Source: Bradyrhizobium sp. ORS 278
GTDB lineage: Bacteria > Pseudomonadota > Alphaproteobacteria > Rhizobiales > Xanthobacteraceae
Reading direction: 5' to 3'
Assembly: GCF_000026145.1 (NCBI RefSeq)
Contig: NC_009445.1
Span: forward strand, 3,410,001-3,474,000
DNA: 64,000 bases
The first letter of the stretch is position 1. Each line of letters begins with the position of its first letter. Below are positions 1 through 64,000 of the stretch, piece after piece. Position numbers and translations under genes: made by a program. The notes beneath the pieces were generated by a model. The model did no database searches, was not told where the DNA came from, and saw only the letters and a list, made by a program, of their open reading frames with translations.

Positions 1-1
1 G

Positions 2-1282
2 CCGCCCGCGCGATGGCAGGAGCTTGCCGATCTCGACATTGCGTTGCTGGAGATCACCCCGGACCCGGTTACCAAGAAGGCTGCACAACCGATCCACTTC
101 GGAACGGACGGCTTGCCGCGCGACAAGATGCTCCAAATCAGCTTCGCCGGTTTCCCGAGACTGATGACGATCAGAAACAGCGACAATCGGGACGTCAGAC
201 AGCTGTTCGGAGAAGCCGCGCCCGCCACCGGCGTCAAGCAGAACATCTATACGATCGACATCAACAAGGGACGGCCTGCGAAGTCTGACGAAGAATGGAA
301 GGGCGCGTCGGGCGCTGCGGTGTTCTCGCAAGGCCAGCTGATTGCTGTGCTGACCGTCAAGATCGTGGACGGCATGGACGATTTCAGCGCGATGCGCCTC
401 GATGCCGCTCTTCGCGATCCCGATTTCCGCCAACGCGTTGCCGCGTCACAGGCGGCGATTTCGACCAAAGGCGCCGCCGAATCCAACCTCAATCTGGGCC
501 GGCTCGTCTGCCTGGTCGATCGCGATCCACAAGACAGCGCATTTCGAACCGCGTATCGAAAGCTGCTCGACGACAGGCGGGTTCGGCCGTTGTGCTGCCT
601 GATCTATGGCGGCGCCCGGCATCGGCCGATCGACCTGGCTGACCGCTTCGCGCTGGTGACGATCCCTGAACTGCGCAAGCTGAGGCCTGGCGAGACATCG
701 CCATTCAAGCCGATAAATTGGCCCAGCAGCGAGGTCGACGTTACCAACGGTCTCGCAACCTTGCGCGCGCTGCTCTGGAATGTTCTGTGCGACGAGGATG
801 GCAGTGAGGTTCCTGTCGAGCCGGCTGCGTTCAGGGAGCGTCTTTGTGACGAGAGCCGCCCGCACTTCTTCGTCTCGGAGCTTTCGCCAACGCAGCTGAC
901 GGCGGAAAGCGCGGTGTTGTGGAGCGCCTGGCTCGCGTTTCTCGAATCTGTTGCGGTCTACGAGCTGTCACGTCCGCCGCTGCACATCTTCCTGGTCACC
1001 GATGCAACGCGCGCTCAGATCGAGGCGTGGCTGAAGCAGATTACGCCGGCGAAGGAGGTTGCGCTGCCGTCGTTTGCTGAGCTTGGCGCCTGCAAATGGA
1101 TCGATTTCGGCGAATGGATCGATCGTCGAGTTCCCAAAATCGTGCCGGCGTTGGCCGCGGAGGCGACGCAAATCAAGGATGATCTCGAGAGTGAGCTCGA
1201 CCAGATGCTCGGCGGCCCGCGAGAGTTCACAGCTTCCGACCTGAAGACGGTCGTCCGTAAAGTGCGTCGGATGGCGAGATAG
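2..1282 (+). CDS. Trypsin-like serine protease with long C-terminal domain (5' end outside window)
   Basis: The reading frame is open from base 2 and shows 426 residues; its start lies left of the window. Two parts of a chymotrypsin-type triad are visible: Asp in DLDIALLEI (codon 35-37) and Ser in KGASGAAVF (codon 308-310). The His should be upstream. The region after about residue 160 is not protease. It begins with a strand like LVCLVDRDP and resembles the Rossmann-like inactive STAND adaptor domains described next to MoxR/vWA conflict systems; that is inference from pattern. The C-terminus is helical and basic. It is the first gene of a four-gene cassette, 10 bp before the AAA+ ATPase. The natural role is probably signal-triggered proteolysis. 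Confidence 0.75.
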   Translation, partial: PPARWQELADLDIALLEITPDPVTKKAAQPIHFGTDGLPRDKMLQISFAGFPRLMTIRNSDNRDVRQLFGEAAPATGVKQNIYTIDINKGRPAKSDEEWKGASGAAVFSQGQLIAVLTVKIVDGMDDFSAMRLDAALRDPDFRQRVAASQAAISTKGAAESNLNLGRLVCLVDRDPQDSAFRTAYRKLLDDRRVRPLCCLIYGGARHRPIDLADRFALVTIPELRKLRPGETSPFKPINWPSSEVDVTNGLATLRALLWNVLCDEDGSEVPVEPAAFRERLCDESRPHFFVSELSPTQLTAESAVLWSAWLAFLESVAVYELSRPPLHIFLVTDATRAQIEAWLKQITPAKEVALPSFAELGACKWIDFGEWIDRRVPKIVPALAAEATQIKDDLESELDQMLGGPREFTASDLKTVVRKVRRMAR

Positions 1283-1292
1283 AGGGCTTTCG

Positions 1293-2402
1293 ATGGTCGA
1301 GTCGATTTATGCAGGCGTTGGGTCCGCAACTAAGGAGCCGAAGCTTCCCGAACCGATTGAACCGCACTTCCGCAAGAGCTCCGGCTACATCCCGAGCCCC
1401 GCGTTGAAGGCTGCGGTCGACGTTGCGATGATCCTGGGCCAGCCGCTTTTGCTCACGGGTGAGCCCGGCACCGGCAAGACGACGCTCGCCCGCGCGGTCG
1501 CCGACGAATTGTTCGACGGACGCTATCTCGAAATGCAGGTCAAATCCTCTACCAGCCGCACCGATCTGCTCTATCGGATCGACGAGCTGGGACGCTTTCG
1601 CGACGCGCAACCGCAGCGCATGACCAAGCCGACGATCGCCTATGTCGAGTTCCAACCGCTTGGCGAGGCGATCATCCGCTCTTGCGGTCCGGATGCTCCG
1701 CTCAGCGACAGGGCCGGGCGTCCGCTCAGCGGTGACGAGCCGGTTCTCGATGAGATTTTCGGCAAACGTCCGGGTCGTCCCGACGGCGCTCCGACCACAC
1801 GGATGCTGCTGCCTCATGCGACGAATTGGACGAGGCAGGAACGCTGGGTCGTGCTGATCGACGAGATCGACAAGGCGCCGCGCGACGCGCCGAACGATCT
1901 TCTCGAGGAGTTCGAACGTCTCTCGTTCGCGATCCCGGAGCTAGGCCTGCGCGTCGATCCACCCGAGAAGGCGCCAAGACCGGTGGTGTTCATCACGAGC
2001 AACAGCGAGAAGAGCCTGCCCGAGGCATTTCTGCGGCGCTGCGCCTTCCACCACATCGAGTTTCCCGACAACGACATGCTGCGCCGGATCATCGAAAGCC
2101 GCCTCGGCGGCCTGGTGTTTTCCGACGAAGACCAGCTCGACCAGCTGCTCACGCTGTTCAATGACCTGCGAAAGGCGCTGCGCAAGCCGCCGAGCACATC
2201 CGAATTGTTGAACTCGCTCCGGCTGCTCAAGGCGAACCCCAAGATTGTCGCCACGACAGACTTGCGCGACCACGTCGACGAACTCAAGAGTCAGCTGAGC
2301 GCACTCGCGAAGATGCCGGAAGATATCGTCAGAGCCAAGACGATCATCGATGCCTGGGCCGCGGACCCGGCCCGGAGCCGCGCCCAGGCAGCAAAGCCGT
2401 GA
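1293..2402 (+). CDS. MoxR-type AAA+ ATPase
   Basis: A 369-residue single-domain AAA+ ATPase of the MoxR group. Walker A GEPGTGKTT lies near residue 57, Walker B VVLIDEID near 186, sensor-1 FITSNSEK near 233 and an arginine-finger-like LRRC near 247. MoxR proteins act as ATP-driven remodelling chaperones with a vWA-domain partner, and that partner fits the next gene, whose GTG start overlaps this stop codon (GTGA). The overlap implies translational coupling. The insert between Walker A and B (about residues 115-180) is longer than in plain MoxR and names no known domain. The C-terminal helical lid is present, so the gene looks intact. Confidence 0.9.
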   Translation: MVESIYAGVGSATKEPKLPEPIEPHFRKSSGYIPSPALKAAVDVAMILGQPLLLTGEPGTGKTTLARAVADELFDGRYLEMQVKSSTSRTDLLYRIDELGRFRDAQPQRMTKPTIAYVEFQPLGEAIIRSCGPDAPLSDRAGRPLSGDEPVLDEIFGKRPGRPDGAPTTRMLLPHATNWTRQERWVVLIDEIDKAPRDAPNDLLEEFERLSFAIPELGLRVDPPEKAPRPVVFITSNSEKSLPEAFLRRCAFHHIEFPDNDMLRRIIESRLGGLVFSDEDQLDQLLTLFNDLRKALRKPPSTSELLNSLRLLKANPKIVATTDLRDHVDELKSQLSALAKMPEDIVRAKTIIDAWAADPARSRAQAAKP

Positions 2403-5400
2403 CGGCCAGGGCGGATTGGCTCGACGATCCGCTGGTGCTGTGCACCTTCCTGCGCGAACGCGGTCTGCGTCTGGGGACCGGCGAGGCCTTGCGGGTCAGC
2501 GCCGTGCTCGACGAACTCGGCCGGCGCGGCACCAAGCCGCGCACGGCTCAAGAAGCGACGCGATGGCTCGCGCCGCTGGTGTGCACGAACGCGGCGCAGC
2601 AGGCGGTACTGCCACTGCTGTTGGCCGAATTCGAGAGCCTCTTCATCCCCGCTCCGGTCCCGCCGGCACCGCTACCAACGCTCCCGCCTGCCGAGCAAGA
2701 TCCGGCAGGCGCCGGCGCGAATTTGATGAAGAACCCGTTCGTCGCCGGCGCAATTTTGCTTGGCATGATCGGCCTCTTCGTCGCGCTGGCCTATGCGCTC
2801 GGGTTTCGCGTCTCCCCAGACCCTCCTCCTGTTTCCGATCCCAGGACCGCCGTGCAACCGCTGACCAGAGACTTCAGCTGGCTATGGATGCGGCTCTCAC
2901 AGGGTTTGAGTTTTGCGATCGTTCCGATCGGTTTCTGGCTGATGTTCTACAGCTGGTACCGCCGCCGCCCGGTCGTGCTGCAACGGGCACGCACGCGCGA
3001 CGCGCCGGACGAAAAGGCAAGACATTCGCTTGCCGAGTCGTCGGCCGACCGTTTCGTGCTGTTCGGTGCGCCGGAGCTGCGCCGGCCGCTGCAGGCGATG
3101 CGCGCACACCGGCTCGCCCCCTCGGCGGGATACGACTTTGCGCAAAGCGCTTGTGCGACCGCAAAGGCCGGCGGTTTCCTGACGCTGGTGCAGGATCTGC
3201 GGCCGATGCTGCCCGAATATCCGGTGCTCATCGAGCAGCTTTCGGGCAAGGATCATGTTGCCGCGCTCGGCCGCGCGCTTGCCGCGCGACTGACCGCCGA
3301 GCGACTGGCGGCAACGGTCTATGTGTTCTCGACCGATCCACGCATGCTGCGCGGCGACACCCGTCGCCTGCTCGGGCTTGGCGATGTCCTCAGCCGCCAT
3401 GGCGATGACACCATCCTTCTGGTCAGCGACGGCGATGTGCTGATCGACCCGCTGACGGGCGCAGCGAACGCCTACGCGCTCGAGCTGCTGGCCTGGGCCA
3501 ATCCGGTGCTGCTGACGCCAGTGCCGCTCGCGCGCTGGTCGCGCCGCGAGCAGGTGTTGGCTGAAGCCGGCCTGCTGGTGATGCCGGCCACGCCGGAAGG
3601 CCTGGCGCAGCTCGCGCTGAAGCTTGCGGGCAATGCCGAGCTGCAAAGCCCGGCCTTGCGGCTGCCTGCTGCACAGTGCCGCGCGGTCCGACGCGACATC
3701 CACGCCAGCCTCGCCTGGCACCATGACGAACCGATACCCGCACCGGAAGAGCGCGAGGAGATCATTGATGCGATCGCGGCGGAGCTTCCCGCCGCGGCGT
3801 TCGAACTGCTTTGCGTGCTCGCCCGATTCCCCGATGTCCGCCTCGATCTCACGCTGCACATGGGGCTGATGCTGAAGCGACGCAACGGCGATCCGCTGCT
3901 CGACGAAGAAAGCTTTGGCGCGCTGGCGTGGCTGCCGTGGATGCGGCTCGGCCGTCTTCCGGACTGGCTTCGTCTCGACCTGGTTCAGTGCCTGTCGGCG
4001 AAACGGCGCGAGGAGGCGCGACAGCTCTACGATCTCTGGCTGGCGCAGGGGCTCCCGCAACAGGGAGGTGACGATACACCGATTGCCTATGAGCCGGGAG
4101 CTTTCGCGCGACTGTTGCGCCGCCACGTCGCCAGCGATCCGAGCACGCCCCTGCGCGATGTGATCTTCCTGAAGTCGCAACGCGGCGAGGAGATCAGCGA
4201 CATCGACCTGCGCGCCCCGGACGTACTGCGCCGGCTGCTACGTCCGGGCTTTCTCGACCCAGAATGGATTGCCGGCGCGGTGGCGCTCGGACTCGCGGTT
4301 TTGGCTTTCGTCTATGCGCCGGAGCTCGTTGCGCTTCGCAAAACCCGGACGATTGACGGGGTGCCAGGCGCGATATCAATCGTGGCCGGCTCCGCCGCTT
4401 CGATCATCACCTGGCATCTCGCAGCTTATCTTGAGCGCTGGCGAGCGTGGCTTACGATCACCAATGTCGTATCGGTTCTGCTCTTGCTCGTGACGCAAGC
4501 GATTGTGATCGTCGACGTAGCACCTAACGATCTCTTTCGGGCGGCTATGGCAAGTCTCTTATTGCCAGGGTTTGTGCTCGCCTTGGTCCCTGCCAAAATT
4601 GAGCCTCTGGACCAACTGCTGCCGTTCCGTGATCTGTCGACCTTTCTCTACCTGCTGGCCGGCGTCCTGTATGCGGTCGTGATGATCGATGTCGCGAACA
4701 AGTCGACCGATGGCATTCTCGTTGCGGCGATCGGCGTAACACTTCTAGCCGCTATCCTGAGCAACATTGTCAATCTTCCACTGGTGTTCATGTTGATAGG
4801 CGCAATTCTTGGTGGGATCTTCTCTTATTTTCCTGCTGTGGCAGTCGTCTTGTTGCTCCAATGGCTCGTACGCCCTGGTGATTTCGAAAACGTTCTGTCG
4901 CTCCAATCGTGGGTCCACATTGGGATCATCACAGCGGTCTATGGCGCGATGCTCGCGGCCGTGACGCTGCGACGCATCCGCCTGACCCGGTTTCTCATCA
5001 TCGCCGCGCTCGGTATTGTCGGTATTCTCGTAGCCACAATCGCAAATGCAATGTTCGATGTACCCTCTGCGCCATCGAGGGCGCCACAGCACCTGACACC
5101 CCTTCGACTGTGGTCGAGTTACGTGCCGTCGGGCGGCCTTTGCCTGGTGCTGACATTGCTTGCGCTGGTGCGACCCGATGCCCTGACCTCCCGCCCGGTG
5201 GTTCGCGGCGGGCTCGTCTATATGGTGACTGTCTTTGCGGCCGGTCTGCTGATCGGCGTGCTCTCCGATAGCTCCCCCAATGATTTCGCCAGCAGCAACT
5301 ACCGCATGTTTAGCGTGCCGGTGAGGCAGATCGGAGCCGCAATCGGCCACGCCGTGCAGTTCCTGTTCGTGCCCGGTGCGATCGCGGCGATCATGGCCGC

Positions 5401-6598
5401 CCTTGCCAACGCCGAGGCGCGCCAGAACGGAGCGTCCGCCAGCGCATCGCCCTGGCGCGCATTTGCGGCGGTGTATGCGCCGCCGCTATGGCTGGTCGCG
5501 ATCCCACCGCTCGGGCTCCTCACGGTTCAGGGAGCTCTGTTCGGAACGACATTCGGCGCGCCGCTTCTGTTCATCCCAGCGGCGGCGGCGCTCGGCAGCC
5601 ATTTCGGGACGGCGTCATGGCCCGCCGTCATCATCGGCGGATTGCCATTTTTCCTCTATCTCGATTTTGCCCCGCTGAAGACCATCGCCAGTCCTGGCAT
5701 ATTCCTGACGGCGCTGCTCGTGCATCGACTGTTTGCCGATCCGACGTTTCGCACACGCGTCTTGTTCGCGACCTCGCTGGCGCCGATCCAGCTGACGGCA
5801 ATCATCCTGCTGCTCGGAAGCACTTACCAGTTCGCGATCGGGTCGGACCCCAGCGGCAGCGGATCGGCCGAGCTCGCCCTCTATTATGTTCTGTTTCTGT
5901 TGGGCGCATCGCGCATTCCGAAGGTTCCAGTCACCGGCGTACTACTCGCCGTGGCGGTCGTGACATTTGCTGTCAATTTCTCTGTAGATCGACTGATAGG
6001 CACCAATCCGATGTCAGCCGTCGAATGGCCAGTTTATCTGACGCTCGGCTTCACTCATCCATCGGAGATCACGACCCCGCTCGCGTTCCTGCTCCTTGGA
6101 GGCTACCTCTTTCACTGGCAGCTCCCCCGTGCCCTTCAGCGAGAAGAGAGTCGAAACGGAGAGACCGCGAATGTGGCGAGCGCGCTGGCCGGCGTCCTGC
6201 TGCTGTGTGTTGTCCTGAGCCATGCCGAGTTGCGCGGCAGCTCGCTGGGAAGAACAGCCTTCGATGGCCTGATCGGCGCAGCAGTCTTCCAGCCCTTGAT
6301 CTTCATGCTCGGCATGGCCCTCGGCTGGCGCGGCGTCCTGCTCTCCGCCGCCATTTTGCTTGGCGGTGAATTCCTTCCCGCCTTATTGTCCGGCTCTGGC
6401 AAGCTCGCGTTAGCCTTTAACGTCTGGGATCTTAAAGTCGCGATGAGCTATCCCAGGCCAATCGATGTTCTAACGTCTCGGTTCGATGATCTCGCCTTCG
6501 CGCTGTTCGGTTGGCGCGTGATGCTCGCATTCAGGCCCTCCGTCGCGAGCGGTGCCGTCGATGCAAGGGCCGAGGCGCCGATGCCAAAGGCGGCATGA
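2399..6598 (+). CDS. Giant vWA-like / polytopic membrane protein (MoxR partner)
   Basis: A 1399-residue protein starting at GTG inside the stop of the MoxR gene. Residues 1-85 form a helical domain like the N-termini of vWA partners. Two membrane helices follow (about 118-140 and 178-200). Residues about 210-420 form a Rossmann-like domain with strands YPVLIEQLS, TVYVFSTDP and ILLVSDGD, which resembles the vWA-like domains beside MoxR genes but lacks a clear DxSxS metal site. A soluble helical part runs to about 615. From about 622 to 1380 the protein is almost continuous membrane helix, perhaps 18 or more segments. It is likely the inner-membrane platform of the cassette. The membrane part matches no transporter family I recognise. 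Confidence 0.7.
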   Translation: MTARADWLDDPLVLCTFLRERGLRLGTGEALRVSAVLDELGRRGTKPRTAQEATRWLAPLVCTNAAQQAVLPLLLAEFESLFIPAPVPPAPLPTLPPAEQDPAGAGANLMKNPFVAGAILLGMIGLFVALAYALGFRVSPDPPPVSDPRTAVQPLTRDFSWLWMRLSQGLSFAIVPIGFWLMFYSWYRRRPVVLQRARTRDAPDEKARHSLAESSADRFVLFGAPELRRPLQAMRAHRLAPSAGYDFAQSACATAKAGGFLTLVQDLRPMLPEYPVLIEQLSGKDHVAALGRALAARLTAERLAATVYVFSTDPRMLRGDTRRLLGLGDVLSRHGDDTILLVSDGDVLIDPLTGAANAYALELLAWANPVLLTPVPLARWSRREQVLAEAGLLVMPATPEGLAQLALKLAGNAELQSPALRLPAAQCRAVRRDIHASLAWHHDEPIPAPEEREEIIDAIAAELPAAAFELLCVLARFPDVRLDLTLHMGLMLKRRNGDPLLDEESFGALAWLPWMRLGRLPDWLRLDLVQCLSAKRREEARQLYDLWLAQGLPQQGGDDTPIAYEPGAFARLLRRHVASDPSTPLRDVIFLKSQRGEEISDIDLRAPDVLRRLLRPGFLDPEWIAGAVALGLAVLAFVYAPELVALRKTRTIDGVPGAISIVAGSAASIITWHLAAYLERWRAWLTITNVVSVLLLLVTQAIVIVDVAPNDLFRAAMASLLLPGFVLALVPAKIEPLDQLLPFRDLSTFLYLLAGVLYAVVMIDVANKSTDGILVAAIGVTLLAAILSNIVNLPLVFMLIGAILGGIFSYFPAVAVVLLLQWLVRPGDFENVLSLQSWVHIGIITAVYGAMLAAVTLRRIRLTRFLIIAALGIVGILVATIANAMFDVPSAPSRAPQHLTPLRLWSSYVPSGGLCLVLTLLALVRPDALTSRPVVRGGLVYMVTVFAAGLLIGVLSDSSPNDFASSNYRMFSVPVRQIGAAIGHAVQFLFVPGAIAAIMAALANAEARQNGASASASPWRAFAAVYAPPLWLVAIPPLGLLTVQGALFGTTFGAPLLFIPAAAALGSHFGTASWPAVIIGGLPFFLYLDFAPLKTIASPGIFLTALLVHRLFADPTFRTRVLFATSLAPIQLTAIILLLGSTYQFAIGSDPSGSGSAELALYYVLFLLGASRIPKVPVTGVLLAVAVVTFAVNFSVDRLIGTNPMSAVEWPVYLTLGFTHPSEITTPLAFLLLGGYLFHWQLPRALQREESRNGETANVASALAGVLLLCVVLSHAELRGSSLGRTAFDGLIGAAVFQPLIFMLGMALGWRGVLLSAAILLGGEFLPALLSGSGKLALAFNVWDLKVAMSYPRPIDVLTSRFDDLAFALFGWRVMLAFRPSVASGAVDARAEAPMPKAA

Positions 6599-6599
6599 C

Positions 6600-7622
6600 A
6601 TGGCATCCTCGGTCTCATCCCCCACTTTCGTGCGCGGTCAATGCACCGTGCACTATGCCTCAAGCGCAAGCATTGGCTATCGATTTCGGCCGAGCCTGAT
6701 CCTGATCGCTACGAAGGATGAGAAGCTGGGGCAGCCGGAGTCGGTTGATCTCGGTGACGGCATGCAGCGGCCGGTTCGTCTGCTGGCGTCGCGCACCGGC
6801 ATTGGCGGCCGCGTGTCGCTGCTGGCGATCGAGGGCATCGGTGGGCCGTCCCTGGATGATGATAGTGCCAGCGAAGTGCTGTCTGAGCGACCGATCGATT
6901 TTACCGAAGCCGTGGCGCTTCGCGCCGACGAAGGGGGAGCCGTCGCGGGATACATCTTGAGTTTTCAGGGCTCGGACCGGCGCATGGATTTTATTACGGC
7001 GGAAGAGCCTGAATTGACGATCGGGTCCCCGGTGTTCATCGGCGATCGCTTCATCGGGATTGTTGCGCGCAACCGATCGCCGCCGGAGCAATGGCTCGTT
7101 ACGCCGATCCGGCTTGCCGAGCTTTTCTTCGATACGGAACGGCGACAGGCGATCGAGACCGCGACCGGCAAGCAACTGGGCGAGCAATTCCTCGCGCTGG
7201 TGCGTTCGTTCAAGGCTCATGTCACGCGCCTCTGGTCGCTGTACGAGCTGGTCGAAAGCCCTGAGTTCAAGCTCCATTTGGTGAGATCGGAGGTCGGCCC
7301 GACGTCGGCACCAGCCGAAGGCAAGGCACCAATCCAGGACAATGGCAGCGCCCGCGAATTCAACGCCGCCGCCGGGGCGTTGCGAGACCGCGCTGCGCAA
7401 TTTGCCGACGCTGTGCTGCACGAGGCGCCCGAGGGCGTGTGGACGCCGCTCGGCCGGCCGCCTCGGCAGTTTCCGCTGGCTCCGGCGGTCCCGGTGGCCT
7501 GGGCCATCGTCCTGCTGCTGCTCCTGCTGTCAGGCGCGGGCATTCTTGCTGTGCTCGGCACTCCCTCGCAGCTGCAGCCCGACACCAAACCACCGGTTGA
7601 GCAGCTCAAAGGTGCTGGTTGA
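6600..7622 (+). CDS. Protease-like protein without nucleophile, C-terminal membrane anchor
   Basis: ATG at 6600 starts one base after the previous stop; an earlier in-frame ATG at 6552 would overlap the upstream gene by 47 bases and is less likely. The 340-residue product has a beta-rich N-terminal half ending in ELTIGSPVFIGDRFIGIVA. This matches the trypsin-like GDSGSPVF strand-turn-strand, with the catalytic Ser position occupied by Ile, so the domain is probably inactive. A helical linker follows, then one membrane helix near residues 296-318 and a short tail. A tail-anchored dead protease-like domain suggests a sensor or scaffold for the active protease at the start of the cassette; this is inference. 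Confidence 0.55.
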   Translation: MASSVSSPTFVRGQCTVHYASSASIGYRFRPSLILIATKDEKLGQPESVDLGDGMQRPVRLLASRTGIGGRVSLLAIEGIGGPSLDDDSASEVLSERPIDFTEAVALRADEGGAVAGYILSFQGSDRRMDFITAEEPELTIGSPVFIGDRFIGIVARNRSPPEQWLVTPIRLAELFFDTERRQAIETATGKQLGEQFLALVRSFKAHVTRLWSLYELVESPEFKLHLVRSEVGPTSAPAEGKAPIQDNGSAREFNAAAGALRDRAAQFADAVLHEAPEGVWTPLGRPPRQFPLAPAVPVAWAIVLLLLLLSGAGILAVLGTPSQLQPDTKPPVEQLKGAG

Positions 7623-8359
7623 GCGCCAAAGAGATCTCTCTCGGCCGAGGTTGCGACGTCGTGCCGTCCCGTTGGCAGGTTGAGAAACTGAGGGTCGCAG
7701 CCGGTGTTGGTCAGAATCGTTGGCAGCGCGTCGCAGCCGGCCGGGATCGGATCGACCTACCGGGCAATGATCTGCCAGAAGGTCACGCCGAGGCCCTGGC
7801 CGGCACGGCACGACAGGTCAGGCGTCTCGTCAAGGCGGCGCAGGCTGCGGAGGGCGGCGAGCCCCGCATTGCAAGCTCTGGTAATACAGAACGCCGCCTG
7901 GAGTCTGTGCTACCAGATCACAGTCGGCACTGATCGGGTGGGAGAAGGCCTGGAAGAGAACGGGGCCGGACTCTCTGAGGGGCAGTCGGCCTGAGGACGG
8001 GCGGCCGGTTTGCGGGACTGCATGCGGTTCACGGCGAGCCTCGCACTGGCGACGCTCATTGCGGTTGGCGCCTCTCGCCATCTCTCAGAACCCCGCGACC
8101 TGTCGATCGCATGGCGGCGTAGCACAGCGAAGATTCGGCGATATGCGGGCCCGGAGTTGCTGTGACACAATCGACCTATGTCGCCGTGCGGCCATTGCCC
8201 GAGTGAGTTGCGCGCTCCGACCGATGCGAGGTCCTGCAAGCTCCTGAATCCGGCGTATCCTCCCGTGAGCTTCGCACGCCGTTCCATAGGGGCAGGGTGC
8301 CGTCGGGCGGCTAAAGCTCGCGCCGATCTGGATGAGCTCATCTGGACGGTCACCCGCCG
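7623..8359. other. 737-bp gene-poor stretch after the conflict cassette
   Basis: No reading frame here has convincing protein character on either strand. Short frames are arginine-rich translations of the opposite strand. The only ordered signal is a 12-bp perfect palindrome, GATGAGCTCATC at 8331-8342, 17 bp before the next gene. The stretch may hold promoters or decayed island sequence. Confidence 0.5.
8331..8342. promoter_or_regulatory. 12-bp palindrome upstream of winged-helix gene
   Basis: GATGAGCTCATC is a perfect dyad 17 bp upstream of the GTG at 8360. Its position suits an operator used by the downstream HTH protein itself. A single short palindrome can occur by chance. Confidence 0.3.
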
Positions 8360-9073
8360 GTGACGATCGTCCGTCGCGTGCACAGGGCGCAGTTCACCAT
8401 CGTCCCGAACGCGGTCTTCGCGGATACCCGTCTCTCTGTCCAGGCCAAGGGTGTCCTCGGCTATCTCTTGTCGCGCCCCCACAACTGGCATGTCCGCCTC
8501 GATCATATCGGGCGAACCCTCCTGGTCGGCCGCAAGAAGCTGCAGCGTATTTTCCGAGAGTTGATCGCCGCCGGCTACGTCACACGCGAAGCACAACGAA
8601 TTGTCGACGGACATCGGTTCGGTGAGATTGATTACGTCGTCCGTGACGTGCCGGCGCCTGTGGATAAGTCGGCGCGTCCGCGGGGTCGAAAGGGACCTGC
8701 GGCTCCGCGGGTCCAAAAGGGACCTGCGTATAAAGACTCACCGCAGGGCCCTGAGGGACCTGCCTATAAAGAACGATATAAAAACAGACCTGATCTGCTG
8801 GGAGCACGCGCTTTCGATGGTTGGCCTGACGTCGTCGGCACGGCGCACGATGAGATGGCCGAGCTCCAGGATGACGCCTGCCTCGATCCGAGGATTGTCG
8901 AGCTTTTCGACGATGCTGCTGAAGGTTGGGAGTTGATTGTCGCGCTTCCGGACCCGGCACGGGACGAGTTGCTTCAACGCTACCGGCGGGGCGAGCTCGA
9001 TCGGTTTGCGATCATGGAGCTCCGGACCCGATACCGACATTTGCTGGGTGGCGGTCGGCCGAAGGGCAGGTAA
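8360..9073 (+). CDS. Winged-helix (HTH_36-type) replication-like protein of mobile element
   Basis: A 237-residue protein. Residues about 8-75 form a winged-helix domain of the HTH_36 type (FTIVPNAVFADTRLS, then GRKKLQRIFRELIAAGYVTR), common in replication initiators and replisome organisers of plasmids, phages and integrated elements. The middle is a low-complexity linker with the motif KGPA repeated (KGPAAP, KGPAYK, EGPAYK). The C-terminus is acidic then basic and unassigned. It sits between the conflict cassette and the excisionase/integrase pair, so it probably belongs to the island's maintenance module. The start is GTG; an alternative GTG at 8378 is possible. Confidence 0.6.
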   Translation: MTIVRRVHRAQFTIVPNAVFADTRLSVQAKGVLGYLLSRPHNWHVRLDHIGRTLLVGRKKLQRIFRELIAAGYVTREAQRIVDGHRFGEIDYVVRDVPAPVDKSARPRGRKGPAAPRVQKGPAYKDSPQGPEGPAYKERYKNRPDLLGARAFDGWPDVVGTAHDEMAELQDDACLDPRIVELFDDAAEGWELIVALPDPARDELLQRYRRGELDRFAIMELRTRYRHLLGGGRPKGR

Positions 9074-9578
9074 GCGATCCGACTCGCGGGGCCGCCCAGA
9101 TTGTGCTGGGTGCAGTGACGTGACGAAGCTCCAAACCGCTGGGGGGAAGCCGGCGGGGCGGTCCAGGGGGCCGAACCGGAAGCTATGCCGTGTATCGTCC
9201 TGATCTCTGCCTGCTCGTGAACGTGGGCTGCAAGGCCCAGAGCGGGCGCAGGAGACTGAAGCGAAGGGATTGGGCTCTAATCCGCGCGGTCTGCTTTGAG
9301 CCACTCCAACGACTTCCGGAAGGATTTGGAGAGCTGTGGAACCGAAGGCGCAGCAAAGGGGCAACAGTCGCCACACGATGTTGACACTGCGGCTGCCCTC
9401 TTAGCTGGTCTCGGCATCCGCGCTTCGCTGCCAGTTCAATTCAGCCAGAATTCCCAACTATCCCAATTATGCGACATCGTATCCGAAACTCCGCCTAGGG
9501 GATTTCAGATGTTGCCAAGCATTAGCTTCGCCATCATCCGTCGGATCTGCGTGCCTTCGATGTCGCCGCGGCAATCAA
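9074..9578. other. 505-bp stretch without a supported gene
   Basis: Frames here are short and overlap without protein-like composition. The last 150 bp are richer in A+T than the surroundings (around 9440-9510) and probably hold the promoter of the small HTH gene at 9579. Confidence 0.45.
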
Positions 9579-9824
9579 ATGAAGCGAGAACAACCCAAGA
9601 TGCCAAAGCGCGAACCGATGCTTCGAAACGCTGCGGACAAGCTCTGCCTCACTGTTCCTGAGGCTGCCGTACTGTGTTCGCTCGGACAGACTTCCCTCTA
9701 CAAGGCCATCAAAGAAGGGCGGCTGCGAATCCGAAAGTACGGCACGCGGACGATCATCACGCGCGCAGATCTGGCCTCTTTCTTGGAAAGCCTGCCCGAG
9801 GCGACCAAGCAGCCCGAGCGGTGA
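9579..9824 (+). CDS. Excisionase-like helix-turn-helix protein
   Basis: An 81-residue MerR-like winged HTH protein of the excisionase/AlpA type (HTH_17). The diagnostic part is LTVPEAAVLCSLGQTSLYK followed by IKEGRLRIRKYGTRTIITR and a helix ending in FLESLP. Such proteins help integrases excise or set directionality by bending attachment-site DNA. It converges on the integrase gene, the usual xis/int pairing in integrated elements. A second in-frame ATG at 9600 would shorten it by seven residues. Confidence 0.75.
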   Translation: MKREQPKMPKREPMLRNAADKLCLTVPEAAVLCSLGQTSLYKAIKEGRLRIRKYGTRTIITRADLASFLESLPEATKQPER

Positions 9825-9856
9825 CATCCTCGGCGGGGCAGGGATAGTTTGAACTT

Positions 9857-11084
9857 TCAGGCGACCTTCATCGGGGTCACATTGCTCTTTGGTGGTTGCG
9901 TTGCGAAGTCCGCGAATGTCTGCATCACATGCAGTCGCTTCTTCAGGGCCTCGCCGCGCTTATAGGCCTTTTCCGGCATCATCGCCCGTGATGTGGTGCA
10001 GGCAATGCTCGACGATTTCCTCCTCGAAGTGGGTTTGCTCCTGCGCCCAGGTTCGAAACGTCGTGCGGAAGCCGTGCACTGTCAGGGAGTCGTCTCCGGT
10101 GAGCTCCTTGAGATATTTCAGCATGGTCATGTTGCTCATCGGCCGCTTTAAACTGCGCCCGGGAAACACGAATTCGTCATTGACCCGGCTCTCGTAAGCC
10201 TCGCGCAAATAGGTCAGCGTCTGCCGGGGCAACGGCGTACGCTTCAACCGCTCGTTCTTGGTGCCGAGAAAGCCAAGATCCCAGACTCCGTTATCGAGAT
10301 CGAGTTGCGCCCAGCGCATGTTCTGAACTTCGGCGGTTCGTCCCAGGGTCAGGATGATGACCTCGAGCGCCCGCGCGCTTTGCGTGGAGATGGCGCTGAG
10401 CTTGTGCATGAACGCCGGCAGGTCCTGGTAGTCCATCGCCTTGTGGCCGCCCCGTATCGTGCCACGCCGCCGCTGCCTGGGCATGATCGGTTGCAGTCGG
10501 CTGGCCCAGTCAGCGGGGTTGTCTTTCGGTCGCAGGTTGTGGGCGATCGCCGCGTCGAGAATCTTCTTGATGATCTGGCGAGCGGAGCGGGAGGTCTCGG
10601 GCTGCTGCCAGATTGGCATGAGCACGTTGACGACATGGGCGGTTTCGATCTCGTGGACCCAGTGCTTGTGGAGCGGGCGGCAGACGACCTGCACGATGCG
10701 CTTCAGCTTTGCCCTGGCGGCCTTGTGCCCCATGCCGATCTCGTAGGTTCGCCGCCATTCCTCGGCGAATTCGCCGAACTGGCGCGATCCCTGAATGCGG
10801 CGTTTCTCGACGTCACGGTGCTCTCGCGGATCGGTCCCCTTCGCTAGCAGCCGCAGAGCGTCAATCGCCTTGTCCCGGGCCTCGGAGAGCTTCAGGCCGG
10901 TTTCCTTGGCCGAGCCAAAACCCATCTTCTTGACGATGCCGTTGCGCTGGTAGCGGAACGCCCAGCGGCGGCCGCCGCTTGGGGTGACGATCAGGTAGAG
11001 GGTGTTGCCGCACGGGTATTCGCCGGGCCCGACGGAGAGATAGTTCTTGGCGGTGATCTCGGGCTTTTGAGTTAGAAACTGCAT
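9857..11084 (-). pseudogene. P4-type tyrosine integrase, frameshifted before catalytic Tyr
   Basis: From ATG at 11084 the frame carries an Arm-binding N-terminal domain (DUF4102 type, TLYLIVTPSGGRRWAFRYQR), a core-binding domain and a catalytic domain with LGRTAEVQNMRW and HGFRTTFRTWA. The frame as read stops at 9960 after GDDAGKGL. Removing one C of the CC at 9973-9974 restores DDAEKAYKRGEALKKR and a further 34 codons to a stop at 9857-9859, as in intact P4-type integrases. The catalytic Tyr codon (9962-9964) therefore lies beyond the shift. The gene sits 230 bp from the 3' end of tRNA-Arg, its probable attachment site. A sequencing error is the alternative. An upstream in-frame start at 11168 is less likely. 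Confidence 0.85.
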
Positions 11085-11312
11085 GGGAGATTCGAAACTC
11101 CTGTCCCTCGCCGAAAAATGCAGCGTTTCAGGTGAGGGGGATTCTAACTCAGATCGAGGGATGGCCAAATGGACGGTCTGGCGGAGTTAGCCGACGACCG
11201 CCGATCGTACGCTGGAGTCTCCCAAACTACGAAAAACCACGATCTGACAAGCGCTTATCGTGGGCTTCGGTGATGGTCGGCGATGGCGGGTGAAGGGGGG
11301 CGAAGGCGGGCT

Positions 11313-11389
11313 TGGCGCGCTCGGAGAGATTCGAACTCCCGACCCTCGGAATCGAAATCCGATGCTCTATCCAGCTGAGCTACGAGCGC
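11313..11389 (-). tRNA. tRNA-Arg(UCG)
   Basis: A complete cloverleaf reads on the minus strand: acceptor GCGCTCG pairs with CGAGCGC, D-stem GCTC/GAGC, anticodon loop TTTCGAT giving anticodon UCG, T-arm GGGAG-TTCGAAT-CTCTC, and encoded CCA at 11315-11313. Length is 77 nt with CCA. The 3' end faces the integrase gene, so this is the likely insertion point of the left island. Confidence 0.95.
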
Positions 11390-11483
11390 GTGCTGACCAT
11401 CTCGATCCGGATATCAGACTTGGTCAGCCAAGACCAGCCCAAGACGGCATTGCCAGTTGCGATGGTGGCGATGCCAAGGGGCG

Positions 11484-11750
11484 TCAGAAGCAGGGATGCC
11501 GACGACGGTCCTGACCGATATAGGCGGCTGAGCTCTGGTAGCAGTGATTGGTCGACGGGCCGTCGTAGAACGCAAAGGTGCCGGGCAGTGGGCCGGGACC
11601 GTAATTGTGCAGGTAGCTGATCGCGTAGGGCAAGCCTGGGTGATTGCGATGGTGATGGTAACGGTGATGGCTGCGCGCCTCCGCAGCGGCGGGAGCCAGG
11701 GCCGCAACGACGACAATCAGGGCAGCGGCCGACAATGCGAGCTTGCTCAT
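11484..11750 (-). CDS. Small secreted histidine-rich protein
   Basis: An 88-residue protein with a clear signal peptide (hydrophobic ALSAAALIVVVAALAPAAA, cleavage after AEA) and a mature part rich in His, Tyr and Gly (SHHRYHHHRNH). Two Cys remain in the mature part. The His cluster could bind metal, but no family is recognised. It is followed at a distance by a divergently read gene at 11959; the 208 bp between them should hold both promoters. Confidence 0.7.
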   Translation of the reverse strand: MSKLALSAAALIVVVAALAPAAAEARSHHRYHHHRNHPGLPYAISYLHNYGPGPLPGTFAFYDGPSTNHCYQSSAAYIGQDRRRHPCF

Positions 11751-11958
11751 GTTCTTGTCTCCAGAGGGAGCGGTAGGGCGGCCAACGGGCCGGTTCTCTA
11801 ACCCGACAAGGGCTCAAAGGATGCGCAAGAACAGCCGTTTTGTCAAAATTTTGGCCTTTTCCGCATGCTTAAGACATCTGTGACAAGGTATCGCGGATGC
11901 CGTCGGGCCGTGGGGCCTCGCCGCGAGCCGAGTTGAGACCGGGTTTCCCGTCCGATCC

Positions 11959-12402
11959 ATGAACCGCCTGCTCCCATGCGTCGTGCTTTCGCTGATCGCC
12001 GCGACCCCGGCGTATGCCGATCTGCACATCACACGCGATCATGGCGGGTATATCGAAGAGTACAAGGCCAAGTACAGGCACATCCGCGATACGCGCCAGC
12101 GTGTCATCATCGACGGCATTTGCAACTCGGCCTGCACCCTGGTATTCGGCATCGTGCCGTTGAACAGGATCTGCGTTACGCCCAGGGCGAGCATCGGGTT
12201 CCATCAGGCCTATTACGACAAGGCATTCACGTTCGGGATCAAGGTCACCAGCATCGAGGGGACGACCGAGCTGATGTCGTTCTATCCAGAGACGGTGAAG
12301 TCCTGGATCCGGCGCAATGGCGGGCTGACGACCGAGATGAAGAAGATCACGAACGGCGTCGAGCTCTGGAAGATCGTCGATCCCTGTCCCGATTCCTGGT
12401 GA
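11959..12402 (+). CDS. Secreted ClpP/crotonase-fold-like protein
   Basis: A 147-residue protein with a signal peptide ending at AYA-DLH. The mature part resembles periplasmic ClpP-like proteins: ICNSACTLVFG places a Ser before Ala-Cys at the nucleophile position, and SIGFHQAYY places a His where the general base sits. The fold would be a small crotonase-type alpha/beta domain. Four Cys could form disulfides in the periplasm. Whether it cleaves peptides is unknown; the call rests on motif order, not on a search. Confidence 0.55.
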   Translation: MNRLLPCVVLSLIAATPAYADLHITRDHGGYIEEYKAKYRHIRDTRQRVIIDGICNSACTLVFGIVPLNRICVTPRASIGFHQAYYDKAFTFGIKVTSIEGTTELMSFYPETVKSWIRRNGGLTTEMKKITNGVELWKIVDPCPDSW

Positions 12403-12518
12403 GCGGCGCACCTCCCACATCTTATAGAGGCTGCAACGCCGCGATCAGGGCCGTTCCAGGCGCGGGCTCCGGACATGACCGCAGCGGGTCATGACAGCAG
12501 CCATTCCGAACAAACGCA

Positions 12519-12570
12519 CGAAACAATCCAGCGCCAGATCGTCCCCATGACCGGGCACTGGATTGTTTCG
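12519..12570. repeat. Short inverted repeat between convergent genes
   Basis: Perfect 13-bp arms CGAAACAATCCAG and CTGGATTGTTTCG flank a 26-bp spacer. No T-run follows on either side, so it is more like a genomic palindromic repeat than a classic terminator, though it lies between convergent genes. Confidence 0.6.
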
Positions 12571-12622
12571 CCGAGACCCTCGGGACAGGTGACGACCCCG
12601 CCGTCGGTCTCGACCAAGCAGG

Positions 12623-12904
12623 TTAGCGCTTGGCCTTCTTGGTCTTCTTGGCCGCCTTCTTGGTGGCCTTCTTCGCAGTCTTTTTCGCTGCCTTCTTCAC
12701 GGTCTTCTTGGCCGACTTCTTGGTCGCAACCTTCTTGGCCTTGGCGGCGGCCCGCTTGGGTGCGGCTTTCTTCGCGGCTTTCTTGGCCGTCTTCTTGGAA
12801 GCCCGCTTCGCCTTCGGCGCTGCGGCAGTGGTCGGATCGGCCGCAGCCTCGGGCGGTGCGCTCGGTGCGGCGACGGTCGGGTCGGTCAGAGTGGTGTCGT
12901 CCAT
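12623..12904 (-). CDS. Histone H1-like lysine/alanine-rich protein
   Basis: A 93-residue protein from ATG at 12904, with GGGGG upstream as a fair ribosome site. The N-terminal 35 residues are acidic and Pro/Ala-rich; the rest is almost wholly Lys and Ala in KKAAKK/KKTVKK repeats, like the C-terminal domain of eukaryotic H1 and bacterial Hc1-type or AlgP-like proteins. It should bind DNA non-specifically and help compact the nucleoid. The repeats are slippage-prone at DNA level (AGCCTTCTTGG-like units). It has its own promoter and no operon partner. Confidence 0.8.
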   Translation of the reverse strand: MDDTTLTDPTVAAPSAPPEAAADPTTAAAPKAKRASKKTAKKAAKKAAPKRAAAKAKKVATKKSAKKTVKKAAKKTAKKATKKAAKKTKKAKR

Positions 12905-12974
12905 ATCGGTCCCCCGATGTGTTGGAAACCTTGCGACGATAGCTGGATTCTCCCGGCTGTCAAAGCGAGCGCAA

Positions 12975-14420
12975 CTAATCACTTGTGCGCAAGCTCGCAT
13001 AAGCCGCCAGCGCACGCTCGCGCCCCTGCTTGTGATCGATGATCGGCGTGGGGTAGGAGCGTCCGAGCGTGACACCGGCCTCGGCGAGCTCAAGCGGCTT
13101 GGCCGCCCACGGCTGATGGATCACCCCGGCAGGAAGTCGCGCAAGCTCCGGAACCCAGCGCCGCACATAGCTGCCGTTGGCATCGAACTTCTCGCCCTGC
13201 AGCACAGGGTTGAAGACGCGGAAGTAGGGCGCCGCATCCGCCCCGGAGCCGGCCACCCATTGCCAGCTCGCCGGGTTGCTGCCCGGGTCGGCGTCCACCA
13301 GCGTGTCCCAGAACCATTGTTCGCCCTGCCGCCAGTCGATCAGCAGGTGCTTCACCAGCAGCGAAGCAGCCACCATGCGGACGCGGTTGTGCATGCTGCC
13401 GGTGTGCCATAGCTCGCGCAGTCCGGCGTCGACGATCGGATAGCCGGTCCGCCCGCGCTGCCAGGCGGCGAGTGCAGCATCGTCCTGAACCCAAGGGAAG
13501 GGATCGAAGGACGGTTGCAGATTGCGGCTGGCGAGGTCCGGATTGTTGTAGAGCAGGTGGCGGCTGAACTCGCGCCAGCCGATCTCGCTCAGGAACTTGT
13601 CGATCCCCTTCGCCTGCGCGGGGCGCTCCTCGGCCGCGAAGCGGGCGGCGTGCCAGATCTGCCGCGGAGTGATTTCGCCAAAACGTAAATGCGGCGACAA
13701 CCGCGACGTGGCGTCGATGTCGGGGCGGTCGCGATCGGCGGCGTAGCCGCTGACGGTGCTCTCGAGGAAGCTCCGGAGGCGCTGCTGCGCGGCGCGCTCG
13801 CCGGCCTGCCACGTGGCGCGCAGGCCGCCCGCCCAGTCCGGTTTGGTCGGCTCCAGCCTCAGGTCATCCACGGTGAGGCCGGTGACGTCCGGCACCATGG
13901 GCAGCCTCGCCGGTGTCGGCAGCGGCTTCGGCGGATCGCCGAGGGCCAGCACGCGCTTCCAGAACGGCGTGAACACGCGCGGGCCGCGTCCATCCTTTCC
14001 GCTCATGGTCGCCGGATCGACCAGCAGGTCGTCTGGAAACACGCGTGACGCGACGCCGATGTGATCGAGGTCGGCCTCGACGGAGGCGGCCACCCGGCGC
14101 GGTCCCGCTTGAGCGACATCGTTCCAGTACACTGCGCTGGCGTTGGTCTCGCGTGCGAGCTGGCCGAGAACCTGCGCCGCCGGCCCGCGGCGGATCACCA
14201 GATCAGAGCCGAGCGACTGCAACTCAGTGCGCAGCGCACGCAGCGATTGTGCAAGCCACCATCGCGTCGCTCCTCCGAGTTGCCGAAGCCCCGGACTCTC
14301 CTGATCGAACACGTAACTACAAACAACGGGGCCGCCAGCCTGTGCCGCAGTATACAACGCCGGGTGGTCAGATAGTCGCAGGCTCTCGCGAAACCATACG
14401 ATGATAGGGGGGGGAGCCAT
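12975..14420 (-). CDS. phrB: Deoxyribodipyrimidine photo-lyase
   Basis: A 481-residue class I CPD photolyase/cryptochrome-family protein starting at ATG 14420. The N-terminal alpha/beta antenna domain starts IIVWFRESLRLSDHPAL. The FAD-binding helical domain shows LSPHLRFGEITPRQIWHA, GWREFSRHLLY and WQWVAGSGADAAPYFRVFNP, the signature region. It repairs cyclobutane pyrimidine dimers using blue light. The catalytic-domain motifs are complete. It diverges from a chemoreceptor gene across 125 bp. RESLR replaces the more usual RDDLR at the start. Confidence 0.93.
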   Translation of the reverse strand: MAPPPIIVWFRESLRLSDHPALYTAAQAGGPVVCSYVFDQESPGLRQLGGATRWWLAQSLRALRTELQSLGSDLVIRRGPAAQVLGQLARETNASAVYWNDVAQAGPRRVAASVEADLDHIGVASRVFPDDLLVDPATMSGKDGRGPRVFTPFWKRVLALGDPPKPLPTPARLPMVPDVTGLTVDDLRLEPTKPDWAGGLRATWQAGERAAQQRLRSFLESTVSGYAADRDRPDIDATSRLSPHLRFGEITPRQIWHAARFAAEERPAQAKGIDKFLSEIGWREFSRHLLYNNPDLASRNLQPSFDPFPWVQDDAALAAWQRGRTGYPIVDAGLRELWHTGSMHNRVRMVAASLLVKHLLIDWRQGEQWFWDTLVDADPGSNPASWQWVAGSGADAAPYFRVFNPVLQGEKFDANGSYVRRWVPELARLPAGVIHQPWAAKPLELAEAGVTLGRSYPTPIIDHKQGRERALAAYASLRTSD

Positions 14421-14545
14421 TCTGAGGTATCTTATTGCTGTTTTTCCGGTGATGTCAGTATTCTTCCGGCCGGAAAATAATCTGATGGAAACCAAATACG
14501 GGCACTTTGAGATTCAGTTGCAGTTCTCCAGGAAGGTTTTCTGAC

Positions 14546-16249
14546 GTGTCCGTCAAATTGAAGCTCGGTACCAAGGCGCTGCTCGGCGCCGTGGTCGTGA
14601 TCGCGCTGAATACGGCCCTCGTGGTGGGCGCCGCCTACTGGTCCCTCACCAACGATTTTGCCGATCGCGCCAAGCGCGACATCGAAGGCAATCTGCGCAC
14701 CTTCGCCCTGACGTTCAACGAGACGTTCAAGGACGCCAAGGTCAGCCTCCAGAACGGCGTCGTCACGCGCATCGAGGTCCCGGCGATCCCGGAGATCAAG
14801 GATCATGCGATCGTCGACCGCGCGGTGTCGTATGTCGGCGGCAGCGCGACCCTGTTCGTGGTCGACGACAGCGGCCAGTTCGTGCGCCGTTCCACCAACG
14901 TGAAGAAGGAGAATGGCGACCGCGCGGTGGGCACGCAACTCGCCGCCGATCATCCGGCGCAGGCGCTGTTGCGTCGTGGCGAGGCCTATAAGGGGCCGGC
15001 CGTGCTGTTCGGCAAGCCGTTCATGACGGCCTATTTCCCGGTTACCAATCCCGCGGGCAAGGTGATCGGCATCCTCTATGTCGGCGTACCGATGGCTGAG
15101 CTCGACGCCATGCTGTCGCAGGCGATGCAGACGATGATCATCGCTGCGGTCGTCGCGGCGCTTCTCGTGCTCGGGCTGACGATGCTGGCCGTGAGCCGCG
15201 TGACCAAGCCGCTGAGCGCTGTGACGGAGGCGCTGACTGCCATCGCCGAAGGACGGGACCACGTCGACATCACGTCCGACGACCGTGGCGACGAGATCGG
15301 CGAGATTGCCCGCAGCCTTGTCGTGTTCCGCAGCGCCGCCAGCGAGCGGCGCCGGATGCGCGAGGAGCAGGCGGCGTCCACGATCGCGGCGGTCGAGCAC
15401 CGCAAGGCCGAGCTGCAGCGCTTCGTCGATTCCTTCCAGACCAGCATCGGCGGCATCATCGAGAATGTGCTGACCTCGTCGGGCGAGTTCGAGCGCGAGG
15501 CGCGCCAGCTGACACAGACCGCGCGCACCACAGCCGATCTCTCGGGACAGTCGGCCGGCGCCTCGGAGACCGCGTCGGAGCACGTCCGCACCGCCGCGGC
15601 GGCATCCGACGAGCTCTCCGGCTCGATCGCCGAGATCATCCGCCGCGTCCAAGAGTCCAACGCCATTGCCGCCGAGGCGGTCAAGCAGGCCACCGCCACC
15701 GACCAGCGCATCAAGGAGCTGTCTGACGCAGGCAACCGCATCGGCGACGTCGTCAAGCTGATCACCTCGATCGCCGAGCAGACCAACCTGCTGGCGCTCA
15801 ATGCCACCATCGAGGCGGCACGCGCCGGCGATGCCGGCCGCGGCTTCGCGGTCGTCGCCCAGGAGGTCAAGACGCTCGCCGGGCAGACCGCCAAGGCCAC
15901 CGAGGAGATCTCCAGCCAGATCGCCAACATGCAGACGGTGACGCAGGAATCGGTCGACGCCATCAAGGCGATCGGCTCGACCATCGAGCGCATCAACGAG
16001 ATTGCGGCGTCGATCTCGGCCGCGGTCGAGCAGCAGCGCGCCGCCACGCAGAACATCACCCAGAGCGTCCGCTCGGCCGCGAGCGGCACCGCCGAGGTCG
16101 TCAACAACATCCGCAGCGCGGCGCGCGGGGCGGGCGAGACCGGCGAAAGCTCCAACCGGATGTTCGCCTCCGCCCAGGCGCTGTCCGGCGAGAGCCTGCG
16201 CCTGAAGGCCGAGGTGCAGAAGTTCCTCGACGGGATGCGCGCGGCTTGA
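14546..16249 (+). CDS. Methyl-accepting chemotaxis protein
   Basis: A 567-residue chemoreceptor. GTG at 14546 is chosen because AGGAAGG lies about 10 bases upstream; a TTG at 14507 would add 13 residues. Layout: first membrane helix (about 8-30), periplasmic Cache-type sensor (about 35-190; strands [19 protein letters not shown] and MTAYFPVTN), second helix (about 190-212), HAMP domain, then the coiled-coil signalling domain with the hairpin tip [20 protein letters not shown]. It passes ligand occupancy to CheA/CheW. The ligand is unknown; this Cache type often senses small acids. No che genes are adjacent. Confidence 0.92.
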
Positions 16250-16297
16250 TTTGCCCGGCCGGATGGCGCTGACACCCATCCGAACCCTCGCTCTCTC

Positions 16298-16478
16298 GTC
16301 ATTCCGGGGCGCGCGAAGCGCGAGCCCGGAATCCATAACCACGAGCGGTCGTTGGTTCGAAGAGCGGTGCCACTCGCATCTCGCCACGCCACGACCGTTC
16401 GTGGTTATGGAATCCGGGCTCATTCGCGCTGCTTCAAGACGGCTTTGCCGTCTTGCGCGCGAATGCCCCGGAATGACG
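16298..16478. repeat. 181-bp imperfect palindromic element
   Basis: The ends are inverted copies of GTCATTCCGGGGC, and the inner arms CCATAACCACGA and TCGTGGTTATGG are also inverted. The structure would fold into one long hairpin. Such elements recur between genes in Bradyrhizobium. It lies between the chemoreceptor and dctM ends and might also slow convergent transcription. Confidence 0.75.
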
Positions 16479-16509
16479 GTGGGGAAAAAGGTCGCTGACG
16501 TCACATGGA

Positions 16510-17814
16510 TCACCCGTAGAGCAGTTTTGGCAGGATCGTCACGATGCCCGGGAGCAGGGTGAGCAGCAGCACGAAGGCGATCATGATGATCAGATAGGGG
16601 GCGGTCACGCGGGCGATATAGCCGAGGCCGTCCTCCGTCAGGCCCTGGATCACAAACAGATTGAAGCCGACCGGCGGCGTGATCTGGGCCATCTCAACCG
16701 CGAGCACCAGGAAGATCCCGAACCAGACCTCGTCGAAGCCGGCGCCCTTCACGATCGGCAGCACGATCGGCAGGGTCATCACGATCATCGAGAAGCCGTC
16801 CAGGAAGCAGCCCAGGATCAGATAGAACACGATCAGCACCACGATGAGCATGAACGGCGACAGGCCGAGCCCCTTGACGAAGGCGGCGACCGCCTGGGGG
16901 ATTCCGAGGAACGCCGCGGCATTGCCGAGGATCGAGGCGCCGAGCACGATCAGCGCGATCATCGAGCAGGTGATCACCGAGCCGATCATCACGTCGCGGA
17001 CGACCTGCTGAGATAGGGCTCCCTGGAAAAAGGCGACCAGCGCCGCGCCGAGCACGCCGACCGCGGCGGCTTCCGAGGGCGTGGCGAGGCCGCCATACAT
17101 CGAGCCGAGCACGCAGGCGATCAGGAACAGGGCTGGCGCGAGGTCCTTGAGCGCGGCGAAGCGCTCGGCCCACGGCACCTGCGACAGCTGTGCCTCGGCC
17201 TTCGGCACCATCGCGGGCTTCAGCGTGGTGTGCAGCATCACCCAGCCCATGAAGGTGCCGGCGAGCAGCAGGCCGGGCAGCACGCCGGCGGTGAAGAGCT
17301 TCAGAATAGAAACGTCGCCGAGCACGCCATAGATGATCATGATGTTCGACGGCGGGATCAGGAAGCCCAGCGTGCCGGCGCCGGCCAGCGAGCCGATCGC
17401 GATGTCGCGCGAATAGCCGCGGCGCAGGAGCTCGTTGAGCGACATCCGGCCGATCACCTGCGTGGTCGCGGCCGACGAGCCGGAGATCGCGGCGAAGATG
17501 GTGCAGCCGATGACGTTGACGTGGAGCAGCCGGCCCGGCAGCAGGCCGGCCCAGGGCGCGAGTCCCTGGAACAGCGAGCGCGACAGGCGGGTGCGGAACA
17601 GCAGCTCGCCCATCAGGATGAACAGCGGCAGCGCCAGCAGCTCCTGGGTGGTCAGGATGTTCCAGGCATATTGCGGCAGCAGCTTGTCCAGCGGGATCGA
17701 GCGGAACATCGCCAGCAGCAGGGTCGCGGTGAAGGCGAGCGTGAGCCCGATCCACAGGCCGCCGGCCAGCAGCGCGAATAGGATGACGAAAAGGGCGATG
17801 ACTTCGATGGTCAT
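16510..17814 (-). CDS. dctM: TRAP transporter large permease (DctM)
   Basis: A 434-residue membrane protein of the TRAP DctM family, about 12 helices, with IGSLAGAGTLGFLIPPSNIM and ITPPVGFNLFVIQG typical of the family. It forms the transport channel with DctQ and uses a sodium gradient, taking substrate from the DctP binding protein. Its genes follow hyuA/hyuB on the same strand, so the substrate may be a hydantoin- or oxoproline-like ring amide or its product. The 226 bp between it and dctQ hold a palindromic element, unusual inside a TRAP operon. Confidence 0.93.
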   Translation of the reverse strand: MTIEVIALFVILFALLAGGLWIGLTLAFTATLLLAMFRSIPLDKLLPQYAWNILTTQELLALPLFILMGELLFRTRLSRSLFQGLAPWAGLLPGRLLHVNVIGCTIFAAISGSSAATTQVIGRMSLNELLRRGYSRDIAIGSLAGAGTLGFLIPPSNIMIIYGVLGDVSILKLFTAGVLPGLLLAGTFMGWVMLHTTLKPAMVPKAEAQLSQVPWAERFAALKDLAPALFLIACVLGSMYGGLATPSEAAAVGVLGAALVAFFQGALSQQVVRDVMIGSVITCSMIALIVLGASILGNAAAFLGIPQAVAAFVKGLGLSPFMLIVVLIVFYLILGCFLDGFSMIVMTLPIVLPIVKGAGFDEVWFGIFLVLAVEMAQITPPVGFNLFVIQGLTEDGLGYIARVTAPYLIIMIAFVLLLTLLPGIVTILPKLLYG

Positions 17815-17879
17815 GGGGTGGGGGAGTCCGCGGTGAGGAGGGCGACTGCGTTCGAAGTTTTGCGTTCGTCTGTCTCCAC

Positions 17880-18006
17880 GTCGTCATGGCAGGGCTTGTC
17901 CCGGCCATCCACGTCGTTCGGCACGCGGAGAACGACATGGATGCCCGGGCCTTCGCCGCGCCGAAGCGGCTTCGGCCGCGCAGGCGGGACAAGCCCGGGC
18001 AGGACG
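17880..18006. repeat. Palindromic repeat between dctQ and dctM
   Basis: Arms GGGCTTGTCCCG (17892-17903) and CGGGACAAGCCC (17985-17996) are perfect inverted copies; inner CATCCACGTCGTT and AACGACATGGATG are near-perfect. It would form a hairpin in the operon transcript and could cause uneven expression of dctM relative to dctQ. Confidence 0.7.
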
Positions 18007-18040
18007 GAGTAACTAACTGCCAGCATGTGCAATCGCCCTC

Positions 18041-18646
18041 TCATTCGACCGGCGAGGCCTTCATGCGGTGGTCTTCCATCGGCAGTCCCAGCGCCGCCTG
18101 AATCGCGCGGGCGAGGAATTGCAGGGTCAGCAGCAGCATGCCGAAGGTGACGACGGCCTGCGGAAACCACAGCGGGGTGTCGCTGGAGGTCGAGACCTGG
18201 CCGCGGATGAAGGAGCTCCACGCGAACTTCGTCATCGCCGAGGTGAGGTAAGCCATGAAGGCGAAGCCGGCGGCCGCGGCCAGCACTTCGAGCGCGCGCT
18301 GCAGCGGAGCGGGCACGTTCTTCAGCAGCAGCACCACGCGGATGTGGCCGCCGACCCGGAGCGTCATGGCGGCGCCGAAGGTGAAGGACGCCGCCATCAA
18401 ATAGGATGAGTATTCCCAGGCGATCGAGATCGTCGGCGGGAAAAACGGCAGCACGTTCGACAGCGCCCGCGTCGTGACCTCCGCCAGCATCAGCGCCGTC
18501 AGGGTCAGCAGGCAGCCGCCGCCGATCCAGCCGTCGAGCCGGCCGAGCCGATCGATGACGTCGAGCAGGATTCGCAGCGGCGCGGGCGCCGCTGCATTGA
18601 GGCTCGCTCGTTCGCCCGGCGAGGGGGCCTGCGCGATCTCAGCCAC
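18041..18646 (-). CDS. dctQ: TRAP transporter small permease (DctQ)
   Basis: A 201-residue protein with four membrane helices and a hydrophilic N-terminus of about 35 residues, the size and layout of DctQ subunits. The family feature SIAWEYSSYLMAASFTFGAA is present. It pairs with DctM in the importer. The start overlaps the end of dctP by 8 bases, indicating coupled translation. Substrate as argued for dctM. Confidence 0.88.
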   Translation of the reverse strand: MAEIAQAPSPGERASLNAAAPAPLRILLDVIDRLGRLDGWIGGGCLLTLTALMLAEVTTRALSNVLPFFPPTISIAWEYSSYLMAASFTFGAAMTLRVGGHIRVVLLLKNVPAPLQRALEVLAAAAGFAFMAYLTSAMTKFAWSSFIRGQVSTSSDTPLWFPQAVVTFGMLLLTLQFLARAIQAALGLPMEDHRMKASPVE

Positions 18647-19640
18647 GCTTCATCTCGGCGAGATAGGCCTTCACCGGCGCGTCCGCGGCTGGCACGCGCT
18701 TCAGGAAGGCGTCCATCTGCGGCGCAGTCTTGGCCCGGATCTCCGTCATCATCGCGTCCGAGACCGGTACGACCTCCATGCCGCCTTCCTTCAGCCGGTT
18801 GAGGCTGTCGACATCGGCCTTCAACGAGTTGGCCCAGAACGTCGGCTCCATCTTCGCGGCGATGTCGGTGACGGTCTTCTGCTGCTCCGGCGTCAGCGCC
18901 TTCCACGAGTCGAGGTTCACGTTGAGCATCTGCGACGACCACACATGGTTGGTCGGGTAGACGTATTTCAGGAACTCCCAGAACTTGCCGTCGACGCCCG
19001 ACACCGAGGAGGTCGAGACGCCGGCGACCGCGCCGGACGCCAGCGCCGGAATCGTCTCGCCCCAGGGGATCATGACCGCGGCCATGCCGATCGCATTGAG
19101 CATGTCGACCGCGTTCTTGTCGGGCACCCGGATCTTGATGTTCTTCAGGCCCGCGACATCCGTCGTCTTGACCTTGAGATGCAGGTATTGCGTCGGCCAC
19201 GGCACGATGTAGAGGATCTTCTGATTGTTGCGCGCGGCGATCTTTTCGTATTCCGGCCGCACATATTTGTGCAGCACCTTGAGCTCGTCCATCGAGCCGG
19301 CCAGAAACGGGATGCTTTCGACGCCCATGAAGGGCTCGTCGCCGACCTGCTGGATGTTGAGCACATCCGCCAGCGGCACCAGGCCGTCGCGCACCGCGCG
19401 CAGATGCTCGGGGCCCTTGAAGCCGAGCTGACCGCCGGCCTTCACGGTGATGTTGACGGCGCCATTGGTCTGCTTCTTCACCTCCTCGGCGAAGGCCATC
19501 GCGTTCTGGGTGTGAAAGTTGCCGTCGGGCCAGACGGTGGACATGTCCCAGTTGGTGGTGGCGGCGCGTGCGCGTGTCGAAAGCTGGGTGCCGGCGAGCA
19601 GGGTAGCTGCACCTGCGGTGAACGTACGTCGCGTGATCAT
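18639..19640 (-). CDS. dctP: TRAP transporter solute-binding protein (DctP)
   Basis: A 333-residue periplasmic binding protein. ATG at 19640 is chosen over the far upstream start because it gives a Tat-like signal (RRTFTAGAATLLAG) and has GGAGA upstream. DctP-family features include WDMSTVWPDGNFHTQNA, VPDKNAVDMLNAIGMAA and GVSTSSVSGVDGKFWEF. The Tat signal suggests export in folded form. It delivers substrate to DctQM. The gene follows hyuB after a 152-bp palindromic element. Confidence 0.9.
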   Translation of the reverse strand: MITRRTFTAGAATLLAGTQLSTRARAATTNWDMSTVWPDGNFHTQNAMAFAEEVKKQTNGAVNITVKAGGQLGFKGPEHLRAVRDGLVPLADVLNIQQVGDEPFMGVESIPFLAGSMDELKVLHKYVRPEYEKIAARNNQKILYIVPWPTQYLHLKVKTTDVAGLKNIKIRVPDKNAVDMLNAIGMAAVMIPWGETIPALASGAVAGVSTSSVSGVDGKFWEFLKYVYPTNHVWSSQMLNVNLDSWKALTPEQQKTVTDIAAKMEPTFWANSLKADVDSLNRLKEGGMEVVPVSDAMMTEIRAKTAPQMDAFLKRVPAADAPVKAYLAEMKRG

Positions 19641-19694
19641 GAGGGTCTCCGCTGTTGTAGGTTTGCTTTGGTCGATGCTGCTTGTGCGCGGATG

Positions 19695-19846
19695 GTGCAC
19701 CCTCTCCCCTTGTGGGAGAGGGTGGCTTCGCGCAGCGAAGCCGGGTGAGGGGTCTCTCTCCGCGATCGCATGTGCCGAGAGAACCCCTCACCCGGCGCCG
19801 AGCTGACGCTCGTCGCCACCCTCTCCCACAAGGGGAGAGGGTGCAC
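19695..19846. repeat. 152-bp element with 32-bp perfect inverted ends
   Basis: The end 19695-19726 and the end 19815-19846 are perfect inverted copies over 32 bp (starting GTGCACCCTCTCCCC), with further inner inverted arms CCGGGTGAGGGGT / ACCCCTCACCCGG. Similar CCCTCTCCC-type repeats are widespread in Bradyrhizobium. It sits in the hyuB-dctP gap of the operon and would form a very stable RNA hairpin. Confidence 0.85.
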
Positions 19847-19914
19847 CGCGCGTGCGGCGAGAGCGATGCCCCAAACGGGGCGAGGCCTCAGCTGCCGTCT
19901 CATACGATCGTTCA

Positions 19915-21567
19915 TCATCGTGCTCGACCGTAGACCGCTGCCGCGTTCTCCGCCGACACCAGCCCGCTCTCGACATCGCCTTGCACCAGCGCTGCCGCGC
20001 GCTCGCGCGGATCGCCGATGCCGGCGCCGCCCGGTGTCAGCACCACCAGCCGGTCGTCCGGCGGCACGGTCTGGAAGCCCTTGCCGCGCAGCTTCTTGCC
20101 CGAGGCGAGCCCGACATAGCCGGCCTCGCCATTGTGGCCGCCGTCGCGGCCGCGGGGCGGGTGGTCGATGCGGTCGAAGGCGGCGAGGATGTCGAACGGC
20201 GCGTCGACGCCGCTGCCGACCTCGATGATCTGGCCGAGGCCGCCGCGGGTGCGGCCGGCGCCGCCTGAATCCGGCCGCAGCTCCTTGCGCCAGAAGATCA
20301 GCGGCGTCTGCGTCTCGGCGATCTCGACAGGCGTGCCGCGCACGCCGGACGGATAGGCCGTCGCCGACAGCCCGTCCTTGTCGAAACGCGCGCCGGTGCC
20401 GCCGTTCGACGTCACCGCCATCGAGAACCCGTAATTGCCGCCGGCGCCGGAGCGGGTCTGGCCGCGGACGTTGAGATTCCACAGGCAGGAGGTGCCTTCG
20501 GCGGGCACGCGCTCCGGAATGATCTGGCGCAGGCAACCGAACACGACGTCGGGCAGCATCTGGCCGATGACGTGGCGCGAGGCGACCGGCGCGGGCTTTG
20601 GCGCGTTGAGGATCGCGCCCGAAGGCGCGGAGACCGTCAGCGGCGACAGCGAGCCGGCATTGTTGGGAATCGCGGACGCCACCACGCAGCCGAGGCCGAA
20701 CACGGTGTAGGCTGTCGTGTAGGACAGCGGCACGTTGATGCCGAACTTCGAGGCCGTCGACGTGCCGTCGAAATCGACGTGAATGCCGGCATCGCTGATC
20801 GTCAGCGCGGCCTTGAGCGTTACCGGCGCATCATAGCCGTCGACCACCATCTCGTTGCGGAAGGTGCCCTTCGGCAGCTTGGCGATCTCGGCCAGCACCG
20901 CCTCGCGCGAGCGGTCGCAGACATAGTCGCCGAGTTCGTCGAGCGAGGCGATGCCGAACTCCGTCATCATCTCGACCAGGCGCTGGCAGCCGACGTCGTT
21001 GCAGGCGGCGAGCGAGTAGGTGTCGCCTTCGGTGTCGACCGGCAGCCGCGTGTTGGCGCGGATGACAGCCATCAAGGTTTCGTTGACGACGCCCTGGTCG
21101 ATCAGCTTCAGCATCGGGATGTAAAGGCCCTCCATGAACACGTCGGTGCCATCAGGGCCGAAGCCAATGCCGCCGATGTCCATCAGATGGCTGGTGCAGG
21201 AGAACAAAGCGACCGGCTTGCCGTCCTTGAAGCATGGCGTGGTCACGACGAAGTCGTTGAGATGGCCGGTGCCCATCCAGGGATCGTTGGTGATGTAGGC
21301 ATCGCCGGGCTTCATCGTCTGAAGCGGGAAATGCGCGATGAAGTGCTTCACCGACTCCGCCATCGAGTTGACGTGGCCCGGCGTGCCGGTAACCGCCTGC
21401 GCCAGCATGCGGCCCTTCAGGTCGAACACGCCGGCTGAGAGGTCGCCGCATTCCCGCACGATCGGGCTGAAGGCGGTGCGCAGCAGCACCTGCGCCTGCT
21501 CCTCGACCACGGCGATCAGCCGGTGCCACATGATCTGCAGGTCGATCAGGCTGGTTTGCGAGCTCAT
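19915..21567 (-). CDS. hyuB: Hydantoinase B / oxoprolinase subunit
   Basis: A 550-residue HyuB-family protein. Family features are PGHVNSMAESVKHFI, GDAYITNDPWMGTGHLNDF and SCTSHLMDIGGIGFGPDGTD near the N-terminus and FDRIDHPPRGRDGGHNGEAG near the C-terminus. With HyuA it forms an ATP-dependent amidohydrolase opening hydantoin, N-methylhydantoin or 5-oxoproline rings; some members act on acetophenone or acetone-type substrates, so the exact reaction is not set by sequence. It lies 2 bases after hyuA and precedes a TRAP importer. Confidence 0.9.
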   Translation of the reverse strand: MSSQTSLIDLQIMWHRLIAVVEEQAQVLLRTAFSPIVRECGDLSAGVFDLKGRMLAQAVTGTPGHVNSMAESVKHFIAHFPLQTMKPGDAYITNDPWMGTGHLNDFVVTTPCFKDGKPVALFSCTSHLMDIGGIGFGPDGTDVFMEGLYIPMLKLIDQGVVNETLMAVIRANTRLPVDTEGDTYSLAACNDVGCQRLVEMMTEFGIASLDELGDYVCDRSREAVLAEIAKLPKGTFRNEMVVDGYDAPVTLKAALTISDAGIHVDFDGTSTASKFGINVPLSYTTAYTVFGLGCVVASAIPNNAGSLSPLTVSAPSGAILNAPKPAPVASRHVIGQMLPDVVFGCLRQIIPERVPAEGTSCLWNLNVRGQTRSGAGGNYGFSMAVTSNGGTGARFDKDGLSATAYPSGVRGTPVEIAETQTPLIFWRKELRPDSGGAGRTRGGLGQIIEVGSGVDAPFDILAAFDRIDHPPRGRDGGHNGEAGYVGLASGKKLRGKGFQTVPPDDRLVVLTPGGAGIGDPRERAAALVQGDVESGLVSAENAAAVYGRAR

Positions 21568-21569
21568 GG

Positions 21570-23654
21570 TTAGGCCGCCTTCCGTTCCATGACGATGCTG
21601 CCGGCACCGTCGATATGCGCGTCGAAACTGTTGGAGATGAAGGTCGAGGTCTCGTCCTCGGCGATCACGGCGGGACCTGCGATGACCGCGCCGGGCGCCA
21701 TCTGCTCGCGGCGATACAGCGGGATGTCGACGAAGCGGCCGGCGCGGCCGTCGAAGAATTTGCGGTGGCCCGACGCCTCGCCGGCGGGCTTGCGCGTGAC
21801 CTCAGCGACGGTGGCTGGCTGGTGCGCGTCCGTCGTCGCCAGCACCGACCAGCTCAGCACCTCGATCGCGGCCCCCGGAATGGCGCGCTCGAACAGCGCG
21901 GCATAGCCGGCCTCGAAGGTCTTGCGCAGGGCAGGGAGGTCGTCCGCGGTGAGGGCACGGTTGGGCAACTCGACGCTGATCTCGTGTCCCTGGCCGACAT
22001 AGCGCATGAAGGCGGAGCGGCGCTCGCGCACCGGAGCACCGGCTGCGCCCGGCTCGACCAGGGCGCGGGCTTCGTCCGCCATCTCCTGTAGCAGGGCGGA
22101 GACGAGCGTGGTGTCGAACGTATCGAGCCGCGCGTGGCGGCTGCGGACCAGCTCATAGGCAATGGGAGCCGCGAGGAAGCCGACGGCTGAGCCGACGCCG
22201 GCATTCGACGGCACGATCACTTTGGCGACACCGATCTTCTCGGCGACGCGCGCGGCATGCAGCGGCGCTGCACCGCCGAACGCAATCAGCGTGTGCTGGC
22301 CGATGATAGCGCCGCGCTCGACGGCGTGGACGCGCGCGGCGCTCGCCATGTTCTCGCAGACGACCTCATGCACCGCATAGGCCGCGGTCTCGGCATTGAG
22401 GCCGAGCGGCGCGCCGACGTCGCGGAGCAGCGCCTGCTTCGACAGTTCGGGATCGAGCTTGATGGTGCCGCCGGCAAACGCGTCGGGATCGATCATGCCG
22501 AGCGCGACGTCGGAATCGGTCACGGCCGGATGCTGGCCGCCGCGGCCATAGCACGCCGGGCCCGGCTCAGAGGAGGCGCTTTCGGGGCCGACGGTGACGC
22601 GCTTCATCGCATCGATGCGCGCGATCGAGCCGCCGCCGGCGCCGATCTCGACCATCTCGATGACGGGGATGCGCACCGGCAGGCCGGAGCCCTTGAGGAA
22701 GCGCGCGGCGCGATCGACCTCGAACACGCGCGAGCTCTCGGGCTCGAAGTCCTCGATGAGACAGATCTTGGCGGTGGTGCCGCCCATGTCGAACGACAGC
22801 ACCTTGCGTTCGCCGAGCCGTGCGGCGATCTGGCCCGCGAAGATCGCGCCGCCGGCGGGACCGGATTCGACGAGGCGCACCGGGAAACGCCGCGCCGTGT
22901 CGATCGAGGTGACGCCGCCGCCGGAGGTCACGAGATAGATCGCGCCGCGGAACTGCTCGACGCGCAGCGCCTGATCCATGCGGGCGAGATAGGAGTCCAT
23001 CAGCGGCTGCACATAGGCGTTGGCGACCGCGGTCGAGGTGCGCTCATATTCCCGGATTTCGGGACAGACGGCCGACGACAGCGTGATCGATACGCCTGGC
23101 ATCACATCGGCCAGGATCTCGCCGGCACGACGCTCATGCGCGGGATTGGCGTAGGCGTGCAGGAAGGCGATGGCGATGCTGCTGACCTCGAGCGCGCGCA
23201 GTTGCGGAACCAGTGCGCGCACCGCCGCTTCGTCGAGCGGCAGCCTGATGTCGCCGTGAGCATCGACGCGCTCGGGAACGGTGAAGCGCAAGCTGCGCGG
23301 CACCAGCGGCTTCGGCTTGTCGATGGAGAGGTCGTACTGGTCGTAGCGGCTCTCAGTTCCAATATCCAGAACATCGCGGAAGCCTGACGTCGCGATCAGC
23401 GCCGTCTTCGCGCCGCGTCGCTCGATGATGGCGTTGGTCGCGAGCGTGGTGCCGTGAATGAAGACGTCGATGTCGGAGATGCGGGCCTTCGCATCGGCCA
23501 GGATGAGACGTGTGCCGTCGAGCACAGCCTGCTCCGGCTGAGTCGGCGTCGTCAGCACCTTGCGTGTGCGGCGGTGATCGCCGATGTCGAGAACGATATC
23601 GGTGAATGTGCCCCCGATATCGACGGCCAGCCGGACTTCGGCTCCTTCAAGCAT
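21570..23654 (-). CDS. hyuA: Hydantoinase A / oxoprolinase subunit
   Basis: A 694-residue HyuA protein of the actin-like ATPase fold. VRLAVDIGGTFTDIVL binds phosphate of ATP; VLSFDMGGTTAKICLI is the second phosphate motif; the C-terminal domain shows the HyuA-type QGHEISVELP. It is the first gene of the hyuA-hyuB-dctPQM unit and should supply ATP-driven ring opening. A long 900-bp upstream region precedes it. The start at 23654 gives the usual short leader before the first strand. Confidence 0.92.
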   Translation of the reverse strand: MLEGAEVRLAVDIGGTFTDIVLDIGDHRRTRKVLTTPTQPEQAVLDGTRLILADAKARISDIDVFIHGTTLATNAIIERRGAKTALIATSGFRDVLDIGTESRYDQYDLSIDKPKPLVPRSLRFTVPERVDAHGDIRLPLDEAAVRALVPQLRALEVSSIAIAFLHAYANPAHERRAGEILADVMPGVSITLSSAVCPEIREYERTSTAVANAYVQPLMDSYLARMDQALRVEQFRGAIYLVTSGGGVTSIDTARRFPVRLVESGPAGGAIFAGQIAARLGERKVLSFDMGGTTAKICLIEDFEPESSRVFEVDRAARFLKGSGLPVRIPVIEMVEIGAGGGSIARIDAMKRVTVGPESASSEPGPACYGRGGQHPAVTDSDVALGMIDPDAFAGGTIKLDPELSKQALLRDVGAPLGLNAETAAYAVHEVVCENMASAARVHAVERGAIIGQHTLIAFGGAAPLHAARVAEKIGVAKVIVPSNAGVGSAVGFLAAPIAYELVRSRHARLDTFDTTLVSALLQEMADEARALVEPGAAGAPVRERRSAFMRYVGQGHEISVELPNRALTADDLPALRKTFEAGYAALFERAIPGAAIEVLSWSVLATTDAHQPATVAEVTRKPAGEASGHRKFFDGRAGRFVDIPLYRREQMAPGAVIAGPAVIAEDETSTFISNSFDAHIDGAGSIVMERKAA

Positions 23655-23868
23655 TCAGTCATCTCCGCAAGCAACGAATTGAGGTGCAATTTGAGCAAGT
23701 CCCATGCCATTGCGCCAGAGGTGATGCGTGTTGCTGCTCTGCGTTTTGTGCGGTGCGGATTGGAGGTCGTGAAGAGATGCGCGCTCAATCCTGCTGATCG
23801 ACAGAGTCGTTGTTCGGCGACATTCGCTCGATGGCGAGTCCAGGCATCGCTGCCGATCATCCGCTCTA

Positions 23869-24025
23869 CCGTCGTCCCGGCGAACGCCGGGACCCATAAC
23901 CACAGGGCGTGGTTTGAGGCAGTCACGTCGTTACGCACCATCCGCCTCATGACCGTCGCGGCGTTTGGGTCCCGGATCGGCGCCGCGTCGCGCTGATGCG
24001 CGCCGCGGCTTGTCCGGGACGACGG
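23869..24025. repeat. 157-bp palindromic element (GTCGTCCCGG type)
   Basis: The ends CCGTCGTCCCGG and CCGGGACGACGG are perfect inverted copies. The inner part contains CGAACGCCGGGACCCATAACCAC, a form common between genes of Bradyrhizobium. It is non-coding. Confidence 0.75.
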
Positions 24026-24133
24026 CGGGGGATGGTGCGCGTGCGGCGGATCTCATTGGCATGCGTTCGCATTCCCGCGGCACGATCAGCCCGAGCTCTG
24101 CAATCAGTTCACCCTCACTGAGACCGAGAGGGT

Positions 24134-24232
24134 GCAGGGAATGCCGGGTGAAGGCCTCACCCATGGCCCGCCTGCGAAAAAAATGCAGGCGGCAGGTACC
24201 ACAGGTGCAGCCGAGCATCCGGCATTCCCTGC
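24134..24232. repeat. Nested stem-loop element
   Basis: Outer arms GCAGGGAATGCCGG (24134-24147) and CCGGCATTCCCTGC (24219-24232) are perfect; an inner hairpin CCGCCTGC / GCAGGCGG (24168-24192) has an A-rich loop. The nested design suggests a dispersed structured repeat or a small transcribed RNA. Nothing in the sequence proves transcription. Confidence 0.6.
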
Positions 24233-24566
24233 GCGGTGTCTTCACGTTTATACGCAGTCTCCCTGGTGCGCCGGGCTTGTTGGCCACCATGCCGCGACAC
24301 TGCGCTGGCGCGCATTGCGCGGGGGATACCAGCATCGGGGTATCAGGACGCTGCGACTTCACGTCCGCAAGCATGCCGGTCGTCTGCGCGTGACGCGCGT
24401 CCGGCATGACTTTCGGCACCGCATCCCACCCCGACGTTCGTGACGACGCGTACGTCCCTCTGCATGGGGCAGGACGGCGCGGATCATACATGAGTTCCGA
24501 GAAAACGAAAGTTCAAAATTCTATTTATGCGAAATTGTTTGACATGGAGGACGCGGTGTCGCCGCA

Positions 24567-24944
24567 TCATGGGTCCAGCGGCTCGGCCGTGGTCCGCCCC
24601 ATGACAACGATCGGGCTGAAGCAGCCGAGGATCAGGCGCCTGGGATCGAAGGGAATGTCTGCGGGGATGTCGAAGCGGTCGTCGTCGCGCAGCCGCGTCT
24701 CGGCCGCATCGCATGTCGCCCGGTCGGGCCAGACCTGCCAGGAGAACACGATCTTCTCACCGGGCTTGGCGGCAACGGCGCGGCGAAAATCCGTGAGCTG
24801 GCCGTCGGGAACGTTGTCTTCCCAGGACTCGACGATTTCGATGCAGCCATATTCCCTGAACAGCAGCGCGCCACGCTCCGCCCATCGGCGATAGGCCTCC
24901 AGCTTCTCGGCGGGCACCGGGATCACAAATCCTGCGATATACAT
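24567..24944 (-). CDS. DUF1428 family protein
   Basis: A 125-residue protein matching the DUF1428 (YbaA-like) pattern: MYIAGFVIPVPAEKLEAYRR at the start, VFSWQVWPDR in the middle and an end with PFDPRRLILGCFSPIV. The family is a dimeric alpha/beta-barrel fold of unknown role. ATG at 24944 matches the family start; the longer frame upstream is not conserved in character. It diverges from the helicase gene. Confidence 0.85.
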   Translation of the reverse strand: MYIAGFVIPVPAEKLEAYRRWAERGALLFREYGCIEIVESWEDNVPDGQLTDFRRAVAAKPGEKIVFSWQVWPDRATCDAAETRLRDDDRFDIPADIPFDPRRLILGCFSPIVVMGRTTAEPLDP

Positions 24945-25083
24945 GGGCTCGTCTCCCCTGGACTCCGGCAAGGCTAGCACGACGAGGGCCAGCGCGCCCG
25001 GCCCGGCAGAGACGGGGTGTCATGGCCCTCGTGTTCCGGCGCGGCATGGCGTAAAGCAGCCGGAATCGAAGAGAGGTCTTTCC

Positions 25084-27027
25084 TTGTCATTCCCCGCGAC
25101 CACCCCGCCGCTGGCCCGCGCTTTGGCCGAGCGCAATTATGTGAATCCCACGCCGGTCCAGCTCGCCGTGCTCGCCGAGGACGCCGAGGGTCGCGACCTC
25201 CTGGTGTCGGCGCAGACGGGCTCGGGCAAAACCGTCGCTTACGGGCTCGCAATGGCGGCGAACATGCTCGGCGAGGCCGAGCGGTTCGGCCCGGCCGCCG
25301 CGCCGCTGGCGCTGATCGTGGCGCCGACGCGCGAGTTGGCGCTGCAGGTGCAGCGCGAGCTGGCCTGGCTGTACCAGCATGCCGGCGCGCGGGTGATCTC
25401 CTGCGTCGGCGGCATGGATCCGCGCCGCGAGCAGCGTGAGCTGGAGGCGGGCGCGCATATCGTCGTCGGCACGCCGGGGCGGCTGTGCGATCATCTTCGC
25501 CGCGGGCGGCTCGACATCTCGGAGCTGAAGGCCGTGGTGCTCGACGAGGCCGACGAGATGCTCAACCTCGGCTTCCGCGAGGATCTGGAGTTCATCCTCG
25601 AGACCACGCCGGAGACTCGCCGCACGCTCTTGTTCTCGGCAACCTTTCCCCGCGGCATCGTGGCACTGGCGAAGCAGTATCAGGACGACGCGTTCCGCAT
25701 CGAGGTCGAGGGCGACGAGGGCGGGCACGCTGACATCGAGTATCGCGCCATCCGCATCGCGCCCGATGATGCCGAGCATGCGGTGGTCAACCTGTTGCGG
25801 TTCTACGAATCGCCGAGCGCGATCGTGTTCTGCAACACGCGCGAGGCGGTGCGGCATCTGCAGGCGGCGCTGCTCGAGCGCGGCTTCTCGGTCGTCGCGC
25901 TGTCCGGCGAATTGACGCAGAACGAGCGCACGATGGCGCTGCAGTCGCTGCGCGACGGCCGCTCGCGCGTCTGCGTGGCGACCGACGTCGCGGCGCGCGG
26001 CATCGATCTCGCCAATCTCGATCTCGTCATCCATGCCGAGCTGCCGAACGATCCCGAGGTGATGCAGCATCGCTCGGGGCGCACGGGGCGGGCCGGGCGC
26101 AAGGGCGTCAGCGTACTCCTGGTGTCGCCGGCGCGGCGGCGGCGCGCGGAGATGCTGCTGAAGCTCGCAGGAATCGAGGCGGAGTGGGGCGCGGCGCCGC
26201 AGGCCGAGGAGATCCGCAAGCTCGACCAGGAGCGCATGCTGCAGGATTCGGTGCTGACCGAGGAGTCGACGGCGGAGGACCTGGCGCTGGCGCAGGCGCT
26301 GCTCGCGGAGCGCTCGCCGGAAGATATCGCCGCAGCACTGGTGCGGCTCTATCGCGCGAGGCTGCCGTCGCCGGAGGACATTCTCGATCCCGGCGAGGAC
26401 CGCGGCCGGTCGCGGCCCGATCGTGCCGCGCGCGAGCGGCCGTCACGGGGGGAGGAGCGGGCGCCGGCGCCGCGCACCAAGGGCGGCAAGCCGTCGCGCC
26501 ACGGCATGGGCGAGCCGAGCGTCTGGTTCCGCGCGGCAATCGGTCGCCGCAAGAACGCGGAGGCGCGCTGGCTGTTACCGATGATCTGCCGGCGCGGCGG
26601 CATCGACAAGCAGGACATCGGTGCGATCAAGATCTCGGACACCACGACCGAATTCGAGATCGCCGCGCGCGTCGCCGACAGCTTCACCGCCAACATCCGC
26701 CGGCCCGACAAGGAGGATACGATCCGGATCGAACCGCTCGCCGCCGCGCCGTCGGCAGCGGCCCGGCCCGACAAGCCGCCGCGGCGCAAGGCGGACGAGG
26801 GCAGCTATCATCCGCTCGATCGTGACGAGCCGCGCGACAGAGCGGACGACAAGCCGCGCGGCAAGCCGCCTCGCGACCATCAGCCGAAATCATTCCGCGA
26901 ACCGGCGTTCGCGAAGAAAAAGAAGCACCGCGACAAGTCCAGCCCTGGCGGACAGGCGTTTCGTTCGAGCAACCCGCACGCGAAAGCGCCGGGTGGCAAG
27001 AAGCCGAAGGCCAAGCGTCGCGGCTGA
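25084..27027 (+). CDS. DEAD-box RNA helicase with DbpA-type RNA-binding domain
   Basis: A 647-residue helicase. TTG at 25084 is chosen because GAGAGG lies just upstream and it gives the usual short N-terminus SFPATTPPLARAL. Motifs in order: Q-motif PTPVQ, AQTGSGKT, PTRELALQ, DEADEML, SAT, and HRSGRTGRAG. Near residues 475-555 lies a DbpA-type RNA-binding fold (WFRAAIGRRKNAEARWLLPM). The C-terminal 100 residues are basic and disordered (KPPRRK, KKKKHRDK). It likely remodels rRNA in ribosome assembly or mRNA during cold or stress. The DUF2177 gene follows after 55 bp. Confidence 0.93.
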   Translation: MSFPATTPPLARALAERNYVNPTPVQLAVLAEDAEGRDLLVSAQTGSGKTVAYGLAMAANMLGEAERFGPAAAPLALIVAPTRELALQVQRELAWLYQHAGARVISCVGGMDPRREQRELEAGAHIVVGTPGRLCDHLRRGRLDISELKAVVLDEADEMLNLGFREDLEFILETTPETRRTLLFSATFPRGIVALAKQYQDDAFRIEVEGDEGGHADIEYRAIRIAPDDAEHAVVNLLRFYESPSAIVFCNTREAVRHLQAALLERGFSVVALSGELTQNERTMALQSLRDGRSRVCVATDVAARGIDLANLDLVIHAELPNDPEVMQHRSGRTGRAGRKGVSVLLVSPARRRRAEMLLKLAGIEAEWGAAPQAEEIRKLDQERMLQDSVLTEESTAEDLALAQALLAERSPEDIAAALVRLYRARLPSPEDILDPGEDRGRSRPDRAARERPSRGEERAPAPRTKGGKPSRHGMGEPSVWFRAAIGRRKNAEARWLLPMICRRGGIDKQDIGAIKISDTTTEFEIAARVADSFTANIRRPDKEDTIRIEPLAAAPSAAARPDKPPRRKADEGSYHPLDRDEPRDRADDKPRGKPPRDHQPKSFREPAFAKKKKHRDKSSPGGQAFRSSNPHAKAPGGKKPKAKRRG

Positions 27028-27082
27028 CCCAGCCGGTTGATCTTGCTGAAGTCGACCGGCAAACGTGAAGGAGGAGCCGTCC

Positions 27083-27484
27083 TTGAGCCGCTACGCCGTT
27101 CTGTATTTCGCCACGCTCGCCGTGCTGCTCGGCTTCGACATCCCGTTCCTCGCCATCGTCGCCAAGGGCTTCTTCCAGTCGCAGGTCGGCGAGATGCTCG
27201 GCGAAGTCCGCCCGGTGCCCGCGGTGATGTTCTATCTGATCTATATCGCGGGCGTGCTGATCTTCGTGAACGGTATGGCCGACGCCACCTGGCGCTCGAC
27301 CTTGCTGTACGGCGCGCTGTTCGGCCTGTTCTGCTATGCCACCTTCGAGCTGACCTCGCTCGCCATGCTCAAGCAGTGGACCTGGGCGGTCGTCGCGCTC
27401 GACATCAGCTGGGGCGTGCTGGTGACGGCAGTGTCCGCGACGCTTGGCCTGTTGATCGCGGACTGGGTGACGCCGCGGGGGTAA
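27083..27484 (+). CDS. DUF2177 membrane protein
   Basis: A 133-residue protein with four membrane helices matching DUF2177 (FATLAVLLGFDIPFLAIVAK; LFGLFCYATFELTSLAMLK). TTG at 27083 has AAGGAGGAG six bases upstream; a GTG at 27065 would place that site inside the gene. The role is unknown. It may be cotranscribed with the helicase. Confidence 0.8.
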   Translation: MSRYAVLYFATLAVLLGFDIPFLAIVAKGFFQSQVGEMLGEVRPVPAVMFYLIYIAGVLIFVNGMADATWRSTLLYGALFGLFCYATFELTSLAMLKQWTWAVVALDISWGVLVTAVSATLGLLIADWVTPRG

Positions 27485-27592
27485 TCGGCAGTCAATCCGA
27501 GGCGCGCGCAGCGCGAACCCGAATCTCAAGATCCCGGGTCCGCCTATGCGAGGTGTCCCGGGATAACCTTTGCAAGCCCTGTGTGACGCCCT

Positions 27593-28252
27593 TTACTTCG
27601 GCTGAGGCACCACGCGCAGATACGGCTTCGGGGCCTTCCAGCCGTCGGGATAGATCGTCTTGGCCTCGTCGTCGGACACGGAGCCCGCGATGATCACGTC
27701 CTCGCCCTGCTTCCAGTCGGCGGGAGTGGCGACGCGGTGCTTGGCGGTGAGCTGCAGCGAGTCGATGACGCGGAGAATTTCCTGGAAGTTGCGGCCGGTG
27801 GTCATCGGATAGACCAGGATCAGCTTGATCTTCTTGTCGGGCCCGATGATGAACACGTTGCGGACGGTCAGATTGTCGGCGGCGGTGCGCTTGGCGGGAT
27901 CGCCGGATACGGCGGCCGGCAGCATGTCGTAGAGCTTGGAGACGTTGTAATCGGTATCGCCGATCATCGGATAGTTCGGCGCCGCACCCTGGGTCTCGCG
28001 GATGTCTTCGGACCACTGCGCGTGCTTGTCCACCGGATCGACCGAGAGGCCCAGCAGCTTGACGCCGCGCTTGTCGAATTCGGGCTTCAGCCGGGCGAGG
28101 GCGCCGAGCTCGGTCGTGCATACCGGCGTGAAATCCTTCGGATGCGAGAACAACAGCGCCCAGCTGTCGCCGATCCAGTCGTGGAATTTGATCTTGCCTT
28201 CGGTGGTCTCAGCCTCGAAGTCGGGCGCGGTGGAGCCGATTTGCAGAGCCAT
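27593..28252 (-). CDS. 1-Cys peroxiredoxin (Prx6-type)
   Basis: A 219-residue peroxiredoxin of the Prx6 subfamily. The peroxidatic Cys is in HPKDFTPVCTTELG; the longer C-terminal dimer domain (VYPMTTGRNFQEILRVIDSL) is typical and no resolving Cys of the AhpC type is seen. It reduces hydrogen peroxide and organic peroxides in the cytoplasm. ATG at 28252 has GAGGAC upstream. A GAGAAC-ATC-GTTCTC dyad about 90 bp upstream may be an operator. Confidence 0.93.
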   Translation of the reverse strand: MALQIGSTAPDFEAETTEGKIKFHDWIGDSWALLFSHPKDFTPVCTTELGALARLKPEFDKRGVKLLGLSVDPVDKHAQWSEDIRETQGAAPNYPMIGDTDYNVSKLYDMLPAAVSGDPAKRTAADNLTVRNVFIIGPDKKIKLILVYPMTTGRNFQEILRVIDSLQLTAKHRVATPADWKQGEDVIIAGSVSDDEAKTIYPDGWKAPKPYLRVVPQPK

Positions 28253-28617
28253 GATGTCCTCACGTGAAGAATTGAAGGGGCGGCATAAATTGTTCTCTTG
28301 ATTATAGGAAATACCGCCCACCATGGGAACCGTTTCGAAAAAAAGAGAACATCGTTCTCCTGCAGCCCCTGCGCGCAACAACTTCTTTTGAGTTCCGCTC
28401 CTGCGGCGAAACATCCGTGAGACTACCGGCTGCCCAGATTTCGCCACGTCTTGGTCGCAACACGCCGCCCCCTGGCGCCGGGGCTTTGAACTGTGATCGA
28501 GGTCACTGCGGCAAATCGGCAACCGATACAAAAACCCACAACGCCGTTTCGAACCATTAACCACTCGTTCAGACGCGGACCGACAAGGTGGGTCAACACA
28601 GCAACTGAGAAGAGAAC
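28253..28617. other. 365-bp divergent promoter region
   Basis: This lies between the peroxiredoxin (minus) and the hypothetical gene at 28618 (plus) and holds no supported gene. It is AT-richer than average near 28270-28350 and contains a dyad at 28345-28359. Both promoters should be here. Confidence 0.5.
28345..28359. promoter_or_regulatory. GAGAAC-N3-GTTCTC dyad upstream of peroxiredoxin
   Basis: A perfect 6-bp inverted repeat with a 3-bp spacer lies 93 bp upstream of the peroxiredoxin start. A half-site-like TTGTTCTCTTG lies at about 28288-28298. The pair may bind a peroxide- or redox-responsive repressor; no regulator is identified. Confidence 0.4.
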
Positions 28618-29181
28618 ATGGCTACCTCTGCACCAAAATCCATCGATGGTCTCGAACCCTCCTCGTGTGAGACCGCTGCTTCCGCGCTCGGCATCGTGCG
28701 CGACGGCGTGATCACCGGCGAGGGTCCGACCACCGCGGGCCGCGTGCATTTCTCCCGCATGCTCGATCCCGAGGATGCCGCCTGGTGTCTGCGCATTCTG
28801 ACCGCCGCCGCGATCAACGACGCCCCGGTCAGTCGCGCCGAGGCCGAGGCGCTGTTCGAGATCGACGCTGCAGCGACCGAGCGCAAGGATGACGGTCGGT
28901 TCGAGGATCTGCTGGCCAAGGCGATCGCGCATCACACCGCTTCCGCCTCCGGCCTGCCGGTGCCGCCGCGCAGCGTGGCGCTGTCGCCGGAGACGGCGAT
29001 CGAGAGCTGGGCGCCGATGAATGCGCGCGGCGTCCGCACCGACGCGCTGGAGTGGGTCGCCAAGCGCATGCGCGGCAAGCGCCAGGGCAACCGCGCGCTG
29101 CGCGCGATGGTCGCGACCCTGGTCGGCGTGAGCGTGCTGCCGCTGGCGCAATTGCCGTCGATGATCGATATCGGGATGTGA
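28618..29181 (+). CDS. Hypothetical protein with C-terminal hydrophobic segment
   Basis: A 187-residue protein I do not recognise. Residues 45-120 are a helical segment with MLDPEDAAWCLRILTAAAIN and ALFEIDAAATERKDDGRFEDLLAKAI, reminiscent of TerB-like helical bundles but without their metal residues. Basic RMRGKRQGNRALRAM is followed by a hydrophobic tail (VATLVGVSVLPLAQLP). A strong terminator ends it at 29212-29247, so it is transcribed alone. Confidence 0.65.
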   Translation: MATSAPKSIDGLEPSSCETAASALGIVRDGVITGEGPTTAGRVHFSRMLDPEDAAWCLRILTAAAINDAPVSRAEAEALFEIDAAATERKDDGRFEDLLAKAIAHHTASASGLPVPPRSVALSPETAIESWAPMNARGVRTDALEWVAKRMRGKRQGNRALRAMVATLVGVSVLPLAQLPSMIDIGM

Positions 29182-29211
29182 GGCGGAGCGCCTCATCCAC
29201 ATGGATTGTCG

Positions 29212-29247
29212 AGAGCGCGATGGCTTCATCGCGCTCTTTTGCTTTTT
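29212..29247 (+). terminator. Rho-independent terminator
   Basis: An 11-bp perfect stem AGAGCGCGATG / CATCGCGCTCT with loop GCTT is followed by TTTGCTTTTT. It ends the hypothetical gene at 28618-29181. Confidence 0.9.
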
Positions 29248-29459
29248 GGCCCGGGCCGCCGGCGCGCATCAGTATCGGCAGTCTTAGAAGCTTCGCATTG
29301 GGCGACGTGCTGCACGCGATCGACGGCCAGCCGGTGGATTCGCCTGACGACATGACGCGCGCGCTGGAGAGCAAGACCCCCGGTGATCGCGTCGTGCTGC
29401 GCGTGCTCCGCGCAGGCAAGACGATCGAGGTTAAGGTGACGCTCGACGTCGCGCGGTGA
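29248..29459 (+). pseudogene. PDZ-domain remnant
   Basis: The open frame reads LGDVLHAIDGQPVDSP, then VVLRVLRAGKTIEVKVTLD, the second half of a PDZ domain as found at the end of HtrA/DegP proteases. The only upstream ATG (29220) lies inside the terminator stem, and there is no protease domain before it. The fragment is therefore probably a leftover of a deleted serine-protease gene. A short independently translated PDZ peptide from an internal start is possible but less likely. Confidence 0.6.
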
Positions 29460-29494
29460 GGTGGTCGTGAAGCAGCGAGATGGTTCCACGCGTC

Positions 29495-29554
29495 ATTGCG
29501 AGCGTAAGCGAAGCAATCCAGGGCGACTCTGGATTGCTTCGCTGCGCTCGCAAT
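29495..29554. repeat. ATTGCGAGCG-type palindromic repeat
   Basis: Inverted arms ATTGCGAGCG..GCGAAGCAATCCA and TGGATTGCTTCGC..CGCTCGCAAT flank a short centre. A near copy occurs at 45621-45694. It is a dispersed intergenic repeat. Confidence 0.75.
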
Positions 29555-29586
29555 CACGTGGAGAGAGCGGTGGCTCGCTGGTGAAC

Positions 29587-29660
29587 CGTAGCCCGCATGA
29601 GCGAAGCGATATGCGGGGACAGTGTTCCCGGGTGTCGCTGCGCTCACCCGGGCGACGGCA
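29587..29660. repeat. GTAGCCCGCATGAGCGAAGCGATATGCGGG-type repeat
   Basis: It contains CCCGCATGAGCG / ATGCGGG and CCCGGGTG..CACCCGGG inverted arms. It abuts the previous palindromic repeat, making a small repeat cluster. Confidence 0.55.
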
Positions 29661-29671
29661 GCGCGTCGCGT

Positions 29672-29705
29672 TCAAAAAGGAGTGCCCCGCTTGCACGGGG
29701 CACTC
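29672..29705 (-). terminator. Rho-independent terminator of the phosphatase-family gene
   Basis: A 10-bp perfect stem GAGTGCCCCG / CGGGGCACTC (29680-29705), followed on the minus strand by CTTTTTG, lies 27 bp beyond the stop of the 29733-31589 gene. Confidence 0.88.
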
Positions 29706-29732
29706 GCTGATCGCTGAAAGGCCGTAATCCGA

Positions 29733-31589
29733 CTACTTCGCCGCCGCCTTCTGCTGCGGCGCCTCGTCATCCAGGCCCACCGTGCGGCCCGGGAAGCCGG
29801 CGACGTCGAAATAGCGCTGGCTGCCGACGCGCTGCAGCTTCAGCACGGTGCGGAGCCCGCCGGCGGCCGGGTCGGACTTGATGACGTCGGTCGTGGCCTT
29901 CGGCGTCGCGCCGTTCGGCATCGCCTCGGTCATCACGCGGCCTACCAGTTTGCCCTTCGGCGCGACCTTGAGGTCGAGCAGCTTGGCCGCGGTGGCGCCG
30001 ACATCGGCGTTGCTGACGGGCAGGGGATCGACGAAGCCCGCCTTGAAGTCGGGACCGATGGCGGCCATGAAGTTGTAGGTGTCGCCGCGGCCGAACGAGC
30101 CGTGCATGCCCTGGCCCTGGCGCAGCACCGTGTCGGCGACCTCGACCTGGCAATTGGTCGGCTGGTCGCAGCCAGGTGCGACGTAGGAGCGGAAGTTCAC
30201 CACGATCGCGGGATGCGGCGTCACCGCCTTGCCCTGCAGGTTGATCTCCGACAGCGGCAATGTGCCGGGGATCTCGCCGAGCTTGTCGTCGACGAAGATG
30301 CCGGAGACATAATCCTGCGCCAGCAGCGCCTTCACGGTGCGGCGGGCGAGCTTCTTGTCGCCGTTCGGCAGATAGATCAGGTCGGAGCCGCCATTGGTGG
30401 CGACGACGAGGTCCGGCTTGGCCGGGTCCTTGCCGAGCACGCCGTTGCCGGACTTGGGATGCTTGCCGTCGGGTACCGCGGCGTTCTTGTCGTTGGGATC
30501 GAACAGCGGCAGGTCGAGCGCCTTCGCGAGGTCGATCGCCAGGAAGCCCATCGGCAGGAAATCCTTCGGCGTGTCGTCATAGCTGACCTTGGCCGAGGGC
30601 GAGGTCTTGCTCTCCTTGGAGATGGTCGAGAAGCCGTGGTCGGCCTGCACCATGATGTTGGTCGAGGAAGCAAGCCCGAGATCATCGAGCGCCTTGCGCA
30701 GCGCGGCGAGATTGTCGTCGGCATTCTTGATGCTGGCCATCGAGGTCGGGCCGTTGATGCCCGGCGTGATGGTGTTGAGGCTGTCGCCCTGATTGTGCTG
30801 GCTGCCGTCGGGGTCACGCGACCAGAACACCAGCACGAACGGCTTGTTGCGGGCCTTGAACATCGGCAGCACCACCTTGGTGGCGACGTCGACCATATAG
30901 GCCTGCTGGGCGACGTTGGCCGAGGTGGTGCCCGGTGTCTTGGCATCGCCCGCCTTGCCATTGTCGCCGCGCGACGGCGTCGCCAGCGGCAGCCCGGCCT
31001 TGCCGATGGCGTCTTTGATCTCGTCGGTCAGCGGCACGCCGGCCTTGCCGCCGGTGGAATCGTCGATCACGATCGACGATGTCGCGCCGGGCTTGCAGGG
31101 GCAGCCGGTGTGGTCGAACAGATAGGTCGGGCCGAGCTTGCCGATCGCGGCCGTGGAATAGCCGGCCTTGCGGGCGAGCTTCAGGATCGTGTCCTCGTTG
31201 AGATAGTCGCCGTTGAAATGCTCGTCGATGTCGCCGAGCACGGCGTCGTTCTCGATGAAGGGCACGACGGTGTCGCCGGCCGGCACCGAGGTGTAGCCGG
31301 TGAAGATGGTGTTCGAGAACGTGCCGGTGTCGCCGAGATAGTGGCCGGTCGCCATGGCCGAGCCGTTGGCCATGGTGAAAGTCGGAAACAGCGAGTGCGA
31401 GTTCTTGAAATTGACGCCCTTGTCGCGGACGGCGGCCATGGCCGGCGCGGTCTCCGGCGTCACCTTTGCCGCGCGCAGACCGTCGGGAATGAACAGGATG
31501 AGGTTACGGGGCGTGGCGTTCTGCGCAAATGCGGCACTGGACGACAAGAGGGTCAGTCCGGCGCACAGCAGCACGAGCGGGCGGCGCAT
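29733..31589 (-). CDS. Secreted alkaline-phosphatase-superfamily enzyme
   Basis: A 618-residue exported protein; ATG at 31589 gives a clear signal peptide (LVLLCAGLTLLSSSAAFAQ). The alkaline phosphatase/nucleotide pyrophosphatase fold is shown by NLILFIPDGLR (first metal Asp), the nucleophile region SHSLFPTFTMANGSAMATGH (Thr), DPDGSQHNQGD and VQADHGFSTI (metal His/Asp). It likely hydrolyses phosphodiester or phosphomonoester bonds in the periplasm; the substrate is not fixed by sequence. It is monocistronic and ends at a strong terminator. Confidence 0.82.
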   Translation of the reverse strand: MRRPLVLLCAGLTLLSSSAAFAQNATPRNLILFIPDGLRAAKVTPETAPAMAAVRDKGVNFKNSHSLFPTFTMANGSAMATGHYLGDTGTFSNTIFTGYTSVPAGDTVVPFIENDAVLGDIDEHFNGDYLNEDTILKLARKAGYSTAAIGKLGPTYLFDHTGCPCKPGATSSIVIDDSTGGKAGVPLTDEIKDAIGKAGLPLATPSRGDNGKAGDAKTPGTTSANVAQQAYMVDVATKVVLPMFKARNKPFVLVFWSRDPDGSQHNQGDSLNTITPGINGPTSMASIKNADDNLAALRKALDDLGLASSTNIMVQADHGFSTISKESKTSPSAKVSYDDTPKDFLPMGFLAIDLAKALDLPLFDPNDKNAAVPDGKHPKSGNGVLGKDPAKPDLVVATNGGSDLIYLPNGDKKLARRTVKALLAQDYVSGIFVDDKLGEIPGTLPLSEINLQGKAVTPHPAIVVNFRSYVAPGCDQPTNCQVEVADTVLRQGQGMHGSFGRGDTYNFMAAIGPDFKAGFVDPLPVSNADVGATAAKLLDLKVAPKGKLVGRVMTEAMPNGATPKATTDVIKSDPAAGGLRTVLKLQRVGSQRYFDVAGFPGRTVGLDDEAPQQKAAAK

Positions 31590-31738
31590 TGATAACTCCT
31601 GAAAGCAATCGGCGGAATCGCGGCGTCTCGCCGCAGGCAAGAGCTTTAGTTTTGCCAGGTGACGGTTTTGTTACAAGGGGGAAGGCTGCGACGAGGCCGG
31701 CTCGCGACAGGAATTTCGCGCGGCGGTAGTCCCTTGCA

Positions 31739-31763
31739 GGAACCTGGGTGTGGCTTTCCGGTT
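31739..31763 (+). promoter_or_regulatory. Possible EcfG-type general-stress promoter
   Basis: GGAAC (31739-31743), a 16-base spacer and GGTT (31760-31763) approach the alphaproteobacterial EcfG pattern GGAAC-N16/17-CGTT, 31 bases before the start of a stress-type ferritin-like gene. One base differs in the -10 element. Confidence 0.4.
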
Positions 31764-31794
31764 GTCGGCTCGCAACAACCCCAGGGAGCACACC

Positions 31795-32289
31795 ATGGCT
31801 GCAGACAAAGACCTCAACGAACTCTTCCTCGATACGCTGAAGGACATCTACTACGCCGAGAAGCAGATCCTGAAGAATCTGCCGAAGATGGCCAAGGCGG
31901 CGCAGTCGCAGAAGCTGTCAGCGGCGTTTGAGAAGCACCAGGAGGAGACCGAGGGCCAGATCGAGCGCCTGGAGCAGATCTTCGAGCTGCTCGGCAAGCC
32001 CGCGCGCGGCAAGCGTTGCGATGCGATCGAGGGCATCCTCGACGAGGGCAAGGAGATCATGACGGAGTACAAGGGCACGTCGGCGCTCGATGCCGGCCTG
32101 CTGGCTGCGGCGCAGGCCGTCGAGCACTACGAGATCTCGCGCTACGGCACCTTGAAGTCCTGGGCCAACAAGCTCGAACTCAAGCAGGCCGTCAAGCTGC
32201 TCGACCAGACCCTGAACGAGGAGAAGAAGACCGACGATCTCCTGACCAAGGTCGCCGAGAGCGAGGTCAACTACGAGGCGGCTGCCTGA
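31795..32289 (+). CDS. DUF892 ferritin-like (YciE/YciF) stress protein
   Basis: A 164-residue four-helix protein of the YciE/YciF (DUF892) family. It shows LFLDTLKDIYYAEKQILKNL, a second helix with FEKHQEETEGQIERLEQ, and later HYEISRYGTLKSWA with the Glu/His pattern for a di-iron site. Members are induced in general stress. ATG at 31795 follows CAGGGAG. A stress-sigma-like promoter lies just upstream. Confidence 0.9.
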   Translation: MAADKDLNELFLDTLKDIYYAEKQILKNLPKMAKAAQSQKLSAAFEKHQEETEGQIERLEQIFELLGKPARGKRCDAIEGILDEGKEIMTEYKGTSALDAGLLAAAQAVEHYEISRYGTLKSWANKLELKQAVKLLDQTLNEEKKTDDLLTKVAESEVNYEAAA

Positions 32290-32303
32290 TCACCGCGCAC
32301 GCT

Positions 32304-33560
32304 CTACCCTTGAATGGCCGCCGCTAGTGCTGCAATCAGCGCTGGCGGCGTTGCCACGAGTCCGATCTTGAGAAATTGCCAGGCCGACACCTCGATCTTT
32401 TCGCGCCGCAGCGCCGTCAGCCACAGGATGGTCGCGAGCGAGCCCGTGACCGAGATGTTCGGCCCGAGATCGACCCCGATCAGGATCGAGCGGATGACTT
32501 CTTGCGGCAGGTGATCGCTCGCCGCGACCGAGCCTGCGACGAGCCCGACCGGCAGATTGTTGGCGATGTTGTCGGCGACCGCCGTGATCAGGCCGGCAGC
32601 CCAGGCGGTTCCCGCCGGTGACTGACTGACGCCCTGATGCAGCCAGGCGCTGAGCTGGCCGATCGCACCAAGGCGGCCCAATCCCTCCACCATCACGAAC
32701 AGCCCGCCGACCAGCGGCAGCACGCCCCAGGACACGCCCTTGAGGATCGGCCAGGGCGACTGCCGGCTGACCAGCAGGATCGCGGCCGCCGTGACCACGC
32801 CGCAGACGAAGGTCGGCAGGCCCAGCTGCACGTCGAGCGCGGACGCCGTCAGCAGCACGGCGGCAATCGCGATGATGCCCATCGCCGCGAGCCGGCCCTC
32901 GCGGCTCAGATGGGGCTTGTCGGCGTCAGTGCGCAGCGTCTCGTCGCTTAGCGCACGGCGCTGGGTCAGCCACAAGGCCACATAGGTGAGGGCGATGGCC
33001 GCAATCGAGGGCAGGGTGAACTGGCGCAGCCATTCGGTCAGATGCGGCATGCGCTCGCCGAACACCACGAGGTTGGCCGGGTTTGAGATTGGCAGCACGA
33101 AGCTCGCCGCGTTGGCGATGAAGGCGCAGACGTAGAGGTAAGGCAGCGGCGAGGCGCCGGCGGCGCGCGTCGCGGCATAGACGGCGGGCGTCAGCACGAT
33201 CGCGGTGGCGTCGTTGGAGAGCAGCACGGTGACCAGGGTGCCGACCGCATAGACCAGCAGGAACAGCAGCTGCGGCGAGCCGCGCGCATGCTCCACCGCA
33301 TAGGCGGCCAGATAATCGAACAGACCTTCGCGGCGCGCGAGCTCGGCGATCAGCATCATGCCGATCAGGAACAGATAGACGTCGATGCCCTTGCGGATGC
33401 CGGCGAGCGCGTCCGTCCAAGGCAGCAGACCGAGCGCGACGAGCAGGACCGCGCCGGCCACCGCCCAGATTGCTTCGGGCAGCCGGAAGGGGCGAATAAT
33501 GACGCCGGCGGTGGCGGTGATGATGATGGCGTAGGTGAGCCAGGTCGGGTGTGCGAGCAT
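32304..33560 (-). CDS. ArsB/NhaD-superfamily anion permease
   Basis: A 418-residue protein with about 11 membrane helices of the ion-transporter superfamily that includes ArsB and SLC13 carriers. Conserved pieces are LIGMMLIAELARREGLFDYLA, LLSNDATAIVLTPAVYA and FVLPISNPANLVVFG in the first half, and ITAVADNIANNLPVGL in the second-half reentrant loop. It may extrude arsenite or move another anion; no ars genes are adjacent, so arsenic specificity is unproven. It lies 22 bp before the MFS gene on the same strand. Confidence 0.82.
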   Translation of the reverse strand: MLAHPTWLTYAIIITATAGVIIRPFRLPEAIWAVAGAVLLVALGLLPWTDALAGIRKGIDVYLFLIGMMLIAELARREGLFDYLAAYAVEHARGSPQLLFLLVYAVGTLVTVLLSNDATAIVLTPAVYAATRAAGASPLPYLYVCAFIANAASFVLPISNPANLVVFGERMPHLTEWLRQFTLPSIAAIALTYVALWLTQRRALSDETLRTDADKPHLSREGRLAAMGIIAIAAVLLTASALDVQLGLPTFVCGVVTAAAILLVSRQSPWPILKGVSWGVLPLVGGLFVMVEGLGRLGAIGQLSAWLHQGVSQSPAGTAWAAGLITAVADNIANNLPVGLVAGSVAASDHLPQEVIRSILIGVDLGPNISVTGSLATILWLTALRREKIEVSAWQFLKIGLVATPPALIAALAAAIQG

Positions 33561-33582
33561 GATCGGGGATCGTTAGAGCAAA

Positions 33583-34857
33583 TCATTCGGCGGGGATAGC
33601 GGGCGCGGCGGCGGCGTCCGGATGCGCGGCCTCCGCTCCGCCGGTCTCGGGCAGCAGCAGCCAGCACACGGCCACGGCGACCGCGGCCGTTGCGCCGAGC
33701 ACCAGGAATGCGGCGCTGTAGCCGCCATGGACCACGACGAGGCCGGCCATCGCGGTGGAGAGCGCTGCTCCGATACTCTGCGCAGTGATGACGGCGCCCT
33801 GCGCGACGTTAAAGCGGCCGGTGCCACGCATCAGGTCGGCGACGATCACCGGCATGATTGCGCCGAAGATGCCGGCGCCGACGCCGTCGAGCAGCTGCAC
33901 GCCGACCAGCCAAGCCTTGTCGTCGGACAGCGTATAGAGCACCGCGCGCAGCGGCAGGATCAGGAGCGCTGCGAGGAAGAAGCGCTTGTGGCCCCAGCGA
34001 TCGGCGCGGGCGCCGACCAGGAGAGCCATCGGCACCATCACGACTTGGGCGGCGGCGATGCAGGCCGACATCAGGCTGGTGCCGAGATTCTTGTCCTGCA
34101 AGGCGAGCTTCTGGCCGACCAGCGGCAGCATCGCCGCGTTGGCGAGATGGAACAACGCCACGCAGATCGCGAAGATGAGCAGCGGGCGGCAAGTGAGCAG
34201 AATGCCCAGGCCGGAGGGTTGCCCGCCTTGGTCGCTCGAGCCGCGGTCTTTCTGATGCGCCAGGCCGCGCGCAGCATCATGATCGATGGCGCGCTCAGGG
34301 ATGGCGAGCACGCTGATGAGGCTGCCGGCGGAGGTGACCGCCATCAGGTAGAACACGGCGGATGGCCCGAGCGCGTAGGCGGCCGCGCCCGCGATGACGG
34401 CGCCGACCGCGTTGCCGGCATGGTTGAAGGTCTCGTTGCGCCCGATCCGCGCGGTGAAGGCGCGGGCGCCGACGATGCCGAGCGACACCGCCGCGATCGC
34501 CGGCGCGAAGATCACGCCGGCCGCGTTGGCGATGCTCTGCGAGATCGCCACCGGCCAGAAGCTCGACATCAGCGGCAGCGCCAGGGACGCTGCCGTGACG
34601 ATGATCGCGGCCACGATCATGATCATGCGCTTGGCCCGGGTCGCATCGACCAGCGCGCCGGCCGGTGTCTGCGCCACGATGCCGGCGATGGTCGCCAGGG
34701 ACATCACGACGCCGATCGAGGCTTCGTCCCACTTCTGCTCGGTGAGCAGATAGATCGCGAGATAGGGACCGAGGCCGTCGCGCACGTCGGCCAGGAAGAA
34801 ATTGGCGGCGTCGAGCGCGCGGCTCGCCCGGCGCGTGGTGATCTCATCCTGGGACAT
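33583..34857 (-). CDS. MFS transporter
   Basis: A 424-residue major-facilitator protein with 12 helices. MFS motif A-like signatures follow helix 2 (GALVDATRAKRMIM) and the middle (LVGARADRWGHKRFFLAAL). The central loop between helices 6 and 7 is hydrophilic (HQKDRGSSDQGGQ). It starts 23 bp beyond... upstream of the permease gene on the same strand, so the two may be cotranscribed. The substrate is unknown. Confidence 0.85.
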   Translation of the reverse strand: MSQDEITTRRASRALDAANFFLADVRDGLGPYLAIYLLTEQKWDEASIGVVMSLATIAGIVAQTPAGALVDATRAKRMIMIVAAIIVTAASLALPLMSSFWPVAISQSIANAAGVIFAPAIAAVSLGIVGARAFTARIGRNETFNHAGNAVGAVIAGAAAYALGPSAVFYLMAVTSAGSLISVLAIPERAIDHDAARGLAHQKDRGSSDQGGQPSGLGILLTCRPLLIFAICVALFHLANAAMLPLVGQKLALQDKNLGTSLMSACIAAAQVVMVPMALLVGARADRWGHKRFFLAALLILPLRAVLYTLSDDKAWLVGVQLLDGVGAGIFGAIMPVIVADLMRGTGRFNVAQGAVITAQSIGAALSTAMAGLVVVHGGYSAAFLVLGATAAVAVAVCWLLLPETGGAEAAHPDAAAAPAIPAE

Positions 34858-34900
34858 GGCTGGCGGCCTCGGTTCATCTGACTATCGTGAGCACGCGCGA

Positions 34901-35575
34901 TCACGCGTGGGCGTGATCATGCCTGGGTCCATGCTTGTGCTTGGGTCCATGTTTGGGCCCGTGCTTCGGGCCATGCTCATGCTCACGCTTGTGCTCATGC
35001 TTGGGGCGTGGCTTGGCGTGCTTGATCGGCGCCAGGGACTTCACGCTCGCGCCGGCCTCGCGGGCATGAATGACCCGGCCGAAGCAGGTCTCGATGCCGT
35101 CGCCGCGTACGGCGAGCGTGGCCTTGGGCGCGAGCAACTCGGCGATATCAGTGGCTTCCTTGGGCCCGACCCTGATGACGGTGCCGTCGGTGAGCAGGGC
35201 GCCGCGCAGCTCGCCCTTCGGCCCGAACAGCGACAGCCGCACCGTGCCCTCGGCGTCCATCTTCTGATGGTCGTGCTCGGGATGCTCACGGTCGTCGTCC
35301 GGTCCTTGGTCGACGATCTGATGTCCGTTCGGCCCAGTGATGGCGACTGCGGCAAGCAAGTCAGCACCACGCGGTTTTACCGCGTGCACGCCGACCTCAT
35401 CGCCGGCCTTGATATGACGCGTCAGCTCCGCCTCCATGTGCGGAGGGGTGTGAACGAGCAAGTCCTTGTCGCCCGCGCGCATGACGAAGCCATCGACCTC
35501 GCCATGAGGATTGAGCACGAAGCGCTCGAGAATGCCGGTCACGGCCGGCAGGCTTTCAGGGTCGATCCAATGCAT
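34901..35575 (-). CDS. Duplicated-domain protein with His-rich tail
   Basis: A 224-residue cytoplasmic-looking protein (no signal peptide). Two copies of one small beta domain are visible: residues about 10-70 (LNPHGEVDGFVMRAGDKDLLVHTPPH) and 110-165 (GPKGELRGALLTDGTVIRVGPKE). The tail from about 180 is Lys/His/Pro repeats (KHGPKHGPKHGPKHKHGPRH), a likely metal-binding stretch. The same domain pair occurs in the next upstream gene, 39 bp away. I recognise no named family. Position below an NtrC-type two-component pair suggests joint regulation. Confidence 0.65.
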   Translation of the reverse strand: MHWIDPESLPAVTGILERFVLNPHGEVDGFVMRAGDKDLLVHTPPHMEAELTRHIKAGDEVGVHAVKPRGADLLAAVAITGPNGHQIVDQGPDDDREHPEHDHQKMDAEGTVRLSLFGPKGELRGALLTDGTVIRVGPKEATDIAELLAPKATLAVRGDGIETCFGRVIHAREAGASVKSLAPIKHAKPRPKHEHKREHEHGPKHGPKHGPKHKHGPRHDHAHA

Positions 35576-35614
35576 GATTGTCTCCTCAGTTCTGTTCGTT
35601 GGGTTTGAAAGGTC

Positions 35615-36319
35615 TCAGCCGCGCGGCGGCGGAGGGCCGAGCCGGTCGGGACCGCCCTTCGGGCCGCGCGGCGGTCGCGGGCCTTCGATCTCGGTCAACT
35701 GATCGGGCGAAGTGCCGATCGCCCTGACGTCGACGAGCTTGCCGAGCGCGGTCTCCAGCAGGTCGCCGCGCACCGAAATCGTCTGGCCGGGACGCAGCGT
35801 GTCGGCGAGGCGCTCCGCTTCCGGCGGTGGTAGCCGCAGCTCGGTGCCGTCGTCGAGCACCGCGCCGTTGACCTCGCCGCGCTTGCCGTGCAGCAGCGTG
35901 GCGATGCGTCCGCTGATCGTCTGCTCGTTGGCGCGCCGGCCGGGCCCATCGGGCGGGCCGTTGTCGACCACGCTCTTGCCCGTCGCGATGTTGGTGACCT
36001 GGCTGGCGTCGACCAGCGGCAGCGCGCGGGCGCGCAAGCCCCGCACGGAGACGCCGTCACCCGGCTTGATCGTGAACACGATCTGCGCGGTGAGATGCGG
36101 CGGCAGCTTCACCTCGGTGCCGTCATTGAGGATCAGCCCATCGACGTCGCCGCGCGGCGTCAGCGTGTACTGCTTGACGATGCCGCGCGTCTCCGGCAGC
36201 TGCGATGCGTCCCATGTCGCATCGGGGGGAGACAGCGGTGCCTGGGCATAGGCATAGGTGCCGAGGCCGGCTGCGGCGAGCACGAGCGCACCCATGATCG
36301 GCGTCATCTTTCGCGTCAT
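35615..36319 (-). CDS. Secreted duplicated-domain protein
   Basis: A 234-residue protein from ATG 36319 (AAGGAG upstream), with a signal peptide ending YAYAQA. Two repeats follow: residues about 45-100 (LTPRGDVDGLILNDGTEVKLPPH) and about 135-190 (HGKRGEVNGAVLDDGTELRLPPP), each ending with a GxxVSVRG-like strand. This is the same design as the His-rich gene downstream, so the pair likely arose by duplication. The C-terminus is Pro/Gly-rich. The function is unknown; an OB-like small beta barrel is a guess. Confidence 0.65.
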   Translation of the reverse strand: MTRKMTPIMGALVLAAAGLGTYAYAQAPLSPPDATWDASQLPETRGIVKQYTLTPRGDVDGLILNDGTEVKLPPHLTAQIVFTIKPGDGVSVRGLRARALPLVDASQVTNIATGKSVVDNGPPDGPGRRANEQTISGRIATLLHGKRGEVNGAVLDDGTELRLPPPEAERLADTLRPGQTISVRGDLLETALGKLVDVRAIGTSPDQLTEIEGPRPPRGPKGGPDRLGPPPPRG

Positions 36320-36422
36320 CCTGGAACTCCTTGTCGTTGGTTGGTGACGCGTTCTGTTTCGCAACGGCCGTGCCAATCGCGGGTTGCCGACAAATCAATG
36401 GGTTGCATGAGCGTGACGCGCG

Positions 36423-37762
<1,340 letters not shown>

Positions 37763-37778
<16 letters not shown>

Positions 37779-39211
37779 GGGAGGGAGATCTCGAAGCTGG
37801 AGCCGTGACGAGTGTGTGCGAGTTGCACCTCGCCATGGTGGGCGCGGGCGATCTCGCGCACGATGGCGAGGCCGAGGCCGGTGCCTTCGGCGCGGCTGCT
37901 GACGAAGGGTTCGAACAGGCGATCCTTGATGCGGGCATCAACGCCGGGCCCGCTGTCGATGACGCGAAAGAGCAGTCGCGCGTCCTGGATCTCGGCGGCC
38001 ACGACGATCTCGCTTCGCTCCGGCGCATTCTGGATCGCGTTAAGGATCAGGTTGTCGAGCGCACGCTGCATCTGGACAGGATCGAAGCAGGCGGCCTCGG
38101 TGGCGGAGGGTGCGCGCATGTGCAATTCCAGTCCGCGACGCGCGGCCAGCTCGCGATGCGTCTCGATCGTCGCGTGCAGGAAGGCCGCGAGATCGACAGC
38201 ACGCGTGGCGGGCCGGCTCGCCTGGGTCATGGCGAGCAGATCACGCAACAACGCATCGAGCCGCGCGACCTGTTGCAGGATCGCTTCGAGCGCGCGGCCC
38301 TTGCGCGTGGGATCGGGCGAGGCGAGCGCATTCTCGGCTTTCAATCGCATCGCCGCGATCGGGTTGCGGATCTCGTGGGCGAGGTTCGCCGAGAGACGGC
38401 CGACGGCGGCAAGCCGCTCAGCCGCCGTTGCCCTTTCGCGCTCCGCTGCGAGCCGGTGGCCGGCATCGTTGACGGCATCGACCAGGCGATCGAGCTCGCG
38501 CGCGCCGGTGTGCGGCAGCTGCGGAAGGTCGGCGGCTGCGGGCGCCACGCCAAGCGCATGCTCGATAATGGCGATACGGCGCGACCACGAGGCCAGGATG
38601 AAAGCCAGCCAGATGGCCGAGCCAAGCAGCGTGAGCGCCAGCACCGAGAGACCAGTCAGCAGATGCGCGTAGGCCGGACCCTCCGCGGTGGCCGCGCGCG
38701 TCATCGTCCATGCCGTGACGTTCGGCAGCGGCCCGCGCAGCGGGCAGGCATGGACGATCAGGGTCTGCGAGCGTCCGGCGTTTTCCGTCGTCGCGGGACG
38801 GCCGCTGCGCTGGGCGTCGCCATTGACCTGCTGAATGACGCTGAGCTCTGCTGCGGGGAGATCGGTTTTCGGGCCCGTGCCCTCATAGGTCGGATAGGAA
38901 TAGGCAAGCGAGCCATGCTCGGCCTGCCAGATGCCGCCCTCGACGCCCGGCGATGCCGCCAGCGCGGACTGCACCACGGGAATGAGGTCCTGCTTGATGC
39001 GATCATCGATCGGCGCGCCGCCCCAGCCCGCGACGAAGAACTGATAGCGGTCTGCGATATCGCGGCAGCCGCGAACCACGAGATCTTGCGCGCGCGCGAC
39101 GCGCGCCTGCGACGATTGCTGAAACGACTCGACCAGAAGATAGGCCGTCGCCGCGCCGGAGACTGCCAGCATGAGCCAGAGCGCCGACAGCCGCGAGCGT
39201 AGGGAGCGCAT
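37763..39211 (-). CDS. Sensor histidine kinase, partner of the NtrC-type regulator
   Basis: A 482-residue kinase; ATG at 39211 puts the first membrane helix near the N-terminus (SALWLMLAVSGAATAYLLVE). A periplasmic sensor of about 150 residues follows, then a second helix (LLTGLSVLALTLLGSAIWLAF), HAMP-like linker, H-box LAHEIRNPIAAM and ATPase motifs NAIQNAPE, DSGPGVD and GTGLGLAIV. The ligand is unknown. It overlaps the regulator gene and forms the top of a possible four-gene unit. Confidence 0.9.
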
Positions 39212-39332
39212 CGATTGGTCCGCAATGACAAGGGATGCCTGAGCGCGCAAAGCCTTCCGCAGGACACGGATCGGTGCACGTCATCACGGAAAGGAACGCC
39301 TGATCTGCAACAATGGTTCCCGCGCTACCGGC

Positions 39333-41915
39333 TCACCGTGGCAGTGGCGCCTTCTCGGCCATGGCCTTGCGCAGGATGCGCGACAGTGACTCCACCGAGT
39401 AGGGCTTCTTGATCAGCTCGAAGCCATGATGGGCGTTCTCCGCGAGCACGTGGCTGTAGCCGGAGGTGAGCACCACCGGCAAGCCGGGAAAGCGTTCGCG
39501 GATGATGCCGGCGAGCTCCAGGCCGTTGATGCCGGGCATGATGACGTCGGAGAACACGAGATCGACCGCGAACTCGTTGTCGGCGAGGATGGCCAGCGCA
39601 TCCTGCGCGTTCGACACGCGGCGGGTGACGTAGCCGAGATCTTCAAGCAGCTCGGTCGAGAATTGCCCGACCTCGTCATTATCCTCGACCACCAGGACGC
39701 GATAGCCGCGGCCGATGGTGGCGGGCTCGATCCGCGCGACGCCGGCATCCGTGCCAGACTGCGGCGCGGCCGCCTGCGGCAGATAGATCGTGAAGGTCGC
39801 GCCATGGCCGAGCCGGCTGTCGACGGCGATGTCGCCTTCGGACTGCTTGGCGAAGCCGAACGCCTGGCTGAGGCCAAGGCCGGTGCCCTTGCCGACCTCC
39901 TTGGTCGTGAAGAACGGCTCGAAGATCGCGTTGATGTTCTGTGGTGCAATGCCGGCGCCGGTATCGCTCACCGAAATCGCGATGAAGGCACCGGGGCGCG
40001 CGGTCTGGCCGCGCAAGGACGGAATATGATCGGTCCGTTGCACGCCGATCGTCAGCCGCCCTTCGCCGTTCATGGCATCGCGCGCGTTGACCGCCAGGTT
40101 GATCAACGCGGTCTGGAATTGGGCGATGTCGGCGAGCGTGAACAGTCTGGCGTCGTCGATGGCCAGCTCGATGTGGATGCGGCTGCCGACCAGCGGACGG
40201 ATCAGCTGCACCACGCTCTCGACCTGCTCGCCGACATTGAACACTTGCGGCGTCAGCGGCTGCCGTCGCGCGAAGGCCAGCAATTGCCCGGTCAGCTTGG
40301 AGGCGCGCTCGACGGTCTCGGAGATCGCATCGACATAGCGCCGTCGCCGCTCCTCGGGCAGATCGCGCCGGCGCAGGAAATCGGTCGCCGAGCGAATGAT
40401 CGTCAGCAGATTGTTGAAGTCATGCGCGACGCCGCCGGTCAGCTGTCCCACTGCTTCCATCTTCTGCGACTGGCGCAGCAGTTCCTCACCCTGGATGCGC
40501 TCGGTGACATCGACGGCTTCGGCGACCGCGCCCATGATCGCCTCGTGCTGATCAAACAAGGGCCGCATCGACAGCTCGAAATGGCGATCGCCGTTGGCGA
40601 ATTCGAGCCGGACCTCCGTGCGGAAACTGTCGCCGGACAGCACGCGCGCGAACGCCTTGCGCAGCATGTCGCTGACGCCCGTGGTGTCGGCGAACCAGGG
40701 CGCGTTCCACAGTGGCTGGCCGATCACATCCACGCCGCCGGCGCGCATGCCCATGACGGCGATGCGATTGGCGTGGGTGATACGGCCTTCGGTGTCGAGG
40801 ATCGCCTGATATTGGTTGCTGGTGTCGAAGATGGCGCGCATGCGCGCCTCGTTGGCTTCGAGCTGGGAGGTCCGCTCGCGGATCCGCTCCTCGAGCGTTT
40901 CGTTGATGCGCCGCAGCTCGATCTCGCCTTGCTTGGCGGCGGTCACGTCATGGGCGACACCGATGAAGCCGATGTGCCGGCCGTTCGCGTCCCAGCGCGG
41001 CTGTGACTCCGAGCGCAGCCAGCGCCACTCGCCGTCCACGCGGCGATAGCGTGCCTCGAGAAAGAACGGCTTCAGCGAGCATTCGCCGGATTGCTGCTGG
41101 GCCAGGATACGCGGCAGGTCCTCCGGATGCAGCACCTTGCGCCAGTCGAAGGCCATCGCCTCGTCATGGGGCAGGCCGAGAAAGTCGACATAGGCCTGAT
41201 TGACGAAGGACCGGGTGCGATCGAGCTTGGTCACCCAGATCGGCACCGGCGCGCTGTCGGCGATCAGGCGAAAGCGCTCCTCGCTCTCGCGCAGCTTGGC
41301 CTGCGCGAGCATCTGGTCGGTGACATCGATATGCGCGCCAACCAGCCGGATGGCGCGGCCGTTGCGGTCGCGCTCGATCCTGGCGATCACCCTGATCCAG
41401 CGGATTTCGCCGTCGTTCGGACGGATGATCCGGTATTCGGTGGTATAGTCTTCCTGCTTGCTCTTGACCGCGGCGATGAAGTCCTGCTCCGCCTTGGCAC
41501 GGTCGTCCGGATGGATGCGCCGGACCCAATCCTCGTGGGTCTCGTTGGCGGCTTCGGGAGGCAGGCCGTGAATGATGAGATATTCGGGGGAGCGGCGGTT
41601 GCGAAAACCCTCGCGGAGATCGACCTCGACGCCGCCCACGCGACCGATCCGCTGGATCCGCGCCAGCTCCGCCTCGCGCTCCTGCAGCGCCCGATAGGCC
41701 TGGTCGCGGTCGCGCGCGATCTCCTCGATGTGCTGGCGCAGCTCGGCCGCGCCTGCGGCTTCCGGAAGGACTTCGTCTCGTGGCGCATCCGCGCGGTTCA
41801 TGCTGACCTGCACTGGGAGAGCAAGCGGTCGCCGGACCATTTCACCGGAGGTGTTCGGAAGGTTGGCGACATTGGGGTCAATGAAAGCAGATTGGCCAGC
41901 GATTGAGGCGGGCAA
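39333..41915 (-). CDS. PAS-rich hybrid sensor histidine kinase
   Basis: A cytoplasmic hybrid kinase of up to 860 residues. Three PAS domains are seen: about 88-215 (with [20 protein letters not shown]), about 222-340, and about 365-480. The H-box is [18 protein letters not shown], followed by [16 protein letters not shown] and GTGLGL ATPase motifs, and a C-terminal receiver with VFSDVIMPG (phospho-Asp). No output gene is adjacent. The start is uncertain: TTG at 41915, or ATG at 41801 (before NRADAPRDE) are both possible. Confidence 0.88.
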
Positions 41916-42028
41916 ACGCCCGCATGACGTGAACGTCGAGGCAGATAAAAAGTTCCGCAGCGGCGGAACGGACTGTTACTGTCGTGCGTCGTCAGGCGCT
42001 GAACAACCGCAACACGTAGGTCCATACC

Positions 42029-43156
42029 GTGAAGCTCTTCGTCTGTCAGGCCTGCAAGAACATCCTGTATTTCGAGAACCGCAGCTGCGGACGCTGCGGC
42101 CATCAGCTCGCGTTCATGCCGGAGAGCCAGACGCTGTCGGCGATCGAGCCGGCCGACGACGGCTTTCGCACGCTGGCCGACGGCAAGACCGGACGGTTCT
42201 TCTGCGCGAATGCCGAGCATGACGCCTGCAACTGGCTGCTCGAGATCGGCGAGACCGCAGGATTCTGCCGCGCCTGCCGGCACAATGGCACCATCCCCAA
42301 TCTGTCCGACCCGGCGCAACTTGCCGGTTGGCGCGAACTGGAGGTGGCCAAGCACCGGCTGCTGTATTCGCTGATCCGCTGGAAGCTGCCGCTGAAAACG
42401 CGGATCGAGGATCCGCAGCACGGGCTGATCTTCAACTTCCTGGCCGATGATCCCACCGGCCAGCAGAAGGTTATGACCGGTCACGACAACGGCCTGATCA
42501 CGATCGCGCTCGCCGAAGCCGACGACATCGAGCGCGAGCGCCGCCGGCTGGAGATGGACGAGCCGTACCGCACCTTGCTCGGGCATTTCCGCCACGAGGT
42601 CGGGCATTATTTCTGGGACGTGCTGGTGCGCGATGCCGGCAGGCTCGACGCCTGCCGCGCCGTGTTCGGCGACGACAGCCAGGATTATGGTGAGGCGCTG
42701 AAGCGCCACTACGATCAGGGCGCCCCGGCGAATTGGCAGGACAATTTCGTCTCGGCCTATGCGACAACCCATCCCTGGGAAGACTTCGCCGAGACCTGGG
42801 CGCACTATCTGCACATCGTCGACACGCTGGAAATGGCCTCCGAGTTCGGCATCGAGATCGATCCGCCGGCTGACCAGATCGGCGGGCTGACCGCGCGGGT
42901 CACCTTCGATCCGTATGTGGTCAAAGACATCGATAGGATCGTCAATGCCTGGCTGCCGTTCACCTTCGCCATGAATAGCGTGGCCCGGGCGATGGGCGCG
43001 CGCGATCTCTATCCCTTTATCCTGACGCCTCCCGTCATCGAAAAGCTCGGCTTCATCCATGAGCTGGTGCGCCATGGCGCGCTGCAGACCACGACGGCGC
43101 CTCTGGCGCCGGAAAAGCCGCAGGCCGAACAGAAGGAGGAGGCCGGGGCGGTATGA
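42029..43156 (+). CDS. Zinc-ribbon putative metallopeptidase (Peptidase_Mx type)
   Basis: A 375-residue soluble protein. The N-terminus holds a zinc ribbon (CQACKNILYFENRSCGRCG), a further Cys cluster lies near residues 60-85 (CRACRHNG), and the peptidase-like part has HEVGHYFW (HExxH) near residue 190 with a downstream Glu in DFAETWAHYLH. This matches the putative zinc-binding metallopeptidase family of unknown substrate. The C-terminal 20 residues are Glu/Lys-rich and probably flexible. It is monocistronic as far as spacing shows. Confidence 0.85.
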   Translation: MKLFVCQACKNILYFENRSCGRCGHQLAFMPESQTLSAIEPADDGFRTLADGKTGRFFCANAEHDACNWLLEIGETAGFCRACRHNGTIPNLSDPAQLAGWRELEVAKHRLLYSLIRWKLPLKTRIEDPQHGLIFNFLADDPTGQQKVMTGHDNGLITIALAEADDIERERRRLEMDEPYRTLLGHFRHEVGHYFWDVLVRDAGRLDACRAVFGDDSQDYGEALKRHYDQGAPANWQDNFVSAYATTHPWEDFAETWAHYLHIVDTLEMASEFGIEIDPPADQIGGLTARVTFDPYVVKDIDRIVNAWLPFTFAMNSVARAMGARDLYPFILTPPVIEKLGFIHELVRHGALQTTTAPLAPEKPQAEQKEEAGAV

Positions 43157-43227
43157 ACCCGGCCTTGACTCCTGAGAACATAAAGTGAACAAAGGCGGTC
43201 GCAGATATCGACCAGGGCGATCCTCCG

Positions 43228-43434
43228 ATGCCGACCCAAGCCCGCTCAACTCCCGAGGACGACGAACTCGAGGTCGCCGTGGACCAGGCGATTGCCGCCT
43301 GCGGTGGTGATCTCAGAGCCACCATTCGCGCGCTGATCGTTGCGAATGATTATCTGGAGACGGAAGTCGGCGAGCTGATGAAAGCGGTGTCGCACGCCTA
43401 TACGCGGGGACGTTTCCACAGCTATTCCGGCTGA
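43228..43434 (+). CDS. Small conserved helical protein
   Basis: A 68-residue protein, acidic at the N-terminus and helical in the middle (DQAIAACGGDLRATIRALIV, then ANDYLETEVGELMKAVS), ending in GRFHSYSG. The layout suggests a small helical hairpin. No family name is recognised, but the codon use and clean start support a real gene. It lies between the metallopeptidase and carboxylase genes. Confidence 0.65.
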   Translation: MPTQARSTPEDDELEVAVDQAIAACGGDLRATIRALIVANDYLETEVGELMKAVSHAYTRGRFHSYSG

Positions 43435-43587
43435 CGGGACAGCGCGACTGGCATGCCTCGAAGAACGGCTTGATCTGACGCAAGGCGGGTTGCGCGCGGG
43501 CCATTTTGCTATAGACGAACCGGTCAAGCTCGCGGTCCGTTGCTGCGCCGCGTGCGGGGAGCCCGCCCAAAGGTATCAAGAAAAAAC

Positions 43588-45603
<2,016 letters not shown>

Positions 45604-45620
45604 TCAGTCCAACCGCCGTC

Positions 45621-45694
45621 ATTGCGAGCGAAGCGACGCAATCCAGGGCTCGGCACGCCACTCTGGATTGCTTCGTCGCTTCGCTCCTCGCGAT
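45621..45694. repeat. ATTGCGAGCG-type palindromic repeat
   Basis: Inverted arms ATTGCGAGCGAAGCGACG / CGTCGCTTCGCTC..CGCGAT flank ATCCAG..CTGGAT. It is a near copy of the 29495 repeat and sits 19 bp before the next gene, so it would lie in its leader. Confidence 0.75.
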
Positions 45695-45713
45695 GCCGAG
45701 AGAGGAGCCCGGA

Positions 45714-46580
45714 ATGACTTTCCGTCTGCGTCGGGAGGCGCTTCGCACGATCCTCACCAGCGATCGCTGCGTGAACCCCGGCTCCGTCTACGACGCGATC
45801 TCGATCCGCATCGCCGAGGATCTCGGCTTTCCGCTCGGCATGTTCGGCGGCTCGGCGGCGTCGCTGGCCATTCTCGGCGATCCCGACATCGCGCTGATCA
45901 CGCTTACCGAGCTCGCCGAGCAGATGCGGCGGATGTCGCGCGCGGCGGTGCTGCCGGTGCTGGTCGATGCCGACCACGGCTACGGCAATGCGATGAACGT
46001 CCGCCGCACGGTGCAGGAGCTGGAGGCCGCCGGGGCCGCCGGCCTCACCATCGAGGACACGTCGCTGCCGCAGGCCTATGGCGCGGCCAAGCCGCAGCTG
46101 ATCTCGTTGGATGAAGGCGTCGGCAAGGTGAAGGCCGCGCTCGATGGCCGCGGCGATTCCTCGCTGGTGATCCTCGGGCGCACTGGCGCTGTCTCGATCA
46201 CCTCGCTCGACGACGCGATTGCTCGCGCCAGGGTCTATGAGACCTGCGGCGTCGACGGTCTTTTCTTCACCGGCATCACGACGCGCGATCAGCTCGATGC
46301 GATCGCGGCGGCGACGAACTTGCCGATCGTGCTGGGCGGTGCGCCGGAAGAGATGTCCGACCTCGGCTATCTCGCCTCGCGCCGCGTCCGGATCGCGCTG
46401 CAGGGACATGCGCCGATCGCAGCCGCGACGCAGGCGGTGTACGACACGCTGAAGGCGCTGCGTGATGGCGTGTCACCAAAACAGCTCAAGGGACTGCCGT
46501 CGGCCGAGCTGACGTCGCGCGTGATGCGTGAGGCCGACGTCAAGAAACGGCTGCGCGATTTTCTGGGGCTCGGATCGTGA
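45714..46580 (+). CDS. Oxaloacetate decarboxylase-like, isocitrate lyase/PEP mutase superfamily
   Basis: A 288-residue TIM-barrel enzyme. ATG at 45714 follows AGAGAGGAG. Metal and substrate motifs are [17 protein letters not shown] and [13 protein letters not shown]; a residue stretch LGRTGAV follows. The sequence most resembles the PA4872-type oxaloacetate decarboxylases rather than lyases with a catalytic Cys. It would convert oxaloacetate to pyruvate and CO2. Its stop is overlapped by the acylphosphatase start. Confidence 0.8.
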
Positions 46581-46879
46581 GCGATCTGACCATGGTCCAT
46601 GTCATCGTGCGCGGCCGCGTTCAGGGCGTCGGCTATCGAGCCTGGGTCGAGGATCAGGCCATTCTGAACGGCCTCGGAGGCTGGGTCCGCAACCGCACCG
46701 ACCGCAGCGTCGAGGCCGTCTTCGCCGGCCCTGCCGATGACGTCGCCGTCATGGTCGCCGCCTGCCGAAACGGGCCGCCGGCTGCGCGCGTCGACAATGT
46801 CGCGGACACGCCGGCCACGGTCGATCAACTCGCGCTGCGCCGGCCCGGCGAAGAGTTCTCCGTCCTGCCGACGGTCTAG
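46577..46879 (+). CDS. acyP: Acylphosphatase
   Basis: A 100-residue acylphosphatase; [19 protein letters not shown] holds the phosphate loop and catalytic Arg, and [17 protein letters not shown] holds the catalytic Asn. It hydrolyses acyl phosphates such as acetyl phosphate. GTG start overlaps the previous stop (GTGA), implying coupled translation with the decarboxylase-like gene. Confidence 0.92.
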
Positions 46880-46888
46880 CTGCGGCGC

Positions 46889-47698
46889 TCACCGGGCTGA
46901 AATCACCAGCCCCTGGATCTGCCCCTCGACCGGTCCATCTCCGAAGCGTTGCCGGATCGCGTTCGCGGCCGCTTGCGTCACGGTGGCGAGGTCCGGCGTG
47001 CCCCGCGCCTCGATCTCGCCGCGCATCGGCGTACCCTGGCAGTAGGCAATGGCGGGCTCCTGCGCAGAGGCGGCGCGGCTGCGGTGAGGCAGCGTCTCGA
47101 TGATGATATCGGAGAAGCCGGCGTCGCCCAGGTCGGCCCGGATCTTCACCGGATCGAAATAGCCATGCGGCGCGCGGGTGAAGAACTGGGGCGGGTTGTC
47201 TGAGAAGATCTGTTGCAGCGTCTCATGCACCACGTGGGCGAACTCGTTGTCCTCGATCCGGTCCCACACGTTAAAGACGAAGCGTCCGCCCGGCCTGAGC
47301 ACGCGGCGCGCCTCGGCATAGCCCTTGACGCGATCCGGGAAGAACATCACGCCGAACTGGCACGCGACGACATCGAAGCTCGCATCGGCAAAGGGCAGGG
47401 CCAGCGCATCGGCCTGTTGGAAGCTGATGCGGTCAGCGCCGGCGAGATGGGTCCTCGCCTGCATCAGCATGGGTTCGTTGAGGTCGGTGGCCGTCATGCG
47501 CACCTCCGGCGGCAGCGCCGCATGAAGCGCCCGGGTCACGACGCCGGTTCCCGCCGCCGTCTCCAGCACCTGGCCAGGCTTTGCCTTCGCAATACGGCCT
47601 GCAAGATCATGTGCATAGGGCGTGAAGATCAGCGGAACCAGCAGCTCGTCGTAGATCTGCGGGATCGAACCGGTGAAGGCCTTGTCGGATGCCGTCAT
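46889..47698 (-). CDS. SAM-dependent methyltransferase (UbiE-like fold)
   Basis: A 269-residue class I methyltransferase. Motif I reads VLETAAGTGVVTRAL, the acidic loop TATDLNEPMLMQA, post I QQADALALPFADASFDVVACQ and motif III RRVLRPGGRFVFNVWD. This is the UbiE/Methyltransf_11 type with substrate unknown. ATG at 47698 gives the normal N-terminus. It diverges from the GbsR-type regulator across about 155 bp, so the regulator may control it. Confidence 0.85.
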   Translation of the reverse strand: MTASDKAFTGSIPQIYDELLVPLIFTPYAHDLAGRIAKAKPGQVLETAAGTGVVTRALHAALPPEVRMTATDLNEPMLMQARTHLAGADRISFQQADALALPFADASFDVVACQFGVMFFPDRVKGYAEARRVLRPGGRFVFNVWDRIEDNEFAHVVHETLQQIFSDNPPQFFTRAPHGYFDPVKIRADLGDAGFSDIIIETLPHRSRAASAQEPAIAYCQGTPMRGEIEARGTPDLATVTQAAANAIRQRFGDGPVEGQIQGLVISAR

Positions 47699-47853
47699 GG
47701 CTGGCTCCTGTTCCAGGTGTGGCGGAGAAACGTCAGGGCGGTGGTCGTCGGCGGACGAAGTCCGCGCCCTCATCTGCGTCTTGCCAATCGGGCCTGCGGT
47801 TCAGCTAGGCGTTCACTCTTGACATCTGCCTCCATCGGTCAGATATTTCTGTC

Positions 47854-48423
47854 ATGACAGAAATTACAGGCAAAAAGAAGCTTCCTCCCGCCGTCGAGCG
47901 CTTCATCCTCAACTGGGGCGACATGGGTGACCAATGGGGCGTGAACCGCTCGGTCAGCCAGATCCATGGCCTGCTGTATCTCGCCGAGAAGCCGATGACC
48001 GCGGAGGACATCGCCGAGACGCTCGGGATGGCGCGCTCCAACGTCTCCAACTCGCTCAAGGAGCTGCTCGCCTGGGACCTGATCCGGCGCGTGCCGATCA
48101 TGGGCGACCGCCGCGATCATTTCGAGGCGGAGACCGACATCTGGGAGGTCGCGCAGCGCATCGCCGCCGGCCGCAAGGAGCGCGAGATCGATCCGGCGAT
48201 CGCCGCGCTGCGCGCCTGCGTCGCGGAGGCGACCGCCGATCCCGCGATCAGCGCGGTCGCGGCCAGGCGACTCAAGGACATGCTGGCGTTCACCGAACTG
48301 GTCGACCGCTGGTACGCGCAGATGCTGAGGGTGCCGCGGCCCCGTCTGGTCGCGCTGATCAAGCTCGGCGAGAAGATCGCAAATCTGCTGCCGTCGGGTC
48401 GATCCAGGTCCGGCAGCGATTAG
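47854..48423 (+). CDS. GbsR/MarR-type transcription regulator
   Basis: A 189-residue winged-helix regulator of the GbsR group. NWGDMGDQWGVNRSVSQIHG and LLYLAEKPMTAEDIAETLG precede the recognition helix MARSNVSNSLKELLAWDLI; the wing has RDHFEAETDIWEV. The C-terminal half is a helical dimer domain. It is followed after 16 bp by DUF4166 and epimerase genes and diverges from the methyltransferase, either or both of which may be its targets. Confidence 0.88.
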   Translation: MTEITGKKKLPPAVERFILNWGDMGDQWGVNRSVSQIHGLLYLAEKPMTAEDIAETLGMARSNVSNSLKELLAWDLIRRVPIMGDRRDHFEAETDIWEVAQRIAAGRKEREIDPAIAALRACVAEATADPAISAVAARRLKDMLAFTELVDRWYAQMLRVPRPRLVALIKLGEKIANLLPSGRSRSGSD

Positions 48424-48439
48424 GTCAGAGGAGGGCGCC

Positions 48440-49099
48440 ATGGTGAGTCTACGACAACTCGGATCAACAACGCCCTCCAACGCCAGGCTGCACGACGATC
48501 ACAGATTCCGGGCGCTGCTGTCGCCGGAGGATTGGGGCCGGCTGCCGGTCTCGATCTGGCGGCGCTTCTCCAAGCGGCTCGCCGATGGCGCGACCGTCGT
48601 CTATGTCGGCGAGGTCGATCAGGCCGAAATGAGTCGCGCCGGCTTCTGGTTTGCGCAGGCCGCGCGGCTGATCGGCGGGCCGCTGCCGACCACGGCGAAT
48701 ACCGACGTGCCGATGATCGTCGCGGTGACGGAAGATGCCGCAAGCGGCGGCCAGATCTGGACCCGCATCTGCGGCCGGCCGCAAGGCTTTCCGCAGGTGA
48801 TCCATTCGGCCAAGCGCTTCGCCGGCCCGACCGGGCTGGAGGAATATCTCGGCTGGGGCCTCAGCATGAGCCTGCGCGTCTGCGTGAGCGATGGTGCGCT
48901 CGCCTTTCACAGTGCCGGCTACACGCTTGCAATCGCCGGCCGGCGCTGGCGGCTGCCGGCCTGGCTGACGCCGGGCGATCTCACCGTCACGCATTCCGAT
49001 CTCGGCGGCGGTGCCTTCCGCTTCGCGCTCGAGATCGTCCATCCGCGCTTCGGCCGGATCATCCGCCAGAGCGCCACGTTCCGGGAGTCCGCACCATGA
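48440..49099 (+). CDS. DUF4166 protein
   Basis: A 219-residue protein matching DUF4166: RFRALLSPEDWGRLP at the start, FAQAARLIGGPLPT in the middle, and an end with FRFALEIVHPRFGRIIRQ. The family is of unknown function and is elsewhere found fused to or beside dehydrogenases. Here the next gene, an epimerase-family protein, overlaps its stop (ATGA), which supports a joint role. Confidence 0.82.
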   Translation: MVSLRQLGSTTPSNARLHDDHRFRALLSPEDWGRLPVSIWRRFSKRLADGATVVYVGEVDQAEMSRAGFWFAQAARLIGGPLPTTANTDVPMIVAVTEDAASGGQIWTRICGRPQGFPQVIHSAKRFAGPTGLEEYLGWGLSMSLRVCVSDGALAFHSAGYTLAIAGRRWRLPAWLTPGDLTVTHSDLGGGAFRFALEIVHPRFGRIIRQSATFRESAP

Positions 49100-50532
49100 C
49101 GCCGCTGCTCTGGTCCCTGATCGCCCTCCAGGTCGCGATGGGCGTGTTCGACACGTTCTATCACCACGAATTCACCGAGCGGCTCGCCTGGCGGCCGTCG
49201 CAGCGGGACGAGCTGAAGCTGCATGGCGCGCGCAATCTGCTCTATGCCGTGCTGTTTGCCGTGCTCGGCTGGTGTGAGCCGAACGGCCTGTTCGCGATAG
49301 CAGTCCTCGCGGTGCTTATCGCCGAGATCGCCATCACCCTGACCGACTTCGTCGAGGAGGACCTGACGCGCAAGCTGCCGCCGAGCGAACGCATCAATCA
49401 TACGCTGCTCGCGATCAACTACGGCGCCATCCTGATGCTGCTGGTGCCCGTGCTGATCGCCTGGGCGATGCGGCCCTCCGCAATCGTTTTGGCTTATGCG
49501 GGCTGGCTGAGCTGGATTGCCGCCGCCGCTGCGGTGGGCGCGAGCCTGTGCGGCCTGCGCGACTTCACGGCCGCGGCGCGACTGGCGCGGATGTCGCAGC
49601 CCGATGCGAGCGGACTGGTCGGCGCGCTGCCGCCGGCGCAGACGATCCTCGTCACCGGCGCGACCGGGTTCATCGGCGCGCGTCTCGTCGCGAGCCTTAC
49701 AGCGGCGGGCCATCATGTCATCGCGCTGGTGCGCGCTCCCGGCCGCGCCGCCGCATTGCCGCCGCCGCTCACCTTGATCACCGGCCTCGATCAGCTCGCC
49801 TCCGATACGCGCATCGACGCAATCGTCAATCTCGCCGGCGAGCCGATCGGCAACGCGCCCTGGACGGCGGCCAAGCGCGCCGCGATCCTGCAGTCGCGGC
49901 TCGCCACGACGGAAGCCGTCGTGGGCCTGATCGCGCGGCTCGATCGCAAGCCGAAGGTTCTGGTCAATGGCTCCGCCATCGGCTGGTATGGCCTGTGGCA
50001 GGACCAGCCGCTGACGGAGTCCGCGAAGTCGCATGCCTGCTTCAGCCACGACCTCTGCGAAGCCTGGGAGCAGGCGGCCCGAGGTGCGGAGGCGCATGGC
50101 GTGCGCGTGGCGCTGTTGCGGATCGGACTCGTCGTCGGCCGCGACGGCGGTTTCCTGGCGCGGATGCTGACGCCGTTCGAGTTCGGCCTCGGCGGGCCGC
50201 TCGGCTCCGGCGCGCAATGGATGTCGTGGATCGAGCGCGACGATCTCATCCGCCTGATCGCGCATGTCATCGCGACCGACGCGATGGGCGGCCCCATTAA
50301 CGCGACGGCGCCGCTGCCGGTGCGCAATGTCACCTTCACCGCCGAACTCGCGCGTTGTTTGCGGCGTCCGGCCATCCTGCGGGTGCCGGCGGGGCTGCTG
50401 CGCCGGATCGGCGGCGACTTTGCCGAGGAACTGCTGCTCGGCGGCCAGCGTGTGGTGCCGAACAAGGCGTTGTCGAGCGGCTTCGTGTTTCGTCATCAGA
50501 GCCTGCGCAGCGCGCTCGAATCGGTCCTGTGA
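49096..50532 (+). CDS. Membrane domain fused to TIGR01777-type NAD(P)-epimerase
   Basis: A 478-residue fusion. Residues 1-150 hold about four membrane helices (LLWSLIALQVAMGVFDTFYH, LLYAVLFAVLGW, LLAINYGAILMLLVPVLIAW). From about 178 a Rossmann domain of the YfcH/SDR39U1 type starts (ILVTGATGFIGARLVASL), with VNLAGEPIGNAPWTAAKR and NGSAIGWYG, and the C-terminal DUF1731-like end (LLLGGQRVVPNKALSSGF). It should bind NAD(P) at the membrane; the substrate is unknown. Start ATG is nested in the DUF4166 stop. Confidence 0.85.
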   Translation: MTPLLWSLIALQVAMGVFDTFYHHEFTERLAWRPSQRDELKLHGARNLLYAVLFAVLGWCEPNGLFAIAVLAVLIAEIAITLTDFVEEDLTRKLPPSERINHTLLAINYGAILMLLVPVLIAWAMRPSAIVLAYAGWLSWIAAAAAVGASLCGLRDFTAAARLARMSQPDASGLVGALPPAQTILVTGATGFIGARLVASLTAAGHHVIALVRAPGRAAALPPPLTLITGLDQLASDTRIDAIVNLAGEPIGNAPWTAAKRAAILQSRLATTEAVVGLIARLDRKPKVLVNGSAIGWYGLWQDQPLTESAKSHACFSHDLCEAWEQAARGAEAHGVRVALLRIGLVVGRDGGFLARMLTPFEFGLGGPLGSGAQWMSWIERDDLIRLIAHVIATDAMGGPINATAPLPVRNVTFTAELARCLRRPAILRVPAGLLRRIGGDFAEELLLGGQRVVPNKALSSGFVFRHQSLRSALESVL

Positions 50533-50546
50533 GATGCGCGCGTCGG

Positions 50547-51593
50547 TCACCTCCGCTCGGCGCGGGCGATCGTCGCCGACGGCAGTTCGCCGAACGTGGC
50601 GCGGTAGTAGCGCGCGAAATGTCCGGCGTTGGCGAAGTTGCAGGCGGCCGCTGCCACCGCCACCGTCACGCTCGGATCTCCCGAGCGCAGCATCTCGTGC
50701 GCCCGGCGCAGGCGCACGGACTTGACGAAGGCCATCGGCGAATAGCCGCGCACGCGCTCGAAGACGCGAAAGATCGACCTGGCGCTGACACCCGCTTCAT
50801 CCGCGAGGCGCTCGATCGTGATCGCCTCGTGCCAGTTGGCCTCGATGTAGTCCTCGAGCCGTTTGACCAGGCCGAAATCGGGCATCGGCGAGGGATCGAT
50901 CAGCGCGTCGCGGAAACGGTGCCGGCTGGCGCAGAGAAAGGCCACGTGCACGGCGTCTTCGAGCTCGCGGTAGACCGCCGCCGGAAAGACCGCGTCCTGC
51001 TCGCTCAGCTGGGTGATGAGAAAATCGAGCAGCCGCTGCAGGCTGCGGGCCTGGGGGTCCGCTGCGGGGATGGCAGCTTCGATCGTGTAGTCGGTGCGCG
51101 GCTGCACGCCGACCAGCGCGGTCAACCGTTGTCGCAGTGCCTGCGGATCGAGCCGCAGGGTCAGCCGGCGATGTCCGCCCTGACACGCCATCTGCCAGGG
51201 CATGCCGGCCGGCGCGACCGCGAACTGGTGCTCATTGACGTCGGTCGCCTCGCCGCGGGCGCAGCTCACGGCGCGTCCTCTCAGGGAGATCTGCACGCGC
51301 AGGAAGTCGGCCGTCCGATGATCGGAGACCATGTCGCAGGTCGTGGTGCCGAAGGCGAGCCCTATGGTCTGCAGCTCGATCAGGTTGACGATGGCCTCGA
51401 AGCGTTCGGCATTGCGGAAATCGACGCGCTCCGCGCCGAGCTTACGGCTGGCGAGATCGCGCAGCACCTCGGCGCTCGAGGTTCGGATCAGGGCGTGGCG
51501 ATGCAACGGTTCGAGGCCGATGTCGCCCGTCATTGCCGGGCTCGGCCGTGGTGCAGCACTGACGGTGTCAGCTGCGGTCAAGAGACGGTTCAA
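50547..51593 (-). CDS. AraC-family transcription regulator
   Basis: A 348-residue regulator. The N-terminal 200 residues look like an AraC-binding-like sensor domain (VQISLRGRAVSCARGE); the C-terminal double HTH shows IERLADEAGVSARSIFRVFE and FANAGHFARYYRATFGELPS. It lies tail to tail with the epimerase gene and head-on with nothing it clearly controls. The upstream 58 bp separate it from the LysR gene end. Confidence 0.9.
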   Translation of the reverse strand: MNRLLTAADTVSAAPRPSPAMTGDIGLEPLHRHALIRTSSAEVLRDLASRKLGAERVDFRNAERFEAIVNLIELQTIGLAFGTTTCDMVSDHRTADFLRVQISLRGRAVSCARGEATDVNEHQFAVAPAGMPWQMACQGGHRRLTLRLDPQALRQRLTALVGVQPRTDYTIEAAIPAADPQARSLQRLLDFLITQLSEQDAVFPAAVYRELEDAVHVAFLCASRHRFRDALIDPSPMPDFGLVKRLEDYIEANWHEAITIERLADEAGVSARSIFRVFERVRGYSPMAFVKSVRLRRAHEMLRSGDPSVTVAVAAAACNFANAGHFARYYRATFGELPSATIARAERR

Positions 51594-51651
51594 GCCGCGG
51601 CTCCTGAGCTCCGAAATTAACCTATGCTACCTGACGTTCGCTCCGCGTCAA

Positions 51652-52509
51652 TTAATTCGATGTCGCAGCGCTTCGGAATGCCGCCGCCAGCGCGCGCAAG
51701 GCGGCGCGCTTCTCCGTGTCACCGACCTTGGCGTGCAGGATCACCCTCGATCGCCCCAGCTTCGGCAGCCCGAGCGTTGGTCCGACGTCGAGCAGCCCTC
51801 CCGGCGCGATCCGGCGTGCCAGCGGCGCGACGGCGAGGCCGGCCTGCGCGGCAGCCACGACGGCTGCAACACCGCCGCCGACGAATGCCTCGACAAAAGG
51901 CAATTTGAGCTTGTCGAGGGCGCGGACCGCAATCGCGCGCACGCCGCAGGGCGCGGCCAGCGTGGCAAGAGGCAAGGGGGCGCCGGCCGGCGCCCGAAAT
52001 CGCGGGCTCGCAAACCAGGCGAATTCGTCATCGGCCAGGGTCTCCCCGCCACGGCGGGAGGCCTCCTGGCGAATGATGATCGCATCGAGCGTGCCCGCAT
52101 CGTAGCTGTCGAGCAGGTCGCGGGAAAAGCCGATGCTGACTGACAGGCTCAGCCGGGTGACGATGGCCTGAAACTGCTGCAGCATCGGCACCAGCTCGGG
52201 GCCGGCGGCATGATCGCTGATGCCGAGCGACAATCGCGGCCTCTCGCTGGAACCGCCTGCCAGCGCAGCATCGTGCGCGGCGACAAGCGTGCGGGCGTTG
52301 TCGACGAAGGCCGCGCCATCGGCGGTCAGCTGGACGGCCCGCGGCGAGCGCTCCAGCAGGCGCTTGCCGAGTGCCGTTTCCAGCCGCTGCAGCTTCAGGC
52401 TGACCGCGGCCTGCGTCGTGCCCAGCGCTTCGGCCGAGCGTGTGAAGCTCTTGAGATCGCAGACCAGCAGGAAGGCGCGAACGGCCGAAACGTCGAGAGT
52501 CGGGGTCAT
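51652..52509 (-). CDS. LysR-family transcription regulator
   Basis: A 285-residue LysR regulator; the HTH is FTRSAEALGTTQAAVSLKLQ with RLETALGKRLLERSPR, and the effector domain follows from about 90. It diverges from the tautomerase gene across about 115 bp that contain TTGATATCA-like inverted sequence, the usual layout for LysR control of the neighbour. Confidence 0.9.
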   Translation of the reverse strand: MTPTLDVSAVRAFLLVCDLKSFTRSAEALGTTQAAVSLKLQRLETALGKRLLERSPRAVQLTADGAAFVDNARTLVAAHDAALAGGSSERPRLSLGISDHAAGPELVPMLQQFQAIVTRLSLSVSIGFSRDLLDSYDAGTLDAIIIRQEASRRGGETLADDEFAWFASPRFRAPAGAPLPLATLAAPCGVRAIAVRALDKLKLPFVEAFVGGGVAAVVAAAQAGLAVAPLARRIAPGGLLDVGPTLGLPKLGRSRVILHAKVGDTEKRAALRALAAAFRSAATSN

Positions 52510-52624
52510 CTCTAATATTCGGTTCGCTTATCATTGATATCAGACGCAATAGCATACAGAAATGATGCGGCGGGGACTAGGTTGGTGGTGCACGCGGCGT
52601 CGCCGCCTCCACAGGATGAACACC

Positions 52625-53053
52625 ATGCCCCTCATCTCGATCAACTATGCCAGCCAGCGCCGCTCGCCGTCGCTGAAGAAGGACATCGCCGAGACCGTCA
52701 CCGCGCTGACGGCGCGCATCCTCGGCAAGGACCCCAAGGTCACCGCCGTCATCGTCGCCGAAGCCGATCCGGCCAACTGGTTTGCCGGCGGCGCCTCGCT
52801 GGCCGAGCAGGGGCTCGCCAGCTATTGGATCGACGTCCATGTCACCGAGGGCACCAACACCAAGGACGAGAAGGCGGCCTATCTCACCGCGGTGTTCGCG
52901 GCGATGACCGAACTGATCGGACCGCTGCATCACGAGACCTATCTGCATGTCGACGAGGTCAAGGCGGATGCCTATGGCTTCGGCGGCCTCAGCCAGGAGC
53001 GTCGATATATTGCCGCCAGGCTCGACGTGCCCCTGCAGCGCGGCGCCGCCTGA
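52625..53053 (+). CDS. 4-oxalocrotonate tautomerase-family protein
   Basis: A 142-residue tautomerase-superfamily protein. ATG at 52625 is chosen because it exposes Pro1 (MPLISINYASQRRSPSLKK), the catalytic base of the family; a start at 52562 would bury it. It is about twice the size of the classic 62-residue 4-OT, so the second half may be a duplicate or capping region. The substrate is unknown. A divergent LysR gene may regulate it. Confidence 0.8.
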   Translation: MPLISINYASQRRSPSLKKDIAETVTALTARILGKDPKVTAVIVAEADPANWFAGGASLAEQGLASYWIDVHVTEGTNTKDEKAAYLTAVFAAMTELIGPLHHETYLHVDEVKADAYGFGGLSQERRYIAARLDVPLQRGAA

Positions 53054-53055
53054 CT

Positions 53056-53778
53056 TCATGCGGTTTCCGGCAGGATCGCACGGGTCGCGCCGAACACGCT
53101 CTCGAACGCCTGCCGGAGCGCCACATCGACATCGGCCATGGTCACGGGCAGGCCGAGATCGACCAGGCTGGTGACGCCGTAGCGCGGATCGGTCACGCCG
53201 CAGGGCACGATCGCCTGGAAGTGCGACAGGTCCGGCTCGACATTGATGGCGATGCCGTGAAACGTCACCCAGCGTTTGAGCCTCACGCCGATCGCGGCGA
53301 TCTTGTCTTCATGGCCTTCGCCCTTGTCGGGCCGTTTCACCCAGACGCCGACGCGGTCCTCCCGCCGCTCGCCGCGCACGTTGAACGCGTCGAGCGTGCG
53401 AATGATGGTCTCCTCCAGCGCCGCGACATAGGCCCGCACGTCGGGCCGGCGACGCTTGAGGTCGAGCATGACATAGGCCACGCGCTGGCCGGGGCCGTGA
53501 TAGGTGACCTGGCCGCCGCGCCCGGTGGCGATGAAAGGGAAGCGCGGATCGCGCAGATCCTCGGGCTTGCCCGAGGTGCCGGAGGTGTAGACCGGCGGAT
53601 GCTCGAGCAGCCAGACCAGCTCCTCGGCCTGATGGGCCGCGATGGCCGCAGCACGGGCCTCCATGAACGCCGTCGCCTCGGCATAGTCGACCAGCGCATC
53701 GGAGATGCGCCACGCCGCCACATTGCCCGGAGGGCCGGCGAAGGGGGTGAGGTCGAGCGTTTCGCGGCCGTTAACCAT
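53056..53778 (-). CDS. lipB: Octanoyl-[ACP]:protein N-octanoyltransferase
   Basis: A 240-residue LipB. It transfers octanoyl from ACP to lipoyl domains, the first step of lipoate synthesis. Family motifs are [50 protein letters not shown] (catalytic Lys) and the catalytic Cys in IVPCGVTD. Length is standard. It diverges from a FliN-like gene with only 14 bp between start codons. Confidence 0.95.
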
Positions 53779-53792
53779 TGGCTAACCACAAC

Positions 53793-54089
53793 ATGGTGAT
53801 GTCTGGGGTAACGGAATCCAGTGACTTCGGTGCTCCCGCAGTGTCAACCCTCGATAAAGTGACAGTCGACCTGATGGTCGTTCTCGGCACCTGCTCCATG
53901 CCCATCCACCAGGTTCTGCGGCTGTCCCGCGGCGCCATCATCGAGCTGGACGCCACCGAGGCCGACGACGTCAAGGTGCTGGCCAACAACCTGCCGATCG
54001 CCAACGGCGTGGTGCTGGTCGACCGCAATCGCATCGCGGTCGAGGTCAAGCAGATGCTGCCGCGCTCGCCGACGCCGACCACGCGGTAG
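53793..54089 (+). CDS. Isolated FliN-like flagellar motor switch domain protein
   Basis: A 98-residue FliM/FliN C-terminal (SpoA) domain protein. VTVDLMVVLGTCSMPIHQVL, RLSRGAIIELDATEADDVKV and NGVVLVDRNRIAVEVKQML fit the swapped beta dimer that forms the C-ring. No other flagellar gene is near, so it may be a second FliN copy or act elsewhere. Starts at TTG 53778, ATG 53793 or ATG 53799 are possible. Confidence 0.75.
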   Translation: MVMSGVTESSDFGAPAVSTLDKVTVDLMVVLGTCSMPIHQVLRLSRGAIIELDATEADDVKVLANNLPIANGVVLVDRNRIAVEVKQMLPRSPTPTTR

Positions 54090-54224
54090 CGTCCGGGGCG
54101 GCTGCGAAAACCATCCACAATCCGGTATTTTAGGGCAGGGCGGGCCTTGTCCCCCCGACATCGATTTGATACACGGGCGCCACTGATCCGGTGCCGTCCG
54201 TTTCCAGGCTCCGGCTTCTCCTTC

Positions 54225-54309
54225 GCGCTCGTGGCGGAATTGGTAGACGCGCTGCCTTGAGGTGGCAGTGGGTAACACCGTGGGGGTTCGAGTCCCTCCG
54301 AGCGCACCA
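54225..54309 (+). tRNA. tRNA-Leu(GAG)
   Basis: A class II tRNA: acceptor GCGCTCG pairs with CGAGCGC, anticodon stem CTGCC/GGCAG with loop TTGAGGT giving anticodon GAG, a long variable arm, T-loop GGTTCGAGTCC and encoded CCA (54307-54309). Length is 85 nt. An integrase gene begins its 3' end 81 bp downstream, so this tRNA is the likely insertion site of the right island. Confidence 0.95.
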
Positions 54310-54389
54310 AGCCCAAAATCTAGCTTTGATATTGCTGCGCTTTTCGCGCTGCTGCACCCACCTCGCACAAGGGTGGGTGCATAGCCTGT

Positions 54390-55427
54390 TCACTTTTCGA
54401 GCTTCCCCATCGCCTGGGCGGCCAGCCGCTTGCGGTCCGCGGCGCGGGTGTAGAGTTCGGCTTCCTTGATGTCCACCCACCTAAAGATGGCCATCAGCTC
54501 GTGCGCGGTGGCGCCGTTGTCGGCCGCGCGCGTTGCTGCTGCCTTGCGCAGGCCATGGGCCGACTTGTCGCGCACGCCGGCTGCGACGCAAGCATCCTTG
54601 AATGCGTTACCGAGCGACTCCTTGGCGAAGGGCCGGCCGGACTTCGTCGCGTTCCAGGCGAGGTCGCCGACCGGTCCGGCCTCGAGCGTCCGCTTGAGGA
54701 CGTCCAGCAGCGGGATGTGAACCCACTGGCCGGCCTTCTCTGTCTGCAGCGAGATCACCCCGTTCCTGACGTGCTGCTTGCCGACCACGGCCGCGTCACC
54801 GCGGCGCAGACCCGTGTACATGTAGTCATCGAGCATCACCCGCTCTCGGGTGCCAATCGGCCAGCGCTTCTCGTATAGCTCGACGTCGTCCAGCGACCAT
54901 TTCTTAAAGCCGCCGGTCTTCGGCCGTTTCGGCAGCTCGGCGCCGTCGCAGGGGTTTTCGCTGACGATCTTCGCCCGCTTCAACCAGGCGAAAAACTGGT
55001 TCATGGTCTGCAAGAAGTTCTTGGCCTGAGAAGGCGTCTTGGCGCGGCGGTCGATGCCGTCGGCGATTGCAGCTGCGTCGATGTCGGACAGCGGAGTGCT
55101 GGCGGCTGTTTTTAGAACATGCTTCATGATGTTCTCGCGCTGCCGCCGCGTTGCCTGGCTGAGGCCGCTCTGCCACGCTCCGGACTGCCGGTAGAGCATC
55201 CAGGCCCATTCCAGAGTGCCCTTGGGCGCCTTGATCTCCGGCGTCGGCTTGGCGGCGCCACCGGTCACCGCCGCGTCGTAGGCGGCCATAAACTCGGCCG
55301 AGCCGTATTCCCCCCTGATCCGGGTCTTCGGTGCACCGCGGCGCATCTGGTCAAACCAATAGACCTTGCCGTGGCGGCTGACGCCGCGCTGCAGATGCGG
55401 TGGTCTCGGGCGGGGCATGTCGGCCAT
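54390..55427 (-). CDS. Tyrosine-type site-specific integrase
   Basis: A 345-residue phage-type integrase. An N-terminal basic region is followed by a SAM-like core-binding domain (about 75-160) and the catalytic domain. The catalytic set is complete: Arg in DYMYTGLRRGD, Lys in the QTEKAG hairpin, His-x-x-Arg in SAHGLRKAAA, a Trp in FRWVD and the nucleophile Tyr in EAELYTRAA. It ends 81 bp from tRNA-Leu, its probable attachment site. Its start ATG shares a base with the stop of the preceding small gene. Confidence 0.92.
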   Translation of the reverse strand: MADMPRPRPPHLQRGVSRHGKVYWFDQMRRGAPKTRIRGEYGSAEFMAAYDAAVTGGAAKPTPEIKAPKGTLEWAWMLYRQSGAWQSGLSQATRRQRENIMKHVLKTAASTPLSDIDAAAIADGIDRRAKTPSQAKNFLQTMNQFFAWLKRAKIVSENPCDGAELPKRPKTGGFKKWSLDDVELYEKRWPIGTRERVMLDDYMYTGLRRGDAAVVGKQHVRNGVISLQTEKAGQWVHIPLLDVLKRTLEAGPVGDLAWNATKSGRPFAKESLGNAFKDACVAAGVRDKSAHGLRKAAATRAADNGATAHELMAIFRWVDIKEAELYTRAADRKRLAAQAMGKLEK

Positions 55428-55612
55428 CAGAGCACCACGGGACGCTCGTCCTCAACCCCTTCCGGCTCGGCAACGGTGGATTCGGGTGACACAGGAGCAC
55501 CCGGATCGTGCCGTCTGGCTTGATCTCGACCACGCCGGCGCCGGCCTGCTTTGCTGCCTTGATGACGCGGTGCACGTCGGCCTGGGTGACGGTGGCGGGG
55601 CGGCGGCTCATT
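55427..55612 (-). pseudogene. Small gene coupled to integrase, probably frameshifted
   Basis: From ATG 55612 the frame reads SRRPATVTQADVHRVIKAA and KQAGAGVVEIKPDGTIRVLL, then runs on unnaturally into the integrase gene. Removing two bases (a repeated TG near 55488-55493) gives IRVLLSPESTVAEPEGVE and DERPVVL with a TGA that overlaps the integrase ATG by one base, a natural coupled junction. So a small phage protein of about 61 residues seems to have taken a 2-bp insertion. Its role is unknown. Confidence 0.6.
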
Positions 55613-56995
55613 CGGCCGCTCGCTGGACGATGGACGCGCGCGCCGGCATACGGAAGAGGATGTCGAATTGCGGCGTGGCCTGGACGAGGTTGACCCGGCC
55701 GGTGGCGCAGATGGTCGGCGATGGCTCCCCGATGTCGTGCACACGCGGATCCTGGCCCTCGCGCTCGCCGAAGGCCGCGGTGATAAACGCCAGCTCGCCG
55801 CGGTTCGCGGTGGTCAGCGTCGGCAATGGGTCGGCGACGTCGCGCGCGCGATTCGATCCGTCGGCGTGGGTGACCGGCACCACTATTCCGAACCGCCCCT
55901 TCGAGGTGACCGTCGGCAGCGGCTCGGACGCGCTCTGTCAGGTCTCGCCAGATCCGGAGCCGTAGTAGGGCGAGATCAGGCAATACGAGTGCTTGGCCAC
56001 CTGGGTCGGAGTCGGCTCGTCGACCGAGCGCGGGGCTCCCTCGGCATGGCGGGAGAAGACGAACGGCTCCGCGATATAGAGATGGCCGGCGTGCGCTGTC
56101 TGCGTCGGCAGGGGCGACTCAATTTCGGTGCCGTCGACTGGCCCTTTAGGTTGACGACCAACGGCTCGACCACGTAGCCGCCGCCGTCGCAGTTCGCGGT
56201 GGGAGCGGGCTCGTCGATCGAATGAGCGCGCGTCTCGCCGTAGCCGTCCCCGTGGCGATTCAGGAGGAACGGCTCTGCCAGCCCGATATGCGTTCCGTTC
56301 GCCGCGATGGTCGGGATAGGCTGGTCGACCCCGTGCGCCGCCATGTGGTTGCGCAGCGTGACGATGAAGGGCTCAGGCCAGCCGAACTTGACGGCGCCGG
56401 CATGGATGCGCGCCAGCGTCGCAGGGGCGAGCGGCTTCTTCCGGTCATAGATCGAGCGGCCCTTGATCTTCCAGTCGATGATGTCGCGCGCCGGGCGCCA
56501 CGGCTTCATGTCGCCGAACAACGAGAGGTTGCCGCTCGCCGGCACGCGGGCATGGGTCGGCATCGGCCACAGCACGCGCTTGCGGTCGCTCCTCGCCATG
56601 AGGATGAAGCGTATGTCCTCGGACCATTGCGGATCGTCCGGCTCGGACGCCACACAGATCAGGCGCTCGATGCCGGACTGAATGATCGCGCGAGCGCAAT
56701 CGCTGCACGGAAACCATGAGAGATAGATCGTGCAGCCGAGTGTGCTGACGCCACGCGCGGCAGCTTTATAGATGGCGTTGCGCTCGGCATGCTCGGTCCA
56801 CTTGTTTTTCAGCGGGCGCACATGGCAAGCCTCGACATTTTCGTTCACGCGGCGGGGAAAGCCCTTCCAGCCCATTTGCACTAAAACGTCGTTGCGATCG
56901 ACTATCACGCAACCGATCTTGCGGCTGCGATCCTTGCTCTGCGTGGCGGCAGCGGCGGCCTGATCCATCCAAAAAGCAGCGCGTTTGGCCACCAC
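55608..56995 (-). pseudogene. dCMP-deaminase domain joined to C-terminal part of cytosine-C5 DNA methyltransferase (broken)
   Basis: From GTG 56995 (or ATG 56968) the first about 125 residues are a deoxycytidylate deaminase fold with the zinc set TEHAERNAIYKAA and WFPCSDCARAII. At about 56615 it passes in frame into RFILMARSDRKRVLWPMPTH, which is motif VIII-like of a C5 methyltransferase, then KPWRPARDIIDWKIKGRSI. Methyltransferase motifs I, IV (PCQ) and VI are absent. A frameshift near 56135 and an in-frame TGA after GSGSGET (near 55945) split the rest, and the C-terminal end is cut before PARASIVQRAAE. The deaminase part could still fold; the methyltransferase part cannot act. Confidence 0.75.
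55650..56375 (-). repeat. Seven tandem ~33-residue repeats in methyltransferase tail
   Basis: Reading across the frameshifts, seven units share the core D-x-P-x-PT-x-x-A-x-G, e.g. VDQPIPTIAANG, IDEPAPTANCDGG, IESPLPTQTAHAG, VDEPTPTQVAKH, ASEPLPTVTSKG, VADPLPTLTTANRG and IGEPSPTICATG, each followed by a short beta strand such as LAEPFLL or LYIAEPFVF. The array occupies the position of a target-recognition or spacer region of the methyltransferase. Confidence 0.75.
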
Positions 56996-57165
56996 GCGAC
57001 ATCCAAGGTTGGGACGGTGCCGGTGGCGCGGACCCTGCGCACACCGGCGATCACGTTGTCGAGCCGCATGGTGATCTCGACTACGCGAAAGCGCGCGTTG
57101 GGCAACGCGAAGGACACGGAGCCCGCGTCGGGCTTCGCGCCGCGTGAGACGGCGGCAACGATCAT
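56905..57165 (-). CDS. Hypothetical small protein of the right island
   Basis: An 86-residue frame from ATG 57165, starting IVAAVSRGAKPDAGSVSFAL and containing RFRVVEITMRLDNVIAGVRR. The first 55 residues look like a real small alpha/beta protein; the Arg/Pro-rich end overlaps the deaminase start in another frame. No family is recognised. A 23-bp perfect palindrome lies 10 bases upstream of the start and could be its operator. Confidence 0.35.
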   Translation of the reverse strand: MIVAAVSRGAKPDAGSVSFALPNARFRVVEITMRLDNVIAGVRRVRATGTVPTLDVAWWPNALLFGWIRPPLPPRRARIAAARSVA

Positions 57166-57845
57166 CTTGTTATCCGGCGTGCAAAATTTGCACGCCGATA
57201 CGGGGTCAATTGCACGCTGGATAACAGCCTCAACGAAAACGCGGATTTGCCGCATCCGGTGGTCCCTGCACGACGACAAGGTCTAGGAACTTTTTGGGAT
57301 CCGAGAACAACTCGATGACGGTGTCGATCAGGTTATGCCGACCGCCGTTTGTCTCGTCATCTCGGAAAGGATCGCGCTGTCTGCTTTGATCGACAATCTC
57401 CGACCAGCTGAGTCGACCACAGTCCGTCTCAGCATAGATGTCACTTAGCGAAAAAGGCTCGCGACCCCAGACCAGGGCATCGGCGAACTGCCAGCGCAAC
57501 CACGCGTGGTGAGCAGCTAGATAGTTCTCGGCACTTGGCTTCGCCGCGCGAAGTCCCTTCAAGCGTGATAATACATCGCGATCGAGGTCCTCAGAACGAG
57601 TGACTGCTTGAAGATCATCTAGAATTCCAGCCGAGTCGACGAGTCCAGCCACACAAGCGGGAATGACTGGTAGTCCTCCAGCGCCGAGTGCGGGCGCGCT
57701 CGTTCTGGAGCCAAGGTGCAGCTGAAGATGTCTCGCCTTCGGAGAGCCGGCAACGGTCGCGCCGCCGGGCCGTGGCCGCTGAGCTGCGTGGATTGCCGGT
57801 CCGGTCGCCACGTGTATAAGTCGGCTCCGTCCTGCGTCGCCGCGG
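57162..57845 (-). pseudogene. Broken STAND/NACHT-type NTPase fragment
   Basis: The minus-strand frame carries AENYLAAHHAWLRWQFADAL, EPFSLSDIYAETDCGRLSW and LDLVVVQGPP, a layout seen just before the P-loop of NACHT/STAND NTPases of defence genes. The frame ends within 10 residues as GPPDAANPRFR; inserting one base near 57256-57262 gives GPPGCGKSAFSLRLLSSV, a full Walker A, before a stop at 57162. The rest of the NTPase and any C-terminal repeats are missing. The N-terminal end is unclear; a second frame (ending SFPLVWLDSSTRLEF near 57619) suggests another break. Confidence 0.55.
57175..57197. promoter_or_regulatory. 23-bp perfect palindrome
   Basis: CGGCGTGCAAA-A-TTTGCACGCCG has 11-bp perfect arms around one base. 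It lies inside the decayed STAND fragment and 10 bp upstream of a small minus-strand gene start. An AT core with GC flanks is typical of repressor operators of phages and islands; no T-run argues against a terminator. Confidence 0.5.
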
Positions 57846-57866
57846 ACGCACATCCGATGGCAGGCC

Positions 57867-59144
57867 ATGCTCCGTCCCGACGACACGACATCCGACGACA
57901 CGATCTTGAATAACACGGCACCGCCGCAGGCGCCGCGCCGTGGCGCGGTCGCCTTCATCTTCGTCACCATCCTGCTCGACATGCTCGCGCTCGGGCTGAT
58001 CATGCCGATCCTGCCGAAGCTGATCGAGGGCTTCGTCGGCAACGACACGGCGCAGGCCGCGCGGATCTTCGGGCTGTTCGGGACGGCCTGGGCGTTGATG
58101 CAGTTGGTGTTCTCGCCGGTGCTCGGCAGCCTGTCCGACCGGTTCGGGCGGCGGCCCGTCATCCTGCTGTCGAATTTCGGCCTCGCCGCCGACTACGTGC
58201 TGATGGCGCTGGCGCCGTCGCTCGCCTGGCTGTTCCTCGGGCGGCTGATTTCCGGCGTCACCTCAGCCAGCATCTCCACGGCGTTTGCCTACATCTCCGA
58301 TCTCACGCCGCCGGACCGCCGGGCCGCCGTGTTCGGCCGCATCGGGGCGGCGTTCGGCGCCGGCTTCGTGCTCGGTCCCGCGACTGGCGGTCTGCTCGGC
58401 GACATCGATCCGCGGCTGCCGTTCTGGGCGGCGGCCGGGCTGAGCTTCGCCAATGCGCTCTATGGCCTGCTGGTGCTGCCGGAATCGCTGCCGGCCGAAC
58501 GTCGCAGCGCGTTCCGCTGGCGCGCGGCGAACCCGCTGGGGGCGCTGCGCTTGCTGCGCTCGGAGCGGACATTGGCGGGCTTGTCGCTGGTCAACTTCAT
58601 CACCCAGCTCGCCCATGTGGTGCTGCCGTCGACCTTCGTGCTGTACGCGACCTATCGCTATGGGTGGGACACGCGCACGGTCGGCCTGACGCTCGCGATC
58701 GTCGGCGTCTGCGCAATGGTGGTGCAGGGCGGCGCCGTCGGCTTCATCGTGCGCAGGCTCGGCGAGCGCGGCGCGCTGATGCTCGGATTGTCCGCGGGCA
58801 CGGTCGGGTTCCTGATCTTCGGCCTGGCGCCAACGGGGATGCTGAGCTGGACGGGCATTCCCGCGATGGCGCTGTGGGGCGTGTCGGGTGCGGCGATCCA
58901 GGCGTTGATGACGCGGCTGGTTCCGCCGGACCGGCAAGGCCAGCTGCAGGGCGCGACGTCGAGCGTGCAGAGCATGGCGCAACTCGCGGGGCCGTTCCTG
59001 TTCACGCTGACGTTTGCGTATTTCATCGGCGCCGGCGCGCCGCTGCATCTGCCGGGCGCGCCGTTCCTGCTGGCCTCGGCGCTGCTGATCGTGGCGCTCG
59101 TCATCGCGGTGCGGGCGCTGCGCGCGGAGGAAAGAAAGTCATGA
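57867..59144 (+). CDS. TetA-family MFS efflux pump
   Basis: A 425-residue MFS protein of the TCR/Tet group (DHA1). Twelve helices; motif A is GSLSDRFGRRPVILLSNFG, followed by the Tet-type ADYVLMALAPSLAWLFLGRL, and motif C-like GAAFGAGFVLGPATGGLLG. It likely exports a drug or metabolite by proton antiport; tetracycline itself is not established. There is no adjacent TetR regulator. A hydrophilic N-terminal extension of about 28 residues precedes helix 1, and the true start may be later (TTG 57906). Confidence 0.88.
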   Translation: MLRPDDTTSDDTILNNTAPPQAPRRGAVAFIFVTILLDMLALGLIMPILPKLIEGFVGNDTAQAARIFGLFGTAWALMQLVFSPVLGSLSDRFGRRPVILLSNFGLAADYVLMALAPSLAWLFLGRLISGVTSASISTAFAYISDLTPPDRRAAVFGRIGAAFGAGFVLGPATGGLLGDIDPRLPFWAAAGLSFANALYGLLVLPESLPAERRSAFRWRAANPLGALRLLRSERTLAGLSLVNFITQLAHVVLPSTFVLYATYRYGWDTRTVGLTLAIVGVCAMVVQGGAVGFIVRRLGERGALMLGLSAGTVGFLIFGLAPTGMLSWTGIPAMALWGVSGAAIQALMTRLVPPDRQGQLQGATSSVQSMAQLAGPFLFTLTFAYFIGAGAPLHLPGAPFLLASALLIVALVIAVRALRAEERKS

Positions 59145-59232
59145 TGACGGCAGCGCGCGCAAACCGTGCTGCACAGTCGACTGTGAGCACGCGTGGACGA
59201 AGAGCGCACCTTCGTTTCCGCCTGCCGCATCT

Positions 59233-59607
59233 TCACGATCCAAGTCCACGGCGGCTCCCGGCCTGGTGATTTGGAAAGTGCTCAACGTGAGTTTCGGCGG
59301 TGCGTCCGACATACAGGGCGCGACGGCCCGAGAACGACACGATGTAACCAGCGCAGCCCGCCGAAACCGCTTTCTCGCAGAAGCCTCTGTAAGTGTAGCA
59401 AGGGACCTGTTGCTGCGTTTCCCGGATGGCGGCCTGCATGCGCGATGTGTCGAACGCGGGTGTGATCGGCGTATGGATCCGGTGGACCGGCAGCTCGATG
59501 CTGTCTCCGTCGGCCAAGTAATAGGTCGCGGTCGCGCGCCTGAAGTCGATCGCATAGCTCTCGAATCCGGCTTTCATCAACGTGCCAACGATCTGCGGAA
59601 AGCTCAT
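59233..59607 (-). CDS. DUF1398 family protein
   Basis: A 124-residue protein matching DUF1398: SFPQIVGTLMKAGFESYAID, the middle DTSRMQAAIRETQQQVPCYT and AGCAGYIVSFSGRRALYVGR. ATG at 59607 matches the family start. Function is unknown; the fold is a small alpha/beta domain. It stands alone between convergent and same-strand neighbours. Confidence 0.82.
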   Translation of the reverse strand: MSFPQIVGTLMKAGFESYAIDFRRATATYYLADGDSIELPVHRIHTPITPAFDTSRMQAAIRETQQQVPCYTYRGFCEKAVSAGCAGYIVSFSGRRALYVGRTAETHVEHFPNHQAGSRRGLGS

Positions 59608-59788
59608 GGTATTTCCCGAGAGGCGGGATCTACGAGTCTGTGTCTTCACATTCCCGACGAGCGCAAGCCGGAGCCGCACGCAACATCCCGGGGTCTCACG
59701 AGCTGTCGTCGATAAACCGGGGCATCGCTCGCGCCGACGCCCGGGGAGGCGTCGGCTGTTGCACATAGGGGCTGAAAGGAGCTGCTTC

Positions 59789-59817
59789 CCGAGACCGGCG
59801 CCGCGACGCGGTCTCGG
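59789..59817. other. Hairpin after the ABC binding-protein gene
   Basis: CCGAGACC / GGTCTCGG arms with a GC-rich loop lie 20 bp beyond the stop of the 59837-61063 gene. No T-run follows, so it may stabilise the 3' end or aid Rho-dependent stopping. Confidence 0.4.
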
Positions 59818-59836
59818 AGAGGAGAGGGTCGTGAGA

Positions 59837-61063
59837 CTACTTCTTCACCAGCGGGCACTCGCTGGCCTCGAGCGGCTTGGCGGCGTCCTCGGCGGGGATG
59901 GTCGCGATCAGCTTGTAGTAGTCCCACGGATACTTCGACTCTTCCGGCTTCTTGACCTCGAACAGATAGGCCGGGATCAAGCGGCGGCCGTCGGCGCGCA
60001 GCGGGCCCTTGCCGAACAGCGGATCGTCGGTCGGGATCTCCTTCATCTTGGCCACGACCTTGGCGCCGTCATGCGGATTGCCGCCAAGCGCTTCCAGCGC
60101 CTTCAGGTAATGCAGCGTGCCGGCGTAGTTTCCGGCGACGGTCATCGACGGCATCGTGCCCTTGGGCGACAGCTTGATGAAGCGGTTGGACCAGGCGCGG
60201 GTCTGCTCGTTCAGGTCCCAGTAGAACGATTCCGTGAACGTCAATCCCTGGGCGACCTTCAGGCCGAGCGCGTGCACGTCGTTGACGAACAGCAGCAGCG
60301 CGGCGAGCTTCTGGCCGCCCTGCACGATGCCGAACTCCGAGGCCTGCTTGATCGCGTTCGTGGTGTCGCCGCCGGCATTGGCGAGGCCGATGACCTTCGC
60401 CTTCGACGACTGCGCCTGCAGCAGGAAGGAGGAGAAGTCGGCGGTGTTGAGCGGATGCTTCACCGAGCCGAGCACCTTGCCGCCATTGGCCGTCACCACC
60501 GCCGAGGTGTCGCGCTCCAGTGCCTGGCCGAACGCGTAGTCCGCGGTCAGGAAGAACCAGCTGTCGCCGCCGGACTTGGTCAGCGCCTTGCCGGTGCCGT
60601 TCGCCAGCATGTAAGTGTCGTAGGTGAAGGAGATGGTGTTGGCGTTGCAGGCCTTGCCGGTGAGGTCGGCCGTCGCGCCGCCGGAATTGATCAGGACCAC
60701 GTTCTTGTCCTTGACCAGGTTGGAGACGGCCAGCGCCACGCCGGAGTTCGGCGTGTCCATGATCACGTCGACCTTCTGGGTGTCGATCCACTGCCGGCCG
60801 ATGTTGACGCCGATGTCGGGCTTGTTCTGGTGATCGCCGCTGATGACCTCGATGGTCCAGCCCTTGGCCTTCAGGCCGGAATCCTCGACCGCCATGTTGA
60901 TCGCGGCCACCGAGTTCGGGCCGCCGATGTCGGCATAGAGGCTCGACATGTCGTTGAGCACGCCGATCTTGACGACCTTGTCGTCGGCGAAGGCGGAGCC
61001 GGCAAAGCTGAGCGTGGTGGCGGCAAGCAGCGCGGCAATCCGTCGCGCGTGAGACGTCGTCAT
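59837..61063 (-). CDS. ABC transporter substrate-binding protein (branched-chain amino acid type)
   Basis: A 408-residue exported binding protein of the LivJ/HAAT class. ATG at 61063 follows GGGAGGA and gives a signal peptide ending SAFA-DDK. Features are VKIGVLNDMSSLYADIGGPN, VINSGGATADLTGKACNANT and ADYAFGQALERDTSAVV. Many copies occur in Bradyrhizobium, binding amino acids, amides or aromatic acids. No permease gene is adjacent in the window, so its partners must be elsewhere. Confidence 0.9.
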   Translation of the reverse strand: MTTSHARRIAALLAATTLSFAGSAFADDKVVKIGVLNDMSSLYADIGGPNSVAAINMAVEDSGLKAKGWTIEVISGDHQNKPDIGVNIGRQWIDTQKVDVIMDTPNSGVALAVSNLVKDKNVVLINSGGATADLTGKACNANTISFTYDTYMLANGTGKALTKSGGDSWFFLTADYAFGQALERDTSAVVTANGGKVLGSVKHPLNTADFSSFLLQAQSSKAKVIGLANAGGDTTNAIKQASEFGIVQGGQKLAALLLFVNDVHALGLKVAQGLTFTESFYWDLNEQTRAWSNRFIKLSPKGTMPSMTVAGNYAGTLHYLKALEALGGNPHDGAKVVAKMKEIPTDDPLFGKGPLRADGRRLIPAYLFEVKKPEESKYPWDYYKLIATIPAEDAAKPLEASECPLVKK

Positions 61064-61206
61064 CAAAGTCCTCCCTGGTGTCGTGTCGCGGCAGGGCATC
61101 TTGGGCGCCCTTTGCCGTCTGTCATCCTGATTAGCCGGTCTCGCCGGTCGCGGCAATGCGCCAAAGGAGGAAGGCGCGCCCAAGCTTTGAGCGTCTCGCT
61201 TAAGCC

Positions 61207-62343
61207 TTAACGCAGGGCATCCGAGGTCAGCCTGAATTTCTGGATGCGCTTTCCCGTGTCGACCTCGGCGGTATAAACGTTGCCCTGCCTGTCCACCGCC
61301 ATCGCGTGCACCCAGTGGAATTGCCCGGCATTGCGGCCATTGTGACCGAAGGCTCCGACCACGCTGCCGTCGGCGCGGCGGATGATCCGGATCTCGTTGT
61401 TCTCGCCGTCGGCGGACAGCAGATAGCTCTGCTTCGGATCGGGCCAGATCGCGACGTCCCACACCGCGCCGTTGCCGAGCGTGGCCTTCTCGAAGAACCA
61501 TTCGGTCACGAAGGTGCCGTCCTTCCTGAACACCTGGATGCGGTCATTGATGCGGTCGCAGACATAGACGAGGCCGTCGTCGGCGATCTTCACGCAGTGC
61601 ACGGGATTGCCGAATTGCTGCGAGACCGGCGCCTTGGGATCGTAGGGCGGCTGCTTGGCATCGTCAGGGACATGGCCATAGGCGCCCCAGTGCCGCTTGT
61701 AGGCCAGCGTCGTTGCATCGAACACGATCACACGCCGGTTGCCATAGCCGTCCGCGACGTAGATCTCGTTCGCGTCCTTGTCGATCGCGGTCTCTGCGGG
61801 CTTGCCGAGCTGCGTGGTGTCGTTCGAGCCCTTGCTCGGCGCGATCGAGCCGATCTGCGCGACGAATTTGCCGTCGAGGGTGAATTTCAGGATCGCATTG
61901 TCATTGTCGGCATTGCCGCCGATCCAGACGAAGCCGCGCTCATCGACCTCGATGCCGTGCTCGCGGCCGACCCATTCATAGCCCGGTCCAGGGCCGCCCC
62001 AGGCGCGAAGCAGATTGCCGTCGGTGTCGAACTCCAGCACCGGCGGCGCCGGGATGCAGCATTTCGAGCGGGGCGGATTGAGGGCCGCACCTTTCTCATC
62101 GTCGGTCAGCGAGCGCGGGCGATGGATGACCCAGATGTGGCCCTGGGCATCGACGGTGATGCCGCCGACCTGGCCGAGGATCCAGTTGTTGGGGAGCTGC
62201 TTCGGCCAGGACGGCTCGACGGCGAAGGCCGGGATGTCAGCGGCGCGGACGGTGTGGGGGAGCAGGGCGCCGGCGGTCGCGACGACGGCCGTCAGCAACG
62301 TCAGGGCAAGACCACTTGCGCGTCCGCGTCGTCCTCGCGTCAT
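61207..62343 (-). CDS. Secreted NHL-repeat beta-propeller protein
   Basis: A 378-residue exported protein (signal peptide ending HTVRAAD). At least five NHL-type strands repeat the pattern of GGITVDAQGHIWVIHRP, HGIEVDERGFVWIGGN, AIDKDANEIYVADGYGNRRV and AMAVDRQGNVYTAEVDTGKR, a six-bladed propeller like peptidylglycine lyase and SMP-30-type folds. A CC pair in SKCCIPAPP may bind metal or form a disulfide. The substrate is unknown. It lies 143 bp upstream of the ABC binding-protein gene on the same strand. Confidence 0.82.
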   Translation of the reverse strand: MTRGRRGRASGLALTLLTAVVATAGALLPHTVRAADIPAFAVEPSWPKQLPNNWILGQVGGITVDAQGHIWVIHRPRSLTDDEKGAALNPPRSKCCIPAPPVLEFDTDGNLLRAWGGPGPGYEWVGREHGIEVDERGFVWIGGNADNDNAILKFTLDGKFVAQIGSIAPSKGSNDTTQLGKPAETAIDKDANEIYVADGYGNRRVIVFDATTLAYKRHWGAYGHVPDDAKQPPYDPKAPVSQQFGNPVHCVKIADDGLVYVCDRINDRIQVFRKDGTFVTEWFFEKATLGNGAVWDVAIWPDPKQSYLLSADGENNEIRIIRRADGSVVGAFGHNGRNAGQFHWVHAMAVDRQGNVYTAEVDTGKRIQKFRLTSDALR

Positions 62344-62441
62344 GGCATCCTCCCCGATCTGCTGCGGTCATCCGCTTAGTTGAATGCAGTCAATCGTGCG
62401 CGGGGGAGGGTGTCAATTGCCGGCGATGGCGATGCGCGGTC

Positions 62442-63050
62442 TCACGCGACCGCCGACGCCGCGGCGGGCCTGAGGAAGCGCGTCAGCATGAGACGCAGAT
62501 GCTGCGTGCTCTGCGCGACGTCGACGTTCGGATTGCGGATCGGCAGCGCGCGCGCGCCGTCCACCACGACGAACAGGATGTTGGCCGTCGCCTCGGGATC
62601 GAGGCCCGCGTCCACCTCGCCGCGGCGCTGGGCCTTGGTGATGAAATCGACCAGCAGTGCCCGCATCGCCCGCGCATGGGCATGAACGATGGCTGCGAAC
62701 TGCGGATTGCGGCAGGCCTCGGCGAGCGCCTCGGCGCTGAGCACCTGGGCCTCCGGCCGGTGGATGCTGGTGCTCTCGAGCTCCAGAACCAGCGCTTCGA
62801 TGACGTCGGGCTCCGTCAAGATAACCTTGAGACGGGAGGCGGCGTGGCAGAGGTTCTGCTCCACCAGCGCCTGGATCATCGTCTCCTTGCTGGGGAAGTA
62901 GTGGTAGAGGTGGCCCGGGCTGATCTTGGCCTCGGCGCAGATGTCGGTGGTGCTGGCGCCGTGAAAGCCATCCCGGACGAAGCAGGCCAGCGCGGCGCGG
63001 AGAATCTCGCCCCGCTTCTGCTCGTGCCTGACCGGATCAACCTTCCTCAT
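62442..63050 (-). CDS. TetR-family transcription regulator
   Basis: A 202-residue TetR regulator from ATG 63050. The HTH is ILRAALACFVRDGFHGASTT and DICAEAKISPGHLYHYFPSK; the C-terminal ligand domain follows. It diverges from a lipoprotein gene at 63231 across 180 bp and lies upstream of the NHL gene on the same strand (98 bp), so either could be its target. Confidence 0.9.
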   Translation of the reverse strand: MRKVDPVRHEQKRGEILRAALACFVRDGFHGASTTDICAEAKISPGHLYHYFPSKETMIQALVEQNLCHAASRLKVILTEPDVIEALVLELESTSIHRPEAQVLSAEALAEACRNPQFAAIVHAHARAMRALLVDFITKAQRRGEVDAGLDPEATANILFVVVDGARALPIRNPNVDVAQSTQHLRLMLTRFLRPAAASAVA

Positions 63051-63230
63051 CGGTTCGCGCTCTGCCTGCCCAGCGGCCGCCTCATTCCATCCAACTTTGC
63101 CAAACCCTTGTAATATAAAATAATATTTCTCGCCGCTGTTTTCTAGAGAATTTGATCTAGTTTCCATGGACAAGCCGCCGGACCCGTGGAAATAATTAGA
63201 GTGAGCTATCTATCAACGGATTTCTCTCGT

Positions 63231-64000
63231 ATGACGCGGCTGGCTGCGCTGCAATGCACGGTGTCCCTGACGCTTGCGACCGGTGGCTGCGCGACGGCGC
63301 CGCTGGAGCGGGCGGGCTCGCTCAAGAGTTACGATCGTCTCGCCGATGCCAACGGCCTGGTCACGCGCGCGCAGATCAAAGCCAGCAAGGCGGATCTGCT
63401 GGAGGCCAAGACGGTCCGGATCGAGCCGACCGCGTTTTCGCCGCGCGCCGACGTCGCCTTCGACGAGACCGAGCGGAAGCTGGTGACCAATGCCATCAGC
63501 CGCGAAATGTGCCTGCGGCTGAGCGAGCGGTTTGAGATCGTCGGGCCCCGCGACGACGCCGATCTGACCATCAAGGCCACCGTCACCCATGCGACGGCCA
63601 CGAGTGCGACCGCGTCCGCCGCCTCGCAGGCTGCCTCGATCGCCAAGAGCGTCGCGCTTCCCGGCGTTCCGGTGCCAGTGCCGCGGCTGCCGGTCGGGCT
63701 CGGCACCTTGTCGGTCGAAGCCGAGGCGCGCGACTTTGCCGGCTTTCAGAAGGCAGCGATGGTGTGGGCGCGCGGCGCCAATTCGATCTCGACGGCGCGC
63801 ATGGCCAATGACGGCGACGCCTACGACCTCGCGTCCGAATTCGGCGCCGATTTCGCCAAGCTCGTGTCGACCGGGGAGTCGCCGTTCTCAGGCGTGTCGT
63901 CGCTGGCCTCGTTGCCGTCGGTGTCCAGCGTCCCAGCCAAGCTCGGGGGCGCCCCTAAATATGCCGCATGTGAGCAGTTTGGTCGCTTCCCGGGTCTGAA
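63231..64000 (+). CDS. DUF3313 lipoprotein (3' end outside window)
   Basis: The frame from ATG 63231 is open to the window end (256 residues). A lipobox LATGGCA follows a short hydrophobic stretch, so it is a lipoprotein. The mature part (LKSYDRLADANGLVTRAQIK, then FERFEIVGPRDDADLTIKAT-like strands and VEAEARDFAGFQKAAMVWARG) fits DUF3313, outer-membrane-associated proteins of unknown role. The 3' end is missing. Confidence 0.75.
   Translation, partial: MTRLAALQCTVSLTLATGGCATAPLERAGSLKSYDRLADANGLVTRAQIKASKADLLEAKTVRIEPTAFSPRADVAFDETERKLVTNAISREMCLRLSERFEIVGPRDDADLTIKATVTHATATSATASAASQAASIAKSVALPGVPVPVPRLPVGLGTLSVEAEARDFAGFQKAAMVWARGANSISTARMANDGDAYDLASEFGADFAKLVSTGESPFSGVSSLASLPSVSSVPAKLGGAPKYAACEQFGRFPGL

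What the first reader, a model, noticed from the sequence alone, without database searches (positions are those of the whole stretch)
2..7622. Four-gene protease / MoxR / giant vWA-membrane / dead-protease cassette
The order active trypsin-like protease, MoxR ATPase, vWA-like protein with an enormous membrane domain, and a nucleophile-less protease with a tail anchor is unusual. Spacing is 10 bp, a GTGA overlap and 1 bp, so all four are coupled. Established work links MoxR/vWA pairs with proteases and inactive STAND adaptors to counter-invader or regulated-death systems; the fusion of the vWA part to such a large membrane domain and the paired active/inactive proteases are not a form I recognise. 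It sits on an integrase-marked island, as defence systems do.
Basis: partly seen in the sequence, partly recalled or inferred. Interest (0 to 1): 0.88.

Follow-up and report, generated by a model that had tools for sequence, protein, structure and literature searches.

The report
Membrane-bound MoxR–protease conflict system variant
A five-gene bacterial operon beside an integrase looks like an unusual membrane-embedded version of a predicted anti-invader system (MoxR ATPase, vWA-like protein, protease sensor), with about 17 membrane spans where some relatives carry other domains and a probably dead protease as an extra partner.

Summary
Upstream lies a Trypco2 gene, and gene 1 proves to be a 499-aa trypsin–iSTAND protein with a complete His-Asp-Ser triad. 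The operon is Trypco2 / trypsin–iSTAND / MoxR / vWA-like protein with a ~17-span membrane domain / triad-less, probably trypsin-like protein with one C-terminal span.

This is the layout of the iSTAND MoxR–vWA "ternary conflict systems" predicted by Kaur et al. 2020, so it is a variant of a known kind. New relative to the passages read is what fills the slot after the vWA part. Two relatives carry OmpA or GUN4 there; here and in 7 of 20 compared proteins with this core it is a 16–20-span membrane domain. The first four genes recur in the same order on an Azospirillum lipoferum plasmid, where the fifth gene is a 106-aa one-span protein. The dead protease may be lineage-specific.

An integrase and tRNA-Arg lie alongside. 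A same-genus genome keeps both but has other cargo there. No second att site was found. Defence function is inferred, not shown. Sensor versus pore for the membrane domain is unresolved; I favour sensor.

The parts
1..1282 (+). Gene 1, 3' part of a 499-aa trypsin-iSTAND protein. It begins 217 bp left of the window's first base (L007:17783); a Trypco2 gene (L007:17451-17773, +) lies 9 bp further upstream, also outside the window.
   Evidence: PF13365 E 3.1e-6, PF19995 E 2.7e-5, Trypco2 PF19631 E 5.6e-28; triad H36/D85/S176 invariant in the 3 proteins aligned; Asp codon 35-37 and Ser codon 308-310 lie in the window, His is off-window
1293..2402 (+). MoxR-type AAA+ ATPase; GEPGTGKT Walker A, IDEIDK Walker B and LRRC stretch present
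   Evidence: PF07728 E 1e-14; alignment of 6 such ATPases; top five PDB rows are midasin
2399..6598 (+). vWA-like component: N-terminal domain, span before the vWA part, vWA-like and linker regions, then a large polytopic membrane domain (1399 aa)
3212..3598 (+). vWA-like alternating alpha/beta domain (residues 272-400); [DE]-x5-D at strand 1 and SDG at strand 4, no DxSxS
4235..6595 (+). Polytopic membrane domain (residues 613-1399, 17 hydropathy peaks), in the slot that holds OmpA or GUN4 in two relatives
   Evidence: no Pfam/PADLOC/NCBIfam match for gene 3; 41-44% identity to two orthologs against 72-74% for the vWA+linker part
6600..7622 (+). Gene 4: triad-less, probably trypsin-like protein with one C-terminal span (residues 302-320) and a short tail
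   Evidence: 51% identical to P0006; low-confidence model, 46 of the 50 Foldseek rows listed (of 274) are trypsin-fold proteases by title, none with E<=0.001; hhalign E 0.052, probability 1%, against gene 1 homologs puts Lys39 at the His position
7933..8241 (.). Right copy of a ~310-bp direct repeat (82%) whose other copy lies left of the cassette at window -1784..-1483; two matches in this genome at E<=0.001
8360..9073 (+). HTH_36-like protein; region conserved with the repeat in a same-genus relative (possible mobile-element backbone)
   Evidence: PF13730 E 5.2e-5, 23.4 bits, below cutoff 25; L067 match to 8106-9058
9579..9824 (+). Excisionase-like HTH_17 protein
   Evidence: PF12728 E 9.4e-10; TIGR01764 29.6 bits against 28.8 cutoff
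9960..11168 (-). Tyrosine recombinase (integrase)
   Evidence: PF00589 E 2.6e-13, PF13356 E 5.5e-15
11313..11389 (-). tRNA-Arg(tcg), possible integration site; no second copy of its 3' end found

Best explanation
The operon encodes a membrane-embedded variant of the iSTAND MoxR-vWA ternary conflict system. Class assignment about 0.85. Shown by sequence: trypsin-iSTAND, Trypco2, MoxR, a vWA-like core with hydrophobic spans on both sides, a polytopic C-terminal domain, and a triad-less, probably trypsin-like partner. Inferred mechanism, about 0.4 on its own: the polytopic domain sits in the inner membrane and reports a membrane disturbance (for instance phage entry) to the cytoplasmic vWA part. 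The MoxR ring then remodels the vWA/iSTAND complex, which frees or activates the trypsin domain of gene 1. The protease acts on the membrane complex or on cell proteins, halting the cell. Gene 4, a dead protease held at the membrane, is most likely a decoy or brake that occupies the protease's partner site. Trypco2 is a small regulator of the protease. The stated confidence covers the class together with membrane-located, MoxR-gated protease control, not the sensor detail alone.
For: Gene content and order. The same four-gene order with a 1411-aa giant (17 C-terminal hydropathy peaks) on an Azospirillum plasmid. All 7 loci with this core whose surroundings I read have MoxR next to it and a protease and/or iSTAND gene upstream. 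The slot after the core varies: OmpA, GUN4 as annotated, 16-20 spans, HSP20 after the spans in P0010. The membrane domain changes faster than the core, 41-44% against 72-74% identity. The only catalytic parts detected are the protease and the ATPase, which favours the protease as output, as proposed for the related VMAP systems in PMC10907252 (passages read). Inactive enzymes as decoys are a stated theme of these systems (PMC7159879 section 35, part 1 read). Related VMAP ternary genes are reported near type III CRISPR loci (PMC10910872, passages read).
Confidence: 0.5

Rival explanations
1. Effector reading (the direction proposed by Kaur et al.): iSTAND senses the invader, MoxR remodels the vWA protein, and the trypsin domain clips or unlocks it so that the polytopic domain becomes a lethal pore or depolarising channel. 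Gene 4 keeps the protease off or docks it.
For: Kaur et al. place effectors C-terminal to vWA and propose proteolytic deployment for some systems; PMC12839542 repeats this direction. The slot varies, and a C-terminal membrane module is shared by several giants.
Against: A 17-span domain cannot diffuse away after release. 16-20 spans are far more than pore-forming effectors usually need (recalled). No family matched gene 3.
Confidence: 0.3
2. Housekeeping-type MoxR-vWA machine: it assembles or inserts a cofactor into a membrane complex, as NorQ-NorD or RavA-ViaA do, with the protease as quality control, and is not a conflict system.
For: NorQ-NorD vWA rows in the fold comparison; membrane setting; a CcoG-like (name by eye) gene lies about 2.2 kb upstream of Trypco2 on the same strand, outside the operon.
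Against: No such target gene is among the five operon genes. Trypco2 and iSTAND were described from conflict systems. Patchy presence: 4 of 296 family genomes match gene 3 at E<=0.001, only the window's own at full length. Placed next to an integrase with different cargo in one relative.
Confidence: 0.15
3. Chance neighbourhood: unrelated genes gathered at an integration hotspot.
For: Different cargo at the same place in one same-genus genome; the fifth gene is not conserved in Azospirillum.
Against: Tight coupling; the same four-gene order in Azospirillum, at 27% (genes 1 and 3) and 45% (MoxR) identity.
Confidence: 0.03

Closest known systems
iSTAND MoxR-vWA ternary conflict systems (vWA-MoxR subsystem 2, Kaur et al. 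2020, PMC7159879; section 20 read)
   Same: Trypsin fused N-terminal to iSTAND, adjacent MoxR, vWA component with N-terminal TM segments in about 28% and a variable C-terminal domain; a membrane-proximal subset is expected by the authors
   Different: C-terminal slot holds a polytopic domain of about 17 spans; the section lists N-terminal TM segments and OmpA/PEGA/PASTA/Sel1 domains typically preceded by a TM, not such a domain. A triad-less, probably trypsin-like protein with one span follows. The DxSxS motif is absent.
Azospirillum lipoferum 4B plasmid AZO_p2 locus (NC_016586, AZOLI_RS19150 to RS32635)
   Same: Trypco2, trypsin-iSTAND, MoxR, 1411-aa vWA-like membrane protein in the same order and orientation
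   Different: 27% identity for genes 1 and 3, 45% for MoxR; fifth gene is a 106-aa one-span protein, no dead protease
Caulobacter vibrioides T5M6 locus (L016)
   Same: Trypsin protein, MoxR, vWA-like core in the same order
   Different: C-terminal slot is OmpA (PF00691 E 1.5e-14); iSTAND not called by Pfam; no Trypco2 by BLAST or in the one upstream ORF scanned
VMAP ternary systems with DGR-diversified vWA proteins (PMC10907252; passages read)
   Same: MoxR, vWA-fused variable part and N-terminal trypsin on the third component; supplies the sensor-on-vWA model
   Different: VMAP instead of iSTAND; sensor is a diversified CLec domain, here a membrane domain; a DGR was not searched for here

Membership tests
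iSTAND MoxR-vWA ternary system | Third component with iSTAND core and N-terminal peptidase/signalling domain | tested here: met
   Trypsin_2 28.4 bits (cutoff 27.6), iSTAND 25.0 bits (cutoff 24): both just over cutoff. Azospirillum counterpart scores 39.0 and 32.8 bits.
iSTAND MoxR-vWA ternary system | MoxR-clade AAA+ ATPase adjacent | tested here: met
   PF07728 55.2 bits, midasin best in PDB; the MoxR-specific helix-2 insert was not examined.
iSTAND MoxR-vWA ternary system | vWA fold in the next protein | tested here: inconclusive
   [not shown]
iSTAND MoxR-vWA ternary system | Two aspartates ending core strands 1 and 4 of the vWA domain | tested here: inconclusive
   E279 (Glu, not Asp) and D344 in the window protein; DxSxS absent in 21 of 21; strand ends taken from a predicted model.
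iSTAND MoxR-vWA ternary system | CoxE-type four-helix N-terminal domain of the vWA component | not tested
   Residues 1-199 were not in the folded piece; a conserved N-terminal stretch is seen in sequence only.
iSTAND MoxR-vWA ternary system | Variable C-terminal domain after the vWA part | tested here: met
   OmpA, GUN4 (as annotated), HSP20 after spans, polytopic domains among 21 proteins with the core.
iSTAND MoxR-vWA ternary system | Trypco1/2 neighbour where a trypsin is present (stated by Kaur et al. as frequent in VMAP systems) | tested here: met
   Trypco2 PF19631 in the window's operon and in Azospirillum. Not found in the other 6 loci by BLAST nor in 7 upstream ORFs of 6 loci scanned with Pfam.
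iSTAND MoxR-vWA ternary system | Counter-invader function | not testable with these tools
   Needs phage or plasmid assays.
MADS anti-phage system | MadB-family ATPase | tested here: not met
   NF047784 74.9 bits against a cutoff of 475.
Systems modelled in PADLOC-DB 2.0.0 | Any model for genes 3 or 4 | tested here: not met
   0 families for both at E<=1. The cut gene 1 gave two rows of E 0.007 and 0.03; gene 2 gave 15 ATPase rows, best TRIP13 E 4.5e-10.
Trypsin fold (gene 4) | Double beta-barrel protease fold | tested here: inconclusive
   Mean pLDDT 41.5; 46 of 50 listed Foldseek rows are trypsin-fold by title, many from the same DegS entries, best E 0.01; hhalign E 0.052, probability 1%; no Pfam match.
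MASE1 sensor domain (membrane part of gene 3) | Match to PF05231 | tested here: not met
   No match listed for gene 3 at E<=1 nor in the own genome at E<=0.001, with 4 of 14 control genomes positive.

The most novel reading that the evidence does not exclude
A membrane-integral branch of ternary conflict systems exists in which a 16-20-span domain fused to the MoxR-controlled vWA protein is itself the sensor of envelope breach, wired to an iSTAND-bound protease, and in one sublineage held in check by a membrane-anchored dead copy of a protease. It would be a bacterial surveillance complex combining an AAA+ ring, a polytopic membrane sensor and a protease/pseudoprotease pair.
Probability: 0.3. 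Interest if true: 0.75.

Novelty: new variant of a known kind. Interest (0 to 1): 0.52.

Why it matters
Two published models disagree on which end of a MoxR–vWA ternary system senses and which acts. A member whose variable domain is locked in the membrane makes the question testable: a domain that cannot be released must work in place, as sensor or pore. A dead protease next to a live one would offer a handle on how the protease is held off.

Tried and rejected
MASE1: the C-terminal membrane part looked MASE1-like by eye; Pfam gave no support. Internal duplication of the membrane domain: hhalign of its halves gave probability 0.1% (E 0.42), no support at this depth of 11 sequences, one of which (Azospirillum) my script had wrongly cut to 102 aa (cut mended, the hhalign was not repeated). 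Fold of the membrane domain: ten-residue pLDDT means mostly 30-69 in its first half and 41-86 towards the end; no PDB row with E<=0.001; the VIA list covers mainly model residues 21-314, so no statement on its fold is possible. Sequence search of the PDB with gene 3 and gene 4 profiles and the gene 1 sequence: nothing.

Wide surveys had limits. The single-sequence MoxR search caught MoxR-type proteins in 200 of 397 genomes at E<=1e-25 and is not informative. The MoxR-profile search found only the own genome among 385, but scored only 5 candidates per genome. The A2-profile search found 2 of 385, the own genome and one weak match with a stop inside. The PF19995 genome scan missed the own genome's known copy, so its 2 of 299 is likely an underestimate. 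Viral contigs: 5 stretches matched a pattern, none a relative. Phage records: no match to gene 3. Plasmids: 3 records match the gene 3 core and 25 match gene 1, 23 of them Streptomyces, of the listed rows all but Azospirillum covering at most half of gene 1, in its trypsin part. Genome contigs: 47 stretches matched a pattern, 1 a relative.

attL: the tRNA-Arg region against 58 kb upstream plus the window gave no convincing repeat; its 26-base 3' end occurs once in the genome with up to 3 mismatches. Flanking repeat against plasmids: no match. CoxE-like partners as a vWA yardstick from the loci: abandoned, pieces too short or off-target. Rfam: only the two tRNAs in window and L007.
Full report
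What is there. Genes 1-4 are present as described and tightly spaced. The window begins inside gene 1. The neighbouring genome stretch (L007; the window is bases 3410001-3474000 of a 7.46-Mb contig of an unnamed organism) completes it to 499 aa and adds an upstream gene of the Trypco2 family (PF19631, E 5.6e-28). Full-length gene 1 has a trypsin domain (PF13365, 28.4 bits, cutoff 27.6) and an iSTAND domain (PF19995, 25.0 bits, cutoff 24). His36, Asp85 and Ser176 are kept in the 3 proteins aligned. Gene 2 is a MoxR-type ATPase with motifs present; its best PDB relatives are midasin.

Gene 3 (1399 aa) has no Pfam, PADLOC or NCBIfam match. A first search gave P0001-P0004 and a profile search 13 proteins, the window's own included. 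I compared 21 proteins with the core: the window's, 13 P-entries (12 of the 13, plus P0004) and 7 loci; P0001 was dropped because it is the window protein. Hydropathy peaks after the core number 16-20 in 8 of 21 (window, P0002, P0003, P0010, P0011, P0012, P0014, Azospirillum), 7-10 in 3 (P0004, P0008, P0009) and 0-3 in 10; one of those ten, P0007, stops at the core. The C-terminal part of the membrane domain aligns between several giants (for example window with P0012 at 32%, E 3e-12), so it is a shared module in at least these cases. Between the window and its two orthologs the vWA+linker part is 72-74% identical and the membrane domain 41-44%.

Gene 4 (340 aa) has one relative besides its own record, P0006, 51% identical. 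Its model is poor (mean pLDDT 41.5). Of the 50 Foldseek rows listed (of 274), 46 are trypsin-fold proteases by title (DegS, HhoA, kallikrein 10 and others), none with E<=0.001. hhalign against gene 1 homologs gives E 0.052 with probability 1%, in a register that puts Lys39 at the catalytic His. By eye, Ile141 (Val in P0006) falls at the Ser and no Asp is in place. "Dead trypsin" is therefore likely, not proven.

Elsewhere. On the Azospirillum lipoferum 4B plasmid AZO_p2 the order is Trypco2, serine protease (trypsin and iSTAND by Pfam), MoxR, a 1411-aa protein annotated as O-antigen polymerase, and a 106-aa one-span protein. Seven loci with the core had their surroundings read (L016, L051, L052, L053, L056, L057, L058). 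All 7 have MoxR beside the core and a third component upstream: a trypsin-type gene in 5 (over the Pfam cutoff in L016, L051, L057, L058; below it, 24.7 against 27.6 bits, in L056), iSTAND by Pfam in 3 (L051, L052, L053) and not called in the other 4, a caspase gene in L053. Trypco2 was found in 1 of the 7. Two further loci from the iSTAND scan (L059, L060) showed no match to any cassette gene. In the window's taxonomic family 4 of 296 genomes matched gene 3 at E<=0.001, only the own genome at full length.

Island. An excisionase-like HTH (9579-9824), an integrase (9960-11168) and tRNA-Arg (11313-11389) lie to the right. In a same-genus genome (L065) the DNA matching window 7793-12405 and 12519-17841 is colinear at 89 and 87%, but within the 20 kb fetched nothing matches the cassette by BLASTN at E<=1e-10. 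Beyond 7793 it has other cargo: IS110-type and other transposase genes, a PCMT-like methyltransferase and a trypsin-domain protein. A ~310-bp direct repeat (82%) flanks the operon and has two matches in this genome; among 146 same-genus genomes 3, own included, hold a match. No second att copy was found. So the operon sits at an integrase-marked place whose cargo differs in the one relative compared; the element's limits are unknown.

Compared with print. Kaur et al. 2020 (PMC7159879; outline, sections 8, 20, 22 and 24, part 1 of 2 of section 35, and passages read) describe this class and predict a counter-invader role; their iSTAND section lists N-terminal TM segments and OmpA, PEGA, PASTA and Sel1 domains typically preceded by a TM. 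The 12 passages for transmembrane, TM helices, trypco and trypsin terms mention no polytopic giant in this class. Supplementary data were not read, so it may be listed there. PMC8195603 (section 6 and passages), PMC10907252 (passages), PMC12839542 (one passage) and PMC10910872 (passages) were also read in part. In the search listings I recognised, by title and start of abstract, no experimental paper on an iSTAND ternary system; most subscription papers and bioRxiv preprints are not held.

Verdict. A new variant of a known kind that I found no experimental test of. The class assignment is good, the fifth gene's place in the system is weak, and the direction of signalling is open. I favour the membrane domain as sensor because it cannot be released and because the protease is the only catalytic output detected besides the ATPase; the published proposal for iSTAND systems runs the other way.

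Noticed in passing
L065:15924-19250 (same-genus genome G1348, same integrase/tRNA-Arg place): Alternative cargo: a 660-aa protein with a hydrophobic stretch (by eye) and a strong trypsin domain (PF13365 E 6.5e-20), then a 444-aa protein without a family over cutoff. Possibly another protease-based cassette at the same place.
   Followed up: partly
[not shown]
   Followed up: no
L051:8386-12621 (Azospirillum lipoferum AZO_p2): The giant vWA-like membrane protein is annotated as O-antigen polymerase, so such proteins may hide under transporter or polymerase names.
   Followed up: no
P0010: A giant whose 19-peak membrane domain is followed by an HSP20 domain at the very C-terminus (residues 1392-1478, E 1.6e-6).
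   Followed up: no
P0014: A giant filed under Mycobacterium sp. KBS0706, while the other named relatives are Azospirillum, Caulobacter, an Ectothiorhodospiraceae MAG and two cyanobacteria; the record's name may be wrong.
   Followed up: no
L007:13775-15217 (window -4225 to -2783): A CcoG-like gene (name by eye) with four matches in this genome counting itself, one other copy 93% identical.
   Followed up: no
L057:2153-4879: A WD40 plus peptidoglycan-binding protein overlaps the end of a vWA-core gene by 4 bp, a further envelope-type partner.
   Followed up: no
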